Origin: an uncultured Ralstonia sp.
Lineage (GTDB): Bacteria > Pseudomonadota > Gammaproteobacteria > Burkholderiales > Burkholderiaceae
Assembly (NCBI GenBank): GCA_913056305.1
Contig: CAJXMR010000010.1
Coordinates: forward strand, 1 to 58,208
Length of the DNA: 58,208 nt
Direction: 5' to 3'
A model generated the notes under the pieces. The model was not told where the DNA came from. It was given only the letters and a program-made list of their open reading frames with translations, and searched no databases. The first letter of the stretch is position 1; every line of letters begins with the position of its first letter. This document shows positions 1 to 58,208 of the stretch, piece by piece. The position numbers and the translations under genes were made by a program.

Positions 1-407
1 TCAAGCGTGCGCGCGGGCGCATGCTGGTGGTGACCGATCCGCTGGACGTGGTGCAGGGCGTGGTGACGCCCATCGACGTGCTCGAAGCCATTGCCGGCGA
101 GTTCCCCGACGAGGACGAACGCCTCAACGTGGTCGAACTGGCCGACGGCTGCTGGGAAGTGGCCGGGGAGGCAGACCTGCGCCAGCTCGAAGACGTGCTG
201 CACGTCGATTGGCTGCTCGACGAGGGTGGCGGCGCCACCAGCCTGGGCGGTTACCTCTTCAACCAGTGGGACCGCCTGCCCGAGGTGGGCGATGCGCTGG
301 TGCGCCACGATTTGCGCTTCGTGATCCTGGCAGCCGGCAGCCGCCGCATCGTGCGCGTGCGCATCGAGCGCATGGAAGAGGTGACGGCGCCGGAGGCGGA
401 GGCCTAA
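1..407 (+). CDS. C-terminal part of TerC/CBS/CorC-type membrane protein (5' truncated)
   Basis: The frame is open from the left edge and stops at 405-407, so only about the last 135 residues are present. The visible part holds the end of a CBS domain (VTPIDVLEAIAGEFPDED) followed by a transporter-associated CorC_HlyC domain (LGGYLFNQWDRLPEVGD, then a beta-rich end). This arrangement is known from the YoaE/YegH group, in which a TerC-like membrane domain precedes a CBS pair and a CorC domain. The membrane part would lie outside the window. A plain HlyC/CorC hemolysin-like protein is an alternative. The stop overlaps the converging B3/4 gene by 4 bp. Confidence 0.8.
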   Translation, partial: KRARGRMLVVTDPLDVVQGVVTPIDVLEAIAGEFPDEDERLNVVELADGCWEVAGEADLRQLEDVLHVDWLLDEGGGATSLGGYLFNQWDRLPEVGDALVRHDLRFVILAAGSRRIVRVRIERMEEVTAPEAEA

Positions 408-1096
408 AACTCGACCGCTGGTGCCGCCGCGCTCAACGGGTGTGGCATCGACGCGGTCATGCAGGCCGCCACCAGCGCTTGCTGCAACACCTCCAACAGC
501 ATGCGAACGTCCGTGGCAGCGTTCGCATGCATCCCCTCCGCCACGATCAGTGCAGCCGACGTCCCCGCACGGATCGCCGAATCCCCGCTTTGCCGATGAC
601 ACCAACGCCGCGCATGCGCCCGGTTGGCCGCATCGGCAAAGATCACCTCGCCCGGCTCCGGGTGCTCGATCTCGCCGGCAAAGGTCTGGTAACGCTCGTC
701 GCCGGTGGCGCGACGCACCGTCAAGCGTGCATTGATGGCAGCCACATCGAACACTGCCACCGGAATCGCAAACGCCATCGACGCCGCGTTGCACAGGTCG
801 ATCAACGGATGCAGGCGCGGTAGCGTGCCGTCCTTCTTGAAGCGCCGCAGTAGCGATTCCGCCGCGCAGCGGTACTGGGTGGGCTTCAAGCCCATGCGCG
901 AGAAGGTGCGGCGCCAGGCCTGGATTTCCGGCAGGTCACTCTCGGATGTGGCGGCAAGGCGCGATTGAGCGACCGCATGCAGCTGGGCGACGGCCTCGTC
1001 GACGGAGGCATCCGGGCGGACGTCTTTCACGGACAGGCTCCCCGCCGCCAGCTCGGGAAAGTCCTGCCAGATCTGCGGGGCATGGGTGAAGTGCAT
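404..1096 (-). CDS. B3/4 (tRNA-binding/editing-like) domain protein
   Basis: A 230-residue cytoplasmic protein starting with ATG at 1096, two bases after the stop of the upstream exporter gene, so the two are almost certainly co-transcribed. The central stretch (RRTFSRMGLKPTQYRCAAES, LHPLIDLCNAASM, PVAVFDVAAI) is typical of stand-alone B3/4-domain proteins. These resemble the editing module of the phenylalanyl-tRNA synthetase beta subunit. The substrate is not known for most members. The pairing with a DMT exporter suggests a role connected to an amino acid or related metabolite, which is inference. The long frame upstream of this start is the antisense shadow of the exporter. Confidence 0.8.
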   Translation of the reverse strand: MHFTHAPQIWQDFPELAAGSLSVKDVRPDASVDEAVAQLHAVAQSRLAATSESDLPEIQAWRRTFSRMGLKPTQYRCAAESLLRRFKKDGTLPRLHPLIDLCNAASMAFAIPVAVFDVAAINARLTVRRATGDERYQTFAGEIEHPEPGEVIFADAANRAHARRWCHRQSGDSAIRAGTSAALIVAEGMHANAATDVRMLLEVLQQALVAACMTASMPHPLSAAAPAVEF

Positions 1097-1098
1097 GG

Positions 1099-2016
1099 TC
1101 AGGTCGACGTGGTGGAGAGGGATCGGGAGGGCGTACTGCTGCGCCTCATGCCCAGGCTGAGCACGGCGGCCAGCACACAGACGATGCCTTCGATCTGCCC
1201 GCCGCTGACCGGCTCGCCGAGCAGCGTGGCCGCAAAGATCACGGCCGACACCGGCGCCAGCGCGGTGAACAGCGACGCCTCGGTGCCGCTCACGCGCGCT
1301 GCGCCGGCATACCAGAGCACGAAGCCGCCCACCGTCGGCACGATGGCGTAGTAGGCGACCGCGGCCACGGCGTGCAGCACCTGCGGCGAGGCACCGAGTT
1401 GCCAGGGGGCTTCCCAGACCGCCGGCAAGGCGGCGGCGAGCAAGCCGAAGCCAGCCATTGCGGTCGACAGCACCAGTGGCGGCAGCGGCGTGCGCAGGCG
1501 CTTGTTGAGCAGGATGAAGAGCCCCTCGCACACCACGGCGCCGAGGATCAACCCGTTGCCGAGCAACGTATGCGTGCCGCTGCCGCCCGCCTGCACGGCA
1601 ATGAACAGCACGCCCGCCGTGGCCAGCGCAATCGCGCCGAGCACCGCCCGGCCGGGCCGCTCGCCCAGCAGCACGATGGCAATCAGCGCCGACACCACCG
1701 GCAGCGTGCCGACAATCACGCCCGCGTCCGCCGCTGACGTATGCCGCAGGCCCGAGATCAGCAGCGTCGTGTAGCCCACGCTGCCGGCCGCAGCCTGCAG
1801 GAACAGCAGCAGCCAGTCGGCCCGACTCAGCGCGGGCCACCGTGTGCCAGTCAGGCGCAACGCGATCAGGAACAGCGGCAACGCGATGGCAAAGCGCAGC
1901 GCGGTGGCCGTGAAGGGCGGCAGGCCGGCGGCGATGATCTTGCTGGCACTCACCGTGCTGCCCACCAGCACCATCGCCAGTGCAAGGTAGAGGCTGCCTT
2001 CGAGGCGTTTTGACAT
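1099..2016 (-). CDS. DMT-superfamily EamA transporter
   Basis: A 305-residue, strongly hydrophobic protein with about ten membrane segments arranged as two EamA halves: MVLVGSTVSASKIIAAGLPP at the N-terminus, and LILGAVVCEGLFILLNKRL with SLFTALAPVSAVIFAATLLG in the second half. DMT/EamA members are inner-membrane exporters of metabolites such as amino acids. The gene is followed at once by the B3/4 gene, and an AraC regulator lies upstream on the same strand. The C-terminal tail after the last membrane segment is short and Ser/Thr-rich. The substrate cannot be told from sequence. Confidence 0.9.
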   Translation of the reverse strand: MSKRLEGSLYLALAMVLVGSTVSASKIIAAGLPPFTATALRFAIALPLFLIALRLTGTRWPALSRADWLLLFLQAAAGSVGYTTLLISGLRHTSAADAGVIVGTLPVVSALIAIVLLGERPGRAVLGAIALATAGVLFIAVQAGGSGTHTLLGNGLILGAVVCEGLFILLNKRLRTPLPPLVLSTAMAGFGLLAAALPAVWEAPWQLGASPQVLHAVAAVAYYAIVPTVGGFVLWYAGAARVSGTEASLFTALAPVSAVIFAATLLGEPVSGGQIEGIVCVLAAVLSLGMRRSSTPSRSLSTTST

Positions 2017-2126
2017 GACGGCTCCTCGGTCTGGGAAAGACCGCAGGATCGCCGCGCAGGACGGGGCGCGTCTTGAACGAAATTGCAGGAAGGGAGAAGC
2101 GGGGTGGTCGGGCGGTGGGCCGGTGC

Positions 2127-2939
2127 TCAGCCCGCCGCGTCGGCCACCATGCGCGGCGAGACACCGTACTCGCGCACGAACAGGCGCGTCATGTGGCTCT
2201 GGTCGGCAAAGCCGCAGGCGGCGGCCGCCTCGGCCAGCGGCAGACCCCGCGCGATCAGCCGGCGCGCCATGGCAACGCGCCGCTGCATCAGATACGCATG
2301 TGGTGTCAGCCCAGTGGCCTTGGCAAAACCGCGCAGCACCTGGAAGCGGCTCAGGCCCGTGTCATGCGCCAGGTCTTGCAGCGAGACGGCTGCGGCAGGG
2401 TCGTCGTCGATGCGCGCGCGGGCGCGTTGGATGCCATCGGGGATGCTTGCCGTGCGCTGCGCCGTTTGCAAGGCATCGGCCAGCACCGCCAGCAGCAACT
2501 GCTCGCGCAGCAGCGCATCGTGCAGTGCCTGCGGCGCGGTCATCTGCGCAAAGAGGTGGCGCACGCGGCGTGACAGCACGGCATCGCGCAGCACGGGGTG
2601 GATGAATTCGGCATCGCCGGGGCCGGTGGGGAGGTCGCCGGCAATGTCCGCGACGATGGCCGGGTCGAAATAGAGCATGCGCCAGGCGCGGCCGGCATCT
2701 GAGAGCGGCATGCCGTCGTGCACCTCGCCGGGGTTGACCGTGATGACGTCACCCGCGCCGGCCTCCACCACGCCGCGGCCGCTCAACGACTTTTGTGCGC
2801 CGCGCTCGATCACGCCGATGCCGTACTGCGCGTGCGTATGGCGGCCGAAGGTGCGGGGCGTATCGGCGGCCACGGCTTCCACACCGGCGATAGCGCAGCG
2901 GAGCATCGTGAACGGATGGTGCGGCGGTCGGGTTGCCAC
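2127..2939 (-). CDS. AraC-family transcriptional regulator
   Basis: About 270 residues with an N-terminal cupin-like sensor part (HTHAQYGIGVIERGAQKSLSG, GDVITVNPGEVHDG) and a C-terminal double helix-turn-helix (LARFQVLR-type first helix region, then GFADQSHMTRLFVREYGVSP). The GTG at 2939 is chosen because GGGAG lies about 5 bases upstream; an ATG at 2906 is the alternative. The gene lies 110 bp upstream of the DMT exporter on the same strand and may control it. AraC regulators next to EamA/B3-4 pairs suggest local control, but the effector is unknown. Confidence 0.87.
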   Translation of the reverse strand: MATRPPHHPFTMLRCAIAGVEAVAADTPRTFGRHTHAQYGIGVIERGAQKSLSGRGVVEAGAGDVITVNPGEVHDGMPLSDAGRAWRMLYFDPAIVADIAGDLPTGPGDAEFIHPVLRDAVLSRRVRHLFAQMTAPQALHDALLREQLLLAVLADALQTAQRTASIPDGIQRARARIDDDPAAAVSLQDLAHDTGLSRFQVLRGFAKATGLTPHAYLMQRRVAMARRLIARGLPLAEAAAACGFADQSHMTRLFVREYGVSPRMVADAAG

Positions 2940-3239
2940 GGTGTCTCCCGAGAGTGGTTGCGCCAAGGTCGACTGGCGCTGGCAGCAGCATAGCGTGCAG
3001 CGTGGCCGCATGCTCGCCGCCCGAGGTGCTGGCGACGGCATATGGTGGTGCTGCCTTGCGATTTTCTCCTTATTTCACTCACTTTCTGGCGCGGGGCGGT
3101 TGTTATGCTCGGGCGATCCTCCATGGCGAGGCCCGCGGCCGCCGATACCGGTAACATCAGGCTGGGTTGGCCGCGCTTTGCCACTGCGTGCCGCGCACAC
3201 GCCCATGCTGTCTTGCCGCTGCGTAGTCCTGATCGATTG
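2940..3239. other. Intergenic region between AraC gene and sensor kinase
   Basis: 300 bp between divergent genes. Short frames in both directions have no recognisable domain or good ribosome site. It presumably carries promoters for both sides, but no clear -10/-35 pair or operator could be assigned. Confidence 0.5.
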
Positions 3240-4826
3240 ATGCGCCCGTCTTTTGGTATCACCTCCAAGCTGTTTGTCGCGCTGTTCGCGCTGAGCATCG
3301 TCGTCGCCCTGGCCATGGGCGTGGCGGTGCGCTGGCGTTTCGACGCCAATTTCCTCGACTACGTCAACGCACGCGAGGCCGAGCGCATGACGGTGCTGGC
3401 CCAAGGCATCGAAGCGGCCTATGCCGAGCACGGCAACTGGGATTTCCTGCGCAACGACCGTCAAGCCTGGCATCGCCTCGTCCGCCGCGAGGCTGCCCGC
3501 GCCCGGGCCGCACTCGGTGGCGGGCATGCCGACGCGCCGCTGCCCGCGCAGCGCTTTGATCCGCCGCCGCCAGATGCCCCGCCGGGCCCGCCTCCGTCGA
3601 TGGGGGCACCGACGGGGGCACCGATGGGCCCGCCGCCGGGCGCGGACGGGGGCGATCACCCGCCGATGCCACATCCCCCCGGCCCGCTCGGCGACCAGCC
3701 GGGCATGCGCCCACCCATCTGGCTGCTCGATGCCGCCCGCGCCCCGGTTGCCGGTGACGGCCCGCCGCCCGGCCCAGGCTCGCAATGGCACGCCTTGCAC
3801 CACAACGGCCAGACCATCGGCTGGCTGGCCATGCCGCCGCATATGCACGTGCCCGAGGGCGCCGATCAGGCCTTCCAGGTGCAGCAATTGCGCGCGACCT
3901 GGATCATCGCCGCGCTGTCGGTGCTGCTCGCGGCCGGGGTGTCGGTGCTGCTCGCGCGCGGCGTGCTCGCGCCCATGCGCCGCCTCACCGACGCCACACA
4001 ACGCATGGCCGACGGCGATTACGCCGCCCGCGTCGACGTGCGCTCCGGCGATGAAATCGGCCGCCTCGCCGCCGATTTCAACCGCCTGGCCGAATCGCTC
4101 GAAGCCAATCAGAAGATGCGCCGCCAGTTGACGGCCGACATCTCGCACGAACTGCGCACGCCGCTGGCCGTGCTGCGCGGTGAGCTGGAGGCGCTGGAAG
4201 ACGGCGTGCGCGCGCTGACGCCGGCCTCGCTCACCTCGCTGCAGGCCGAGGTGGCGACGCTCAGCAAGCTGATCGACGATCTGTACGAGCTGTCGCTGGC
4301 CGACGTGGGTGCGCTCGCTTTCCACCTGGAGCCGCTGGACCTGGCCGATACCGTCTGCAGTGCGGTGCAGGGCTTCACCCCGCGCCTGATGGAGAAGTGC
4401 ATTGCGCTGCAGCTCGACCTGCCGGTGGGCGCGTTGCGCGAGGTGGCCATCCAGGGCGATCCGCAGCGCTTGCGCCAGCTCATGCAGAACCTGCTGGAGA
4501 ACACGCTGCGCTATACCGACGCGGGCGGCACACTGCGCATCCACGTGCATCGAGACGCCGCCTGGCAATGCCTGGACGTGCAGGACAGTGCGCCGGGCGT
4601 GCCGGAGGCCATGCTGCCGCGCGTGTTCGATCGCCTGTTCCGCGCCGACCCATCCCGCAGCCGCGCCCAGGGTGGCGCCGGCCTGGGCCTGAGCCTGTGC
4701 CAGACCATCGTGCACGCGCACGGTGGCGCCATCGAAGCCAAACCTTCACCGCTGGGCGGGCTGTGGATCGCCATCCGCCTGCCCGCCGCGGATTCTTCCG
4801 TTGCCCGCCATGATCCTGATCGTTGA
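3240..4826 (+). CDS. Two-component sensor histidine kinase (BaeS-like)
   Basis: A 528-residue membrane kinase. The first membrane segment is near residues 10-30 ([19 protein letters not shown]) and the second near 220-243, followed by HAMP ([17 protein letters not shown]). The phospho-acceptor is His303 in [11 protein letters not shown], and the ATPase part has [11 protein letters not shown] and GLGLSLCQ. The periplasmic loop contains an unusually Pro/Gly/Met-rich stretch (about residues 105-158). ATG 3240 is preferred because it directly precedes the first membrane segment, although no strong ribosome site is visible. The gene overlaps the response regulator by 17 bp, so the pair is translated together. 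The context (a Spy-like gene downstream) suggests envelope stress or metal sensing. Confidence 0.93.
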
Positions 4827-5469
4827 AGACGAACCGAAGCTCGCCGCGCTGATGACCGACTACCTGCGCGCCGCCCACTATGAAACCGAATGGCTGGCCG
4901 ACGGCGCGCAAGCCGTGCAGCGCGTGCGCGAGCGCAATCCTGAACTGGTGCTGCTGGACCTGATGCTGCCCGGCAAGGATGGCCTGGAGATCTGCCGCGA
5001 GGTGCGCGCCTTCAGCGAGGTGCCCATCATCATGGCCACCGCGCGCGTGGAGGAGATCGACCGCCTGCTCGGCCTTGAGCTCGGCGCCGACGATTACGTC
5101 TGCAAGCCCTACAGCCCGCGCGAACTGGTGGCGCGCATCAAGACCATCCTGCGCCGCGTGCAGCGCAACGGCGGCCCGGCCGAGAGCGCGCTGCAGATCG
5201 ATGGCGCCGCGTATTCCGCCACGCTGCGCGGCCAGCGGCTGGACCTCACGCCGGTGGAGTTCCGCCTGCTCAACGCGCTGGCGAATGCGCCCGGGCGCAT
5301 CCTGTCGCGTGCCAACCTGCTTGAGCAGATCTACGACGACCACCGCGTGGTGACCGACCGCACGGTCGATACGCACGTAAAGAACCTGCGCCGCAAGATG
5401 GAGCAGGTGAGTCCGGGCACGGACCTGATCCACTCCGTCTACGGCGTCGGTTATCGGCTCGATGCCTGA
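4810..5469 (+). CDS. OmpR-family response regulator (BaeR-like)
   Basis: 219 residues. An N-terminal receiver has the acidic pair E6/D7, phosphorylation site Asp50 ([12 protein letters not shown]) and a conserved Lys in [11 protein letters not shown]-terminal winged helix follows ([35 protein letters not shown]). It is the partner of the overlapping kinase. BaeR/OmpR-type regulators bind direct repeats and often activate periplasmic chaperone or efflux genes. The nearest candidate target is the Spy-like gene 177 bp downstream, with its palindromic leader. Confidence 0.95.
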
Positions 5470-5555
5470 GCGCCGGTCGTTGCCTCAGCAGAGTTCCAAG
5501 AAGACTTCACCGTTCGCCCACCGTTGGTGCAAGTTCGGACACTAGAGTGGGGACA

Positions 5556-5574
5556 TGGCCGGTGTCACCGGCCA
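5556..5574. promoter_or_regulatory. 19-bp perfect palindrome upstream of Spy-like gene
   Basis: TGGCCGGTG-T-CACCGGCCA forms two 9-bp arms around one central base. It sits 5 bp before a second, larger inverted repeat and 86 bp after the response regulator stop. It could be an operator or a terminator-type hairpin, but there is no T run after it. Confidence 0.55.
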
Positions 5575-5578
5575 GGGG

Positions 5579-5620
5579 CTGTTCCCATATGCAACGTGCG
5601 TACGTTCAGTATGGGAACAG
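5579..5620. promoter_or_regulatory. Long nested inverted repeat in the leader of the Spy-like gene
   Basis: The arms CTGTTCCCATA and TATGGGAACAG (11 bp, perfect) enclose a second dyad, AACGT...ACGTT. The right arm ends 26 bp before the ATG and 15 bp before the AGGAG ribosome site. It is either an operator for a dimeric regulator or a leader RNA hairpin. The neighbouring response regulator is the obvious candidate binder, but BaeR-type sites are usually direct repeats, so this is open. Confidence 0.6.
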
Positions 5621-5646
5621 ACCCTTGATCCCGCTAGGAGTCCAAC

Positions 5647-6198
5647 ATGTTTGCAGTCACCTCCCGCCGCCGCCTGGCCGCCGTTGCCGCCGGGCTCCTG
5701 TTGTCTTGCATGGCCTACGCGCAAAGTTCTGCGCCGCAAGCCACGCCGATGCCGCCCGTACCGCAACATGGTCCCGGCATGATGGAACACGGCCCGATGG
5801 GTCCGGTAGGTCCGATGGGCCACGGCTTCATGGGGCACCACCATGGCGGCATGTTCCTGCACGGCCTGAAGCTGACCGAGGAGCAGCAGGACAAGATCTT
5901 CGCGATCGAATACGCGCAGATGCCGCAAGCGCGCGAACAGCACAAGGCGATCGAGCACGCCCGCCGCGATCTGCGTCAGATGGTGATGTCCGGCCAGTAC
6001 GACGAGGCGCGCGCCCGTGCCCTGACCGATGCGCTGGGCCGCGCCGTTGCCCGCGAGGCGCAGCTGCACGCCGAGGCCGGCGCGAAGATCCTGCAGGTGC
6101 TCACGCCGGAGCAGCGCCGTCAGGTGAACGAGCGCGAAGCGAAGCGCGTGGCCGAGCTGGAAGCTGGCGCAGGTGCGCCGACCCAGCCACCGCTGTAA
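5647..6198 (+). CDS. Spy/CpxP-family periplasmic protein (LTXXQ motifs)
   Basis: 183 residues with a signal peptide (RRRLAAVAAGLLLSCMAYA, then AQSS). A Met/His/Gly-rich segment follows (about residues 40-75, with MEHGPMGPVGPMGH and HHHGGM), then a helical part holding the two family hallmarks LTEEQQDKI and LTPEQRRQV. Spy and CpxP are periplasmic chaperone or stress-sensing proteins, and the His/Met-rich part suggests metal binding as in zinc-resistance-associated relatives. ATG 5647 has AGGAG 7 bases upstream. It lies downstream of the kinase/regulator pair and is probably one of their targets. Confidence 0.87.
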   Translation: MFAVTSRRRLAAVAAGLLLSCMAYAQSSAPQATPMPPVPQHGPGMMEHGPMGPVGPMGHGFMGHHHGGMFLHGLKLTEEQQDKIFAIEYAQMPQAREQHKAIEHARRDLRQMVMSGQYDEARARALTDALGRAVAREAQLHAEAGAKILQVLTPEQRRQVNEREAKRVAELEAGAGAPTQPPL

Positions 6199-6205
6199 CC
6201 CCGCC

Positions 6206-6235
6206 GGTGTACCGCTCCATTGCTAGCGGTACACC
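6206..6235. terminator. Hairpin between convergent Spy-like and usp genes
   Basis: GGTGTACCGCT and AGCGGTACACC form an 11-bp perfect stem with an 8-base loop, directly after the Spy-like stop and including the stop codon of the converging stress protein gene. There is no T run, so it acts as a bidirectional terminator or an mRNA 3' end stabiliser. Confidence 0.6.
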
Positions 6236-6663
6236 ACCACCGGGATGCTCGCGTAAGTCAGCACCTTGCGTGTCTCGTTGCCGATCAGCAATCGGCCCAT
6301 CAGGCTGCGGTGCCCGTGCGAGGCCATGAAGATGACATCGCACGCGTGCCGGCGCGCCGCGTCCAGGATGCCGAGGTAGGGCTCGGCAAACTGCGTGACA
6401 TCGCTGTCGAACACGACGCCTTCTTCGTTGGCACGCTCGGCGATGCGCTCGATGCAGTCCTTCGCATGGCCTTGCACCTGTTCCATGTAGTGCGCGTATG
6501 GACATTCGCCGGCGCCGCCGGAATAGGCCATGCTCGGGAATTCTTCGATGCAGGTGTAGGCCGTCAGTTTGCAGCCGGTCGCGCGCGCGAGTTTCAGCGC
6601 GCCGTCGATGGCCTTGCAGCACTGATCGGTGCCGTCTGTCGGTAGCAGGATATGGGTAAACAT
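6223..6663 (-). CDS. UspA-family universal stress protein
   Basis: 146 residues starting MFTHILLPTDGTDQC and ending with the Usp nucleotide-binding motif (MASHGHRSLMGRLLIGN, then IPVVVYR). This corresponds to the G-2x-G-9x-G-S/N signature of ATP-binding universal stress proteins. ATG 6663 is chosen because GGAGAG lies 5 bases upstream and the fold begins here. An insertion with several Cys/His (CIEEFPSM to CPYAHYM) is seen in the middle. It is a single gene converging on the Spy-like gene. Confidence 0.92.
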   Translation of the reverse strand: MFTHILLPTDGTDQCCKAIDGALKLARATGCKLTAYTCIEEFPSMAYSGGAGECPYAHYMEQVQGHAKDCIERIAERANEEGVVFDSDVTQFAEPYLGILDAARRHACDVIFMASHGHRSLMGRLLIGNETRKVLTYASIPVVVYR

Positions 6664-6829
6664 GGCGCTCTCCATGGGGAACCCAGTTCCAAAGTATCGC
6701 ACCGCACACGCCACCTCTATCGTGGAAAACGCTAGGCGCAGCAAGGCTTTTCAGCGGGTGCTGAAAATACGATCGTTCGTTTTTTGCCTATGCAGCGAGC
6801 CGGCCGCAATGACGTGTCGTGCGCCTGCG

Positions 6830-7750
6830 CTAGCCGGCAGCGGCGTCGCCCTGCCAGGCCTGCCGATAGCGCGACGGCGCAGCGCCCGCGTGCGCGGCAA
6901 AGCGCCGGCTGAAGTGGCTGGGGCTGGCAAAGCCGCACTGGTCGGCAATGGCGGCCAACGGCAGCGTGGTATGGCGGAGCAGTTCGCGCGCCCGGGCCAG
7001 CCGGCGCTGCATCACCCAGTCGTGCGGTGCGACACCAAACGACGCGCGGAACATGCGCGCGAAATGGAATTCCGACAGGTTCGCCTCGCGCGCCAGTGCG
7101 CCCAGCGACAACGGCAGGTGCAGGCCGGCCTCGATGCACGCGGCAAGGCGTCGGCACACGTGCGGCGCCAGCCCGCCGCGCACCGCCAGTGCCCGGGTGC
7201 GGCCCTGCGTCTGGACAAGGTAGGACAGCGTGTCGTTGGCCAGCGCGTTGGCGCGCATACGGTCGTCGAAATCGGTCCAGTCGAGCTGGGCGATGCGCGC
7301 GCACGATAGCGCGAGGTGTGCGTCTTCGATGAAGGTGCGGTCGTGCAGCGTGAACAGGCGCGGCTCGGCGTCGAGCAGGCGCACGGCATGACCGGCCAGC
7401 GCGTCGGGCGTGAAGTACAGATGCACGAAGCGCATCGGCTGCTCGATCACCCAGGCCGACTCGTGCTCGGCTGGCAGCATGCAGACCCGCCCCGGTGCAC
7501 CAAAGAGGTTCGGCAGGTCCTGCCGGTGCGTGGTGTAGCCACCTTGCAGATAGACCGACAGCGTGTGGTGCCCAGGCTGGCTGTAGTGCGCTTCGTCATG
7601 CTCGTTGCGCCAGACCGCGGCGGTCACGCCGTCACCCAGGTTGGCCACGCGTTCGAGCGCGGCGCGCGAGCCGCGTGCGAGCGTGCCGAAGACGCTGGCG
7701 TCAGCGGTCACACGGGGGTCAGCCGGAAGGGAGGCGGGAGCGGGGCGCAC
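6830..7750 (-). CDS. AraC-family transcriptional regulator
   Basis: About 306 residues if the GTG at 7750 is used. The N-terminal sensor part contains EAHYSQPGHHTLSVYLQGG and FVHLYFTPDAL. The C-terminal double helix-turn-helix is clear (LSLGALAREANLSEFHFARM, then CGFASPSHFSRRFAAHAG). The start is uncertain: no convincing ribosome site precedes GTG 7750, and the first residues are not conserved-looking. No adjacent gene on the same strand is an obvious target; the stress protein gene lies 166 bp downstream. Confidence 0.85.
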   Translation of the reverse strand: MRPAPASLPADPRVTADASVFGTLARGSRAALERVANLGDGVTAAVWRNEHDEAHYSQPGHHTLSVYLQGGYTTHRQDLPNLFGAPGRVCMLPAEHESAWVIEQPMRFVHLYFTPDALAGHAVRLLDAEPRLFTLHDRTFIEDAHLALSCARIAQLDWTDFDDRMRANALANDTLSYLVQTQGRTRALAVRGGLAPHVCRRLAACIEAGLHLPLSLGALAREANLSEFHFARMFRASFGVAPHDWVMQRRLARARELLRHTTLPLAAIADQCGFASPSHFSRRFAAHAGAAPSRYRQAWQGDAAAG

Positions 7751-7803
7751 CCGCAGATGTTACCAACGATGGCCCGCGCACGTGGACCGAGAGGCCGGCG
7801 GGA

Positions 7804-8241
7804 CTACCCCGCGCAAAGTTCGTGCGCGACCGCCGCCGCCAAGCCGACGCCGTCAACGCGCTGCCAGCCCGCGTCGTTGCCGAAACGCGTCTCGCTGACG
7901 GTCAGGGCGCCCTGATACAGCTTGGCGCGCGAGACCGTGAACTGTCGGCTGCGGCAATCGATGGTGTAGAGAAAATCGGCCATATCGCCACGTACTGCGC
8001 CGAACATCTGCCGCAGCGCACGCAGGCCCCGCGGGTTGCGGGCTTCCACGCGCACCCAGGCGCTCACCGGGCCGCTGGGCATGCGCTGCACCGACCCCGC
8101 GTCGAGCGAGGCGATGCTGTCGGGTTGTGAGGGCAGCGCGATCCAGCGTTCCGCGCCGGGCACCGCCATGGCGGTGCCGACCGTTGCAGCGCACGCGGCT
8201 GCGATGATGATCCGGGCGATCCGGCCTCGCGTTGGTGTCAT
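7804..8241 (-). CDS. Small secreted protein, surface-adhesin E-like
   Basis: 145 residues with a probable signal peptide (IARIIIAAACAATVGTAMAV). The mature part resembles short periplasmic proteins of the surface-adhesin protein E type (RWIALP, then VRVEARNPRGLR, and DFLYTIDCRSRQFTVSRAKLY, with two Cys likely paired). The function is not known. Its ATG overlaps the stop of the upstream small gene by 4 bp, so the two form a two-gene operon. Confidence 0.7.
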   Translation of the reverse strand: MTPTRGRIARIIIAAACAATVGTAMAVPGAERWIALPSQPDSIASLDAGSVQRMPSGPVSAWVRVEARNPRGLRALRQMFGAVRGDMADFLYTIDCRSRQFTVSRAKLYQGALTVSETRFGNDAGWQRVDGVGLAAAVAHELCAG

Positions 8242-8612
8242 CGCGTCTTGGTGCCGGGCGGCATGGGAATGACGACGGCATCCGAATGGCTGCAGGCCAT
8301 GGTCACACCGGCTTTGTCCACGTCAACGAGCACCGGCGCGCCCGGCTTGCCGGGCTGGTTGGGCGTGCCCGACAGGCTGCCCGACAGGCGTTGCATGATG
8401 GCCTGGCAGGTGGGCGACTCGCCGGTTTTCTTTGCCGGGGTGGCCGCACGTACCGCGCTGGCCGACGCGAGCGGCGCAGCAGGGCTGGCCGGCGCCGTGT
8501 TTGCAGCCCGTGCGCGCGGCAGCGCGATGAGCCCGGCAAGCAGGGCCGTGGCGATCAGCCGCTGCGGGACGCGGCGGCGCGGCGTGCTGGAAGGCGATGA
8601 GAGTGAAGGCAT
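8238..8612 (-). CDS. Small secreted hypothetical protein
   Basis: 124 residues with an N-terminal hydrophobic stretch (RLIATALLAGLIALPRARAA) typical of a signal peptide, an Ala/Pro-rich linker, and a short C-terminal part with two Cys (SPTCQAIMQ and TMACSHSD). The product is not recognised. It overlaps the following secreted gene by 4 bp (ATGA) and has the same codon use as its neighbours, so both are likely real and co-expressed. Confidence 0.6.
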   Translation of the reverse strand: MPSLSSPSSTPRRRVPQRLIATALLAGLIALPRARAANTAPASPAAPLASASAVRAATPAKKTGESPTCQAIMQRLSGSLSGTPNQPGKPGAPVLVDVDKAGVTMACSHSDAVVIPMPPGTKTR

Positions 8613-8740
8613 GCGAAACCGGTTGCAATGATTTCTACTGCGCTGCCCAGTGTCTGGACAGCATGGGTTACCGACGTTATCGGCACAGGTGCATGAAACT
8701 TGATATCACGCCGGTGCAATGCACTTCATGCAATCGACAT

Positions 8741-8775
8741 AATCGGCCCTCCCGGGAACATTCCCGATGCCGATT
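8741..8775. repeat. Nested dyad symmetry
   Basis: The outer arms AATCGG and CCGATT surround an inner GGGAAcaTTCCC palindrome. The dyad lies between the small secreted genes and the RNA candidate and could be an operator; the bound factor is unknown. Confidence 0.45.
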
Positions 8776-8929
8776 CAGACCAAACAATATGCACAAGGCG
8801 ATATTTTCCTCGCACCCTTGTCCGAATCACATGGCGTGGCCTGCATGTTGGGGCGCTGCAGGCTTCAGCAGCGGCTGAAAGATGTTGGGGCAGAAATAAA
8901 AAGGAATGGTTTTCCCTGCCTTTTCACCC

Positions 8930-8961
8930 CTTTGTTTTTTGTCGAGGCCACCTATTATTGA
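8930..8961 (+). promoter_or_regulatory. Putative sigma-70 promoter for the small RNA
   Basis: TATTAT at about 8952-8957 makes a good -10, and a T-rich TTTGTT-type -35 lies about 17-18 bases upstream. Transcription would start near 8962-8965, just before the structured, terminated stretch. Confidence 0.4.
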
Positions 8962-9079
8962 CGTGTGAGCCTGGAGCCCTCCGGGGGCTGTCTGGCTCAG
9001 CGTCGGTTCTCCTCTCAGGAACAGATCGACACGGTCCTGAGACTTCCGCCCGCGCCTCGTCAACTGAGCGCGGGTTTTT
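8962..9079 (+). ncRNA. Putative terminated small RNA or attenuated leader
   Basis: About 118 bases folding as three successive hairpins. The first uses GAGCC...GGCTC, with an inner AGCCC...GGGCT arm carrying CCTCC. The second uses CTCAGGA...TCCTGAG (7-bp perfect stem). The third is a GC-rich hairpin followed by five T. CCTCC and TCTCCTCT stretches complementary to ribosome sites lie in or next to loops, as in some trans-acting small RNAs. No known riboswitch or housekeeping RNA family was recognised. It could instead be a premature-terminating leader of the GGDEF/EAL gene 172 bp downstream. Confidence 0.5.
9049..9079 (+). terminator. Rho-independent terminator of the small RNA
   Basis: CCCGCG-c-CTC, loop GTCAACT, GAG-CGCGGG, then TTTTT. 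The stem is strong with a one-base bulge and a clear T run, although no coding gene ends before it on this strand. This is the main reason to infer a short transcript here. Confidence 0.75.
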
Positions 9080-9251
9080 CTTTGTGTGGTTCTCGCGGGC
9101 TCGGCACGGCGCCCATCTCAGGACGCCCGCCATGCCGGTCTCATGGCGTTGGGCGCCAGTGCTACAGTTTTCGCCCCGTCTGCCGTTGTTGAGCAGATCA
9201 GGCGCGCTATCGCGCCTCGGGCAGACGCAGTCCACGCACCCATCTTTTCCG

Positions 9252-12029
9252 ATGACCCGTTTTGTTCCGGCCCACGCCGGTGCCCATCCTGTTGACGCCG
9301 TTCTTGCACCGGAGCCCGCACCGCAGCCTGTAAGCGCGGCCATGGCGCCCGTGGCATCGACGGCGTCGGTGGCACCGCCGTCGGACGCCGCGACGGCGGA
9401 GTTCGAAGCGCTCGCGCGCCTGTCGGCCGACGCGGTGCTGGTGCTGGTCGATGGGGGCATCGTGCAGGCCAACGCGGCTGCGGCGCACCTGCTGGGTGCG
9501 GCCGAACCCGCGCGGTTGGCCGGGGTGGAGCTGGCCAGCCTGATCCATGCCGATGACGTCGGGCAGGTCATGCCGCGCCTGGCCCGCATGGCTGACGGCA
9601 GCCTGCCAGTGGAGCCGGTCGAGCATCGCCTCGTGCGTGCCGATTTTTCCCATGTGCTGGTGTCGAGCGAGGCGGCGCGCTGCCTGCATGCCGGCCGGCC
9701 GGGGCTGATGCTGGTCATGCGCGAGGCGGGTTCCCGCCATGCGCTCGAACGTAATGCCGTGCAGGCCCGCGCCGAGGCGCTGCACGCGCGCCGCTTGCTG
9801 GCCTCGGAGAATGCAGTGCTCGCGCAACTCGCTTCCAATGCTTCACTGTCGACGGTGTTGCGCCATCTGTGCCTGTATGTCGAGCAGGTGTATCCCAACG
9901 CCATGGCGGCAGTGCTGCTGCTCGATGCCGGCAGCCAGACCCTGCGCGTGGCCTCAGCGCCCACGCTACCTGCGTCTTATGCCGTCACGCTTGAAGGCTC
10001 GCCCATCGGCCCCGATACGGGCGCCTGCGGCTGCGCGGTGTACCTGGGTGACGCCGCACTCATCGGCGACATTGCGACCGACCCGCGCTGGCAGCACGAG
10101 CGCACCGCCGCGCTGGCCGCCGGCTTTGCCGCCGCGTGGGCGTTGCCGATCCGCTCTTCGCGCGGTGACAAGCTGGGCGCGCTGGCGCTGTTCTACCGCC
10201 AGTCCTGCCTGCCCACCGAAGAGGAGCAGCGCTTCCTCGACGACATCACCCACCTGGCTGGCGTCGCCATCCAGAAAGACACCATCGAGCGTGGCCTGGC
10301 CGAGAGCGAAGAACGCTACCGGCTGGCCATCTCGCACCTGAACGAGGGTGTGCTGATCCAGACGTTGGACGGCGTGGTGCTGGCTGCCAATGCCAGCGCC
10401 GAGCGCATCCTGCGCGTGCGCCCGGGCCAGCTGGTCGGGCGCAACCGGCTCGACCCGCTGCAGCGCGTGGTGGACGAGAACGGCAAGGAGATTGCACGCG
10501 ACGTGCTGCCCTCGCAGATCGTCCGGCGCAGCGGCGAGCCGATCCTCGGCAAGGTCTACGGGCTCCTGCTCAAGAGCGGCGAGCTGGTGTGGATACGCGA
10601 GAACATCATCCCGATCCGCCGCCATGGCGAGGCGACGCCCAGCAGCATCATGCTGTCGTTTGCCGACATCACCGAGATGAAGCGCGCCGAGCAGCGCCTG
10701 CGCCATCTGGCCTCGCACGATGCGCTCACGGGCCTGACCAACCGCAGCTTCTTCATCACGCACCTGGAAGGCGCCATCGAGCGCGCGCGCGATGAGAGCA
10801 AGGAACTGGCGCTGTTCTTCCTCGACCTCGACCGCTTCAAGAGCGTGAACGACACCGCCGGCCACGCCTGCGGCGACACGCTGCTGCAAAGCGCCGCCGC
10901 GCGTCTGACCGATTGCATCGGCCAGGGCGACCTGATCGCCCGCCTAGGCGGCGACGAATTCGTCATCCTGATCGAGCAGCGCGTCGAGGGCAAACGCATC
11001 GCGCTGCTGGCCGAACGGCTGCTGTCGGTCATGCGCGAGCCGTTCGATACCGTCAACGGGCGCTACTACCTGGGTGTGTCGGTGGGCGTGGCGATCTATC
11101 CGCACGACGGCCTCTCCGGCTCGGACCTGCTGCGCTCGGCCGATGCCGCCATGTACCGCGCCAAGCAGAACGGCCGCAACCGCGCGCAGTTCTACACGGC
11201 CGAGCTCAACGCGCGCCTGCAGCGCCGCTACCTGCTGGAGACCGCGCTGCGCGACGCGCGCGACAACAACGAGCTGCAACTGGTCTACCAGCCCAAGTAC
11301 GACCTGGCGAGCCATCGCATCGTCGGCGCCGAGGCGCTCTTGCGCTGGAACAGCGTCAAGCTGGGCGCGGTCTCGCCGGTGGAGTTCATTCCGGTGGCGG
11401 AAGAGACCGGGCTGATCGTGCCGATCGGCGAATGGGTGCTGCGCCGCGCCTGCGAGCAGGCCGCCATCTGGCACCAGGCGTTGGGCTACGACTTCCGCAT
11501 GGCGGTCAACTTGTCGGCGCGCCAGTTCCAGGCCGGCGACGTGGTCCCTGTGATCGAGCAGACCCTGGCCGAGACCGGCCTGCCGCCCACCGCGCTGGAA
11601 GTGGAGATTACCGAGAGCCTGCTGATGGGCGGCGCTGACGAGGTGCGCCCGATGTTCGACGCGCTCACCGCGCAGGGCATCCGTATCTCGATCGACGATT
11701 TCGGCACGGGGTACTCGTCGCTGTCGTACTTGCAGCGCTTCCCGATCAGCAACGTCAAGATCGACCGCTCGTTCATCACGGGCATCCCGCACGACCCGGA
11801 TTCGGTGGCGTTGACCGAGGCCATCGTCGCCATGGCGCGTGCACTCGGCATGACGGTCACGGCCGAAGGCGTGGAAGATGCTGATCAGGTGGAATTCCTC
11901 GCCAAGGCGGGCTGCCAGGAGATCCAGGGCTACTACATTGGCAAGCCGGTCACGGCCGAAGGGTTCGACCGGCTGCTGCGCGCGCACCTGGCGGTGGTGG
12001 ATGCCGGGGTGCGGGCTGCGCTGGGTTGA
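9252..12029 (+). CDS. Cyclic di-GMP enzyme with PAS-GAF-PAS-GGDEF-EAL domains
   Basis: 925 residues, no membrane segment. The order is an N-terminal PAS (about 45-150), GAF (about 195-345), a second PAS ending in ADITEMKRAE, GGDEF (intact GGDEF at 566-570, RLGGDEFVIL) and EAL (EALLRWN at 694-696, with later EITESLL, IDDFGTGYSSLSYL and AEGVE motifs). Both catalytic domains keep their key motifs, so it could make or degrade cyclic di-GMP. The inhibitory RxxD site before GGDEF is absent (GQGD), so product inhibition is unlikely. ATG 9252 is chosen as the first start that precedes the PAS domain; a longer upstream frame crosses the terminated RNA and is not credible. Confidence 0.93.
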   Translation: MTRFVPAHAGAHPVDAVLAPEPAPQPVSAAMAPVASTASVAPPSDAATAEFEALARLSADAVLVLVDGGIVQANAAAAHLLGAAEPARLAGVELASLIHADDVGQVMPRLARMADGSLPVEPVEHRLVRADFSHVLVSSEAARCLHAGRPGLMLVMREAGSRHALERNAVQARAEALHARRLLASENAVLAQLASNASLSTVLRHLCLYVEQVYPNAMAAVLLLDAGSQTLRVASAPTLPASYAVTLEGSPIGPDTGACGCAVYLGDAALIGDIATDPRWQHERTAALAAGFAAAWALPIRSSRGDKLGALALFYRQSCLPTEEEQRFLDDITHLAGVAIQKDTIERGLAESEERYRLAISHLNEGVLIQTLDGVVLAANASAERILRVRPGQLVGRNRLDPLQRVVDENGKEIARDVLPSQIVRRSGEPILGKVYGLLLKSGELVWIRENIIPIRRHGEATPSSIMLSFADITEMKRAEQRLRHLASHDALTGLTNRSFFITHLEGAIERARDESKELALFFLDLDRFKSVNDTAGHACGDTLLQSAAARLTDCIGQGDLIARLGGDEFVILIEQRVEGKRIALLAERLLSVMREPFDTVNGRYYLGVSVGVAIYPHDGLSGSDLLRSADAAMYRAKQNGRNRAQFYTAELNARLQRRYLLETALRDARDNNELQLVYQPKYDLASHRIVGAEALLRWNSVKLGAVSPVEFIPVAEETGLIVPIGEWVLRRACEQAAIWHQALGYDFRMAVNLSARQFQAGDVVPVIEQTLAETGLPPTALEVEITESLLMGGADEVRPMFDALTAQGIRISIDDFGTGYSSLSYLQRFPISNVKIDRSFITGIPHDPDSVALTEAIVAMARALGMTVTAEGVEDADQVEFLAKAGCQEIQGYYIGKPVTAEGFDRLLRAHLAVVDAGVRAALG

Positions 12030-12124
12030 CCGTTCGCGCCAGACTTTCTGCCGTTCATCGCATTGCGCTCCCTGGTGCTTGGGCCGCCACCTAAGCTGGC
12101 GGCATACCAACACCGGAGACCGCC

Positions 12125-12619
12125 ATGTTCGCATCCATCCTGTCCAACACGCCAACCTGGGTGTTTGCCGTCTTTGCCGCGCTGATCGCGATCGGGCTGA
12201 TGCAGACCCGGCCGCGTACGGTGTCGCGCCGGCGCCTGATCGTGTTGCCGGTGGTGGTGGCCGGGTATTCGCTCTATGGCGTGGCGATGGCCAGCGGCGG
12301 CAGCCCGCTCGCGCTGGCGGCATGGCTGCTGGCGGTGGCGGCGGCGTTCCTGCTCACGCGCATGGCGCCGCCCAAGGGCATCCACGCGGAATCGGGCAAC
12401 ACGGTGCACCTGCCGGGCAGCTGGGTGCCGATGGTCGTGATCCTCGGCTTGTTCTCGGCGCGCTACGCTTACAACGTGATGCTGGCAATCCATCCGGAGG
12501 TGCAGCATGCCGCAGGCTTCATGACGTTGTTCAGCTTCCTGTTCGGCCTGCTGGGTGGGCTGCTGCTGGCACGCTCGGTGCTGCTCTACGCCCGGTCGCC
12601 GCACATGATTCCCGCTTGA
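12125..12619 (+). CDS. DUF6622-like integral membrane protein
   Basis: 164 residues with four or five membrane segments (PTWVFAVFAALIAIGLMQTR, LAAWLLAVAAAFLLTRM, MVVILGLFSARYAYNVML, LFSFLFGLLGGLLLARSVLL). This pattern is common in small, uncharacterised beta-proteobacterial membrane proteins. ATG 12125 follows GGAGACCGCC with good spacing. No function is known. modE follows 77 bp later on the same strand but need not be co-transcribed. Confidence 0.75.
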   Translation: MFASILSNTPTWVFAVFAALIAIGLMQTRPRTVSRRRLIVLPVVVAGYSLYGVAMASGGSPLALAAWLLAVAAAFLLTRMAPPKGIHAESGNTVHLPGSWVPMVVILGLFSARYAYNVMLAIHPEVQHAAGFMTLFSFLFGLLGGLLLARSVLLYARSPHMIPA

Positions 12620-12696
12620 TCCTGGCTGTCGGCCCGATCGCACGCTGATCGGCGCTACCATCCGCATGTTGCATTCTCCAATCACGACGAGACGAC

Positions 12697-13509
12697 ATGC
12701 TGGAACTCGACGGCAGCATCTGGCTGCGCGCAGGTGACGACAACTGGGGTGGGCGCGGGCGCATCGAACTGCTCGCCAGCATCGGCAAGACCGGCTCCAT
12801 CACGGCGGCGGCCAAGGCCGTGGGCCTGTCCTACAAGGCCGCCTGGGACGCCATCGACACCATGAACAACCTGGCCGGCGAGCCGCTGGTGGTGCGCACC
12901 ACGGGCGGCAAGGGCGGTGGCGGCAGCGTGCTGACACCGCGTGCGCAGCGGCTGATCGAGAGCTTCCGGGTGCTGGAGGCCGAGCACCGGCGCTTTGTCG
13001 CGCGGCTCGATGCCGCTGCCCAGGCCGCGCATGAAGACGTGGACATGCTGCGCCGGCTGATGCTGCGCACCAGCGCCCGCAACACGCTGTTCGGCACGGT
13101 CGAGACCGTCACGCCGGGTGCAGTCAACGATGCCATCACCCTGCGCCTGCCGGGCGGCCAGGCGGTGGTGGCCACCATCACGCAGGAAAGCACGCAGGCG
13201 CTCGGGCTGGCACCGGGCGCGAACGTGGTCGCCCTTATCAAGGCCCCGGCGATGATGCTGCTGCGCGGCGCGGGCGAATGGAAGCTGTCGGCGGAAAACC
13301 AGTTGCCGTGCGTGGTGACGGAGATCCGCGAAGGGGCGGTGCAGAGCGAGGTGCGCCTGCACCTGCAGGACGCCAACGCGGCGGCCTGCGACACCGTGCT
13401 GGTGGCGATGCTCTCGCGCAGTGCCGTCGAGTCACTGGCGCTGGCCGAGGGCGTGGACTGCGTGGCCGTGTTCGAGGCGTCGAGCGTGATCCTGGGGCTG
13501 GCCGGCTAA
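12697..13509 (+). CDS. modE: Molybdate-responsive regulator ModE
   Basis: 270 residues. The N-terminal winged helix (IELLASIGKTGSITAAAKAV, then GLSYKAAWDAIDTMNN, with RTTGGKGGGGSVLTP) is the classic ModE DNA-binding domain. Two tandem Mop/TOBE molybdate-binding modules follow (SARNTLFGTVETVTPGAVND and LPCVVTEIREGAVQSEVRL). ModE with bound molybdate represses uptake genes. Its presumed target, modBC, converges on it from the right, and two ModE-like boxes lie upstream of modB. Confidence 0.95.
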   Translation: MLELDGSIWLRAGDDNWGGRGRIELLASIGKTGSITAAAKAVGLSYKAAWDAIDTMNNLAGEPLVVRTTGGKGGGGSVLTPRAQRLIESFRVLEAEHRRFVARLDAAAQAAHEDVDMLRRLMLRTSARNTLFGTVETVTPGAVNDAITLRLPGGQAVVATITQESTQALGLAPGANVVALIKAPAMMLLRGAGEWKLSAENQLPCVVTEIREGAVQSEVRLHLQDANAAACDTVLVAMLSRSAVESLALAEGVDCVAVFEASSVILGLAG

Positions 13510-13521
13510 GCGTCTAGCCGG
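13502..13521. terminator. Hairpin at the modE/modC convergence
   Basis: CCGGCTA and TAGCCGG (7-bp perfect arms, 6-base loop) include the stop codons of both converging genes. No T run is present. A bidirectional terminator or 3' stabiliser is likely. Confidence 0.55.
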
Positions 13522-14245
13522 AGACCACCGCCAGGTGCGGATACGGCACCACCGCGGCCGCGCCGGGCGCGCGCACCGCATCGGCCACCACGCGGCCGTC
13601 GCGCAGCTCAAACACGTGGTCGCCGAAGATTTCCACATCGGCCGGGTCGTGCGTGATCATCAGCATTGGCACGTCCAGGCGTTGCTGCAGGGCCGACAGC
13701 TCGGAGCGCATGCGCGTGCGCAGCGCCGGGTCCAGCGCGGCAAACGGTTCGTCGAGCAGCAGCATGGACGGCTCGCCGATCAGCGCGCGGGCCAGCGCCA
13801 CGCGTTGGCGCTGGCCGCCGGAGATCTGCGACGGATAGTTGGCAGCCACCGGGCCCAGTTCGAAGGTGTCGATCCACTGTTGCACGCGTGGGTCGCGCAG
13901 CCGGCGCGGCGGATTGAGCCAGCCGCGCTTGAGCCCGAAGGCGATGTTCTGCGCCACCGTCAGGTGGTTGAACAGTGCGTAGTCCTGAAAGAGATAGCCG
14001 ACACGGCGCGTTTGCGTGGTGAGGTTGATGCGCTCGGCATGGTCGAACAGCGTCTGGCCGTTGAGCACGATGCGGCCGCGCTCGGGTGTCATCAGCCCGG
14101 CGATGGCGCGCAGCGTCAGGCTCTTGCCGGCGCCCGAGGGGCCATAGAGCACCACGCGGCGGGATTCGGAGTGCAAGGCGATGTCCAGCGAGAACACGCG
14201 CGCCGCGCTCGTCAGCGTCTTTTGCACGGTGATGTCGAGGCTCAT
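13514..14245 (-). CDS. modC: Molybdate ABC transporter ATP-binding protein ModC (short form)
   Basis: 243 residues with Walker A (YGPSGAGKSLT), signature (ISGGQRQRVALARAL), Walker B (SMLLLDEPFAAL) and switch His (MLMITHDPAD). Classical ModC is about 350 residues because of a C-terminal Mop/TOBE domain; that domain is absent here and the gene ends cleanly, so regulation by bound molybdate within ModC is missing. The ATG overlaps the end of modB by 4 bp. ModC would energise molybdate import together with ModB at the inner membrane. Confidence 0.92.
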   Translation of the reverse strand: MSLDITVQKTLTSAARVFSLDIALHSESRRVVLYGPSGAGKSLTLRAIAGLMTPERGRIVLNGQTLFDHAERINLTTQTRRVGYLFQDYALFNHLTVAQNIAFGLKRGWLNPPRRLRDPRVQQWIDTFELGPVAANYPSQISGGQRQRVALARALIGEPSMLLLDEPFAALDPALRTRMRSELSALQQRLDVPMLMITHDPADVEIFGDHVFELRDGRVVADAVRAPGAAAVVPYPHLAVVSG

Positions 14246-14928
14246 GCCGGCTGCTCCTGCAGGCTGGGGGCACGGCCCTGCAGCAGGCGGCTGGCCACCA
14301 CCAGCACGATCACGCAGGTGACGGACGTGATCAGCACCAGCGTGTTGGCAGTGGCATCGTCACCGGCCTGCACCGCTTCATAGATGGCGACCGAGAGCGT
14401 CTGCGTGCGGCCGGGCAGGTTGCCGGCAATCATCAGCGTCGCACCAAATTCGCCCAGCGCCCGTGCAAACGCCAGCAGCACCCCGGCGGCAATGCCGCGC
14501 GCGGCCAGCGGCAGGGTCACGCGAAAGAACACGGCGGCTTCCGACAGGCCCAGCACGCGTGCCGCGTTTTCCAGCTGATGGTCCACGCCTTCGAATGCGG
14601 TGCGGGCGGATTTCATGACCAGCGGAAATGCGACCACGGTCGACGCGATCACCGCGCCTTGCCAGGTGAATACGAGCTGGATACCGACGCCGTCCAGCCA
14701 GGCGCCGATCACGCCGCGCCGTCCCAGCACGACCAACAGGTAATAGCCGAGCACCGTGGGCGGCAGCACCAGCGGCAGCGTCAGCAGCGAATCCAGCAGA
14801 TCGCGCAGGCGGCTGCGCATGCGGGCAAGTGCATAGGCCGCGGCCACGCCGAGGATGAGATTGAGGGCGGTCGCCCAGCCCGCAACCTTGAGCGACAGCA
14901 GCAGGGGCGTCCAGATGGGGTTGATCAT
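14242..14928 (-). CDS. modB: Molybdate ABC transporter permease ModB
   Basis: 228 residues with five or six membrane segments and the permease EAA-like loop (RALGEFGATLMIAGN). PTVLGYYLLVVLG and the order of motifs match ModB. ATG 14928 is used because the first membrane helix begins directly after it; the frame upstream is open but not protein-like. The substrate-binding partner modA is not next to it, unlike the usual modABC order, so it must lie elsewhere or be replaced. Two ModE-like boxes lie upstream. Confidence 0.92.
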   Translation of the reverse strand: MINPIWTPLLLSLKVAGWATALNLILGVAAAYALARMRSRLRDLLDSLLTLPLVLPPTVLGYYLLVVLGRRGVIGAWLDGVGIQLVFTWQGAVIASTVVAFPLVMKSARTAFEGVDHQLENAARVLGLSEAAVFFRVTLPLAARGIAAGVLLAFARALGEFGATLMIAGNLPGRTQTLSVAIYEAVQAGDDATANTLVLITSVTCVIVLVVASRLLQGRAPSLQEQPA

Positions 14929-14988
14929 GCGATTGGTTTCAGGCGCAGGCGCCAGGTTGGTGTCGGGCAACACGTCAAGTGTGCCATG

Positions 14989-15012
14989 CGCAATATAGAG
15001 TTGACTATAACG
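14989..15012 (-). promoter_or_regulatory. Putative ModE operator of modBC
   Basis: Read on the minus strand it is CGTTATAG-tcaact-CTATATTG, close to the known ModE pattern CGTTATAT-N-TATAACG, with 6 of 8 bases matching between arms. It lies 61-84 bp before the modB start, where bound ModE could block transcription. Confidence 0.6.
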
Positions 15013-15093
15013 GTGGGTCAATCCTTGGCCATTGATGGGCGTCATGCCCATTTGAAAATGGCCGCATGGGAATGCGGATAATCGCCCGCCATT

Positions 15094-15116
15094 GTTATGC
15101 TGCGCTACAACATAAC
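15094..15116. promoter_or_regulatory. Inverted repeat GTTATGcTG-N5-CAaCATAAC
   Basis: Two 9-bp arms with one mismatch. The GTTAT/ATAAC ends resemble a second ModE box. Part of it (ACAACATAACCG, 15107-15118) recurs exactly in front of sctC, so a T3SS regulator is an alternative binder. Confidence 0.45.
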
Positions 15117-15165
15117 CGGCGTCGGGGGTGGGCAATTAAAAAGTTTTGTTGGACAGGCAACCTTC

Positions 15166-15182
15166 ACAATTGCAACAATTGC
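15166..15182 (+). repeat. Tandem ACAATTGC direct repeat
   Basis: Two copies, 9 bp apart start to start, about 165 bp before the luxR1 start. Each contains the palindrome CAATTG. It may be part of the luxR1 promoter. Confidence 0.35.
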
Positions 15183-15346
15183 GCCAAAACGTAGACCGGG
15201 CGTCGTTTTCGGCGATCCGGCACTGTGGCGTCATCGGGTCGCCCCGCAATGTCAGTCATCCCCCGGGGGGGAACAATCTCGGCCGCGTCGGGCATTTTGC
15301 CGTGCCGGCCGAGCGTGGTATTCCCCAACGAGACCGGAGGACGGCA

Positions 15347-16411
15347 ATGGCCGCCGCACATCGCACAGATGGTTTGCAGGCAGTACGTTTTCCCCGCGCA
15401 GAAGAACTGGCGCCCCTGCTGGACATGCGCACCGCACCGGACGGTGTTCACGACAGCGCCCCCGCACGCATCACCCATGACCCCCTTGAGCATCTTGGCG
15501 CCGAGCCGGACAGCATGCCTTGGCCGGGCCCGGCCCAAGGTTTTCCGACGCTTCCCAGCCCGGATGCCGCCGCCAACGGCGATCGCTTCTTCATCCCGCT
15601 GCCGGCCGGCACCGACGTGCTGGCGGTGGATGAACATGCGCTGAGCTTCGACACCGTGCCGATCCCGCCCGGGCGCTTGCGGCTGGCAGCCGAACTGCAC
15701 GCCGCCCGTACCGTTGCCGAGCGTGCGCGCATCGTGTCGGGGCTGATGAGCCTGATGGGGTTCTCCTCGCTCACCTACGCGTTGACCGAGCAGCACGAAG
15801 GCACTGCTCCCACGGTGGCGATGATCCGCAACTACGTCACCCCGCGCTTTGCCCAGCGCTATTGCGAAGAGCGGCTGTTTGCCGTGGACCCGCGCCTGCC
15901 GCAGGTGTTTGCCACCGGCCTGCCGCTGGTGTGGGACCTCTCGACGCTTGCGCGCAGCCAGCCCCGCATGGAGCCGGCGCTGCGCACGCTGTTGCAGGCC
16001 ATGGATGAGCACGGCGTGCGCAGCGGCGTGATGTTCAGCCTGGGCGCCGGCAAGAGCACGAGCCACGCGGTGGTCAGCCTGGCATCGGCGCATGCCGCGC
16101 GCGACTGGATCACCGACAGCGTGCTTGGGCAGGCCATCATGTTCGGGATGGCGTTGCACCAGGTCTGGCGCGCGCCGTTGCAAACGTTCGCGCGCAAGGC
16201 GCGGGATTGGGAGCAGGAGGCCCCGCTCTCGGTCATGCAGCGTCGCGTGCTGACCTGCCTGGCCTCGGGTATGAGCGACAAGGAGATCGCCATCCGGCTG
16301 TCCACCACCGCGCACAACGTGGACTACCACCTGCGCCTGATCCGCCGCCGGTATGGAGCGACCAACCGCGCCCAGCTCGCCTATATTGCCGGGCGGCTCA
16401 ACCTGATCTGA
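15347..16411 (+). CDS. LuxR-family regulator with autoinducer-binding-like domain (LuxR1)
   Basis: 354 residues. The middle holds a LuxR autoinducer-binding-like domain (FAVDPRLPQVF, PLVWDLSTLA, GVRSGVMFSLG), and the C-terminal helix-turn-helix is GMSDKEIAIRLSTTAHNVDYHLRLIRRRYG. An N-terminal extension of about 110 residues, rich in Pro, is not recognised. ATG 15347 has GGAGG 8 bases upstream. The protein is a clear full-length paralogue of the LuxR gene at 19054-19905, and no luxI synthase is nearby. The Trp of the ligand pocket present in that paralogue (FDWLCYY) is not conserved here (FSSLTYAL), so ligand response may differ. It is a probable regulator of the T3SS. Confidence 0.88.
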   Translation: MAAAHRTDGLQAVRFPRAEELAPLLDMRTAPDGVHDSAPARITHDPLEHLGAEPDSMPWPGPAQGFPTLPSPDAAANGDRFFIPLPAGTDVLAVDEHALSFDTVPIPPGRLRLAAELHAARTVAERARIVSGLMSLMGFSSLTYALTEQHEGTAPTVAMIRNYVTPRFAQRYCEERLFAVDPRLPQVFATGLPLVWDLSTLARSQPRMEPALRTLLQAMDEHGVRSGVMFSLGAGKSTSHAVVSLASAHAARDWITDSVLGQAIMFGMALHQVWRAPLQTFARKARDWEQEAPLSVMQRRVLTCLASGMSDKEIAIRLSTTAHNVDYHLRLIRRRYGATNRAQLAYIAGRLNLI

Positions 16412-16418
16412 TGCAAAG

Positions 16419-16443
16419 GCTGCCGCGGGCTCAGCGCGGCAGC
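16419..16443. terminator. Convergent hairpin after luxR1
   Basis: GCTGCCGCG and CGCGGCAGC form a 9-bp stem with a 7-base loop, between luxR1 and the converging lytic transglycosylase whose stop codon lies in the loop. No T run. Confidence 0.55.
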
Positions 16444-17216
16444 GCCATGCAGCGCAGGCACGATGCCCCGTCGGCGCGGTTGCAGGCGATGATCATGACC
16501 TGCCGGCTGTTCTGGCCGGTACAGGCACTCCCCGACAACATCTTGGGTGGATGACGCTGCGCCGGCTGCGCATTGCGCGCTGCCGGCGCGCCGCCGCCAT
16601 TGCCATTGGCCGGCACCACCGGGATCGGCTGCACGCCGCCCTGTGCGCCAGCCTCCGGTGCAATGGCCGGAACCTCGGCCGCATTGGCCACCACCTTCTG
16701 CACATAGCCGTGGCGGAAGCCGGTCTCGAAATTGCCGCTGTAGTAGCACGACAGCGCGGCGCGCAACGCCTGCTGCGGATCGCCATAACGCGGCAGCGAG
16801 CGGCTGAAGCACTCCGCCAGCAGGGTGCTGCCGGCACGCAGGTTGCGGCAGGCGTCGAAGGCGGACTCGATCGTTTCGCCAAAGCGCGCGAGGTTGTAGC
16901 GGTTGACCTGGCCGAGCCCGACGCTGAAGTTGTAGCCCTGGCGCTCCAGCGCGTGTGCGGTTGCCACGGCCTCTTCCAGTGTGGCGGGCTGGCGCGCCAG
17001 GCGCGTGCCGACCACGCCGATGGCGTACGGGTTGTAGGCCGATTCCGTGCGCACCAACGCCTCCAGCGTGACACGGTCGACGTGTGGCGCACAGGTGGCC
17101 GCCAGCGTGGCAAAGGTGCGCGCGTCGATGCGCGGGCCGGCGTGGGCCGACGTCGGCGGCAAGGCCATCGTCATGGCCAATGCAGCCGCCAGGAGCATAT
17201 GCAAGGCCGTTCGCAT
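16431..17216 (-). CDS. Lytic transglycosylase (VirB1-like), T3SS-associated
   Basis: 261 residues with a signal peptide (LLAAALAMTMALPPTSAHA). The transglycosylase fold shows catalytic Glu57 in LVRTESAYNPYAIGVVG, then NFSVGLGQVNRYNL, and ALSCYYSGNF near the end of the domain. Such enzymes open peptidoglycan so that secretion apparatus can pass the periplasm. It starts 4 bp after sctR, so it belongs to the minus-strand T3SS operon. The C-terminal tail after a Pro/Asn/Gly-rich linker carries several Cys (SACTG, IIACNR, SCLRCMAL), which is unusual and unexplained. Confidence 0.9.
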   Translation of the reverse strand: MRTALHMLLAAALAMTMALPPTSAHAGPRIDARTFATLAATCAPHVDRVTLEALVRTESAYNPYAIGVVGTRLARQPATLEEAVATAHALERQGYNFSVGLGQVNRYNLARFGETIESAFDACRNLRAGSTLLAECFSRSLPRYGDPQQALRAALSCYYSGNFETGFRHGYVQKVVANAAEVPAIAPEAGAQGGVQPIPVVPANGNGGGAPAARNAQPAQRHPPKMLSGSACTGQNSRQVMIIACNRADGASCLRCMALPR

Positions 17217-17220
17217 GGCG

Positions 17221-17880
17221 CTAGCGGTACGACAACACCAGCCCGTGGATCAGCACCGACCAGCCATCCAGCATCACGAACAGCAGCAGCTTGAACGGCA
17301 CCGAGATGGTGGTGGGCGAGATCATCTGCATGCCCAGCGCCAGCAGCAGGTTGGCCACCACCAGGTCCACCACCACGAAGACGATGTACAGCACGAAGCC
17401 GATCTGGAACGCCTTGATCAGCTCGGTGAGGGTGAAGCTGGGCACCAGCACGGTCAGGTCGTCGTTCTTGAGCGCGGCGGCGCGCTCCTTCGGCCAGATG
17501 CTGGTGGCGGACCTGACGAAGAAGTTGCGCTCCGACTCCAGCGTGTGCGCCTGCAGGAACTGCTTCACCGGCGGCTGTGCGGCGTCGACGATGGCGATCA
17601 CATCGTCCACGCCCATCTGGCCGCTCAGGTTGAAGTTGCGTCCGCGCAGGTTGTCGGCCATCTGCATGCCGACCGGCGCCATGATGAACACCGTGAGGAT
17701 CAATGCGATGCCGTTGAGCACGATGTTGGGCGGCACCTGCTGGATGCCCAGCGCCGAGCGCAGCAACCCGAACACGACCACCAGCTTGGTGTAGCTCGTC
17801 ACCATCAGCGCGGCAAACGGCGCGATGCCCAGCGCCGCGACCACGGCGATCATCGCTACGGGATTGGGTAGGTTCCCCAT
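17221..17880 (-). CDS. sctR: T3SS export apparatus protein SctR
   Basis: 219 residues, the normal length. It is a FliP/SctR-type protein with TSYTKLVVVFGLLRSALGIQ near the N-terminus and FTLTELIKAFQIGF before the two C-terminal membrane helices. SctR forms the core of the inner-membrane export gate with SctS and SctT. It is clearly of the secretion rather than the flagellar type from context. In most T3SS loci sctR, sctS, sctT and sctU are contiguous; here sctR is on the opposite strand, between sctQ and the transglycosylase. No internal change is seen. Confidence 0.95.
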   Translation of the reverse strand: MGNLPNPVAMIAVVAALGIAPFAALMVTSYTKLVVVFGLLRSALGIQQVPPNIVLNGIALILTVFIMAPVGMQMADNLRGRNFNLSGQMGVDDVIAIVDAAQPPVKQFLQAHTLESERNFFVRSATSIWPKERAAALKNDDLTVLVPSFTLTELIKAFQIGFVLYIVFVVVDLVVANLLLALGMQMISPTTISVPFKLLLFVMLDGWSVLIHGLVLSYR

Positions 17881-17905
17881 GTTCTTGTGGTGGGTTGTGG
17901 GTGGG

Positions 17906-19057
17906 TCAGGCCGACTCCGATTGCGGCTCTGGCTCGGACAGCGGCTGGCCGATGAAGCGCGAGACCCGCACCCCGAGCCGGTTGCCGACGGCGATCAGAT
18001 GGCCTTCCCCCACCGGCATGCCGTTGGCAAGGATGCGTATGACTGCCTGGTTGAGCGGCTGCTCCAGCTCGAACACGGTGCCGGAGCGCAGCGCGCGCAG
18101 CTCCGCCAGCGACAGGCGGCGCTCCTCCAGCTCGAAGGTGGTCACCAGCTCGATGTCGTCCAGGCTGTCGGCGGGCAGCGGGCGCGAGGCGGGTTCAGCG
18201 GCGCTTTGATCGGCGCCTTGGGTGGCGCCCTGGGCGGGGGGCAGGTTGCTGCTTGTCATTGGGGTCTCCTCCACCTTTTCCACGACGATGCGGCTGCCTT
18301 GCACCAGGCCGAACACCCGCAGCCGCAGTTGGCCTCGCACACTGGCGACGCAGCGCAGGGCGGCGCCGGCAGGCATCCATTTCTCGATGCGCAGGATGTC
18401 GCCCAGGGCGATGGCCGCGAAATCCCGGCGCGACAGCAAGGTCCCGCCCAGTTCGAAGTGCAGCGGCACCGGCGCGCCCATGAACGCAGACAGCGGCAGC
18501 GGTGCGGCCTCCAGCGTGGCGGGGCAGTGCGCCACCAGCGTCTGCGGGTGGTCGAACAGCAGGCCGGCACGGGCCGACCAGGCAGTCGCACCAGGCGCGC
18601 TGTCTGCTGCGTCATCGGCAACGCCGGGCCGCGTGAGGGTGAGTTGCAGCACGTCGGGCCGGCCCAGGTGGATGTCGGCCGCGGCAGCCTCCGGCAGCCA
18701 TTGCACGGCCTGGCCGGTGCGCTGTTCCAGCGTTTGCGCGAGCGGTGCCAGCGCATCGGCCAGGACCGCGCTGCGCAATGCGTGCGGAATCTCCGCAGGG
18801 GCCGCATCACCCAGCCAGGCGCGCTCAGCTGCAGCGTCGAGCAGCAGCCAGCCGGCCGCGTCACCCAGCATCAGGCGATAGGCACGTGCCGCGGATGGCC
18901 CCGCATGCGCTTCGCAACGCGCCTCGTAGCCCACGTCATGCACCCGGAACGCCAGCGCCGCGCGACCCTGGTACAGGCGCGACAGCGTGCGGGCCAGCGC
19001 TTGGTCCACCGCGCAGAGGTGTGCGGCGGACAGCGTGTGGGCGTCGAGCGCATTCAT
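17906..19057 (-). CDS. sctQ: T3SS cytoplasmic ring protein SctQ
   Basis: 383 residues ending in a SpoA domain (FELEERRLSLAELRALRSGT, then VFELEQPLNQAVIRILANG and VGNRLGVRVSRFIGQ). SctQ builds the cytoplasmic sorting platform with SctK, SctL and SctN. The N-terminal half is divergent, as is usual, and contains an upstream SpoA-like part (LGGTLLSRRDFAAIALGDIL). ATG 19057 overlaps the stop of luxR2 by 4 bp, so the T3SS component is translated with its regulator. A shorter internal SctQ-C product is made in several families; an internal ATG in the region before the last domain (METPMTSSN-type context) could serve, but this is not proven. Confidence 0.88.
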   Translation of the reverse strand: MNALDAHTLSAAHLCAVDQALARTLSRLYQGRAALAFRVHDVGYEARCEAHAGPSAARAYRLMLGDAAGWLLLDAAAERAWLGDAAPAEIPHALRSAVLADALAPLAQTLEQRTGQAVQWLPEAAAADIHLGRPDVLQLTLTRPGVADDAADSAPGATAWSARAGLLFDHPQTLVAHCPATLEAAPLPLSAFMGAPVPLHFELGGTLLSRRDFAAIALGDILRIEKWMPAGAALRCVASVRGQLRLRVFGLVQGSRIVVEKVEETPMTSSNLPPAQGATQGADQSAAEPASRPLPADSLDDIELVTTFELEERRLSLAELRALRSGTVFELEQPLNQAVIRILANGMPVGEGHLIAVGNRLGVRVSRFIGQPLSEPEPQSESA

Positions 19058-19905
19058 GTCATCTGCATGCGGCCGGCCATGTAGGCGAGCTGCACGCGGT
19101 TCTGCGCGCCGTATTTTTTCTTGAGCTGGCGCAGGTGGTAGTCGACGTTGTGCGGCGACATGTTCAGGTGCTCGGCAATGGCCTTGTCCGACAGCCCGCT
19201 GGTGATGAATTCCAGGATCTGCCGCTGCACCAGCGTGAGGGTGCGCGCATGCGCATCGACGTGCAGCGGCTTGGCGTGCTGCATCAGAAATTCGTGCAGG
19301 CCCAGCCCGACGGCATAGGCCTGGCCGACCACGTTGTCGGCAATCCAACCGCGGGCGGCATTGCCGGAGCCGAAGCAGATCACGCTGTGCTCCAGGCTGT
19401 GCGGGCTGACCACGCCAAAGCTGACGCCGCTGCGCAGGCCGGCGCGCTCGGCGTCCTGCAGCAGGCGGTGCAGGCGTTCGCCTTCCGCCAGTGTGGTGGG
19501 GACCGTGCGCAGGTCGGTCAGGTCCCACACCAGCGGCCACTCGTAGCGCAGCGCGAAGGACAGGCGCGGGTCGATCTCGTAGTAGCGCTCGTCCACGTAG
19601 CGCTTGGGCCAGTTGGGCGGCGAGTAGGCGCGGAAATACATCACGCGGGTGATGGTCTGGCCGATGCGGGTCAGGCGGTAGTAGCACAACCAGTCGAAGC
19701 CGATGCTGCGCAGCACGGCGCGCAGCAGCAACTGCCGTTCCTGCGCGCTGCGTGCGGCACGCAAGTCCTGCGCCGTTTCGGAAAACGACTCCGGCCGGGC
19801 CGGGGCGCTGGCGCGGGCCAGGTCCCCATCGGTCACGATGTGTTCTTCGCCAAACAGGATCGGCATCTGGGCGGCACTACCGGCACCCACATTCGCTGCA
19901 CTCAA
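19054..19905 (-). CDS. LuxR-family regulator with autoinducer-binding-like domain (LuxR2)
   Basis: About 283 residues. The ligand-binding part shows FDWLCYYRL, YYEIDPRLSF, WPLVWDLTDL and GLRSGVSFG, equivalent to conserved pocket positions of LuxR/TraR. The helix-turn-helix is GLSDKAIAEHLNMSPHNVDYHLRQLKKKYG. The start is a choice: TTG 19905 has GGGAG 7 bases upstream, while ATG 19866 has no ribosome site. It heads the minus-strand operon luxR2-sctQ-sctR-transglycosylase and is divergent from sctV, so it very likely controls the secretion genes. No synthase gene is present, so it is a LuxR solo. Confidence 0.88.
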   Translation of the reverse strand: MSAANVGAGSAAQMPILFGEEHIVTDGDLARASAPARPESFSETAQDLRAARSAQERQLLLRAVLRSIGFDWLCYYRLTRIGQTITRVMYFRAYSPPNWPKRYVDERYYEIDPRLSFALRYEWPLVWDLTDLRTVPTTLAEGERLHRLLQDAERAGLRSGVSFGVVSPHSLEHSVICFGSGNAARGWIADNVVGQAYAVGLGLHEFLMQHAKPLHVDAHARTLTLVQRQILEFITSGLSDKAIAEHLNMSPHNVDYHLRQLKKKYGAQNRVQLAYMAGRMQMT

Positions 19906-19967
19906 CCGGGGTCTCCCGCGTCGCAATGGAATGCACTCACTGTAGTGGCGCAGGCGTGCCGTCTTGA

Positions 19968-20025
19968 ACTACCGGAAAACGTAGTCGACCACGAAATGTC
20001 GTCGGAGATTCCACATCGGACTACG
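19968..20025. promoter_or_regulatory. Inverted repeats in the luxR2 / sctV divergent region
   Basis: ACTAC-cggaaaac-GTAGT (19968-19985), and CGTAGTC (19980-19986) facing GACTACG (20019-20025). The 248-bp gap between the two divergent T3SS operons carries no gene. These dyads are candidate LuxR-type binding sites, and AAAACGTAG also occurs in front of luxR1. Confidence 0.45.
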
Positions 20026-20153
20026 AGTTTCAGCGTTGAGCCTCGGTTGTCGCCACCCCTACACTTTTTGCAAGCGGGAGCGGGTGCCAAAAGCGCCCGT
20101 GCGCATCGATAAATCAAGGGCCAGCGGGCCCACGCGTTGAACCAAGACGCCTT

Positions 20154-22160
20154 ATGGCAAAGCCTCGGAATCTGGCAGCAGCGTTGGACTTTCCTCTCTC
20201 GGGTGCGCGCTGGGCGCGCCTGCTGAACTACGACATTGCGATCGCCGTGTTCGTGGTGGCGGTGGTGGCGCTGTTCGTGCTGCCACTGCCCACCGTGGTG
20301 CTCGACGGGCTGATCTCGCTCAACCTGGCCGCCAGCATCGTGCTGCTGTGCGTGTCGATGTACCTGCCTTCAGCGCTGGCGTTCTCGTCGTTTCCAGCGG
20401 TGCTGCTGTTCACGACGCTGTTCCGGCTGTCGCTGAACATCGCGTCATGCAAGCTGATCCTGCTGCAGGCCAACGCGGGCCACGTGATCGACACCTTCGG
20501 CAAGCTGGTGGTCGGCAACAACTTTGTGGTGGGCGGCGTGGTGTTCCTGGTGATTGCCGTCGTGCAGTTCATCGTGATCGCCAAGGGCTCGGAGCGCGTG
20601 GCGGAAGTGGGCGCACGGTTCTCGCTCGATGCCATGCCGGGCAAGCAGATGAGCATCGACGCCGATCTGCGCGCCGGCATCATCTCGTCTGACGAGGCCA
20701 AGCGCCGCCGCGAGGCGCTGGAACAGGAATCGCAACTGCATGGCGCGATGGACGGCGCCATGAAGTTCGTCAAGGGCGATGCCATTGCCGGCATCATCAT
20801 CGCGGCCATCAACATCCTGGCCGGGATTGCGGTGGGCGCGCTGATGCACGGCATGTCGATCGGCGATGCGCTGCACCGCTACGCGATCCTGACCGTGGGC
20901 GACGGCATGGCCTCGCAGATCCCGTCGCTGCTGGTGTCGATCGCGGCCGGCATCGTGACCACCCGCGTGGCCACGCGCGACCGCGACGCCCGCCACCTCG
21001 GCCAGCAGATCGGCGCGCAGATCTCCGCCCAGCCGCGCGGCCTGCTGATGGCCAGTGGCGTGCTGCTGGCGTTCCTGCTGGTGCCGGGGTTTCCGAAGTG
21101 GTCGTTCCTGTTGCTGGCCATCGGCACGGCCGGCGCGGCGCTGCTGCGCATGCGCCAGCGCCGGCAGACGCCACCGCTGGACCTGCTGGTGCTGGGGAGC
21201 GAAGCAGGGCAGGTCGCACCTGACGACGGCAGCTCGCCGTCCGAAGGCATTGCCGCCCCAATTGCCGTGCGGCTGGCCGACGACCTGCGCCGCGAGATCG
21301 ACCTGGTGGCGCTGCAGACCAAGCTGGCCGAGGCCAAGTCGCGCGTGCAGCGCAAGCTGGGCGCGGTGTTCCCCCGCGTGCAGCTGAATTGGGACGCCAC
21401 CTTGCCCAGCCACGGCTATGCGCTGCTCGTGCAGGACGTGTCGGCGGGCGGGGGCACCTTGCCCGAGCGCGATGCCATTCCCGCCGGTAGCGCGCCTTCG
21501 GAAGACCGCCTGGCGGCGGAGGTCGAAGCCCTCATCGCGCGTAACGCCGCAGCGCTGCTCGGCATCCAGGAGACGCAGAACCTGATCCAGCTGATGCGCC
21601 GCGAACACGGCGAGCTGGTGGCCGAACTCACACGCCTGGTGCCGCCGCAGCGCGTGACCGACGTGCTGCGCCGGCTGGTGCAGGAAGGCGTGTCGATCCG
21701 CAACCTGCGCGCCATCTTCGAGAGCTTGATCACGTGGTCGCCCAAGGAGCCGGACGATGTGATCGGCCTGGTGGAGCTGGTGCGCGTGGACTTGCGTCGG
21801 CAGATCACCGAGCAGTTCTGCGGGGCGGGCCGCGCGCTGGATGTGGTGCTGTTCGAGCAATCGTTGCAGGAGCGCATCGAGCAGGCCGTGGTGCACACCA
21901 AGCAGGGCAGCGTGCTGAGCCTGACACGCGAGGTTCGGCAGGCCGTGACCGACCAGGTGGTGAAGGCCGTGGGCGGCTCGCGCCCGAGCCCCACCGGCCC
22001 GAACGGCCATCCGCTGGCGGTCATGGTGTCGCTCAACTGCCGGCGCTACGTGAAGACGATGCTGCAGCCCGTCTTTGGCGATCTGCCGGTGCTGTCGTAC
22101 CAGGAGATCGACGAAGACGTCGAGCTCAAGACCGTGGGCTGGATCGTCAATCCGGCCTGA
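20154..22160 (+). CDS. sctV: T3SS export gate protein SctV
   Basis: 668 residues, normal for the FlhA/SctV family. The N-terminal half has seven or eight membrane helices and the FHIPEP-type signature region (FARFSLDAMPGKQMSIDADLRAG is the conserved part). The large cytoplasmic domain includes LRRLVQEGVSIRNLRAIFE. It forms the nonameric export gate that receives substrates. It is the first gene of the long plus-strand T3SS operon. No strong ribosome site precedes ATG 20154, which may limit translation; the start fits the family N-terminus. Confidence 0.95.
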   Translation: MAKPRNLAAALDFPLSGARWARLLNYDIAIAVFVVAVVALFVLPLPTVVLDGLISLNLAASIVLLCVSMYLPSALAFSSFPAVLLFTTLFRLSLNIASCKLILLQANAGHVIDTFGKLVVGNNFVVGGVVFLVIAVVQFIVIAKGSERVAEVGARFSLDAMPGKQMSIDADLRAGIISSDEAKRRREALEQESQLHGAMDGAMKFVKGDAIAGIIIAAINILAGIAVGALMHGMSIGDALHRYAILTVGDGMASQIPSLLVSIAAGIVTTRVATRDRDARHLGQQIGAQISAQPRGLLMASGVLLAFLLVPGFPKWSFLLLAIGTAGAALLRMRQRRQTPPLDLLVLGSEAGQVAPDDGSSPSEGIAAPIAVRLADDLRREIDLVALQTKLAEAKSRVQRKLGAVFPRVQLNWDATLPSHGYALLVQDVSAGGGTLPERDAIPAGSAPSEDRLAAEVEALIARNAAALLGIQETQNLIQLMRREHGELVAELTRLVPPQRVTDVLRRLVQEGVSIRNLRAIFESLITWSPKEPDDVIGLVELVRVDLRRQITEQFCGAGRALDVVLFEQSLQERIEQAVVHTKQGSVLSLTREVRQAVTDQVVKAVGGSRPSPTGPNGHPLAVMVSLNCRRYVKTMLQPVFGDLPVLSYQEIDEDVELKTVGWIVNPA

Positions 22161-22194
22161 AGGTACGACTAGACAAGACATAGAGGAACACGCC

Positions 22195-22470
22195 ATGACC
22201 GCCGCCATTCTCGAAACCACGCGCCAGGGGCTGCTGCTCGTGCTGCTGGTGTCGCTGCCGGTGGTGGCGGTGGCGACGGTATCGGCGTTGCTGATTGCCA
22301 TCGCGCAGGCGGTGACGCAGATCCAGGATCAGAGCATCGGCATGTCGGTGCGGCTGATCGCGGTGATGGTGACGATCGTGGTGCTGGCGGGCTGGGGTGG
22401 GCGCGAGGTCTTGCGTTTTGCCCGCATGGCACTGGAGCAGGTGTTTTACGGCGGTGCGGCGCCCTTCTAG
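22195..22470 (+). CDS. sctS: T3SS export apparatus protein SctS
   Basis: 91 residues with two membrane helices (GLLLVLLVSLPVVAVATVSA and SVRLIAVMVTIVVLAGW), and the conserved AIAQAVTQIQDQSI stretch of FliQ/SctS proteins. ATG 22195 has AGAGGAA upstream. SctS packs with SctR and SctT in the export gate. It follows sctV by 34 bp and is separated from sctR, which is on the other strand. Confidence 0.94.
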   Translation: MTAAILETTRQGLLLVLLVSLPVVAVATVSALLIAIAQAVTQIQDQSIGMSVRLIAVMVTIVVLAGWGGREVLRFARMALEQVFYGGAAPF

Positions 22471-22496
22471 AGCCAAAGCGGGGCGCCAATTGAACA

Positions 22497-22508
22497 ACAA
22501 CATAACCG
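22497..22508. repeat. ACAACATAACCG element before sctC
   Basis: An exact 12-base match to 15107-15118 upstream of luxR1. It lies 13 bases before the sctC start. No known box was identified. Confidence 0.3.
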
Positions 22509-22521
22509 AGCGAGAACACGC

Positions 22522-24381
22522 GTGAACAAGCGCAAGCGTTTTCTGAAATGGAGTGCATCGGTGGCCTGCATCGGGCTGCTGGCTTATGTGGCGACGACGG
22601 CTGTGGCGCAGGCAGCCGACCTGCACTGGCGCAACCGGCCTTTCACGCTGGTGGCCGAAGGCAAGAAGGTGGGCGATTTCATTCGCGAGCTGGCCGCCTC
22701 GCAGGGCGTGACGGCGGTGGTGGACCCGAAGGTGGAGGGCACCATCAACGGCAAGTTTTCCGGCTCGCCGGCCGGCACGCTCAACACCGTGTGCGCCACC
22801 TATGGCCTGACGTGGTACTACGACGGCTCGCTCATCTACGTGGATCGCGCCGACGACGCGCAGACGCAGGTCTTCCCCATCCCCAAGGGCAGCGGGCCGG
22901 AGCTGACGCAGATCCTGCGCGTGATGCAGATCACCGACCAGCGCTTTCCGCTGATGATCAGCGACAAGGAGAACACCGTCTACGTGTCGGGCCCCAAGCG
23001 CTACGTGGAGCTGGTGCGGCAGGCGATTGCGTCGATTGCCGATCCGGCGCGTGGGGCGGATCGCGCAGAGATCCGCGCCTTCCCGCTCAAGTACGCCTGG
23101 GCCGGCGACGTCGAGATCAACCGCTCCGGCAAGCCGGTCAGCATTCCGGGCATTGCGACCATGCTGCGCCGGTTGCTGGGCGCGCCCAACATGGCCGCCG
23201 GCAGCGCGGGAAGCTCCGGCTCGAACGCGATGCGCCTGACCGGGCCCACGCGTCAGGTCAAGCTCAGCTCGGGCGACAGCATCAATGTGCCGCGCATCGA
23301 GATTCCGCTGGCCGGCGGGCAGGACAGCAGCTACGGTGCGCCAGCCATGGCGACAGCCAGCAGCACACCTTCGGACCTGCCGCGCATCGAGGCGGATGCC
23401 GGCATCAACGCCGTGCTGATCCGCGACGTGCCGGAGCACATGGCGCAGTACGAGCGGCTAATCGCCTCGCTGGACGCCAAGCCGCGCCTGGTCGAGATCA
23501 ACCTGACCATCATCGACATCAGCACGGATTCGCTCGATTCACTGGGCGTGGACTGGCGCCTGCACACCACGCACGGCGATTTCCAGTACGGCAACGCCAA
23601 CAACCCGCCGCTCACCTTCAACGTTGGCAGCACGGAAGCCGGCCAGACCGGCAGCACCACGCCGCTGGGCTTGGCGCTGACGGCATCCATCGGCGGCAGC
23701 CTGCGCAACTACCTGCTCGCGCGCATCAACGCGCTCACACAGAGCGGCAACGCGCAGCTGCAGGCCAAGCCCAAGGTGCTGGCGCTGGACAACACCGAGG
23801 CCATCCTCGAGAACCTGATCCACTTCTACGTGCCGGTGTCGGGCTTCCAGGATGCGTCGCTGTACGGCATCACCACCGGCACCAGCGTGAAGGTGACGCC
23901 CCTGATCGTGAGCGAAGCCGGCCAGATGAGCGTGATGATGTCGATCGACATCGACGACGGCAACCTGACCAACGACCAGGTCTCGCAGCTGCCGGTGGTG
24001 CAGGAGCGCTCCATCGTCACCAAGGCGATGATCGAGGAGGGCAAGAGCCTGCTGATTGCCGGCTTCAATTCGGACAGCCTGAACAACACCAAGTCGGGCA
24101 TCCCGCTGCTGTCTGACGTGCCCTTTATCGGCAACCTGTTCAAGTACACCAACAAGACCGGCCAGCACATGGAGCGCTTCTATCTGCTGACCCCGCGCAT
24201 CCTGACCACGGCCAGCACCAGCCCGGCGGAGGTGCCGGCTGTGTCGATCCCCGGGGTGAGCCCGCCGGTGCCCTCGCCCGCAGCGCCGGCAGCACCTGCG
24301 GGCGCCGCCGTGCCCGGCACGCTGCCGACGCCTCCCGTGTCGAGACTGCATGAACCCGTCCATCGCACCCGCCTCGGATAG
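22522..24381 (+). CDS. sctC: T3SS outer-membrane secretin SctC
   Basis: 619 residues starting GTG 22522, with a signal peptide (WSASVACIGLLAYVATTAVAQA). N-terminal ring domains follow (RNRPFTLVAEGKKVGDFIRE), then the secretin domain (NAQLQAKPKVLALDNTEAIL, VSQLPVVQERSIVTKAMIEEG, SGIPLLSDVPFIGNLFKY). It forms the outer-membrane pore. No pilotin-binding tail is evident; the C-terminus is a Pro/Ala-rich stretch. It overlaps sctD by 32 bp. It shares the normal order with SctD of the B. cenocepacia-type locus. Confidence 0.94.
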   Translation: MNKRKRFLKWSASVACIGLLAYVATTAVAQAADLHWRNRPFTLVAEGKKVGDFIRELAASQGVTAVVDPKVEGTINGKFSGSPAGTLNTVCATYGLTWYYDGSLIYVDRADDAQTQVFPIPKGSGPELTQILRVMQITDQRFPLMISDKENTVYVSGPKRYVELVRQAIASIADPARGADRAEIRAFPLKYAWAGDVEINRSGKPVSIPGIATMLRRLLGAPNMAAGSAGSSGSNAMRLTGPTRQVKLSSGDSINVPRIEIPLAGGQDSSYGAPAMATASSTPSDLPRIEADAGINAVLIRDVPEHMAQYERLIASLDAKPRLVEINLTIIDISTDSLDSLGVDWRLHTTHGDFQYGNANNPPLTFNVGSTEAGQTGSTTPLGLALTASIGGSLRNYLLARINALTQSGNAQLQAKPKVLALDNTEAILENLIHFYVPVSGFQDASLYGITTGTSVKVTPLIVSEAGQMSVMMSIDIDDGNLTNDQVSQLPVVQERSIVTKAMIEEGKSLLIAGFNSDSLNNTKSGIPLLSDVPFIGNLFKYTNKTGQHMERFYLLTPRILTTASTSPAEVPAVSIPGVSPPVPSPAAPAAPAGAAVPGTLPTPPVSRLHEPVHRTRLG

Positions 24382-25546
24382 ATCGCCCTGGAAGCTGTGC
24401 TTCCTGAGCGGGCCGCTGTATGGGCGGGCCATGCCGCTGCGCATGGGCACGAATGTGGTCGGCTCGGCGCCCACCTGCGAAATCATCGTGCCCGACAGCA
24501 GCGTGGCGCCGCGCCAGCTGATGTTCGACGTGGGGGGGATCGCCGTGTCGGTACGGCGGCTGGAGGAGGGCGCTGCCGCGCTCAATGGCGAGGCGTTTGG
24601 TGACACGCGCCGTAGCGTGGTGCCGGGGGACGTGATCACGCTGGGCGCCATCCGCATCGGCATCGAGCGGGCCGGGACCATCCGCATGCCAACCGTAGCA
24701 GCCGAAGGTGTGCGTGCGCAGGCCACGGCCGCCGAGCACTTGCCGTCATGGCTGCCGGCGGCGGCGGCGCGGTGGGTGGCGCGCTGGTCGGGCAAGGCGG
24801 GGCGCGGCCGCACGTGGTTGTTTGCCGGCATCGCGTTGTGGCTGGCGGTGGCGCTGGCCGGCGGCATGGTCGCCTTTGCGGGGCCTGATGGGTGGTCGGG
24901 TTGGTCGATCTGGGGCCGAGATCCGGCCGCACGGGCGCAGCAGGTGCGCCACGCGCTGGGCGACCCCGCGGAGATTGCCGTGGCACCCGCCACCGACGGC
25001 ACGTTGCGTGTGACCGGCTACGTGCCGACCGAGCCGGACCGCGAGGCGCTGCTGGCCCGAGCGCGCGCCATGACGGAGGTGTCCGTGGGCGAGGTGTACG
25101 TGGTGAGTGAGTTGCTGGCGGCCGCGCAGCAGTACTTCAGCGCCGGCGGGACGAGCGGCACGGCGGGCCTGAGCGTGGCGTATGGCGGGCAGGGCCGCAT
25201 CGTGGTGAGCGGCACCGCCGACCGCGCACAGGCCTGGCAGCGCATCCGCAACTATGCGCGCGATGCCAGGCCGGCGGTGGAGGTGGTCGATCGTGTGGCG
25301 TGGGATGGCCCCGCGCCACCCACGGTGGTGGTGGAAACGCCGCGCGCCGACGGCCTGCCCGCCATCGTCGGCACGTACGAAGACGAAGACGGCACGCGCT
25401 TCGTGCAGACCAAGGACGGCCAACTGTATTTCGAGGGCGCCCGCGTCAAGGGCGACCTGCAGGTCAAGAGCATCGCTTCCGATGGTGTGGTGCTCGATCG
25501 CGGCGGGCAATCGGTCAATTGGCCGGTCCAGCCGCAAACACCGTAG
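24350..25546 (+). CDS. sctD: T3SS inner-membrane ring protein SctD
   Basis: 398 residues. An FHA-like N-terminal domain faces the cytoplasm (GPLYGRAMPLRMGTNVVGSA, then SCEIIVPDSS-type FHA loop). One membrane segment (WLFAGIALWLAVALAGGMVA, about residues 163-183) is followed by BON-like ring modules in the periplasm (RVTGYVPTEPDREALLARA and RIVVSGTADRAQAW). SctD with SctJ forms the inner-membrane ring and contacts SctC. It overlaps sctC at the 5' end, which suggests coupled translation. Confidence 0.92.
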   Translation: MNPSIAPASDRSPWKLCFLSGPLYGRAMPLRMGTNVVGSAPTCEIIVPDSSVAPRQLMFDVGGIAVSVRRLEEGAAALNGEAFGDTRRSVVPGDVITLGAIRIGIERAGTIRMPTVAAEGVRAQATAAEHLPSWLPAAAARWVARWSGKAGRGRTWLFAGIALWLAVALAGGMVAFAGPDGWSGWSIWGRDPAARAQQVRHALGDPAEIAVAPATDGTLRVTGYVPTEPDREALLARARAMTEVSVGEVYVVSELLAAAQQYFSAGGTSGTAGLSVAYGGQGRIVVSGTADRAQAWQRIRNYARDARPAVEVVDRVAWDGPAPPTVVVETPRADGLPAIVGTYEDEDGTRFVQTKDGQLYFEGARVKGDLQVKSIASDGVVLDRGGQSVNWPVQPQTP

Positions 25547-25673
25547 CGCGCGGGCATTCCCCCTTGTCTGCGCGCGTGCCGCGGTGGGTCGTGCGGCTGC
25601 AAGGCGGTTCTTGCGGCCGGTTGTTACAGGCAGTTCATTTCTTGACCCTTTTGACTGACAACAGGAGAGCACC

Positions 25674-25877
25674 ATGGCAACAGCACCTACCGGCGTCGAC
25701 GGCGCCATCGGCAGCATCAACCAATCGTCCGCAGACCAGATGAAGATCGCGCAGGCCACGCAGGCCGCCTCTGCCATCAACACGGCGGCCAACGCCATGA
25801 TCGGCGCGGCGGAGTCGCAGAACCGTACGTCGGCTGCGGCTGCCGGCGCCATTCGCGACGGCGCCCGCGCCAGCTGA
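25674..25877 (+). CDS. 67-residue T3SS-linked small protein, candidate needle/pilin SctF
   Basis: 67 residues, about one third Ala, with no Cys, His or aromatic residue and an almost entirely helical, heptad-like pattern. ATG 25674 has AGGAG 7 bases upstream. The position just before sctI and sctJ corresponds to that of hrpA in Pseudomonas syringae, where the Hrp pilin is encoded. No other needle or pilin candidate is present in the locus. The sequence does not show the PrgI/YscF signature, so the assignment is by position, size and composition only. Confidence 0.6.
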   Translation: MATAPTGVDGAIGSINQSSADQMKIAQATQAASAINTAANAMIGAAESQNRTSAAAAGAIRDGARAS

Positions 25878-25945
25878 CGGCGGATGACCCATGCGGCGGC
25901 GGGTGTGAGCCTGCCGCCGTCTTCCCATCGATCCAGGAGGGAACG

Positions 25946-26494
25946 ATGTCGATCGAAACCCAAGCCATCGCGGCGGTGGCCGCCACGCAGGCTGGCGCGG
26001 CACCGGCCAGTGGTGTCCAGGTAGCTGGCCACGCGCAGTCGAACCCGGCGGCGCAAGCCGCGCAAGGCGGCGGGCATGTCGAGCAGGGCGCCGGCATGCC
26101 GTCCGCGCAGGCCGCGCACGCGCCGGACGCCGCCCAGTTCAACGGCATGATGCGTCCCGACGTGGCCACCGCGCAGCCCACCAGCGCCGTGCCCACGACA
26201 GCGCACACCCAGGAGGCCGCCTTCACCTTCACGCGTGGCCCCGGAGCGGATGGCGCCATGGCGCAATGGCGCGACTACGGGCGCGACCTCAACCAGCGCT
26301 ACACCAGCATCAACGCCAAGCGCCAGGAGATGCTCGACTCGCTCGACAAGACCGACGTGACCATGACGATGGTCAAGCTGGCCGATTTCAGCTATTTCGC
26401 CTCCATGACGCTGGCCGAATACCAGATGGACATGAGCTTCGCCCAGGCCGCCAACGGCGTGAGCCATTCGCTGCTGAAGAACCAGGACAGCTGA
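25946..26494 (+). CDS. sctI: T3SS inner rod protein SctI
   Basis: 182 residues. The N-terminal 90 are Ala/Gln/Pro-rich and low in complexity. The C-terminal part (MLDSLDKTDVTMTMVKLADF, then ASMTLAEYQMDMSFAQAANG and VSHSLLKNQ) fits the YscI/HrpB-type rod protein end, which polymerises inside the base. CAGGAGGGA precedes ATG 25946. It is directly followed by sctJ (1 bp apart), the usual I-J order. It is longer than average rod proteins because of the N-terminal extension. Confidence 0.82.
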   Translation: MSIETQAIAAVAATQAGAAPASGVQVAGHAQSNPAAQAAQGGGHVEQGAGMPSAQAAHAPDAAQFNGMMRPDVATAQPTSAVPTTAHTQEAAFTFTRGPGADGAMAQWRDYGRDLNQRYTSINAKRQEMLDSLDKTDVTMTMVKLADFSYFASMTLAEYQMDMSFAQAANGVSHSLLKNQDS

Positions 26495-26495
26495 C

Positions 26496-27257
26496 ATGAA
26501 GCGATTGCTGGGAGTGCTGCTCGCGCTGGCGTGCCTGTTCGGGCTCGCGGGGTGCGAGCAGGAGCTGTACACCGGCTTGTCCGAGCCGGAAGTCAACGAG
26601 ATGGTGGCCGCGCTGTCGTCCGCGGGCATCAGCGGCCAGAAGGTCGCGCAGGACGGGCAGGACGCCCGCACCTGGACGCTCACGGTCGACAACGCCGACA
26701 TGTCTGCCGCCCTGGCCACCCTGCGCGCGCAAGGGCTGCCGCACCCGCATCTGGCCTCGCTGGGCGAGGTGTTCCAGAAGCAGGGGCTGGTCGCCACACC
26801 GGCGGAGGAGCGTGTGCGCTACATCTACGGCATCTCGCAGGAGCTCTCGCGCACGCTGCTCGACGTGGAAGGCGTAATGCTGGCGCGCGTGCACGTGGTG
26901 ATTCCGGAAAACGACCCGCTGGGCGACAAGGTCAAGCCGGCCTCGGCGGCGGTCTACATCCGCTACCGGCCGGGGGTGAACCTGACCGCCATGGCGCCGA
27001 TGGTGAAGGACCTCGTCGCCCACAGCATCGAGGGGCTGAGCTACGACAATGTGTCGCTGTTCCTGCAGGGCGTGCAGCCCGTGCCGGTGGAGCCGCGCAA
27101 GGGCGTGGCGCTGCTGGGCACGTTCAGCACGCGCAACCCGCTGGTCTGGTTGCTGGGGCTACTGATCGTGGCGGCGGTGGTCGTGACCGGGCTGGTGGCC
27201 TGGCGGCGCGGTGCCTTCGATACGCTCACGGCCCGGCGCGAGAGGCCGGCGGCATGA
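26496..27257 (+). CDS. sctJ: T3SS inner-membrane ring lipoprotein SctJ
   Basis: 253 residues with a lipobox (LLALACLFGLAGC), then a ring domain (LYTGLSEPEVNEMVAALSSAG) and a second module (RVRYIYGISQELSRTLLDVE, then VMLARVHVVIPENDP, with SAAVYIRYRPG). It ends with a membrane helix (LVWLLGLLIVAAVVVTGLVA). This is the standard SctJ plan. It overlaps sctK by 4 bp. SctJ is built into the inner-membrane ring together with SctD. Confidence 0.95.
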   Translation: MKRLLGVLLALACLFGLAGCEQELYTGLSEPEVNEMVAALSSAGISGQKVAQDGQDARTWTLTVDNADMSAALATLRAQGLPHPHLASLGEVFQKQGLVATPAEERVRYIYGISQELSRTLLDVEGVMLARVHVVIPENDPLGDKVKPASAAVYIRYRPGVNLTAMAPMVKDLVAHSIEGLSYDNVSLFLQGVQPVPVEPRKGVALLGTFSTRNPLVWLLGLLIVAAVVVTGLVAWRRGAFDTLTARRERPAA

Positions 27258-27916
27258 GTCTCGCTGGGCGCCTGGCTGGCCTGGTGGCCACGTTCAACCT
27301 GCGGCCCGATCGGTATATCGATCCGTCGTGGCTGCCCATGGAGTGGCCGGCGCACCTGCGCGACCCCGCCCGCTATGGCGAGGCCGGGCGCGCCGTGCTG
27401 GCGCGCGCGCTGCTGCAGGCACACGGGTTGGATGCGACGCGCGATTACGATTTCAGCACCGCAGAAAAGCGCATCGCGCTGTTGCCGGCCGATGCGCTCG
27501 AACACCTGGCCGCCTGCTGCGGCCTCTGCCTGCACCGGCAGTGGCTGCGCGAGGCCGAGGTGTCGCACAAGATGCAGCAGGTCATCGACACGGCCTTTGG
27601 CGCGGACGCCGTGACGTTCGTGCTCTATCGCATGCCGGCCTTCGATGCGGTGAGCGAGATCCTGGAGCCGCAGCGGCAGTACCCGCGCCTGGCGGTGCAG
27701 ACGCTGCGCGCGCGCGGGCGCCAACTGCTGCTGGACTTCCTGCAGCCTTATGGGCCAGCGGTCGGCCGGCGGCTCGCACTCAAATTCCCCCGGGGCGGGG
27801 CCGATGGACACCGCCCGCCCTATCTGCTGGGCCGCACGCAGCGCGCAGAACTGGGCGAGCTGCTGCGCCTGAGCTTGATTCCTGAACAGGTACCGGCATG
27901 GGACTGGCTTTTCTGA
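27254..27916 (+). CDS. sctK: T3SS sorting-platform protein SctK
   Basis: 220 residues with no membrane helix. The N-terminal RPDRYIDPSWLPMEWP and central LHRQWLREAEVSH stretch agree with the YscK/SctK family, a component linking SctD to SctQ. ATG 27254 overlaps sctJ (ATGA), and the 3' end overlaps sctL by 19 bp. The position between sctJ and sctL supports the assignment, as sequence conservation in this family is low. Confidence 0.82.
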   Translation: MSLAGRLAGLVATFNLRPDRYIDPSWLPMEWPAHLRDPARYGEAGRAVLARALLQAHGLDATRDYDFSTAEKRIALLPADALEHLAACCGLCLHRQWLREAEVSHKMQQVIDTAFGADAVTFVLYRMPAFDAVSEILEPQRQYPRLAVQTLRARGRQLLLDFLQPYGPAVGRRLALKFPRGGADGHRPPYLLGRTQRAELGELLRLSLIPEQVPAWDWLF

Positions 27917-28503
27917 TCACCACCGACAAGCTGCAGATCCTGAGTGAGCGCAAAGTGCTCAAGCAGCACGAATACGCCGCGCTGCTCAACGCCACCAGCA
28001 TCCTGACCAACGCGCAGCAGGAGCGCACGCGCCTGCTGGATGAGGCCCGCGCGCAATGCGAGACGCAGCAGCGCGAGGGCTTCGCGGCAGGCTTTGCCAA
28101 AGGCGAACTGGAGGCCGCCACGCGGTTGTACGCCGACACGCTGGCCAACGCCCGCGCCCTGGCGGCCATGAAACAGCTGATGGCCGAGCTGGTCACGCGC
28201 ACGGTGCGCGAGCTGGCGGATGACCTGCCGCGCGACGCCATCTACGCCAAGGCGTTTGCCCGCCTGGAGGCGCTGATCGAACAGGAGCCCGCGCTGACGG
28301 TGCGCATCGCGCCGCCGCGCGTGGCCGATGTCGAGCGCGCGCTGGCGACGGTCGCCACCGCCACGCAGCGCATCCGCATCGTGCCCGACGCCTCGCTGCG
28401 CGACGACGCCCTGGCGGTGGAGACAGCATCCGGCGTGCTGGAGGCCGGCATCGACACGCAGCTGGCCGCGTTGCGCGCGGCCATCGTCGGAGCGCCGGCA
28501 TGA
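27898..28503 (+). CDS. sctL: T3SS ATPase stator SctL
   Basis: 201 residues starting MGLAFLITTDKLQILSERKV, with a helical coiled-coil middle (RTRLLDEARAQCETQQREGF, then AAGFAKGE, typical for FliH/SctL) and a C-terminal domain. SctL holds the ATPase SctN and links it to SctQ. It overlaps sctK by 19 bp and sctN by 4 bp. Confidence 0.9.
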   Translation: MGLAFLITTDKLQILSERKVLKQHEYAALLNATSILTNAQQERTRLLDEARAQCETQQREGFAAGFAKGELEAATRLYADTLANARALAAMKQLMAELVTRTVRELADDLPRDAIYAKAFARLEALIEQEPALTVRIAPPRVADVERALATVATATQRIRIVPDASLRDDALAVETASGVLEAGIDTQLAALRAAIVGAPA

Positions 28504-29867
28504 GCCAGGCCACCACCCGTCACGCCATCGACCAGGCCGACCTGGAGCGCAGCCTGCGCGACGTGCTGGAGCGGCAGGATGGCCTGGGGGGGCTGGGCGC
28601 CGGTGTGCGGATGCGCGGGCGCATCCACCGCGCGGTGGGGCTGATGCTCAACGCCTCGGGCATCCAGGCGCGGCTGGGCGAGGTGTGCGAGCTGCGCACC
28701 CCCGGCGAGCGCAGCGTCTACGCCGAGGTGGTCGGCTTTGAGCGGCAGACCACGCTGCTCACACCGCTGGGCGGCGTGCATGGCCTGTCGGCGGCCACCG
28801 AGGTGATTCCCTCTGGCAGCGCGCATCGATTCGGGGTGGGGGATGCGTTGCTCGGGCGCGTGATCGACGGCCTGGGTGCGCCCATGGATGGCGGCGGCCC
28901 GGTGTTTGCCACCGAGCGCGCGTCTACCCATGCCGAGCCGCCCAGTCCCTTGTCCCGTCGCCGCATCGAGACGGCGCTTTCCACCGGCGTGCGCGCCATC
29001 GACGCCATGCTGACGGTGGGCGTGGGGCAGCGCCTGGGGATCTTCGCGCCGCCGGGCGTGGGCAAAAGCACGCTGCTGGGCATGATTGCGCGCGGCGCGC
29101 AGAGCGACGTCAACGTGATCGCCCTGATTGGCGAGCGCGGCCGGGAGGTGCGCGAATTCCTGGAGCTGTGCCTGCCGGAGGCCACGCGGCGCAAGACGGT
29201 GTTGGTGGTCTCCACCTCCGACCGGCCCGCCATGGAGCGCGTGAAGAGCGCGATGGTGGCCACTGCCGTGGCCGAGTACTTTCGCGACCGCGGCAAGAAC
29301 GTGCTGCTGCTGGTCGATTCGCTCACGCGCTTTGCCCGTGCGCAGCGCGAGGTCGGCCTGGCCAGTGGCGAGCCGCCGACGCGGCGCAGCTTCCCGCCGT
29401 CCACGTTCTCGGTGCTGCCGCAGTTGCTGGAGCGCGCGGGCGCCGGCGCCCAGGGCGTCATCACGGCCTTCTACACCGTGCTGGTGGAGGGCGACGAAGA
29501 GAGCGACCCGATTGCCGAAGAGGTGCGCTCCATCCTTGACGGGCACATCGTGCTGTCGCGCAAGCTGGCGCTGGCGGGGCGCTATCCGGCCATCGACCTG
29601 CTGGCGAGCATCAGCCGCGTGATGCCGCTGGTGACGACGCCCGCGCACCGGGCAAGCGCGCAGCGGGTGCGGGAGCTGATGGCGAAATACCAGGAGATCG
29701 AATTGCTGGTGCAGATTGGTGAATACCGCCAGGGCAGTGATGCGCTGGGCGATGTCGCGCTGCGCGCTCACGCGGCGCTTGGCCGCTTCTTCGAGCAGGA
29801 CACGGACGCGCACCATCCGCTGGATGGCACGGTGTCAGACCTGCGCGCGCTGGTGGAATCACTATGA
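28500..29867 (+). CDS. sctN: T3SS ATPase SctN
   Basis: 455 residues. Walker A APPGVGKST lies at residues 183-191, and Walker B is VLLLVDSLTRFARAQRE. LIGERGREVREF and GQRLGIF are typical of FliI/SctN ATPases. SctN strips chaperones and unfolds substrates at the base. All catalytic motifs are intact and length is normal. It overlaps sctL and sctO by 4 bp each. Confidence 0.96.
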   Translation: MSQATTRHAIDQADLERSLRDVLERQDGLGGLGAGVRMRGRIHRAVGLMLNASGIQARLGEVCELRTPGERSVYAEVVGFERQTTLLTPLGGVHGLSAATEVIPSGSAHRFGVGDALLGRVIDGLGAPMDGGGPVFATERASTHAEPPSPLSRRRIETALSTGVRAIDAMLTVGVGQRLGIFAPPGVGKSTLLGMIARGAQSDVNVIALIGERGREVREFLELCLPEATRRKTVLVVSTSDRPAMERVKSAMVATAVAEYFRDRGKNVLLLVDSLTRFARAQREVGLASGEPPTRRSFPPSTFSVLPQLLERAGAGAQGVITAFYTVLVEGDEESDPIAEEVRSILDGHIVLSRKLALAGRYPAIDLLASISRVMPLVTTPAHRASAQRVRELMAKYQEIELLVQIGEYRQGSDALGDVALRAHAALGRFFEQDTDAHHPLDGTVSDLRALVESL

Positions 29868-30355
29868 GCGATGTCCTGCACCAGCTCGCGCGGGTGCGGC
29901 AGGCGCGCAAGCTCAGTGCCGTGGCACGGGCGCGACGCCAGGCCGCGGTTGTTGCCCAGGCCGAGCAGCGCGGCGCGGCGGCCTGGCAGGGCCTGCAGCA
30001 ATCGGTGTCGGCCAAATCGGCCTACGACGCGGCCATCGGCGAGGCGGTGCAACAGGACGCGCGCACCGCGGTGGCGCTGCTGCACGGCGCCAATGCCGAG
30101 CGCCTGGCCCTGCAGCGCGAGATTCTGCAGGCGCACGCCGAATCGACACACGCCACCACGGTCCTGCTGAGCGAACACGCCGAGCAGGCGCGCGTGCAGA
30201 AGCTGGTGGCAGGTGCCAATGCCAAGTGCGAGGCGGTGGATCGCGTGACACAGCGTGCGGTGCAAGCGGCGCGCCGCGCGCAGGCGCTGCAGGAAGAGGA
30301 CGCCGCGCTCGAGGCGCTGCAGGCGCTGCAAGCGCGCCGGGCCGCGCGCCCCTAG
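29864..30355 (+). CDS. sctO: T3SS stalk protein SctO
   Basis: 163 residues, almost wholly helical coiled coil (LARVRQARKLSAVARARRQA near the N-terminus), like FliJ/YscO. SctO sits in the centre of the ATPase ring and contacts SctV. Assignment rests on position after sctN, length and coiled-coil character, since the family diverges strongly. No sctP gene follows: sctT starts 6 bp later. Confidence 0.82.
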   Translation: MSDVLHQLARVRQARKLSAVARARRQAAVVAQAEQRGAAAWQGLQQSVSAKSAYDAAIGEAVQQDARTAVALLHGANAERLALQREILQAHAESTHATTVLLSEHAEQARVQKLVAGANAKCEAVDRVTQRAVQAARRAQALQEEDAALEALQALQARRAARP

Positions 30356-30361
30356 CCACCC

Positions 30362-31162
30362 ATGCAAGGTTACGACTCCGCCGCGATGGAAGGGCTGTTC
30401 CGGCAAGCGCTGCTGGTGCTGCCGCGCCTGCTGCCGATCCTGTTCATGGTGCCGGTGTTCAGCGGGCGTGTGGTCACGGGCATGGTGCGCAGCGGCCTGA
30501 TCGCCATCCTCGCGGTGTTCGTTGCCCCCGCCATGGAGGGCACGGCGCTCACGGTGCAGGGCGGCGGGCTGTGGATGGCGCTGGCGTTGAAGGAGGCGCT
30601 GATCGGCGTGCTGCTGGGCATGGCCTTTGGCGCGCTGCTGTGGGCACTGGAGAACATCGGCCACCTGATCGATTTCCAGACCGGCTCGGGCAATGCGTCG
30701 TTCTTCGATCCGGTGGCCGGGCATGAGAGCGGCGCTACCGCCAGCTTTCTCGGCTTTCTGGCGATCACGCTGTTCGTGACCGGCGGTGGGCTGCACGTCA
30801 TGCTGGGCGCGTTCTTCGAGTCCTACGCGCTGTGGCCGGTGGAGCGCATGTTGCCCAGCGCGCAGGCGGCGCTGGAGCAGTTTGCCGTGCACGAAGCCGA
30901 CAGCGTCATGAGCTGGACCGTCAAGCTGGCCGCGCCCGTGATCATCGTGCTGGTGGTGGCCGAAGCCGGCATTGGCCTGATCAACCGCGCGGTGCCGCAG
31001 CTCAACGTCTTCCTGTTTGCGCAGCCCGTGAAGAGCCTGCTGGCGGTGCTGATGATGGTGCTGTTTCTCGGCTTCGTGTTCGAGTCGTTGAAGACCTTCC
31101 TCAGCAGCAACGGCGAGATGGTCTGGCTGTTGCGCGCGCTGCTGCACAGCCCCGCCTCATGA
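30362..31162 (+). CDS. sctT: T3SS export apparatus protein SctT
   Basis: 266 residues with about six membrane helices (RLLPILFMVPVFSGRVVTGM, LIGVLLGMAFGALLWALENI, FLGFLAITLFVTGG, APVIIVLVVAEAGIGLINRA). DFQTGSGNASFFDPVAG matches the conserved region of FliR/SctT. SctT closes the inner end of the export channel with SctR and SctS. It overlaps sctU by 4 bp (ATGA). Confidence 0.95.
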   Translation: MQGYDSAAMEGLFRQALLVLPRLLPILFMVPVFSGRVVTGMVRSGLIAILAVFVAPAMEGTALTVQGGGLWMALALKEALIGVLLGMAFGALLWALENIGHLIDFQTGSGNASFFDPVAGHESGATASFLGFLAITLFVTGGGLHVMLGAFFESYALWPVERMLPSAQAALEQFAVHEADSVMSWTVKLAAPVIIVLVVAEAGIGLINRAVPQLNVFLFAQPVKSLLAVLMMVLFLGFVFESLKTFLSSNGEMVWLLRALLHSPAS

Positions 31163-32226
31163 GCGAGAAGCAACACAAGCCCACGCCGCGGCGCCTGCAG
31201 GACGCGCGCCGCGAGGGGGAGGTGGTCCGCAGCGCAGACGTGGGCGGCACGCTGGTGTTCATCGGCGTGCTGGCGCTGCTGTGGCAGGGTGGGCCGTACC
31301 TGATCGAGCGGCTGCGCGGGCTATTGCTGGGGGCCGTTGGTGCAGCGGCGCGGGCACGCGACCCGGGGGCGGTGTTGCAGCAGGTGCTGGTGTCAGCCGG
31401 GGCCACGTGGATGATGGTGGCGGCGAGCGTGGCGTTGCTGGTCATCCTGCTGGCTGTGGCCGGCGCGTTTGCGCAGGTGGGCGGCCTGTTCGCGCCCAAG
31501 CGTGTGGCGCCGCAGCTGTCGCGGCTCAATCCGGCACAGGGGCTGCAGCGGGTGTTCTCGGTGCGCAACCTGGTCGCGCTGGCCATGATGTTGCTCAAGG
31601 TCGGTTGCCTGGCGCTGGTGCTGGTTACGGTGGTCCGCGGTTCGCTCTCGGCGCCGCTGCAGGCGGGTTATGGCCGGCCTGCGGCGGTGCTGGCGGTGGC
31701 TGCGCATCTGGTGCTGATGTTGTTTGGCTGGGCGGCCGTGGTGTACGTCGTCATGGCCGCCATCGATTACTGGCACGTGCGGCATGAGTTCCTCAAGAAG
31801 AACCGCATGTCGACCGAGGAGCTGCGGCGCGAACACCGCGAGATGCAGGGCGATCCACACATCGCCTCGCGGCGGCGGCAGCTGGCCCGGGAGGCCCAGT
31901 ACAGCGCGCTGGAAGACCGCATGCGCATCGCCACGGCGGTGGTGTTCAGCCCGCGCCATGCGGTGGCGCTGTACTACCCGGGTGATGACACCCTGCCGAT
32001 GGTGATCGCCAAGGCCAGCGGCGAGGCGGCGGAGCGCATGCGCCGCATGGCCGAACGCCATCTCGTGCCGACCGCCGCCAATGCCGGCCTGGCCGAGCGC
32101 CTGCACGACACGGTGCCCATGGACACCAGCATCAGCCGCACGCTGTTCCGCGACGTGGCGGCACTGCTGCGCTGGGCCGAGGGGGATCAAGCGGTCGGCA
32201 CGCCCTACGTGGCATCCAAGTCGTGA
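31159..32226 (+). CDS. sctU: T3SS switch protein SctU lacking the NPTH motif
   Basis: 355 residues, normal length. The N-terminal KPTPRRLQDARREGEVVRSA and four membrane helices are typical of FlhB/SctU, as is RMSTEELRREHREMQGDPHI before the cleavage region. At the autocleavage site the family has NPTH; here residues 264-267 read SPRH (VVFSPRHAVALYY). The Asn that cyclises and the Thr are both replaced, so self-cleavage is unlikely by the known mechanism. The rest of the C-terminal domain, including TLPMVIAKASGE, is intact. No frameshift or stop is seen. It is the last gene of the operon. Confidence 0.95.
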   Translation: MSEKQHKPTPRRLQDARREGEVVRSADVGGTLVFIGVLALLWQGGPYLIERLRGLLLGAVGAAARARDPGAVLQQVLVSAGATWMMVAASVALLVILLAVAGAFAQVGGLFAPKRVAPQLSRLNPAQGLQRVFSVRNLVALAMMLLKVGCLALVLVTVVRGSLSAPLQAGYGRPAAVLAVAAHLVLMLFGWAAVVYVVMAAIDYWHVRHEFLKKNRMSTEELRREHREMQGDPHIASRRRQLAREAQYSALEDRMRIATAVVFSPRHAVALYYPGDDTLPMVIAKASGEAAERMRRMAERHLVPTAANAGLAERLHDTVPMDTSISRTLFRDVAALLRWAEGDQAVGTPYVASKS

Positions 32227-32381
32227 TGGCGGGTGAGGCGGGGGCGAATGTCGTATCTCCGCATTGCGCCGCACGCGGATGACCGCTGCTGAATTTGGTG
32301 GGGGGTGGCTTGCGCCCGGGCACAGCGGCGCCCAGAATGCGCCATCATTGAACCGGCTGGCGAGCACACAAGGGACACGGC

Positions 32382-33323
32382 ATGAACCTGCGATTCCTGG
32401 AGACCTTCGTCTGGGTCGCGCGATTGCGCAGCTTCCGCCTGACGGCGGACAAGCTGTTCACCACGCAGGCGTCCATTTCGGCCCGCATCGCGGCGCTGGA
32501 AGAGGAGCTGGGCGTGCGCTTGTTCGACCGCGATACGCGCGGTGTGCAATTGACGCCCGATGGCCACAAGGTGCTCGAGTATGCCGATCGCATGGTCAGC
32601 ACGCTGCATCAGATGCAGGCGGCGGTGGCACAACGGCCGGGCTTCGAGGGCCGGGTGCGCGTGGGCGCCATGGACAGCGTCATCCACACCTGGCTGAGCC
32701 CGCTCATTGCGCGCACCGCCGAGATGTTTCCCGCGCTGGAGATCGAGCTGGTGGCCGACAGCGCCATGCACCTGGTCGAGCAGCTGCACAAGGGCCTGCT
32801 CGACATCGCTTTCCAGACCGAGCTGCTGCGTGCCGAGAGCGTGCGCAACGTGGAGCTGGCGCGCTACCCGATCCACTGGGTGGTGGCCAGCAACTCGCGG
32901 CTCGCACACCCATACGCCAACCTGGCCGAGCTGGCACAGGAGCGCCTCATCACCTTCGTGCGCAGCTCACGTCCGCATCAGGATGTGCTCAACCTGCTGC
33001 ACCTCAATGGCGTGGCCTCGCCGCGCATCAACTGCGTCAACTCCGTGGCGGCGATGACGCGGCTGGTGGGCGATGGTTTCGGCATCGGTGCCCTGCCCAC
33101 CCTGCTGGTGCGCGACCGGATCGAAAGCGGTGCATTGACGGTGCTGGAGGTCGAACCGACCCTGCCGCCACTGCCGGTGGTGGCCTCGTGGCGGGCTGGC
33201 GCCGGGCTGGAGGTGCACGAGTCCATCGTTGCGCTGGCGCGCACCATGGCGCATGAGCTGTGCCAGTCGGTGGGGCCGCGCTATGCCCTGGTGGCGGCGG
33301 AGCCGGCCACGGTGGCCGCGTAG
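32382..33323 (+). CDS. LysR-family transcriptional regulator
   Basis: 313 residues with a typical N-terminal helix-turn-helix (MNLRFLETFVWVARLRSFRL, then TADKLFTTQASISARIAALE) and a LysR substrate-binding domain (RVRVGAMDSVIHTWLSPLI). It follows sctU by 155 bp on the same strand and converges on glsA. Whether it regulates the T3SS, the glutaminase or neighbouring transport genes cannot be decided from sequence. The effector is unknown. Confidence 0.9.
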   Translation: MNLRFLETFVWVARLRSFRLTADKLFTTQASISARIAALEEELGVRLFDRDTRGVQLTPDGHKVLEYADRMVSTLHQMQAAVAQRPGFEGRVRVGAMDSVIHTWLSPLIARTAEMFPALEIELVADSAMHLVEQLHKGLLDIAFQTELLRAESVRNVELARYPIHWVVASNSRLAHPYANLAELAQERLITFVRSSRPHQDVLNLLHLNGVASPRINCVNSVAAMTRLVGDGFGIGALPTLLVRDRIESGALTVLEVEPTLPPLPVVASWRAGAGLEVHESIVALARTMAHELCQSVGPRYALVAAEPATVAA

Positions 33324-33335
33324 GCGCGCAGGCGC

Positions 33336-34250
33336 TTAGAAGATCGACCGGCCGCTGAGCGTGGTCAGCCATTCGAGCGCCTGCAGCCCCGCCAGCGAAT
33401 TGCCGCTGACATCCAGCCCCGGCGACCACACGCACACGCCAAACTCGCCCGGCAGCACGGCCACGATGCCGCCGCCCACGCCGCTCTTGGCCGGCAGGCC
33501 GACGCGGTAAACGAAATCGCCGGCGGCATCGTACGTGCCGCAGGTCAGCATCAGTGCGGATAGCCGCTTGGCGGGGCTGGCTTCGATCACGCGCTCGCCG
33601 CTCCACGGCACCACGCCGCCGTTGGCGAGGAAGAGCACGGCACGTGCAAGATCCACGCAATGCATCTCGATGGCGCATTGCCGGCAGTAGGCGTCGATGA
33701 CCGTCTCGACAGGCATCTGCAGGTTGCCGAAGCTGCGCATGAAGTGCGCCATGGCGCGGTTGCGGTCCGCATGGTCCCGCTCCGATTGCGCCACGCGCGG
33801 GTCGTAGTCGATCGCGCCGTTGCCGACCAGCCGGCGCATGAACTGCACCATGGCGGTCTCGGCCTGCACGAAGCGGCGGCACAGCACGTCGGTCACCACC
33901 AGCGCGCCGGCATTGATGAAGGGGTTGCGCGGGATGCCGTTCTCGTATTCGAGCTGCACCAGCGAGTTGAATGCATTGCCGGATGGCTCGCGTCCCACGC
34001 GCTGCCACAGCGATTCGCCTTCGAGCTGGAAGGCTAGGGTGCACGCAAACAGCTTGGAAATACTCTGGATGGAAAACGGCACCTCGGCCTGCCCGACGCG
34101 ATAGACATCGCCACCCAGGGTGACGATGGCCATGCCGAAATCGCTGGCGCTGGCGCGGGCCAGCTCCGGAATGTAGTCGGCCACGCGGCCCTTGCCCAGC
34201 AACGGCTGGATGTCGCGCTGGATGGTTTCCAGGATGCCTTGGTAGTCCAT
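33336..34250 (-). CDS. glsA: Glutaminase (beta-lactamase-like fold)
   Basis: 304 residues, normal for GlsA/YbaS. Catalytic Ser63-x-x-Lys66 is in [13 protein letters not shown]. Other family hallmarks are [26 protein letters not shown] and [13 protein letters not shown]. It hydrolyses L-glutamine to glutamate and ammonia in the cytoplasm. ATG 34250 is used as the fold begins at [10 protein letters not shown]; a longer frame upstream has no ribosome site. It is divergent from the DUF1445 gene, and both could connect to glutamate metabolism. Confidence 0.95.
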
Positions 34251-34369
34251 GGGGCGGGGGTTGTGTCGCTTGCGGAACGCGGGGTGCGATTCTACAGCGG
34301 GCATCCATGGCGGGGCGGCACCTGCCAGGGCAATCGTCTTTTTCTATCGCCGGGCATCCAAAAGTTTCG

Positions 34370-34399
34370 TTGGACCGGGTGTCATCGCGCTTTCACAAT
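34370..34399 (+). promoter_or_regulatory. Putative sigma-70 promoter of the DUF1445 gene
   Basis: TTGGAC (34370-34375) and CACAAT (34394-34399) with an 18-bp spacer, 34 bp before the ATG at 34433. The stretch AAAAGTTTCGTTGGAC closely resembles one before luxR1 (15139-15154). Confidence 0.4.
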
Positions 34400-34432
34400 C
34401 CACCGCACGATCAACTCGGCAATGGAAAGCGC

Positions 34433-35296
34433 ATGAACACGGCAGTGGAGACGGCCCCGGCAACCAGCGCGCGGCCCCAAGCGGAACCCGTGTCCACGCT
34501 GGGACGGGCCGGCGGCGACGTCACCTGCGCAACCCCCTATGCGGCCCGGCTGGCCGCTCGGTCCGGTGTGCTGCAAGGGCACACCAGCGGCCTGTGCGAC
34601 GGCCATGTGCAGGCCAACATCGTGATGCTGCGCGAGCCGTGGGCCAACGAGTTCCTGCGCTTCTGCCTGCTGAACCCCAAGCCATGTCCGGTGCTGGACG
34701 TGACCGAGCCGGGCGTGCCGGTCTTCCGCCACCTCGGGCGCGACATCGACGTGCGGCGCGACGTGCCGCGCTACCGGGTCTATCGCCATGGTGTGCTGGA
34801 GGACGAGCCGATCGAAGTCGAGGCGCTGTGGACCGATGACATGGTCGCCTTCGCCATCGGCTGCTCGTTCTCGTTCGAGCATGCGTTGATCGAAGCCGGC
34901 GTGCCGCTGCGGCACATCGACCTGTCGCGCAACGTGGCGATGTACCGCACCTCCATCGAGACGGTGGGCACGGCACGGCTGGCGGGCAAGCTGGTGGTAT
35001 CGATGCGGCCGATGTCGGTGCCCGATGCCATCCGCGCCATCGAGATCACCTCGCGCATGCCGCGCGCGCACGGTGCGCCGGTGCACTTTGGCGACCCGGA
35101 GGCCATCGGCATCGCAGACCTTGCGCAGCCCGACTGGGGCGACGCCGTGCCGGTGCTGCCCGGCGAGGTGCCGGTGTTCTGGGCCTGCGGCGTCACGCCC
35201 CAGGCCGTGGTGCAGCAGGCCCGGCCCGAACTTTGCATCACGCACGCGCCGGGCCACATGCTGATCACCGACTTGCGCACGGCGGCATTGCACTGA
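34433..35296 (+). CDS. DUF1445 / D-glutamate cyclase-like hydro-lyase
   Basis: 287 residues of the UPF0317/DUF1445 family ([65 protein letters not shown]). The mammalian relative DGLUCY converts D-glutamate to 5-oxo-D-proline; bacterial members are often labelled putative hydro-lyases, so the reaction here is inferred. An MFS transporter follows 68 bp downstream and likely supplies the substrate. An N-terminal extension of about 30 residues is Ala/Pro-rich and variable. Confidence 0.87.
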
Positions 35297-35364
35297 ATGT
35301 GACGAAGCCCGCAGAGGCTTCGCAGCATCACGATCGAGACAGCACTGACAAAGGAGGAAACACC

Positions 35365-36666
35365 ATGACGACAGAAGCGACGGTGGCCCAGCCGCCGGCG
35401 AATGAGCAGGCCATTGCGCCCTCGGGCGGACCGTTCGGCTGGTACCGCGAAATCTCGACGCAGGAGCGCCGCACGTTCTGGAGCTGCAAGGTCGGCTACG
35501 CGCTCGACGCCATGGACACGCAGATCCTGAGCTTCGTCATCCCCACGCTGATCGGCATGTGGGGCTTGAGCAAGGCAGACGCCGGCATGATCGGCACCTG
35601 CACACTGCTGGCCTCGGCGGTGGGCGGCTGGATTGCGGGCATCCTGTCGGACCGCATCGGCCGCGTGCGCGCGCTGCAGATCACCATCCTGTGGTTTGCG
35701 GTGTTCACCTTCCTGTGCGGCCTCGCGCAGAACTACGAGCAACTGCTGATCGCACGCACGCTGATGGGCTTCGGCTTTGGCGGTGAGTGGACAGCCGGCG
35801 CCGTGCTGATCGGCGAGGCGATCCGCGCGCAGGACCGCGGCAAGGCGGTCGGCATGGTGCAGGCCGGCTGGGCGCTGGGCTGGGGGGTGTCGGCGCTGCT
35901 GTATGCGTGGCTGTTTACGGTGCTGCCGCCGGAAACAGCGTGGCGTGTGCTGTTCCTGGTGGGTATCGTGCCGGCGGTGTTTGTGTTCTTCCTGCGCCGG
36001 CTGGTCAAGGAGCCGGAGGTCTTCCGGGAAGCCAAGACGCGGCAATCTGCCGAAGGCGCCACCAGCTTTTTCTCCATCTTCTCGCCGAAGTTGCTGTCGA
36101 CCACGCTGCGCGCCGCCGTGCTGACCACCGGTGCCCAAGGTGGCTACTACGCCATCACCACCTGGCTGCCCACGTTCCTCAAGACCGAGCGCCACCTGAC
36201 CGTGCTCGGCACCGGCGGCTACCTGGCCGTGGTCATCATCGGGTCGTACGTGGGCTACCTGACCAGCGCGTTCCTGACCGACCGGCTGGGGCGCAAGCGC
36301 AACTTCATCCTGTTCGCGCTCGGGTCGATGACGGTGGCGCTGCTCTACACGCACCTTGAGGTGACGGATGCGGCGATGCTGCTGCTCGGCTTTCCGCTCG
36401 GCTTCTTTGCCTCGGGCATCTTTGCCGGCATGGGCGCGTTCCTGACCGAACTGTTTCCGACCGAGGTGCGCGGCTCGGGCCAGGGCTTCTGCTACAACGT
36501 CGGCCGGGCAATCGGCGCGTGCTTTCCATTCCTGATCGGGCAGGTGAGCGCGCATTCGTCGCTGGGGCATGCGATTGGCCTCTTTGCGGCGGGCGCGTAC
36601 GCGCTGCTGATCCTCGCCGCGCTGACTCTGCCGGAAACGCGGGGCCGTACGCTCGACACGGTTTAA
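35365..36666 (+). CDS. MFS transporter (AAHS/sugar-acid type)
   Basis: 433 residues, twelve membrane helices. MFS signatures are DRIGRVRALQITILW (loop 2-3) and LTDRLGRKRNFI (loop 8-9), with LMGFGFGGEWTAGAVLIGE characteristic of the sialic-acid/aromatic-acid symporter branch. AGGAGG precedes ATG 35365 by 8 bases. It probably forms an operon with the DUF1445 gene. A terminator follows at 36694-36723. The substrate is most likely an organic acid. Confidence 0.92.
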   Translation: MTTEATVAQPPANEQAIAPSGGPFGWYREISTQERRTFWSCKVGYALDAMDTQILSFVIPTLIGMWGLSKADAGMIGTCTLLASAVGGWIAGILSDRIGRVRALQITILWFAVFTFLCGLAQNYEQLLIARTLMGFGFGGEWTAGAVLIGEAIRAQDRGKAVGMVQAGWALGWGVSALLYAWLFTVLPPETAWRVLFLVGIVPAVFVFFLRRLVKEPEVFREAKTRQSAEGATSFFSIFSPKLLSTTLRAAVLTTGAQGGYYAITTWLPTFLKTERHLTVLGTGGYLAVVIIGSYVGYLTSAFLTDRLGRKRNFILFALGSMTVALLYTHLEVTDAAMLLLGFPLGFFASGIFAGMGAFLTELFPTEVRGSGQGFCYNVGRAIGACFPFLIGQVSAHSSLGHAIGLFAAGAYALLILAALTLPETRGRTLDTV

Positions 36667-36693
36667 CTCTGTGCTCCCCCCAGGTGTGCAGCA

Positions 36694-36723
36694 CGCGGCG
36701 TCGTAAGGCGCCGCGTTTTTTTT
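36694..36723 (+). terminator. Rho-independent terminator of the MFS operon
   Basis: CGCGGCG and CGCCGCG (7-bp stem, 8-base loop) followed by eight T, 28 bp after the MFS stop. Confidence 0.9.
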
Positions 36724-36739
36724 GGGGGGGGGACTGCAC

Positions 36740-36766
36740 AAAAAAAAGCGCGGCCGAAGCCGCGCT
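36740..36766 (-). terminator. Rho-independent terminator of the efflux operon
   Basis: On the minus strand AGCGCGGC-ttcg-GCCGCGCT is followed by eight T. The stem has a UUCG-type tetraloop and lies 22 bp beyond the outer membrane factor stop. Confidence 0.9.
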
Positions 36767-36788
36767 GAATTTCGCTTACCCATCTGCT

Positions 36789-38315
36789 CTATTGCTTGGC
36801 CACCGTCGCCTGGGCCGCCGGCAGGTCACCCCAGCCACCGCCAAGCGCCTTGATCAGCCCAACCGTCGCATTCACACGCCCGCCGTCCAGCTGCACCGCA
36901 ATGCGCTGCGCCGACAGCATGTTGCGCTCCGCATCGATCACGTCCAGGTAGTTGACCGAGCCCGCGTTGTAGCGTGTGCGCGAGAGCTGCGCGGCACGCG
37001 AGGAGGCGCGCACGGCGTCGCCCTGGGCCTTGGATTGATCGGCCAGCAGGCGCAGGTCCGACAGGTTGTCTTCCACCTCGCGGAAGGCCACCAGCACGCT
37101 CTCGCGGTAGTTGGCGACATTCTCCTCGTACGCGGCGCGGGCCTGTTTCACGCCCGCGCTGCGCGCGCCGCCATCGAAGATCGGCAGCGATAGCGCGGTG
37201 CCGACCAGCGGCCCGAGCAGCCACGTGCGGCTGCCCCACTTGAGCAGATCGCCAATGTCATGCGATTCGAAGCCGAAGCCGCCGGTGAGCTGCAGCTGCG
37301 GGAAGAACGCCGCGCGTGCCACGCCGATGCGCGCGTTGGCCGCAGCCATGGCGCGCTCGGCGGCGGCCACGTCGGGGCGGCGCTCCAGCAGGGCGGAGGG
37401 CAGGCCCGACGGCACGCGCACGCTGGCTGCCTGCAGCGGATCGGCGTTCATCGTGAAGTTGGACGGCGCCTTGCCCAGCAGCGTTGCCAGCGCATGCTCG
37501 AGCACCGCGCGACGGCGTTGCACGCCGATGCGATCCGAACGGGCGGTGGCCAGTTCGGCATCGGCACGGGCGACATCCAGCTCGCCGATGTCGCCGGTGT
37601 TGAAGCGGCGCTGCACCAGCTTGAGGGCTTCTTCACGGCCGACCACGGTGCGGGCCAGCAGGGCCTCTTCGGCATCGAGCGTGCGCAGGCTGAAGTAGGT
37701 CTGTGCCACATCGGCTTGCAGCGAGAGGCGGGCGGCGCGGTACAGCGCTTCCACGCGCTCGGCGTCGGCATCGGCGGCGCTCACGCTGTTGCGCACGCGG
37801 CCGAACAGGTCGGCTTCATACGCCACGGTGGCCTGCGCGCGCCAGTAGGTCTGGGCCGGCACGGGCGCGCCGACCGGCAGGCCGGCAGATGCATCCGACG
37901 GGCGCTGGCGGGTCCCGCCGAAGCCGGCATCAATCTCGGGGAAGAGCGCGGCCCGATTGGCCTGCACGAAAGCGCGGGCCTGGTTGACGCGCGCGGCGGC
38001 GGCGGCCAGCGTGGGGCTGGCTTCGGCCGCCTGCGCTTCCAGGCTGTCGAGCGTCGCGTCATTGAAGACCTTCCACCACGCACCGTCGGTGGGCATGGAG
38101 GGCTCGGCGGTCTTCCACTTGCCCTGTTCGCCGGCGGCCAGCGGTGCGTCGGCGGGCTGCACTGCTTCCTTGAAGGCGTTGGGCGTGCCCACGTCCGGCT
38201 TCTCGTAGGTCGGGGCCAGCGAGCAGGCCGCGAGGAACAGCGCGGCGGCCAGCGCCAGCGGGGTCCAGCGGCCCGGCCGCACTGCCTGACCAGATGGTTG
38301 TTTGAACACGTTCAT
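36789..38315 (-). CDS. Outer-membrane efflux lipoprotein (OprM/NodT family)
   Basis: 508 residues with a lipobox (AALFLAACSLAP; Cys at about 31) and two OEP repeats (LDSLEAQAAEASPTLAAAAA and RRPDVAAAERAMAAANARIG; YNAGSVNYLDVIDAERN near the end). It forms the trimeric TolC-like exit duct of the RND pump encoded just upstream. It follows the pump gene by 13 bp. It corresponds by position to OprN/OprC/OpcM. Confidence 0.93.
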   Translation of the reverse strand: MNVFKQPSGQAVRPGRWTPLALAAALFLAACSLAPTYEKPDVGTPNAFKEAVQPADAPLAAGEQGKWKTAEPSMPTDGAWWKVFNDATLDSLEAQAAEASPTLAAAAARVNQARAFVQANRAALFPEIDAGFGGTRQRPSDASAGLPVGAPVPAQTYWRAQATVAYEADLFGRVRNSVSAADADAERVEALYRAARLSLQADVAQTYFSLRTLDAEEALLARTVVGREEALKLVQRRFNTGDIGELDVARADAELATARSDRIGVQRRRAVLEHALATLLGKAPSNFTMNADPLQAASVRVPSGLPSALLERRPDVAAAERAMAAANARIGVARAAFFPQLQLTGGFGFESHDIGDLLKWGSRTWLLGPLVGTALSLPIFDGGARSAGVKQARAAYEENVANYRESVLVAFREVEDNLSDLRLLADQSKAQGDAVRASSRAAQLSRTRYNAGSVNYLDVIDAERNMLSAQRIAVQLDGGRVNATVGLIKALGGGWGDLPAAQATVAKQ

Positions 38316-38328
38316 AACGTTGTCTTGA

Positions 38329-41300
38329 TTAGTGTTGGCCGGAGGGCAGCGGCAGTGCCGAGCCACCTGCGTCCAGATCCAGGTCGGGTGCGTCCTCCGA
38401 GCGCTGGCCACGGCGCGAGGCCAGCGTGCGCAGCAGCACGTAGAACACCGGCGTGAGGAACAGGCCGAACAGCGTCACCCCCAGCATCCCCGCGAACACG
38501 GCCACGCCCATGGCATGGCGCATTTCAGCGCCGGCACCGGTCGACATCACCAGGGGCACCACGCCCATGATGAAGGCGATCGACGTCATCAGGATCGGGC
38601 GCAGACGCAGGCGGCAGGCCTCGATGGCGGCTTCCACGATGGTGCGTCCCTGCAGCTCAAGCTCGCGCGCAAACTCCACGATCAGGATCGCGTTCTTGCA
38701 CGCCAGCCCCACCAGCACCACCAGGCCGATCTGCGTGAAGATGTTGTTATCCCCATGCGAGACCCACACGCCCAGCATGGCGGCGAACAGGCTCATCGGC
38801 ACGATCAGGATCACGGCCAGCGGCAGCGTCAGGCTTTCGTACTGCGCGGCCAGCACCAGGAACACCAGCAGCACGCACAACGGGAAGATCCACACGGCGG
38901 AGTTGCCAGCCAGGATCTGCTGATACGTCAGGTCGGTCCACTCGAAGCGCACGCCCTTGGGCAGCGTTTCATGCGCGATGCGCTCCACTGCGGCTTGCGC
39001 CTGGCCCGACGAGAAGCCCGGGGCCGGGCCGCCGTTGATGTCGGCAGCGGTATAGCCGTTGTAGCGCACCACCATGTCTGGCCCGAAGCCTTGCGACACG
39101 CGCAGCAAAGAAGACAGCGGCACCATGTCGCCGGCGGCGTTGCGGGTCTTCAGTTGCAGGATGTCTTCGGCATGGGCGCGGAACGGCGCATCCGCCTGGA
39201 CTTTCACCTGGTAGGTGCGGCCGAAACGGTTGAAGTCGTTCACGTACAGCGAGCCCAGGTAGACCTGCATGGTGTCGAACACGTCCGTGACGGGCACGCC
39301 GAGCTGCTTGGCCTTGACGCGGTCCAGATCCGCATTCAACTGCGGCACGTTGATCTGGTAGCTCGAGAACGACGGGCCCAGCTCCGGCGTCTTGCGTGCC
39401 TTCGCCATGAAGGCCTGCGTGGCGGCAAAGAGCTGCTCATAGCCGACCGAACCGCGGTCTTCCAGCTGCAGCTTGAAGCCGCCCACCGTGCCGAGGCCCT
39501 GCACCGGCGGCGGCGGGAACACGGCGATGAACGCGTCCTTGATGGCACCGTACTGCTGGTTCAGCTGCCCGGCGATCGCGCCGCCCGACAGGTTGGCGCT
39601 CTTGCGCTGGTCGAACGGCTTGAGCGTGACGAACACGATGCCGGCGCTCGGGCTGTTGGTGAAGCCGTTGATCGACAGGCCCGGGAAGGCCACGGCGCTT
39701 TCCACGCCGGGGTGCTTCAGGGCGATGTCCGACATGCGGCGGATCACGTCTTCCGTGCGGTCGAGCGAGGCGCCGTCGGGCAGTTGCGCGAAGCTCACCA
39801 GGTATTGCTTGTCCTGCATCGGTACGAAGCCGCCTGGCACCTTGTTGAACAGCACGGCGGTCAGGCCGATCAGCGCCAGGTAGATGCCAAGCATGACTGC
39901 CTTGCGACCGATCACGCGCGAGGTGCTGCGGCCATACGACTCCGACGCGGCGCCAAACACGCGGTTGAACGGACGGAAGATCCAGCCCAGCCCGCGCTCC
40001 ATCACCCGCGCCAGCAAGTCCTTCGGTGCGTCATGGCTCCTGAGCAGCAGCGCAGCCAGCGCCGGCGACAGCGTGAGCGAGTTGAACGCCGAGATGACCG
40101 TCGAGATCGAGATCGTCAGCGCGAACTGCTTGTAGAACTGCCCGGTCAGGCCCGACATGAAGGCCAGCGGCACGAACACGGCAATCAGCGTCAGTGCGAT
40201 GGCGATGATCGGACCGCTCACCTCGCGCATGGCCTTGTAGGTGGCCTCGCGTGGGGATAACCCTTCAGCGATGTTCCGCTCGACGTTCTCCACCACCACA
40301 ATGGCATCGTCCACCACGATCCCGATCGCCAGCACCAGCCCGAAGAGCGACAGCGCGTTGATCGAGAAGCCGAACATCAGCATCAGCCCGAACGTCCCGA
40401 TGATGGACACCGGCACCGCCAGCAGCGGGATGATCGACGCACGCCAGGTCTGCAGGAACAGGATCACCACCAGCACCACCAGCGCCACGGCTTCCAGCAG
40501 CGTGTGCGTGACGGCCTCGATACTCGACCGGACGAACTGCGTCGGGTCATAGACGATGCGGTAGTCCACGCCTTCCGGGAAGTCTTGCTTCAGCTCGGCC
40601 ATGGTCTTGCGCACGTCGTCCGAGATCTGCAGCGCGTTGGAGCCCGGCGCCTGGAAGATCGGAATCGCCACCGCCTGCTTGTTGTCCAGCAGCGAGCGCA
40701 GGCCGTATTCCGACGCGGCCAGTTCGATGCGGGCGACGTCACGCAGGGTCGTGACCGCGCCGTTGGGCGAGCTCTTGAGGATGATGTCGCCGAATTCCTG
40801 CTCGGTCTTCAGGCGACCCTGGGCGTTCACGGACAGTTGCAGGTCCGTGCCCGGCACCGAGGGCGAGCCGCCGATCACGCCGGCCGCCACCTGCACGTTC
40901 TGGTCGCGGATGGCACGCACCACCTCATTGGCGGTCAGGCCGCGCTCGGCCACCTTGTTCGGGTCCAGCCACACGCGCATCGAGTAGTCGCCCGAGCCGA
41001 ACAGCTGCACCTGGCCCACGCCGCTGATGCGTGCGAGGCGGTCCTTGACGTTGAGCACCGCGTAGTTGCGCAGGTACGTCATGTCGTAGCGGTCGTTGGG
41101 CGACAGCAAGTGCACCACCATCGTCAGGTCGGGGCTGCTCTTGATGGTGGTCACGCCCAGGCGCTGCACCACGTCGGGCAGGCGCGGCAGGGCTTGCGAG
41201 ACACGGTTCTGCACCAGCTGCTGGGCCTTGTCCGGATCGGTGCCCAGCTTGAAGGTCACCGTCAGGGTCATGTTGCCGTCGCTGTTGGCCTGCGACTGCA

Positions 41301-41538
41301 TGTAGAGCATGTTCTCGACGCCGTTGATCTGCTCTTCGAGCGGCGAGGCGACGGTTTCGGCAATCACCTTCGGGTTGGCGCCCGGGAACTGCGCGCGCAC
41401 CACCACCGAGGGCGGCACGACCTCGGGGTATTCCGAGATCGGCAATCGCCAGATCGAGATGATCCCGATCAGCAGGATCAGCGTGGAAAGCACCCCGGCG
41501 AAGATGGGGCGGTCCACGAAGAATTTAGAGAAGTTCAT
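38329..41538 (-). CDS. mexF: RND efflux pump inner-membrane permease (MexF/BpeF/CeoB type)
   Basis: 1069 residues, full length. The N-terminus (MNFSKFFVDRPIFAGVLSTL, then ISEYPEVVPPSVVV), the proton-relay helix 4 with two Asp (AIGIVVDDAIVVVENVERN) and the helix 10 Lys region match HAE1 pumps. Within these, the closest recalled sequence is MexF. The family expels chloramphenicol, trimethoprim and fluoroquinolones. No truncation. It lies between the adaptor and outer membrane genes in one operon. Confidence 0.95.
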   Translation of the reverse strand: MNFSKFFVDRPIFAGVLSTLILLIGIISIWRLPISEYPEVVPPSVVVRAQFPGANPKVIAETVASPLEEQINGVENMLYMQSQANSDGNMTLTVTFKLGTDPDKAQQLVQNRVSQALPRLPDVVQRLGVTTIKSSPDLTMVVHLLSPNDRYDMTYLRNYAVLNVKDRLARISGVGQVQLFGSGDYSMRVWLDPNKVAERGLTANEVVRAIRDQNVQVAAGVIGGSPSVPGTDLQLSVNAQGRLKTEQEFGDIILKSSPNGAVTTLRDVARIELAASEYGLRSLLDNKQAVAIPIFQAPGSNALQISDDVRKTMAELKQDFPEGVDYRIVYDPTQFVRSSIEAVTHTLLEAVALVVLVVILFLQTWRASIIPLLAVPVSIIGTFGLMLMFGFSINALSLFGLVLAIGIVVDDAIVVVENVERNIAEGLSPREATYKAMREVSGPIIAIALTLIAVFVPLAFMSGLTGQFYKQFALTISISTVISAFNSLTLSPALAALLLRSHDAPKDLLARVMERGLGWIFRPFNRVFGAASESYGRSTSRVIGRKAVMLGIYLALIGLTAVLFNKVPGGFVPMQDKQYLVSFAQLPDGASLDRTEDVIRRMSDIALKHPGVESAVAFPGLSINGFTNSPSAGIVFVTLKPFDQRKSANLSGGAIAGQLNQQYGAIKDAFIAVFPPPPVQGLGTVGGFKLQLEDRGSVGYEQLFAATQAFMAKARKTPELGPSFSSYQINVPQLNADLDRVKAKQLGVPVTDVFDTMQVYLGSLYVNDFNRFGRTYQVKVQADAPFRAHAEDILQLKTRNAAGDMVPLSSLLRVSQGFGPDMVVRYNGYTAADINGGPAPGFSSGQAQAAVERIAHETLPKGVRFEWTDLTYQQILAGNSAVWIFPLCVLLVFLVLAAQYESLTLPLAVILIVPMSLFAAMLGVWVSHGDNNIFTQIGLVVLVGLACKNAILIVEFARELELQGRTIVEAAIEACRLRLRPILMTSIAFIMGVVPLVMSTGAGAEMRHAMGVAVFAGMLGVTLFGLFLTPVFYVLLRTLASRRGQRSEDAPDLDLDAGGSALPLPSGQH

Positions 41539-41588
41539 GGCTTGATGCGATGAGAGCGATGAGGTTCAGACGCGATCAGGCGCCGCAT

Positions 41589-42905
41589 TCAGGCGCGATC
41601 TGCCGGCAGGCGTTGTGCGACGGCGGTCTTGGCGTTCGCTGGTTTGGCCTGCGGTTCTGCCTTGGCGGCCGGGGTTGTGGCGGGCGTGGGGGCGGCGGCT
41701 TCGGCCGGCGCGGCGGGTGCGTCGGGCAGCGCGCCCGGGCGCACCGCGCGCTTGGCCACGAGGCTGTCCATGGTCACCGCGTTGGGTGCCACGGCGTCGC
41801 CCGGGCGCACGCGCTGGATGCCGTTGACGACGATGCGCTCGCCGGCCTTCAGGCCAGCCTTCACCACGCGCAGGCCATCAATGGACGCGCCCACCGTGAC
41901 CGGCCGGTAGCTGGTCTTGTTGGCGGCATCCACCACCAGGACGAACTTCTTGTCCTGGTCCGTGCCGATGGCCTTGTCGCTGATGAGCACGGCGTCGTGC
42001 GGGGCGCCGCTGCTCATCTTCACGCGGGCGTACAGGCCCGGCGTGAGGCGGCCGTCGGCGTTGTCCAGCGTGGCGCGCACGCGGATCGTGCCTGAGCGCA
42101 CATCCAGCCGGTTGTCGACCGATTGGATCACGCCCTCGCGCGTGTAGCCGTCTTCATTGGCCAGGCCGATGTAGACCGGCGTCTTCGTGCCCTGGGCTGC
42201 CTTGGCGGAGTAGCGCAGGTAGCTCTGCTCGTCGGCATCGAAGGCCACGTACATCGGCGAGACCGAGACCAGCGTGGTCAGCACCGGTGCGGCGCCACCC
42301 GTGGCCACCACGTTGCCCACGGTGATCTCCGCACGCGACACGCGGCCCGCGACCGGCGCCACGATGTGCGTGTACTCCAGGTTCAGCTTGGCCGCATCGA
42401 GTGCGGCGGCGGCGCCCTGCAGGTTGGCCTGTGCCTCGCGTGCGGCGTTTTCCTTCTCTTCGAACTCGCGGCGGGCGATGGCGTTGTCGGCCACCAGCTT
42501 CTGCGCACGGTCCAGCTCCGACGTGGTGTACGCCACGCGCGACTTGGCGGCGGTCAGTGCCGCCTGCGTGCGGGCCACTTCGGCAGCGTAGGGGCGCGGG
42601 TCGATGGTGAACAGCGGGTCGCCCTTCTTGACGATGCTGCCGTCCTTGAAGTGGACGGCCGTGACGGTGCCGCTCACCAGCGGGCGGATCTCGACGCGTT
42701 CGACGGCTTCGATGCGGCCGGAGAACTCGTCCCACTCCGTCACGTTGCGCGCGATGACGGGCGCGACGTCCACCGGTGTGGCAGCGGGGGCGGCGGCCGG
42801 CTGCTGCGAGGCACCGGCGCTGGAGACGAGGTCGTAGGTGCCCACGACAGCGACGCCAACCACGGCGGCGCCGACCAAGGCGATAGTGCGTTTGGACAGG
42901 CTCAT
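41589..42905 (-). CDS. mexE: RND efflux periplasmic adaptor (MexE/BpeE/CeoA type)
   Basis: 438 residues starting MSLSKRTIALVGAAVVGVAV (membrane anchor/signal), followed by lipoyl halves (VEIRPLVSGTVTAVHFKDGS, then IVKKGDPLFTIDPRP), a coiled coil, and a beta-barrel (VTVGNVVATGG region). The C-terminal tail after residue 400 is long and Ala/Pro-rich. The adaptor links the pump with the outer membrane factor. The start ATG 42905 is chosen since the preceding 73 codons are not protein-like. Confidence 0.93.
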   Translation of the reverse strand: MSLSKRTIALVGAAVVGVAVVGTYDLVSSAGASQQPAAAPAATPVDVAPVIARNVTEWDEFSGRIEAVERVEIRPLVSGTVTAVHFKDGSIVKKGDPLFTIDPRPYAAEVARTQAALTAAKSRVAYTTSELDRAQKLVADNAIARREFEEKENAAREAQANLQGAAAALDAAKLNLEYTHIVAPVAGRVSRAEITVGNVVATGGAAPVLTTLVSVSPMYVAFDADEQSYLRYSAKAAQGTKTPVYIGLANEDGYTREGVIQSVDNRLDVRSGTIRVRATLDNADGRLTPGLYARVKMSSGAPHDAVLISDKAIGTDQDKKFVLVVDAANKTSYRPVTVGASIDGLRVVKAGLKAGERIVVNGIQRVRPGDAVAPNAVTMDSLVAKRAVRPGALPDAPAAPAEAAAPTPATTPAAKAEPQAKPANAKTAVAQRLPADRA

Positions 42906-43190
42906 GATGTCACTCGATTTCGTTGGGATGGGCAAAGAGGAAAGTTTTGGAAAACGCTTGGGCCGCAGCATGCTTCGCATGCGCGCGGCCTCGCACTCCG
43001 TTTCTTGTTGTGTCAGGGTGGTGCCAGGGACTCCCGCGTTCGCGCCGGACGGGGCAGTGGGCCTGGCTCGCAGGTCTACGTTGCTCCGGGATTGAAAACC
43101 AGCGCCAGTGATTGATAAAGCCACATAAACCGCATGCCCTATTGAGCTGAATTCATGAGTGCAATGAGGGGAGGCTTCTGCCGTGTCGCA

Positions 43191-44273
43191 TCAGTCGGGC
43201 GCTTCCTCTGCCGTGGCCGACCGGTCCTTCCGGTCGGTCCGAGCGCGGCGTTTGCGCGGCGCCGCCTGCCGTGTCAGCCCCAGGTGCCAGCGCAGGAAGC
43301 ACGCGACTTCATCCAGTGCCGCACGGTCGATGGCGATAGAGTGGTGACAGGCATGGCCCACGCGCACGACCTGCGTGGCGACACCGGCCTCGATCAGCGC
43401 GCCGGCGTAGCGCTCGGCTTCCGTGCGCAGCAAGTCTTGCGGCGCGGTCAGCAGCAGCGCGGGCGGCAGGCCCTGCAGGCGGCGCGACTCCACCGGCGCG
43501 GCATACGGGTGCACGCGTTCGGTCGGGCGGGGCAGATACTGGCGATAGCACGCCGCGCATTCCTCGGCCGACATGTCGGCATTGGCCAGGCGGTCCGGCC
43601 GCACGCGCGCCATGGTCGGGTCCAGCATGGGCGCGATCAGCACCTGCGCAACCAGGCCGGGGCCGCCACGGTCGCGGGCGATCATGGTGAGCGCGGCGGA
43701 CAGGTTGCCGCCCGCGTCGTGCCCGGCCACGGCCAGCCGGCGGCGGTCGATGCCCCAGGCGGCGGCGTGCTCGGCCATGCAGCACAGCGCGGCGTAGGCG
43801 TCTTCCGGCGCGGCCGGGAAGGGCGCAGCCGGCGCCAGCGAGTAGCCCACCGTCACCACCACCGCCGGCAGCGTCGCCGCCAGATGGCGGGCGGGCAGGT
43901 CCGCATCGTCGATCGAGCCGCCCACGAAGCCGCCGCCGTGCAGGTACAGCACGCCCGGGTGGCGCAGCGGGGCTGCGGCCTCCTCGGCCAGCGCGTCCGG
44001 ACGGAAGACGCGCAGGCGGATGCGGCCGGCATAACCTTGCGTCCAATAATCTTCGACACCGACGGCGCGCGGCAGCGGCGCCTCGGCCACGCTTTCGGGG
44101 GAAGCGGTCCCTTGCTCAGGCAAGCTGGATGTTGCGCCGCGCAATTCCTGCTTGTGCGCAGCATTCGCCGCACCGGAAAGCGAGCACGCCACCGTCGCAC
44201 GCACGTCGGTGGCGGGCGCTACAGCGGAAAGCGATCGGTCCGAAACAACCAGACGCGGTGGAGAAGAACCCAT
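43191..44273 (-). CDS. llpE: LlpE-like alpha/beta hydrolase with Asp in place of the nucleophile Ser
   Basis: 360 residues of the hormone-sensitive-lipase group: oxyanion HGGGFVGGS, elbow region LAVAGHDAGGNLSAAL, acid site PALLLTAPQDLLR, base region GHACHHSIAIDR. The usual elbow is G-D-S-A-G; here it is G-H-D-A-G, so Ser is Asp. It lies between the divergent LysR gene and the efflux genes exactly where llpE (lipase-like) sits in the BpeT-LlpE-BpeEF-OprC locus. LlpE is reported as dispensable for drug export. An N-terminal region of about 70 residues is unassigned. Esterase activity is doubtful given the missing Ser. Confidence 0.85.
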   Translation of the reverse strand: MGSSPPRLVVSDRSLSAVAPATDVRATVACSLSGAANAAHKQELRGATSSLPEQGTASPESVAEAPLPRAVGVEDYWTQGYAGRIRLRVFRPDALAEEAAAPLRHPGVLYLHGGGFVGGSIDDADLPARHLAATLPAVVVTVGYSLAPAAPFPAAPEDAYAALCCMAEHAAAWGIDRRRLAVAGHDAGGNLSAALTMIARDRGGPGLVAQVLIAPMLDPTMARVRPDRLANADMSAEECAACYRQYLPRPTERVHPYAAPVESRRLQGLPPALLLTAPQDLLRTEAERYAGALIEAGVATQVVRVGHACHHSIAIDRAALDEVACFLRWHLGLTRQAAPRKRRARTDRKDRSATAEEAPD

Positions 44274-44585
44274 GATGTCAGGCGGGGCATACCTTTACGG
44301 AACACCCGGATATCGATGGGCTGAATGATGGTGATTAGACGAACGAGGATAAATGCCTATAATCGGACATCACTATTAGTCACAGCCGAACAATCTAAAT
44401 CGACGGCTGTGCTACAAAGTGTCATTGCTCGAGGCCGGTCCTGTTGCACTGCGAGAATCCGTAGTCGCTGCTGTCCTGATCGCGCCGCCCGGGTGCACCC
44501 CTTCAGATTCCTCAGTTCTTGCGCATTGCCGTTCTGATTCCGGTAGTGCGCCTCGCCCGTGGAGTCCGACCCTCAGGAGCCGCAG
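44274..44585. other. 312-bp divergent regulatory region of the efflux locus
   Basis: No gene is found. It is AT-richer than its neighbours and contains a perfect TATAAT (44358-44363) and dyads such as TCGG...CCGA (from 44363) and TGATTAG/CTATTAGTCA that may serve LysR-type binding. It presumably controls both the LysR gene and the llpE-efflux operon. Confidence 0.5.
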
Positions 44586-45530
44586 ATGGATCGCTTGCAG
44601 GCCATGCAGGTTTTCACGCGCGTTGTGGAAGCCAGCAGTTTTACGAAGGCTGCCGACAACCTTCAATTACCCCGCGCCACCGTCACCAACCTCGTGCAGA
44701 GTCTCGAGGCGCATCTCGGCGTGCGCTTGCTGCACCGGACCACCCGCCGCGTGAATGTCACCGCTGACGGCGCGGCCTACTACGAGCGCTGCGTGCGCTT
44801 GCTGGGGGACCTCGAAGAAACCGAGGCCGCGTTCTCGCAAAGCGCTTCCGGCGCGCGCGGCAACTTGCGTATCGACGTGCCGGGCTCGATCGGCAAACGG
44901 TTGCTGGTGCCACGTATCCGCGACTTTCACGATGCGTATCCCGATCTGCAGCTCGAGATCGGCATGAGCGACCGCACCGTCGACCTCGTGCAGGAAGGCG
45001 TGGACTGCGCCGTGCGCGTGGGCGAACTGCAGGATTCCAGCCTGGTGGCGCGCCGCATCGGGCAGCTCTCGATGGTCAATTGCGCCTCGCCGGATTACCT
45101 TGCGCGCTATGGCACGCCCACCTCGCTGGAGGATCTGCAGGACCACATCGCGGTGAACTATTTTTCGCCGCGCAATGGCCGCCGCATGGATTGGGATTTC
45201 GTCATCGACGGCCAGAAGCAGATCCACAAGGTGCGCAGCATGGTGTCCGTCAATGATGCGGAATCGGCGTTGGCGTGCGGGCTGCATGGCCTGGGGCTGA
45301 TGCAGACGGCGCGCTTCCTGGTGTACGAGCACCTCAAGTCGGGCGAGCTGGTGGAGGTGCTGCCGGACTACATCTCCGAGCCGATGCCGGTGTCGGTCAT
45401 CTATCCGCACAACCGTCACCTGTCGCCCAAGGTGCGCGTGTTCGTGGACTGGGTGGCGACGCTGTTTGCCGATCATCCGTGCCTGCAGCTCAAGGAGAGT
45501 CCGCGGCTGCAGTTCGCCAGCGCGGCCTGA
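44586..45530 (+). CDS. LysR-type regulator, BpeT/CeoR/CrgA-like
   Basis: 314 residues starting MDRLQAMQVFTRVVEASSFT (helix-turn-helix: KAADNLQLPRATVTNLVQSL, then EAHLGVRLLHRTTRR) and a LysR effector domain (VDCAVRVGELQDSSLVARRI). ATG 44586 has AGGAG 7 bases upstream. It is divergent from the hydrolase/efflux operon, the same layout as BpeT and CeoR, which activate such pumps. Activation mutants in this regulator class cause multidrug resistance in relatives. A strong terminator follows at 45580. Confidence 0.92.
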   Translation: MDRLQAMQVFTRVVEASSFTKAADNLQLPRATVTNLVQSLEAHLGVRLLHRTTRRVNVTADGAAYYERCVRLLGDLEETEAAFSQSASGARGNLRIDVPGSIGKRLLVPRIRDFHDAYPDLQLEIGMSDRTVDLVQEGVDCAVRVGELQDSSLVARRIGQLSMVNCASPDYLARYGTPTSLEDLQDHIAVNYFSPRNGRRMDWDFVIDGQKQIHKVRSMVSVNDAESALACGLHGLGLMQTARFLVYEHLKSGELVEVLPDYISEPMPVSVIYPHNRHLSPKVRVFVDWVATLFADHPCLQLKESPRLQFASAA

Positions 45531-45579
45531 GCTCCGGGCCACCTCGGGCCACCGCTACTCGTCGTAGGCTTTCCATTCG

Positions 45580-45612
45580 CGCGGCGTGGTCTTTTGAGGC
45601 CACGCCGCGTTT
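45580..45612 (+). terminator. Rho-independent terminator of the LysR gene
   Basis: CGCGGCGTGG and CCACGCCGCG form a 10-bp perfect stem with a 10-base loop, followed by TTT, 49 bp after the LysR stop. Confidence 0.85.
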
Positions 45613-45652
45613 GTCATTTCCGCCGCAGCGCGGTCGGAGTATCGTGGGAAGC

Positions 45653-46420
45653 ATGCCGACCGTCCTGTTCTCGTTCGATGCCAGCCTGACGCCGCTTTTG
45701 CCGTCCGCCCAACGTGCACGGCCCGCAGCGCGCGATTGGCCGGCCGGTGCCACGCTCAAGCACGCGATCGAAACCTGTGGTGTGCCGCATACCGAGGTGG
45801 GGGCCGTGCATGTCGATGGGCGCATCGCCTTGCTGGATGACCTGCTGCCGGCGTGCGGTACGGTCGACGTCATGGACGTGGAACCGGCGTTGCCCACCGC
45901 TCCCATGCACTTCCTGTGCGATGCGCACCTGGGCGCCACGGCGCGCCTGCTGCGCATGGCCGGCTTCGATACCGCCTACGACAACAACTACGCCGATGCC
46001 ACCATCGAGGCGCTGGCCGAGGCGGAAGACTGGATCGTCCTCTCACGCGATCGCGAGCTGCTCAAGCGGCGCGGCATCCGCCGGGGCGCCTTCATCCGCG
46101 CACGCGACCCACAGGCGCAGATGCGCGAGATCGTGGCGCGTTTCTGTCTGGCCGAAGCGGCGCGGCCGTTCTCGCGCTGCCTGGAGTGCAACGTGCCGCT
46201 GCGTCAGCTGAGCGCAGAGCAGGCCGCCGCCAGTGTGCCGCCGCGCGTGCGTGAGCGTCAGCACCTGTTCAGCACCTGCGACGTGTGCCGGCGCGTGTAT
46301 TGGCCCGGCTCGCATTGGGCGCGCATGAACGCCGTCCTGGCCAACATGCTGGCACCACATGCCGACGACGAGGCCGAAGGCGTGGAGCGATTGCTGCGTA
46401 GCGGAAGCGCGCGGTTGTAA
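45653..46420 (+). CDS. Mut7-C RNase/PIN-like domain protein with ubiquitin-like N-terminus
   Basis: 255 residues. The N-terminal part (about 1-80) resembles a ubiquitin-like Mut7-C fold. The remainder is Mut7-C: FLCDAHLGATARLLRMAGFD, then TIEALAEAEDWIVLSRDREL (the Asp residues of a PIN-like RNase site), and a C-terminal zinc-binding-like set (CLECN and CDVCRRVYWPGSHW). ATG 45653 is chosen as the fold begins there. Bacterial members have no proven substrate; toxin or RNA-processing roles are inferred. It is a single gene. Confidence 0.87.
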   Translation: MPTVLFSFDASLTPLLPSAQRARPAARDWPAGATLKHAIETCGVPHTEVGAVHVDGRIALLDDLLPACGTVDVMDVEPALPTAPMHFLCDAHLGATARLLRMAGFDTAYDNNYADATIEALAEAEDWIVLSRDRELLKRRGIRRGAFIRARDPQAQMREIVARFCLAEAARPFSRCLECNVPLRQLSAEQAAASVPPRVRERQHLFSTCDVCRRVYWPGSHWARMNAVLANMLAPHADDEAEGVERLLRSGSARL

Positions 46421-46433
46421 GACGCATGGCAAA

Positions 46434-46455
46434 CCGCCGCGCAGGTGCGCGGCGG
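46434..46455. terminator. Convergent hairpin after the Mut7-C gene
   Basis: CCGCCGCGC and GCGCGGCGG (9-bp perfect arms, 4-base loop) between the Mut7-C gene and the converging esterase gene. No T run. Confidence 0.6.
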
Positions 46456-46477
46456 ATGCCTCATGCGGAACGCCGGG

Positions 46478-47497
46478 TTACTTCAGACGCAGCTTCAATT
46501 CTTCGCTGGCCTGGTGCAGTGCGACGCGTGTGGTTGGCACGGTGGCCAGCGCGTTCAGCAGCCCGAAGTCGTGGATCATGCCGTTGTAGCGCGAGACCAC
46601 CACGTTCACGCCCGCCGCATCGAGCTTGCGCGCATACGCTTCGCCTTCATCGCGCAGCACGTCCTTCTCGGCGGTCTGCACCAGTGCGGGCGGCAGGCCC
46701 TTCAATTGCTCGGGCGTGGCCAGCAGCGGCGAGGCGAAGATCTCCTGCCGTTGCGCCGGGTTGGTCGTGTAGGCGTTCCAGAACCACTGCATCATCGGCT
46801 TGGTCAGGAAGTGCCCCTCGGCAAATTCGTCGTACGACGCGTTCTCGAAGCTGGCATTCGTCACCGGCCAGAACAGCACCTGCGAACGCAGCGCGGGCGC
46901 GCCTTTCGCCTTGGCCATCAACGCCACCACGGCCGCCATGTTGCCGCCCACGCTGTTGCCGGCCACGGCCAGGCGCTTGCCATCCACGTTGATCTGCGCG
47001 CCGTTCTCGGCCACCCACTTCGTTGCCGCATAGGCCTGGTTGATGGCGACCGGATAGCGTGCTTCCGGCGACGGCGTGTAGTTGAAGAACACCGCCACCG
47101 CACCCGAGTCGGCCACCAGGTCACGCACAAAACGCTCGTGGGTCGGGAAATCGCCCAGGATCCAGCCGCCGCCGTGGAAGAACATGAAGGCGGGCAGCAC
47201 GCCCTTGGCGCCGGCCGGGCGCACGATGGTCAGGCGGATCGGCTGGCCGTCCGCGGTGATGGTCTTTTCGCTCACGTCGGCGGGCGGCAGCGGCACCTTG
47301 GCGCCCGCCTGCGCGCCGACCAGCACGGCACGGGCATCGGCCGGCGACAGCGTTTCGAGCGGCTTGCCGCCACCGGCGGCGAGGGCGTCGAGGAAGGCCT
47401 GGGTGTTGCGCTCCACGCCCGGGCTGCCAGCGGCGAAGGCGGCGCCCGCGGCGACGGACAGCAGCGTACCGGCGGCAAGTTTGGCAATGCGGTTCAT
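46478..47497 (-). CDS. Secreted alpha/beta hydrolase (acetyl-esterase type)
   Basis: 339 residues with a signal peptide (LAAGTLLSVAAGAAFAAGSP). HSL-type motifs are complete: oxyanion FFHGGGWILGD, nucleophile Ser in LAVAGNSVGGNMAA, acid in TAEKDVLRDEGE and His in YNGMIHDFGLL. It is likely an exported esterase or lactonase for small esters; the substrate is unknown. It lies just downstream of ohr on the same strand (41 bp), so it could be co-transcribed with it. Confidence 0.9.
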   Translation of the reverse strand: MNRIAKLAAGTLLSVAAGAAFAAGSPGVERNTQAFLDALAAGGGKPLETLSPADARAVLVGAQAGAKVPLPPADVSEKTITADGQPIRLTIVRPAGAKGVLPAFMFFHGGGWILGDFPTHERFVRDLVADSGAVAVFFNYTPSPEARYPVAINQAYAATKWVAENGAQINVDGKRLAVAGNSVGGNMAAVVALMAKAKGAPALRSQVLFWPVTNASFENASYDEFAEGHFLTKPMMQWFWNAYTTNPAQRQEIFASPLLATPEQLKGLPPALVQTAEKDVLRDEGEAYARKLDAAGVNVVVSRYNGMIHDFGLLNALATVPTTRVALHQASEELKLRLK

Positions 47498-47538
47498 GGC
47501 AAAGACTCCTGAGATCGTTGTTGGCGTTTTCGGGCAGC

Positions 47539-47964
47539 TCAGACCAGATTCAGGCGCACGTCGATGTTGCCGCGCGTGGCGTTGGAATACGGGCAGACGA
47601 TGTGGGCCCGCTCGATGAGCGTTTGCGCTTCGGCGCGGTCCATGCCGGGCAGGCTGATGTTCAGGTCCACCTCGATGCCGAAGCCGTTCGGGATGGCGCC
47701 GATGCCAACGGAGCCCTGCACGCTCACGTCCGCCGGGATGCGCAGCTTGTCGCGTGCGGCGACGAACTTCATCGCGCCGAGGAAACAGGCGCTATAGCCG
47801 ACGGCAAAGAGTTGCTCGGGGTTGGTGCCTTCACCGCCAGCGCCGCCCAGTTCGCGGGGCGTGGCGAGGCGGACATCCAGACGGCCATCGTCGGTGATGC
47901 CGCGGCCATCACGGCCCCCGGTGGCGTTGGCGTGGGCACGGTAGAGGACGGTTTCGATCGACAT
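47539..47964 (-). CDS. ohr: Organic hydroperoxide resistance protein Ohr
   Basis: 141 residues, normal length, with the two peroxidatic Cys (Cys60 in [12 protein letters not shown] and Cys124 in [13 protein letters not shown]). Ohr reduces fatty-acid and other organic hydroperoxides with a lipoyl-linked thiol in the cytoplasm. ATG 47964 has AGGAGA nearby. It lies downstream of ohrR with its own promoter region holding an OhrR-type box (48038-48060). Confidence 0.96.
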
Positions 47965-48037
47965 GATTGCTTCTCCTTGTGAAGAGGTGGGGTGATGTAC
48001 AGCGGAAGTCGGAGCCGCTGCGAGGTGTTGAAAATAG

Positions 48038-48060
48038 TTTGCTATTAAATAGTGTGCTAT
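48038..48060 (-). promoter_or_regulatory. OhrR operator in front of ohr
   Basis: TTTGCTATTAAATAGTG followed by TGCTAT. It matches the site before ohrR at 17 of 23 positions. It lies 74-96 bp upstream of the ohr start, in an AT-rich patch. Confidence 0.75.
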
Positions 48061-48071
48061 ATATTTGATTC

Positions 48072-48099
48072 AAAAAAACGGGCCCAATGAGGCACCCGT
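48072..48099 (-). terminator. Rho-independent terminator of ohrR
   Basis: On the minus strand ACGGG...CCCGT encloses a 12-base loop and is followed by seven T, 19 bp after the ohrR stop. It separates ohrR from ohr. Confidence 0.7.
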
Positions 48100-48117
48100 C
48101 GGGTGGTTCCGTGCGGA

Positions 48118-48579
48118 TCAGGCAGCGTTCTTGAAGAGCCGTCCCCGCATGTCGTTCAACTGCGTGCGCAAGGTTTCCAGCTCGCCAGGCGCGCATTCCA
48201 TGGCGGCACCGATACAACCGGGGACGTCCTTGGCGCGCGCTTCCAACTGCCGGCCTTCGGCAGACAGCGAGATGATCACCTGCCGTTCATCCGCGTCCGA
48301 ACGCTGCCGCTCGATCAGGCCCGCGGCTTCCAGCCGCTTGAGCATGGGCGTGAGCGTGGCCGAGTCGAGGAACAGCCGCTCGCCAATGTCCGATACCGTT
48401 ACCGCGTCGCGCTCCCACAGCACCAGCATCACGAGGTACTGCGGATACGTGAGCCCCAGCGGCTTGAGCAGGCTGCGATACACCTTGTTCAGGCCGATCA
48501 TGGTCGAGTACAGCGCGAAGCACAGCTGCTGGTCCAGGGCCAGGCTCGGGTGCGGGGAGGGTGTCTTGCGCGGTTCCAT
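48118..48579 (-). CDS. ohrR: MarR-family organic peroxide sensor OhrR
   Basis: 153 residues. The redox-sensing Cys20 is in [20 protein letters not shown], and the winged helix includes [13 protein letters not shown] and [17 protein letters not shown]. OhrR represses ohr until its Cys is oxidised by organic peroxide. ATG 48579 begins the conserved part and lies just below a strong dyad (48594-48616). The order ohrR then ohr on the same strand with separate operators is a known arrangement. Confidence 0.93.
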
Positions 48580-48593
48580 GGCCGGGATATTAG

Positions 48594-48616
48594 ATTGCGT
48601 GCTATCTAATAGCAAG
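48594..48616 (-). promoter_or_regulatory. OhrR operator in front of ohrR (autoregulation)
   Basis: On the minus strand CTTGCTATTAGATAGC followed by ACGCAAT; the plus strand reads TTAGAT...ATCTAA. It is 15 bp before the ohrR start, where a bound dimer would block transcription, and 17 of 23 bases match the ohr site. Confidence 0.75.
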
Positions 48617-48659
48617 CAATTTTTTTGTAACGACGCCGGGGCCGACGTCGCCCCGCGCG

Positions 48660-50066
48660 CTAGCGGGCAGGTGCACTGCGCAGGTCGGCCAGAAACCGCT
48701 CGCGCCACAGCGTCAGGTTGCCGGCGTGCAGCCGTTCCATCATGTGTGCGTAGCGCGCCTTGCGTTCTTCCAGCGGCATCGTCAGCGCACGGTTGAGCGC
48801 CTCGGCCATGCCGCGCGTGTCATATGGGTTGACGATCAGCGCCGCATCCAGCTCGTGCGCGGCGCCGGCAAAGCGCGAGAGCACCAGCACGCCCGGGTTT
48901 TCCGGGTCCTGCGCGGCCACGTATTCCTTGGCGACCAGGTTCATGCCGTCGCGCAGTGGCGTCACGTAGCCGATCTGCGCGGTGCGGAACAGCGACATCA
49001 GGATGCGCCGCTCATATTGCTTGTTGATGTAGCGGATCGGTGTCCAGTCGAGCTCCGCGTGCTTGCCGTTGATGCGGCCCGATTCCGCCTCCAGCCGCTG
49101 GCGGATCTGCTGGTAGCTCTGCACATCCTGCCGCGAGGTCGGCGCGATCTGGATGAAGGTCACGTGCCGCCGGTGGTCGGGAAAATCATCGAGCAATTGT
49201 TCGAACGCGCGAAAGCGCTCGGGCTGGCCTTTCGAATAGTCCAGCCGGTCCACGCTCATGATCAGCTTGAGCGGGCGGTCGCCGCGGTCGCCCGGGTTGC
49301 GCGCGAACGGATTGCGCCGCGCCAGCGATGAAATGGCCTGCTGCGCGATCTCATCCGGGTGCACGCCGATCGGGTAGACCTTGGCGCGCAGGGTGTTGCC
49401 GTAGGCATGCACGGCACCGTTCTGATCCTTCTGCTCGATGTAGCCGTGCGCCTCGCGCTCGATGTAGTCGTAGAAGGCGACGCGGTCGGTCTCGGTCTGA
49501 AAGCCGAGCAGGTCGTACGCGCACAGGGCGCGCATCAGCTCTTCGTGCGGCGGGATGGTGGTCAGGATCTCGGGCGTCGGAAACGGGATGTGCAGGAAGA
49601 AGCCGATGCGGTTGCGCAGGCCCAGCGCGCGGCACTCGTCGGCAAACGGGATCAGGTGGTAGTCGTGCACCCACAGGATGTCGTCGGGCTGCACCAGGTC
49701 CTTGATCTGGTGCGCGAAGCGCGTGTTGACGCGCCGATAGCCGTGGTATTCCTGGCGCTCGTAGCGGGCCAGGTCGACACGGTAGTGGAACACCGGCCAC
49801 AGCGTGGCGTTGGAGAAGCCGCGGTAGTACTGGTCGTAGTCGCGCCGGCTCAGGGCCACGGTGGCAAAGGTGATTGCGCCCTTGGGGACGATGGACGGCC
49901 CGTTCGACTCGGTGGGTGTGCTGGGGATGACCTCGCCGCTCCAGCCGAACCAGAGGCCGCCGGTGTCGCGCAGCGCGTCGTGCACGCCGACGGCAAGACC
50001 GCCCGAACTGGCCTGGCCCTCGACGATGGGCGCCACCCGGTTTGACACCACGATCAGCCGGCTCAC
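48660..50066 (-). CDS. otsA: Trehalose-6-phosphate synthase OtsA
   Basis: 468 residues, normal. The N-terminus [20 protein letters not shown] is the UDP-glucose-binding start of GT20 enzymes. [31 protein letters not shown] and [20 protein letters not shown] are the other markers. It makes trehalose-6-phosphate from UDP-glucose and glucose-6-phosphate for osmotic protection. It starts inside the end of otsB (4-bp overlap), so otsB-otsA are co-translated. Confidence 0.96.
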
Positions 50067-50851
50067 GTGGCACCTCCCGGTGCGGGCATCGCCACGGTTG
50101 CCAGCCAGTCGCGCAGGCCGGCCGGATCCGCCACGCGCCAGCGTGCCTCGCTCGGCCCAGTGCCCACCTTGATGGTCCAGCCGCCCAGTGCATTGACGGC
50201 CTCGAACGCGCTTTCATCGGTCAGGTCATCGCCAGCGAACAGCGCGATGCGGCCCGCGAATGGCTTGGCGGCCATCAGGTGGCCGATCACATCGCCCTTG
50301 CTGGCGCCGTGCGGCTTGAGTTCGACGACCATCTTGCCGGCCTGCAGGCGCACGTGCTCGGCGTAGCGGTTGGCCAGGCGTTGCGCCAGTGCGTGCACGG
50401 CATCAGCGGCCTCCGGCACCTGCCGGTAATGCAGCGCGAAGGCAATGCCTTTGGTTTCCAGCACCACGCCCGGCACGGTGGGCAATTGCGCGCGCAGTTC
50501 GTCCGCCAGCGCGGCCAGCGCGGCATAGTCGGCCGGCAGGCGGTGCACGATGCCGTCGGCGTGCCGGCGTTCGGCGCCATGCACGCCGGCAATCACCAGC
50601 TCGGGCAGCGCGAGATGCGTTTCGATGTCCTGCACCGTGCGGCCACTGATGATGGCCAGCGCGCCGTCACTGGCGCGCTGCAACGCCGTGAGGGTTGCGC
50701 GCAGGGTGGGCGGGACGTGCACGCCATCCGGCTGCGGCGCGAGATCGACGAGCGTGCCGTCAAAGTCCAGCAGGAAGGCGGTGCGCGCCGGATCGACCGG
50801 CGGCAGGGGCGCCGTGTGTGGCGGGGGAGTGGGGGCAGCAGTCTGAGGCAA
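50063..50851 (-). CDS. otsB: Trehalose-6-phosphate phosphatase OtsB
   Basis: 262 residues of the HAD superfamily. Motif I is FLLDFDGTLVDLAPQPDGV, motif II IISGRTVQD, and motif IV IALFAGDDLTDESAFEAVN. It completes trehalose synthesis by removing phosphate. The marked start is TTG 50851 and is not well supported by a ribosome site; the conserved fold begins about 23 residues later, so the true start could be nearby. It overlaps otsA by 4 bp. Confidence 0.94.
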   Translation of the reverse strand: MPQTAAPTPPPHTAPLPPVDPARTAFLLDFDGTLVDLAPQPDGVHVPPTLRATLTALQRASDGALAIISGRTVQDIETHLALPELVIAGVHGAERRHADGIVHRLPADYAALAALADELRAQLPTVPGVVLETKGIAFALHYRQVPEAADAVHALAQRLANRYAEHVRLQAGKMVVELKPHGASKGDVIGHLMAAKPFAGRIALFAGDDLTDESAFEAVNALGGWTIKVGTGPSEARWRVADPAGLRDWLATVAMPAPGGAT

Positions 50852-51035
50852 GCCAATGCGTGAACGGGTGCGGGATACGCCAATTCACGCAAGAAGCGGG
50901 CCGATCAGGGAAAGCGTTGTCAGAGCAACATCTGCGGCCGATATGAGGGTGGGCACCCGTGTAAAAGCGCGGTTTTGATGCAAATCCTTTACATCCCGCG
51001 CGAGCGGTGGCCACCGCACCCGGCGTGCTTTCGCC

Positions 51036-53349
<2,314 letters not shown>

Positions 53350-53431
53350 GATGCGATCCAATAACGGCGTGTTACGCTCGGCAGGATACGCTAAATGCCC
53401 GCACGGGCTCGCGATCGCCCGTTTTTCCTGC

Positions 53432-54427
53432 ATGTCTGCTGCCCCATCGCCACACCTCGCGCCACCCGCCACGTCGTCGCCGGATCTCTTCCAGCCCAGC
53501 CTGCGGGATTGGGCAGATCAGCCCGCGCAAGCCTTCGAGCACTGGCTGGCCGCACGCGGCTATCGCGAGTCGTCGGCCACGGTGTACCGCGCGATGTGGC
53601 GCAAATGGCTGCGCTGGACGGAATCGCATCAGCGCGCGCTGGCCGACTGGAGCGCGGGCGACATCGCCGCCTTTCTCGACGAATCCGGCCTCACCAAGCT
53701 GCACCGCTACCGCTACGCGCGCCTGATCGAGCGCGTCTTCCATCAGCTGGAGTTGCTGCGCACCGGCACGCATAACCCGGCCAGCTCGGCGGTGCGCCAG
53801 AAGCTGGCCGAGGGCGAGAACGATCCGACCACCTTCCTGTCGACGACCGAGCGCGGGGCCATCGAGGCCTCGCTGGAGGTGGGCGCGCGTGCCGGCGAGG
53901 CCGCGGCCAACGCCAGTGCCTTCAAGCTGGCGCGCGATCGGGCGCTGGTGGCGGTGTGTCATGGCGCGGGGCTCAAGGTGGCGCAGGTGCAATCGCTGCT
54001 GCTGCGCCAGGTGGGCGACGCGCTGGAGACCATCACCGTCGAGCCGGTGCGCGGGCCATCGTATGTGGCGCCGCTGCTCGAGCGGGCGCGCCCGGCATTG
54101 GCCGCCTGGCTCGCCGTGCGCGGCCACGCCGAGGTGCCCGGTGAGCGCATCTTCGTGGCCGATGCCAGCGGACGCGTCATGCACGCGGCGTCGGTGTACC
54201 GGCGTGTGGAGGCATGGCTGGCGGCGCTGCCGGCATTGGTGCATCGCAGCGAACGGCTCTCGCCGCAAACGCTGCGCAACGGTTATGCCGCGGCGCTGTT
54301 CGATGCGGGGGCGGCCCCGGCTGAAGTGGGGTATGCGCTCGGCCTGCGCGACCAGACCTCGGCATGGCGCCTGCGCGGGGCGTACACCGAGTGGCTGGCG
54401 GCCAACCACCCAGGGCCCGCGTCGTAA
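53432..54427 (+). CDS. Tyrosine-recombinase-like protein with degenerate active site
   Basis: 331 residues. The fold is that of phage integrase/XerC proteins: an N-terminal SAM-like domain (RGYRESSATVYRAMWRKWLR) and a C-terminal catalytic-like domain. In active enzymes the motif is ...GLR..., HxLRH, and LGH...Y. Here they read GLK (Lys182), SPQTLRN (Gln279, Arg282), and LGLRDQTSAW with Tyr318 in GAYTEWL. Only one Arg and the Tyr remain of the main catalytic set. There are no flanking repeats, cargo genes or tRNA, so it is probably a resident chromosomal protein rather than a mobile integrase. Confidence 0.8.
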   Translation: MSAAPSPHLAPPATSSPDLFQPSLRDWADQPAQAFEHWLAARGYRESSATVYRAMWRKWLRWTESHQRALADWSAGDIAAFLDESGLTKLHRYRYARLIERVFHQLELLRTGTHNPASSAVRQKLAEGENDPTTFLSTTERGAIEASLEVGARAGEAAANASAFKLARDRALVAVCHGAGLKVAQVQSLLLRQVGDALETITVEPVRGPSYVAPLLERARPALAAWLAVRGHAEVPGERIFVADASGRVMHAASVYRRVEAWLAALPALVHRSERLSPQTLRNGYAAALFDAGAAPAEVGYALGLRDQTSAWRLRGAYTEWLAANHPGPAS

Positions 54428-54591
54428 CGCCATTTTTTTGGCATTTCGGTCCGTAATCCCTTGCTGCGCTTTGCTATGATCGCGCTGTCTCGTCGGCTCG
54501 CCAGGCCGTGGCCGGCCAGACCACCGATGCCGCGCGCGGGCACCACACAAGCGCGGCACGAACCGCTCTCTTCCTCGAACCCCTGCACGCA

Positions 54592-55617
54592 ATGAACGAA
54601 ACCATTCTGCTGACCGGCGCCACCGGCTATATCGCCTCGCACACCTGGGTTGAACTGCTGGATGCGGGCTACCAGGTGATCGGCCTGGACAACCTGTGCA
54701 ACAGCAGCGCGACGGTGCTGGCGCGCATCGAGCAGATCACCGCCAAGACGCCCAAATTCGTACAGGGCGACGTGCGCGACCGCCGCCTGCTCGATGACCT
54801 GTTTGCCAGCACGCGCATTTCGGCGGTCATCCACTTCGCGGCGCTCAAATCGGTGGGTGAATCGGTGCAGAAGCCGCTGGCCTACTACGACAACAACCTC
54901 GGCGGGCTGGTGACGCTGTGCGCCGCCATGGCCCATGCCAACGTGCGGCAACTGGTGTTCAGCTCGTCGGCCACGGTGTACGGCAATCCGCATACGGTGC
55001 CGATCACCGAATCGTTTCCGCTGTCGGCCACCAACCCGTACGGCCAGACCAAGGTGATGGGCGAGCAGGTGCTGCGCGACCTGGAGATTTCCAACGCGGC
55101 CTGGCAGATCGGCCATCTGCGCTACTTCAACCCGGTGGGCGCGCACCATAGCGGCCTGATCGGTGAGGACCCGCGCGGCATTCCCAACAACCTGATGCCG
55201 TACGTGGCGCAGGTGGCCGTCGGCAAGCGCGAGAAACTGTCCATCTATGGCGGCGACTGGCCGACGCCCGACGGCACCGGCGTGCGCGACTACATCCATG
55301 TGGTGGATCTGGCACGCGGGCACTTGAGCGCACTGGACGTGCTGCGCCGTGATGGCCGCGGCTTTACCGTCAACCTGGGCACCGGCCGGGGCTACTCGGT
55401 GCTCGAAGTCGTTGCGGCGTACCAACGCGCGAGCGGCCGCCCGGTGCCCTATGAAATTGTCGCGCGCCGCTCCGGCGACATCGCCGCATGCTATGCCGAT
55501 CCGGCTCTGGCCGCGTCGCTGCTGGGTTGGCGCGCCCAGTACGGCATCGAGCGCATGTGCGAAGACTCCTGGCGCTGGCAAAGCATGAATCCGGACGGCT
55601 TTCAGACGCGCGGCTGA
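54592..55617 (+). CDS. galE: UDP-glucose 4-epimerase GalE
   Basis: 341 residues, normal. NAD-binding GATGYIASHTW is at residues 9-19. The catalytic pair Tyr150-x-x-x-Lys154 is in NPYGQTKVMGEQ with Ser in VFSSSATVYG. RYFNPVGAHHSGLIGEDP and GTGVRDYIHVVDLA are standard. It interconverts UDP-glucose and UDP-galactose for polysaccharide synthesis. ATG 54592 is 12 bases after an accessible purine-rich site, not a strong ribosome site. It follows the recombinase-like gene by 164 bp. Confidence 0.96.
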   Translation: MNETILLTGATGYIASHTWVELLDAGYQVIGLDNLCNSSATVLARIEQITAKTPKFVQGDVRDRRLLDDLFASTRISAVIHFAALKSVGESVQKPLAYYDNNLGGLVTLCAAMAHANVRQLVFSSSATVYGNPHTVPITESFPLSATNPYGQTKVMGEQVLRDLEISNAAWQIGHLRYFNPVGAHHSGLIGEDPRGIPNNLMPYVAQVAVGKREKLSIYGGDWPTPDGTGVRDYIHVVDLARGHLSALDVLRRDGRGFTVNLGTGRGYSVLEVVAAYQRASGRPVPYEIVARRSGDIAACYADPALAASLLGWRAQYGIERMCEDSWRWQSMNPDGFQTRG

Positions 55618-55667
55618 TCCATTACCCTCTCGGTTCTGTGTAGACCAAAAAGACGAGGCACCCTGCT

Positions 55668-57098
55668 GTGGATGATGTGCTTGTCGCTCACCTGACCGAC
55701 GTGCTTGCGGGCATGCTGTCGCCCGTGCTGCTGCCGTTCTTGACCGCGTGCGGAGTGGGCGCGTTGCTGCTGCGGCTGTTCGACGAGCTGCGCGGTGAAT
55801 CCACGGGTCGCGCGCGCCTGTCGTGGGTATTCTCGGTGCTGGTGGTGGCGACCGGTTTGTGGGCGGCATCGCTGCTGCCGCTTGCCACACATTGGCCCTT
55901 GCGCGAGATGCCGTCGATCCTGGTGCCGACCCTTGCCGCGTTCGGCTGGTGCATCGCCGCAGCGGCGCTGTGGTGCGTGCTGGGGATGCGTTCGGGCACG
56001 GGAGCCGTCCGCACGCTGCTGATGGCGTTGCTGCTGGGGGTCTGCGGGCCCGTCATGCTGTTGATCCAGGCCGGCATCAGCACCCTGGCCGAGACGGCCC
56101 TGCCGGACGCGGGATTGCTCGGCATCGTTATCGTGCTCTCGTCGCTGGCCTGTGCGGCGGCGCTGCAGTTTGCGCTGTCTTCTCCGCCAGGCGTGGCGCG
56201 GGCTCCCTCCATGAGCCTGTTGGTGAGCGTGCTGCTGGGGATCGGCCTGTCGCTGAGTGCGGAGTTTGCCGCGCCGCTGCTTGGCTCGGCACGCGCGGAC
56301 GCCGCAACCGAGGCGCCGGCGTGGATCCGTCTGGCGTTGATAGCCGGCGTGGTCGTCACGTTGCTGGCCGTGTTCCTGCGGGGCTTTCGTGACCGGTCCG
56401 AGGGGGAGCTGTCGGCAGCCATCGTCACGCGCGAGATTCGTCGCCGCAAGGAAACCATGCAGGCGCTCAATGACCTGGAGCAGAGCTACCGCCAGCGCGA
56501 GGCTGAACTGACCGCCCGGCACCAGCTGCTGCTGGACGGCGCCCACGTCGGCCTGTGGGAGTTCGACCTGGTCACGCGCGGGGCGCATTTCTCCGAACGC
56601 TTTGCCGGCATGCTCGGCTACTCGCTCAAGGAGATCGGTCCCAGCACGAGCGAATACCTGCGGTTGGTCCACCCGGACGATCTGCCGCTGGTCCTCAACC
56701 GCATCCAGGCGCTCGTCGACGGCGATGCGCCAACGTATGTCGCGGAATTCCGCATGCGCCACAAGGATGGCAGCTACCGGCGCATCCAGGCGAGCGGCGT
56801 CGCCCTGCGCGACGCCAATGGTCGGGCCGTGCGCATGGCGGGTGCCCATTCCGAGATCGTTGCGCAGGCAGCGGTTTCCGAGCCGGCGCTGCTGGCACCC
56901 GAAACGGACAGCGATGCTGCGCCGGATTTCACGTTCAAGCGTCAGGGGCTGTGGGAGTCGTGGTCGCCGCTGGAGCATGCTGCGGAATCGGATTCCACCG
57001 CGCCGGCAAACCCTGCCCAGGCACCGACACCCGCACAAGCCGAGGCCCCGTCGGGCGACGGCACCTTCCCGACCATCGACCCCAACGCGCTGCGCTGA
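55668..57098 (+). CDS. Membrane PAS-domain sensor without output domain
   Basis: 476 residues starting GTG 55668. The N-terminus has six or seven membrane helices with a faint MHYT-like pattern (VVATGLWAASLLPLATH, then LREMPSILVPTLAAFGW). A short coiled coil (REIRRRKETMQALNDLEQSY) links to one PAS domain (HVGLWEFDLVTRGAHFSERF, then LVHPDDLPLVLNRI and FRMRHKDGSYRRIQASG). After the PAS comes a disordered Pro/Ala-rich tail, with no kinase, GGDEF or EAL domain. A chemoreceptor gene follows 134 bp later, so signalling by partner interaction is possible. The function is not known. Confidence 0.78.
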   Translation: MDDVLVAHLTDVLAGMLSPVLLPFLTACGVGALLLRLFDELRGESTGRARLSWVFSVLVVATGLWAASLLPLATHWPLREMPSILVPTLAAFGWCIAAAALWCVLGMRSGTGAVRTLLMALLLGVCGPVMLLIQAGISTLAETALPDAGLLGIVIVLSSLACAAALQFALSSPPGVARAPSMSLLVSVLLGIGLSLSAEFAAPLLGSARADAATEAPAWIRLALIAGVVVTLLAVFLRGFRDRSEGELSAAIVTREIRRRKETMQALNDLEQSYRQREAELTARHQLLLDGAHVGLWEFDLVTRGAHFSERFAGMLGYSLKEIGPSTSEYLRLVHPDDLPLVLNRIQALVDGDAPTYVAEFRMRHKDGSYRRIQASGVALRDANGRAVRMAGAHSEIVAQAAVSEPALLAPETDSDAAPDFTFKRQGLWESWSPLEHAAESDSTAPANPAQAPTPAQAEAPSGDGTFPTIDPNALR

Positions 57099-57232
57099 GC
57101 CAAGCGGCTCCTTGTCTATGCGCGCTGCTCAAGTTTCTTCCGCACCCGCCCGTTAGTCCACAGGAGCGCGTGGAATCGCGCCGGGGAGCACCGCGCCTTC
57201 TGCGCGGTCTGGGTCATGCCTGGGAGGGAACA

Positions 57233-58208
57233 ATGAATCGACTCACGCTTCGACAGAAGCTGTGGCTGCCGCTCGTGCTGAGCTGGCTCGGGTTGCTGGC
57301 AATTGCACTGTGGAGCGCCTGGAGCGCGCGCACGGTGCGCATGGAGGAGCGGCAGCGCGACCTCCAGAACGTGAGCGCCACGGCGTTCAGCGTCATCAAG
57401 GAATACGCTCAGCTTGCGCAGGAAGGCAAGATGACCGTGGACGAAGCCAAGGCCCAGTCGATGGCGCGCCTGAAGGACATGCGCTACGGTACCGACGGCT
57501 ACTTCTCGCTGTCCAGGAGCGACACCGTCTCGGTCATGCATCCGTTCAAGCCAGAGATGGTCGGCAAGAACATGTCAGCCGCGACCGACCCGGCCGGCAA
57601 CCACCTGTTTTCCGATATCGCGCGCACGGCCAAAGCCGGCGGCGGGTTCGTGCGTTACCTGTGGCCGAAGCCCGGCAGCACCACGCCGGAGCCCAAGCTG
57701 ACGTACGTGGCCTATTACGAGCCGTGGGATTGGTCGATGACGACCGGCCTGTATGTCGATGACGTCGATGCGGCGTTCCGTACCTCGTTGATGCAGTCGC
57801 TCGGGTTGCTGCTGGGTGTGGGCGCGGTGATGACGCTGGTGGTTGTCACGGTCACGCGCGGCCTGCAGCGCCAGCTTGGTGGTGAGCCAGCCTATGCCGC
57901 CGACATCGCCGCCCGTATCGCCGCCGGCGATCTGGCTTTGCGCGTCGAAACGCGCCCGGGTGACCAGGACAGCATGCTGTACGCCATGGCGCAGATGCAG
58001 CGCGAGCTGACCGGCACCATCGGCCATATCAAGAGCTCGGCGGATTCGATCGCCAGCGCCACCAAGCAGATCGCTGCGGGCAATGCGGACCTGTCGCAAC
58101 GCACGGAGCAGCAGGCCTCGTCGCTGGAGGAGACGGCATCCAGCATGGAAGAGCTGACCTCGATCGTGAAGCAGAACGCCGACAACGCGCGCCAGGCCAG
58201 CACGCTGG
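57233..58208 (+). CDS. Methyl-accepting chemotaxis protein (3' truncated by window edge)
   Basis: 325 residues are visible. A membrane helix (LRQKLWLPLVLSWLGLLAIA) precedes a single-Cache periplasmic domain (MRYGTDGYFSLSRSDTVSVM, then HPFKPEMVGKNMS and EPWDWSMTTGLYVDDV), a second helix (LGLLLGVGAVMTLVVVTVTR), HAMP, and the start of the signalling coiled coil (SQRTEQQASSLEETASSMEE). The last is the methylation region of the adaptational type. The GGGAGG ribosome site precedes ATG 57233. The hairpin tip and C-terminus lie beyond the window. The ligand is unknown. Confidence 0.94.
   Translation, partial: MNRLTLRQKLWLPLVLSWLGLLAIALWSAWSARTVRMEERQRDLQNVSATAFSVIKEYAQLAQEGKMTVDEAKAQSMARLKDMRYGTDGYFSLSRSDTVSVMHPFKPEMVGKNMSAATDPAGNHLFSDIARTAKAGGGFVRYLWPKPGSTTPEPKLTYVAYYEPWDWSMTTGLYVDDVDAAFRTSLMQSLGLLLGVGAVMTLVVVTVTRGLQRQLGGEPAYAADIAARIAAGDLALRVETRPGDQDSMLYAMAQMQRELTGTIGHIKSSADSIASATKQIAAGNADLSQRTEQQASSLEETASSMEELTSIVKQNADNARQASTL

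What the first reader, a model, noticed from the sequence alone, without database searches (positions are those of the whole stretch)
31948..31959. SctU carries SPRH instead of the NPTH self-cleavage motif
SctU/FlhB proteins cut themselves between Asn and Pro of NPTH, which is needed for switching substrate class. Here residues 264-267 are Ser-Pro-Arg-His, while the surrounding sequence (VVF....AVALYY) and the rest of the protein are intact. Asn and Thr are both replaced, so the known cyclisation mechanism cannot operate. The system either does not switch by cleavage or uses another mechanism.
Basis: partly seen in the sequence, partly recalled or inferred. Interest (0 to 1): 0.78.

Follow-up and report, generated by a model that had tools for sequence, protein, structure and literature searches.

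The report
Injectisome switch protein lacking cleavage motif
In a family of bacterial protein-injection machines from Burkholderia, Variovorax and their kin, every copy read here has lost the self-cutting motif of the switch protein that papers call strictly conserved, and the loci checked have no recognisable ruler gene nearby, so these machines probably run without the usual cut-and-switch step.

Summary
SctU (31159-32226, 355 aa) reads VVF-SPRH-AVALYY; SPRH is residues 264-267 (31948-31959). It is no error or one-off: 83 of 83 distinct relatives (42.6-100% identity; Burkholderia cepacia complex, Paraburkholderia, Trinickia, Variovorax, the window's genus) lack Asn-Pro and are one residue shorter there. 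90 of 90 other SctU/FlhB have it, as do all 25 other copies in 13 clade genomes. The clade has one origin (SH-aLRT 100) and is under purifying selection. It matches the published 'BCI' injectisome, needed for rice-root colonization by B. vietnamiensis; that paper does not mention the motif. Only the Ser of SPRH is fixed.
Most likely: a cleavage-free injectisome. The C-terminal domain stays attached; no FliK/SctP-like hit lies near (0 of 16 loci, against weak hits at 8 of 12 other injectisomes); the early-substrate pocket and an FxxxPhi signal in SctI are kept. That fits a machine held in early-substrate mode. Non-cleavage is inferred, not measured; no structure model could be run. A giant neighbour gene in relatives (absent here), reported with an effector-like domain in B. 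cenocepacia, argues against strictly early-only export.

The parts
31159..32226 (+). sctU, export switch protein without NPTH (355 aa)
31948..31959 (+). codons of Ser264-Pro-Arg-His267, at the place of NPTH
   Evidence: alignment to solved YscU domains
31948..31950 (+). Ser264 codon AGC, the only residue of the loop fixed in the clade (83/83); TCN codons in 76 of 83, AGY in 7
30362..31162 (+). sctT
   Evidence: TIGR01401 above cut-off
29864..30355 (+). sctO-like coiled-coil gene between sctN and sctT (by position and look; no significant family match)
   Evidence: positional counterparts
28500..29867 (+). sctN ATPase
27898..28503 (+). sctL
27254..27916 (+). sctK
   Evidence: YscK PF06578 in this frame (51.8 bits)
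26496..27257 (+). sctJ
25946..26494 (+). sctI-like inner-rod gene (182 aa) with FNGMM (FxxxPhi); named by position and C-terminal look
   Evidence: no family match
25674..25877 (+). 67-aa ORF at the place of a needle gene (candidate sctF)
   Evidence: no convincing family match
24350..25546 (+). sctD
22522..24381 (+). sctC secretin
22195..22470 (+). sctS (91 aa)
   Evidence: TIGR01403 above cut-off
20154..22160 (+). sctV
19057..19926 (-). LuxR-type regulator with autoinducer-binding domain
17906..19054 (-). sctQ (start not fixed)
17221..17880 (-). sctR
16431..17216 (-). lytic transglycosylase (SLT)
32227..32381 (.). 155-bp gap between sctU and the LysR gene, where 6 of 6 same-genus orthologue genomes carry a giant gene beside sctU

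Best explanation
This is the SctU of a BCI-type injectisome, a family that has lost the SctU self-cleavage motif as a group. With Ser in place of Asn and one residue deleted, the chain is not cut at Asn-Pro, so the C-terminal subdomain that carries the early-substrate docking pocket stays covalently bound to the export gate. No FliK/SctP-like ruler gene lies near to trigger a switch. The machine therefore exports without a cleavage switch, most simply remaining in the early-substrate mode (inner rod and needle or pilus-like filament). Shown: sequence change, fixation in every clade copy read, selection, lack of a Pfam-detectable ruler nearby in the loci checked, retained pocket, FxxxPhi in SctI. 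Inferred: no cleavage in the cell, permanent attachment, single-mode export.
For: NP absent in 83/83 clade members and present in 90/90 others, in 20/20 further SctU/FlhB, and in all 25 other copies in 13 clade genomes. One change on a tree built without the motif columns, SH-aLRT 100. dN/dS about 0.2 overall and 0.11-0.14 in the cytoplasmic domain against 6 orthologues, which are close to each other and so not independent. PF02120 (FliK/SctP C-terminus) within 5 kb of 8 of 12 other injectisome SctU but of 0 of 16 NPTH-less ones in 13 genomes (places); the 8 are weak, 23-29 bits, under the model's cut-off of 29.8. Of 63 columns conserved in the others, the 11 lost in the clade include N, T and H of NPTH, the R of LARXLY and the P directly before LAR. 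The early-substrate pocket (A286, P287, A341, L344 of FlhB, named in passages of PMC13344023 and PMC9307174) is kept: L 82/83, P 83/83, A 82/83, L 68 or M 15 of 83. SctI has FxxxPhi at one aligned place in 28/28. PMC13344023 (abstract, passages): the switch is removal of the cleaved FlhB domain, which a covalent link would prevent. PMC3040844 (abstract, passages): HrcU N264A still secretes the early HrpB2 but no late substrates. PMC8565462 (sections 17, 20): a BCI sctV mutant colonizes rice roots at 13% and 0.75% of wild type, so the family works.
Against: No protein was expressed, and the structure prediction could not be run. Absence of a ruler rests on one Pfam model that finds its positives here only under the cut-off; 4 of 12 NPTH-bearing injectisomes also lack a nearby hit, so the two losses are not strictly coupled; one of the 16 loci lies 2 kb from a contig end. 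In Yersinia, uncleavable YscU loses translocator but not effector export (PMC2615192, passage citing Sorg 2007), so uncut does not always mean early-only. A giant neighbour protein in B. cenocepacia clusters is reported to hold a HopBF1 effector-like domain (PMC12580581, section 16), which suggests late-type cargo. Ser264 is kept so strictly that it may do more than fill a turn. FxxxPhi is a weak motif and was not compared with canonical SctI.
Confidence: 0.55

Rival explanations
1. Constitutively switched SctU: the shortened loop and the altered LARXLY face mimic the post-cleavage surface, so late-type cargo passes without cutting or a ruler.
For: Several losses lie on the loop and at the LARXLY helix. 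Changing the Tyr of LARXLY bypasses the ruler in YscU/FlhB, and surface features rather than the cut may matter (PMC2615192, passages). The window's genus has His there (7 of 83). Giant cargo-like neighbour gene in relatives.
Against: The Tyr is kept in 73 of 83; the early pocket and an SctI signal are kept; no translocator or gatekeeper was recognised among the window ORFs scanned.
Confidence: 0.2
2. Ser-based self-cleavage: the invariant Ser264 attacks the preceding bond (N-to-O acyl shift) and cuts between residues 263 and 264.
For: Ser 83/83, preceded by Tyr, His or Phe in 82 of 83. The window lineage uses AGY while the rest use TCN and groups with a TCN member inside the clade (SH-aLRT 93), so Ser was probably kept through a codon-class change.
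Against: No conserved base two residues upstream as in the HF-S and HL-T/S sites of other such proteins (recalled, no call); a turn-forming role explains a small polar residue equally well.
Confidence: 0.07
3. Cut in trans by a protease, with the loop as a nick site.
For: A section title of PMC3542141 says Spa40 N257A cleaves differently from wild type (outline seen).
Against: Its abstract says the substitution prevents autocleavage; in BCI the loop is short and varies across the clade, except the Ser.
Confidence: 0.06
4. Decaying, non-functional system.
For: No translocators, effectors or needle recognised; the giant neighbour gene was not found in this genome, which is 88% complete.
Against: Core genes present and open, purifying selection, one old origin, BCI mutant phenotype in PMC8565462.
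Confidence: 0.05

Closest known systems
BCI, Burkholderia cepacia complex injectisome (Wallner et al. 2021, PMC8565462)
   Same: Core genes, LuxR-type regulator, lytic transglycosylase, sctQ/R apart from the main operon, no recognised sctF; host range (cepacia complex, Trinickia, Paraburkholderia, Variovorax) as in my clade
   Different: NPTH, cleavage, ruler and switch do not occur in its main text, so the trait is not described there; the window lacks the giant element that relatives carry
Canonical SctU/FlhB (YscU, EscU, Spa40, HrcU, FlhB)
   Same: Sequence family, length, membrane part and cytoplasmic domain align throughout; early-substrate pocket kept
   Different: No Asn-Pro, one residue fewer in the loop, altered LARXLY face, no ruler hit nearby
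Uncleavable laboratory mutants (FlhB N269A, HrcU N264A, Spa40 N257A)
   Same: Asn of the motif gone, cleavage at Asn-Pro not possible
   Different: Natural, one old origin, with a loop deletion and co-changed neighbours
B. cenocepacia T3SS clusters (PMC12580581)
   Same: Reported to have no SctP, SctW or translocator genes in the clusters; giant gene with DUF4781 (one search finds DUF4781 too)
   Different: NPTH is not mentioned (0 occurrences); SctO is said to be missing and the needle is proposed outside the cluster, whereas I see an sctO-like gene and a small ORF inside; whether all its nine clusters are BCI was not checked

Membership tests
SctU/FlhB family (PF01312) | Full-length match to the family model | tested here: met
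   E 9.6e-83, residues 3-339; best NCBIfam match SctU TIGR01404 281 bits, below its curated cut-off of 358
SctU/FlhB family (PF01312) | NPTH self-cleavage motif | tested here: not met
   SPRH and one residue fewer
SctU/FlhB family (PF01312) | Self-cleavage into two associated fragments | not testable with these tools
   Needs protein
BCI injectisome | Groups with cepacia-complex, Trinickia, Paraburkholderia and Variovorax copies | tested here: met
   Wallner's own sequences were not compared, so the link to the name BCI is by taxa and gene content
BCI injectisome | Thirteen core sct genes | tested here: met
   SctO by position only
BCI injectisome | LuxR-type regulator and lytic transglycosylase in the locus | tested here: met
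BCI injectisome | Large element (>10 kb) in the locus | tested here: not met
   No relative of it in the window or in G000 (genome 88% complete); a giant gene of about 7.7 kb lies beside sctU in 6 of 6 same-genus orthologue genomes
Ruler-switched injectisome | FliK/SctP-type gene near sctU | tested here: not met
   No PF02120 hit within 5 kb in 16 of 16 NPTH-less loci, one of them near a contig end; sensitivity limited, see evidence against
Injectisome with gatekeeper and translocators | SctW (PF07201), SctE-like (PF04888) | tested here: inconclusive
   0 of 13 genomes, but nothing rang in the 14 control genomes either

The most novel reading that the evidence does not exclude
An entire, widespread injectisome family either runs as a one-mode, early-substrate-only exporter (a surface filament builder rather than an injector), or has replaced Asn cyclisation by a Ser-dependent self-cleavage at the same loop.
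Probability: 0.4. Interest if true: 0.85.

Novelty: new variant of a known kind. Interest (0 to 1): 0.72.

Why it matters
NPTH is called strictly conserved (PMC2615192) and its cleavage required for substrate switching (PMC7064499, passages). A natural family without it, whose machine still matters for root colonization, is a ready test of the 2026 model in which the switch is the removal of the cut domain (PMC13344023): by that model it should never leave the early mode.

Tried and rejected
Sequencing or assembly error: rejected, since 6 same-genus orthologues and the whole clade lack the motif. A separate C-terminal FlhB-like fragment acting in trans: not found; G000 has only this SctU and one other PF01312 protein, which has NPTH. 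Gatekeeper and translocator searches rang nowhere, controls included, so they say nothing. Papers: nine of ten searches used; no listed title or abstract start, and no passage that I read, reports natural loss of NPTH, but only open-licence PMC papers are held and most were seen as listings. The two BCI/B. cenocepacia papers hold no 'NPTH'. Dropped before the 83/90 count: matches not spanning query residues 10-325, and proteins identical over the first 335 residues (186 to 173). The 20 and 19 further proteins were not checked for identity with the 90. My first pattern missed 5 of 20 and 7 of 19 proteins; all were read again.

Full report
OBSERVATION. The frame 31159-32226 encodes a 355-aa protein whose residues 264-267 are Ser-Pro-Arg-His, bases 31948-31959. 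It matches PF01312 over residues 3-339 (E 9.6e-83), and its cytoplasmic domain aligns along its length with the solved domains of YscU, EscU and FlhB.

NOT A ONE-OFF. In a search of 101 genomes (own included), 6 same-genus genomes carry a 76-77% identical SctU, all reading SARH. A search of 398 genomes of the family finds 77 places in 74 genomes at 43-100% identity, then none until 37% and below (my count of its rows). I read the motif of all 77, one of them through an identical twin; none has Asn-Pro. Among named genomes the clade includes Burkholderia dolosa, catarinensis, anthina, territorii and arboris, three Paraburkholderia, Trinickia soli and six Variovorax. Over all full-length copies held, 83 of 83 distinct clade members lack Asn-Pro and are one residue shorter in the loop, while 90 of 90 other SctU/FlhB have NP (72 of them NPTH). 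Twenty further proteins, among them the most divergent matches, all have Asn-Pro. In the 13 clade genomes that I compared, the 41 matches are 16 NPTH-less and 25 other copies, and all 25 keep Asn-Pro: 19 fetched, three read, two among the divergent ones, and the FlhB-like copy of the window's own genome.

ONE ORIGIN, UNDER SELECTION. A tree of 14 clade and 69 other proteins (thinned at 80% and 70% identity), built without the motif columns, puts the clade on one side of a branch (SH-aLRT 100, one change; quick method, four long branches among the others). Against the 6 orthologues dN/dS is 0.18-0.22 for the whole protein and 0.11-0.14 for the cytoplasmic domain; the six are near copies of each other, so this is about one comparison.

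WHAT CHANGED AND WHAT DID NOT. Of 63 columns conserved in at least 80% of the 90 others, 11 are lost in the clade. They are Asn (Ser in 83/83), Thr (deleted 83/83) and His (Arg, Gln, Ser or Asn in MAFFT's register) of the motif, the Arg of LARXLY (mostly Gln or Glu, Arg in 0 of 83), the Pro directly before LAR, a Pro at 326, three Lys in the first part of the cytoplasmic domain (one of them to Arg) and two residues near the N-terminus. PMC2615192 (passages) places the LARXLY Tyr close to the cut loop and names it as a ruler-bypass site; that Tyr is kept in 73 of 83. The early-substrate pocket, named in PMC13344023 and PMC9307174 (passages) as A286, P287, A341 and L344 of FlhB, corresponds by my reading of the alignment to L279, P280, A334 and L337 here and is kept in 82, 83, 82 and 68 (15 Met) of 83. 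Ser264 is encoded by TCN in 76 and AGY in 7 of 83. The AGY lineage, which holds the window, groups with a TCN member (L035, SH-aLRT 93, under the 95 mark; deeper order is poorly supported), so Ser was probably kept through a codon-class change.

THE SYSTEM. The cluster holds sctV, S, C, D, a 67-aa ORF, an sctI-like gene, sctJ, K, L, N, an sctO-like gene, T and U on the plus strand, and luxR, sctQ, sctR and a lytic transglycosylase on the minus strand. In the 30 clade clusters compared (some the same strain in two collections, several cut by contig or stretch ends) the order sctV to sctU recurs; the sctQ-sctR-transglycosylase group lies at either end. The small ORF and the sctO-like gene were found by tblastn only in G009 and elsewhere by position. 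This agrees with the BCI type of Wallner et al. 2021 (PMC8565462; abstract, sections 17 and 20, passages), who report that an sctV insertion in B. vietnamiensis cuts rice-root colonization to 13% at 7 days and 0.75% at 14 days. NPTH, cleavage, ruler and switch do not occur in its main text. PMC12580581 (section 16 and passages) states that B. cenocepacia clusters lack regulatory (SctP, SctW) and translocator genes; NPTH does not occur in it.

NO RULER NEARBY. PF02120 was sought in 13 clade genomes. Set against the SctU places, it lies within 5 kb of 8 of 12 other injectisome SctU and of 0 of 16 NPTH-less ones; where both lie on one contig they are more than 500 kb apart. The 8 hits score 23-29 bits, under the model's cut-off of 29.8; each genome also has one strong hit, taken as flagellar FliK, and some have further hits elsewhere. 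The 12 exclude one FlhB-like copy per genome that I took as flagellar without testing its neighbours. One NPTH-less locus (G011:C270) lies 2 kb from a contig end. Four NPTH-bearing injectisomes also lack a nearby hit, so the two losses are associated, not equivalent.

EARLY SUBSTRATES. An SctI-like gene was found in 28 of 31 clusters (window included; the other three are cut short), and 28 of 28 proteins have F-x-x-x-hydrophobic at one aligned place (at least two pairs are the same strain twice). In the flagellum FxxxPhi is proposed to dock early subunits at FlhB (PMC4183434, passages). A small ORF, 66-85 aa where the start is clear and longer by upstream starts in others, lies between sctD and sctI in the clusters printed. 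It is a candidate for the needle that earlier authors did not find there; homology between the groups was not shown.

MECHANISM. In the 2026 flagellar model (PMC13344023, abstract and passages) the cut C-terminal domain of FlhB helps to hold the gate in early mode until FliK has it removed, and a covalent link would prevent removal. Uncleavable HrcU still secretes the early HrpB2 but not late substrates (PMC3040844). Applied to BCI, this predicts a machine that stays in early mode. Against it: uncleavable YscU keeps effector export (PMC2615192, passage), and relatives carry beside sctU a giant protein (about 2,600 aa in G009, up to 4,500 in others; one group of linked ORFs touches 16 of 30 clusters). 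Of two scanned, both match DUF4781, one of them under the cut-off, and one has D-glutamate cyclase-like and Asp/Glu racemase domains; in B. cenocepacia such a protein is reported with a HopBF1 domain (PMC12580581). It is present beside sctU in 6 of 6 same-genus orthologue genomes and was not found in the window's genome, which is 88% complete. Hence 0.55 for a cleavage-free machine, most simply in early mode, 0.2 for a constitutively switched one, 0.07 for Ser-based cleavage.

LIMITS. No structure model could be made (ten calls from 65 to 102 busy, closed). No protein data exist here.

Noticed in passing
window 32227-32381; L033:11882-19663; L197:5310-17159: Relatives carry a giant gene (about 2,600-4,500 aa) near sctU, in one case with D-glutamate cyclase-like, Asp/Glu racemase and DUF4781 domains; the window has only a 155-bp gap there.
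   Followed up: partly
window 25674-25877: 67-aa ORF between sctD and sctI; small ORFs lie there in the other clade clusters too: candidate needle or pilus subunit (sctF).
   Followed up: partly
G003, G011, G014 (L008/L035, L007/L039, L009/L037-L038): Three same-genus genomes carry two different NPTH-less sctU genes (76-77% and 46-47% identical to the window's).
   Followed up: no
window 15146-16411 and 19057-19926: Two LuxR-type regulators with autoinducer-binding domains flank the minus-strand half of the cluster.
   Followed up: no
window 33336-35296: A glutaminase and a D-glutamate cyclase gene lie just behind the LysR gene next to sctU; the giant protein of a relative holds a D-glutamate cyclase-like domain.
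   Followed up: no
window about 38400-42800: RND efflux genes, similar to those on Cupriavidus and Azospirillum replicons.
   Followed up: no
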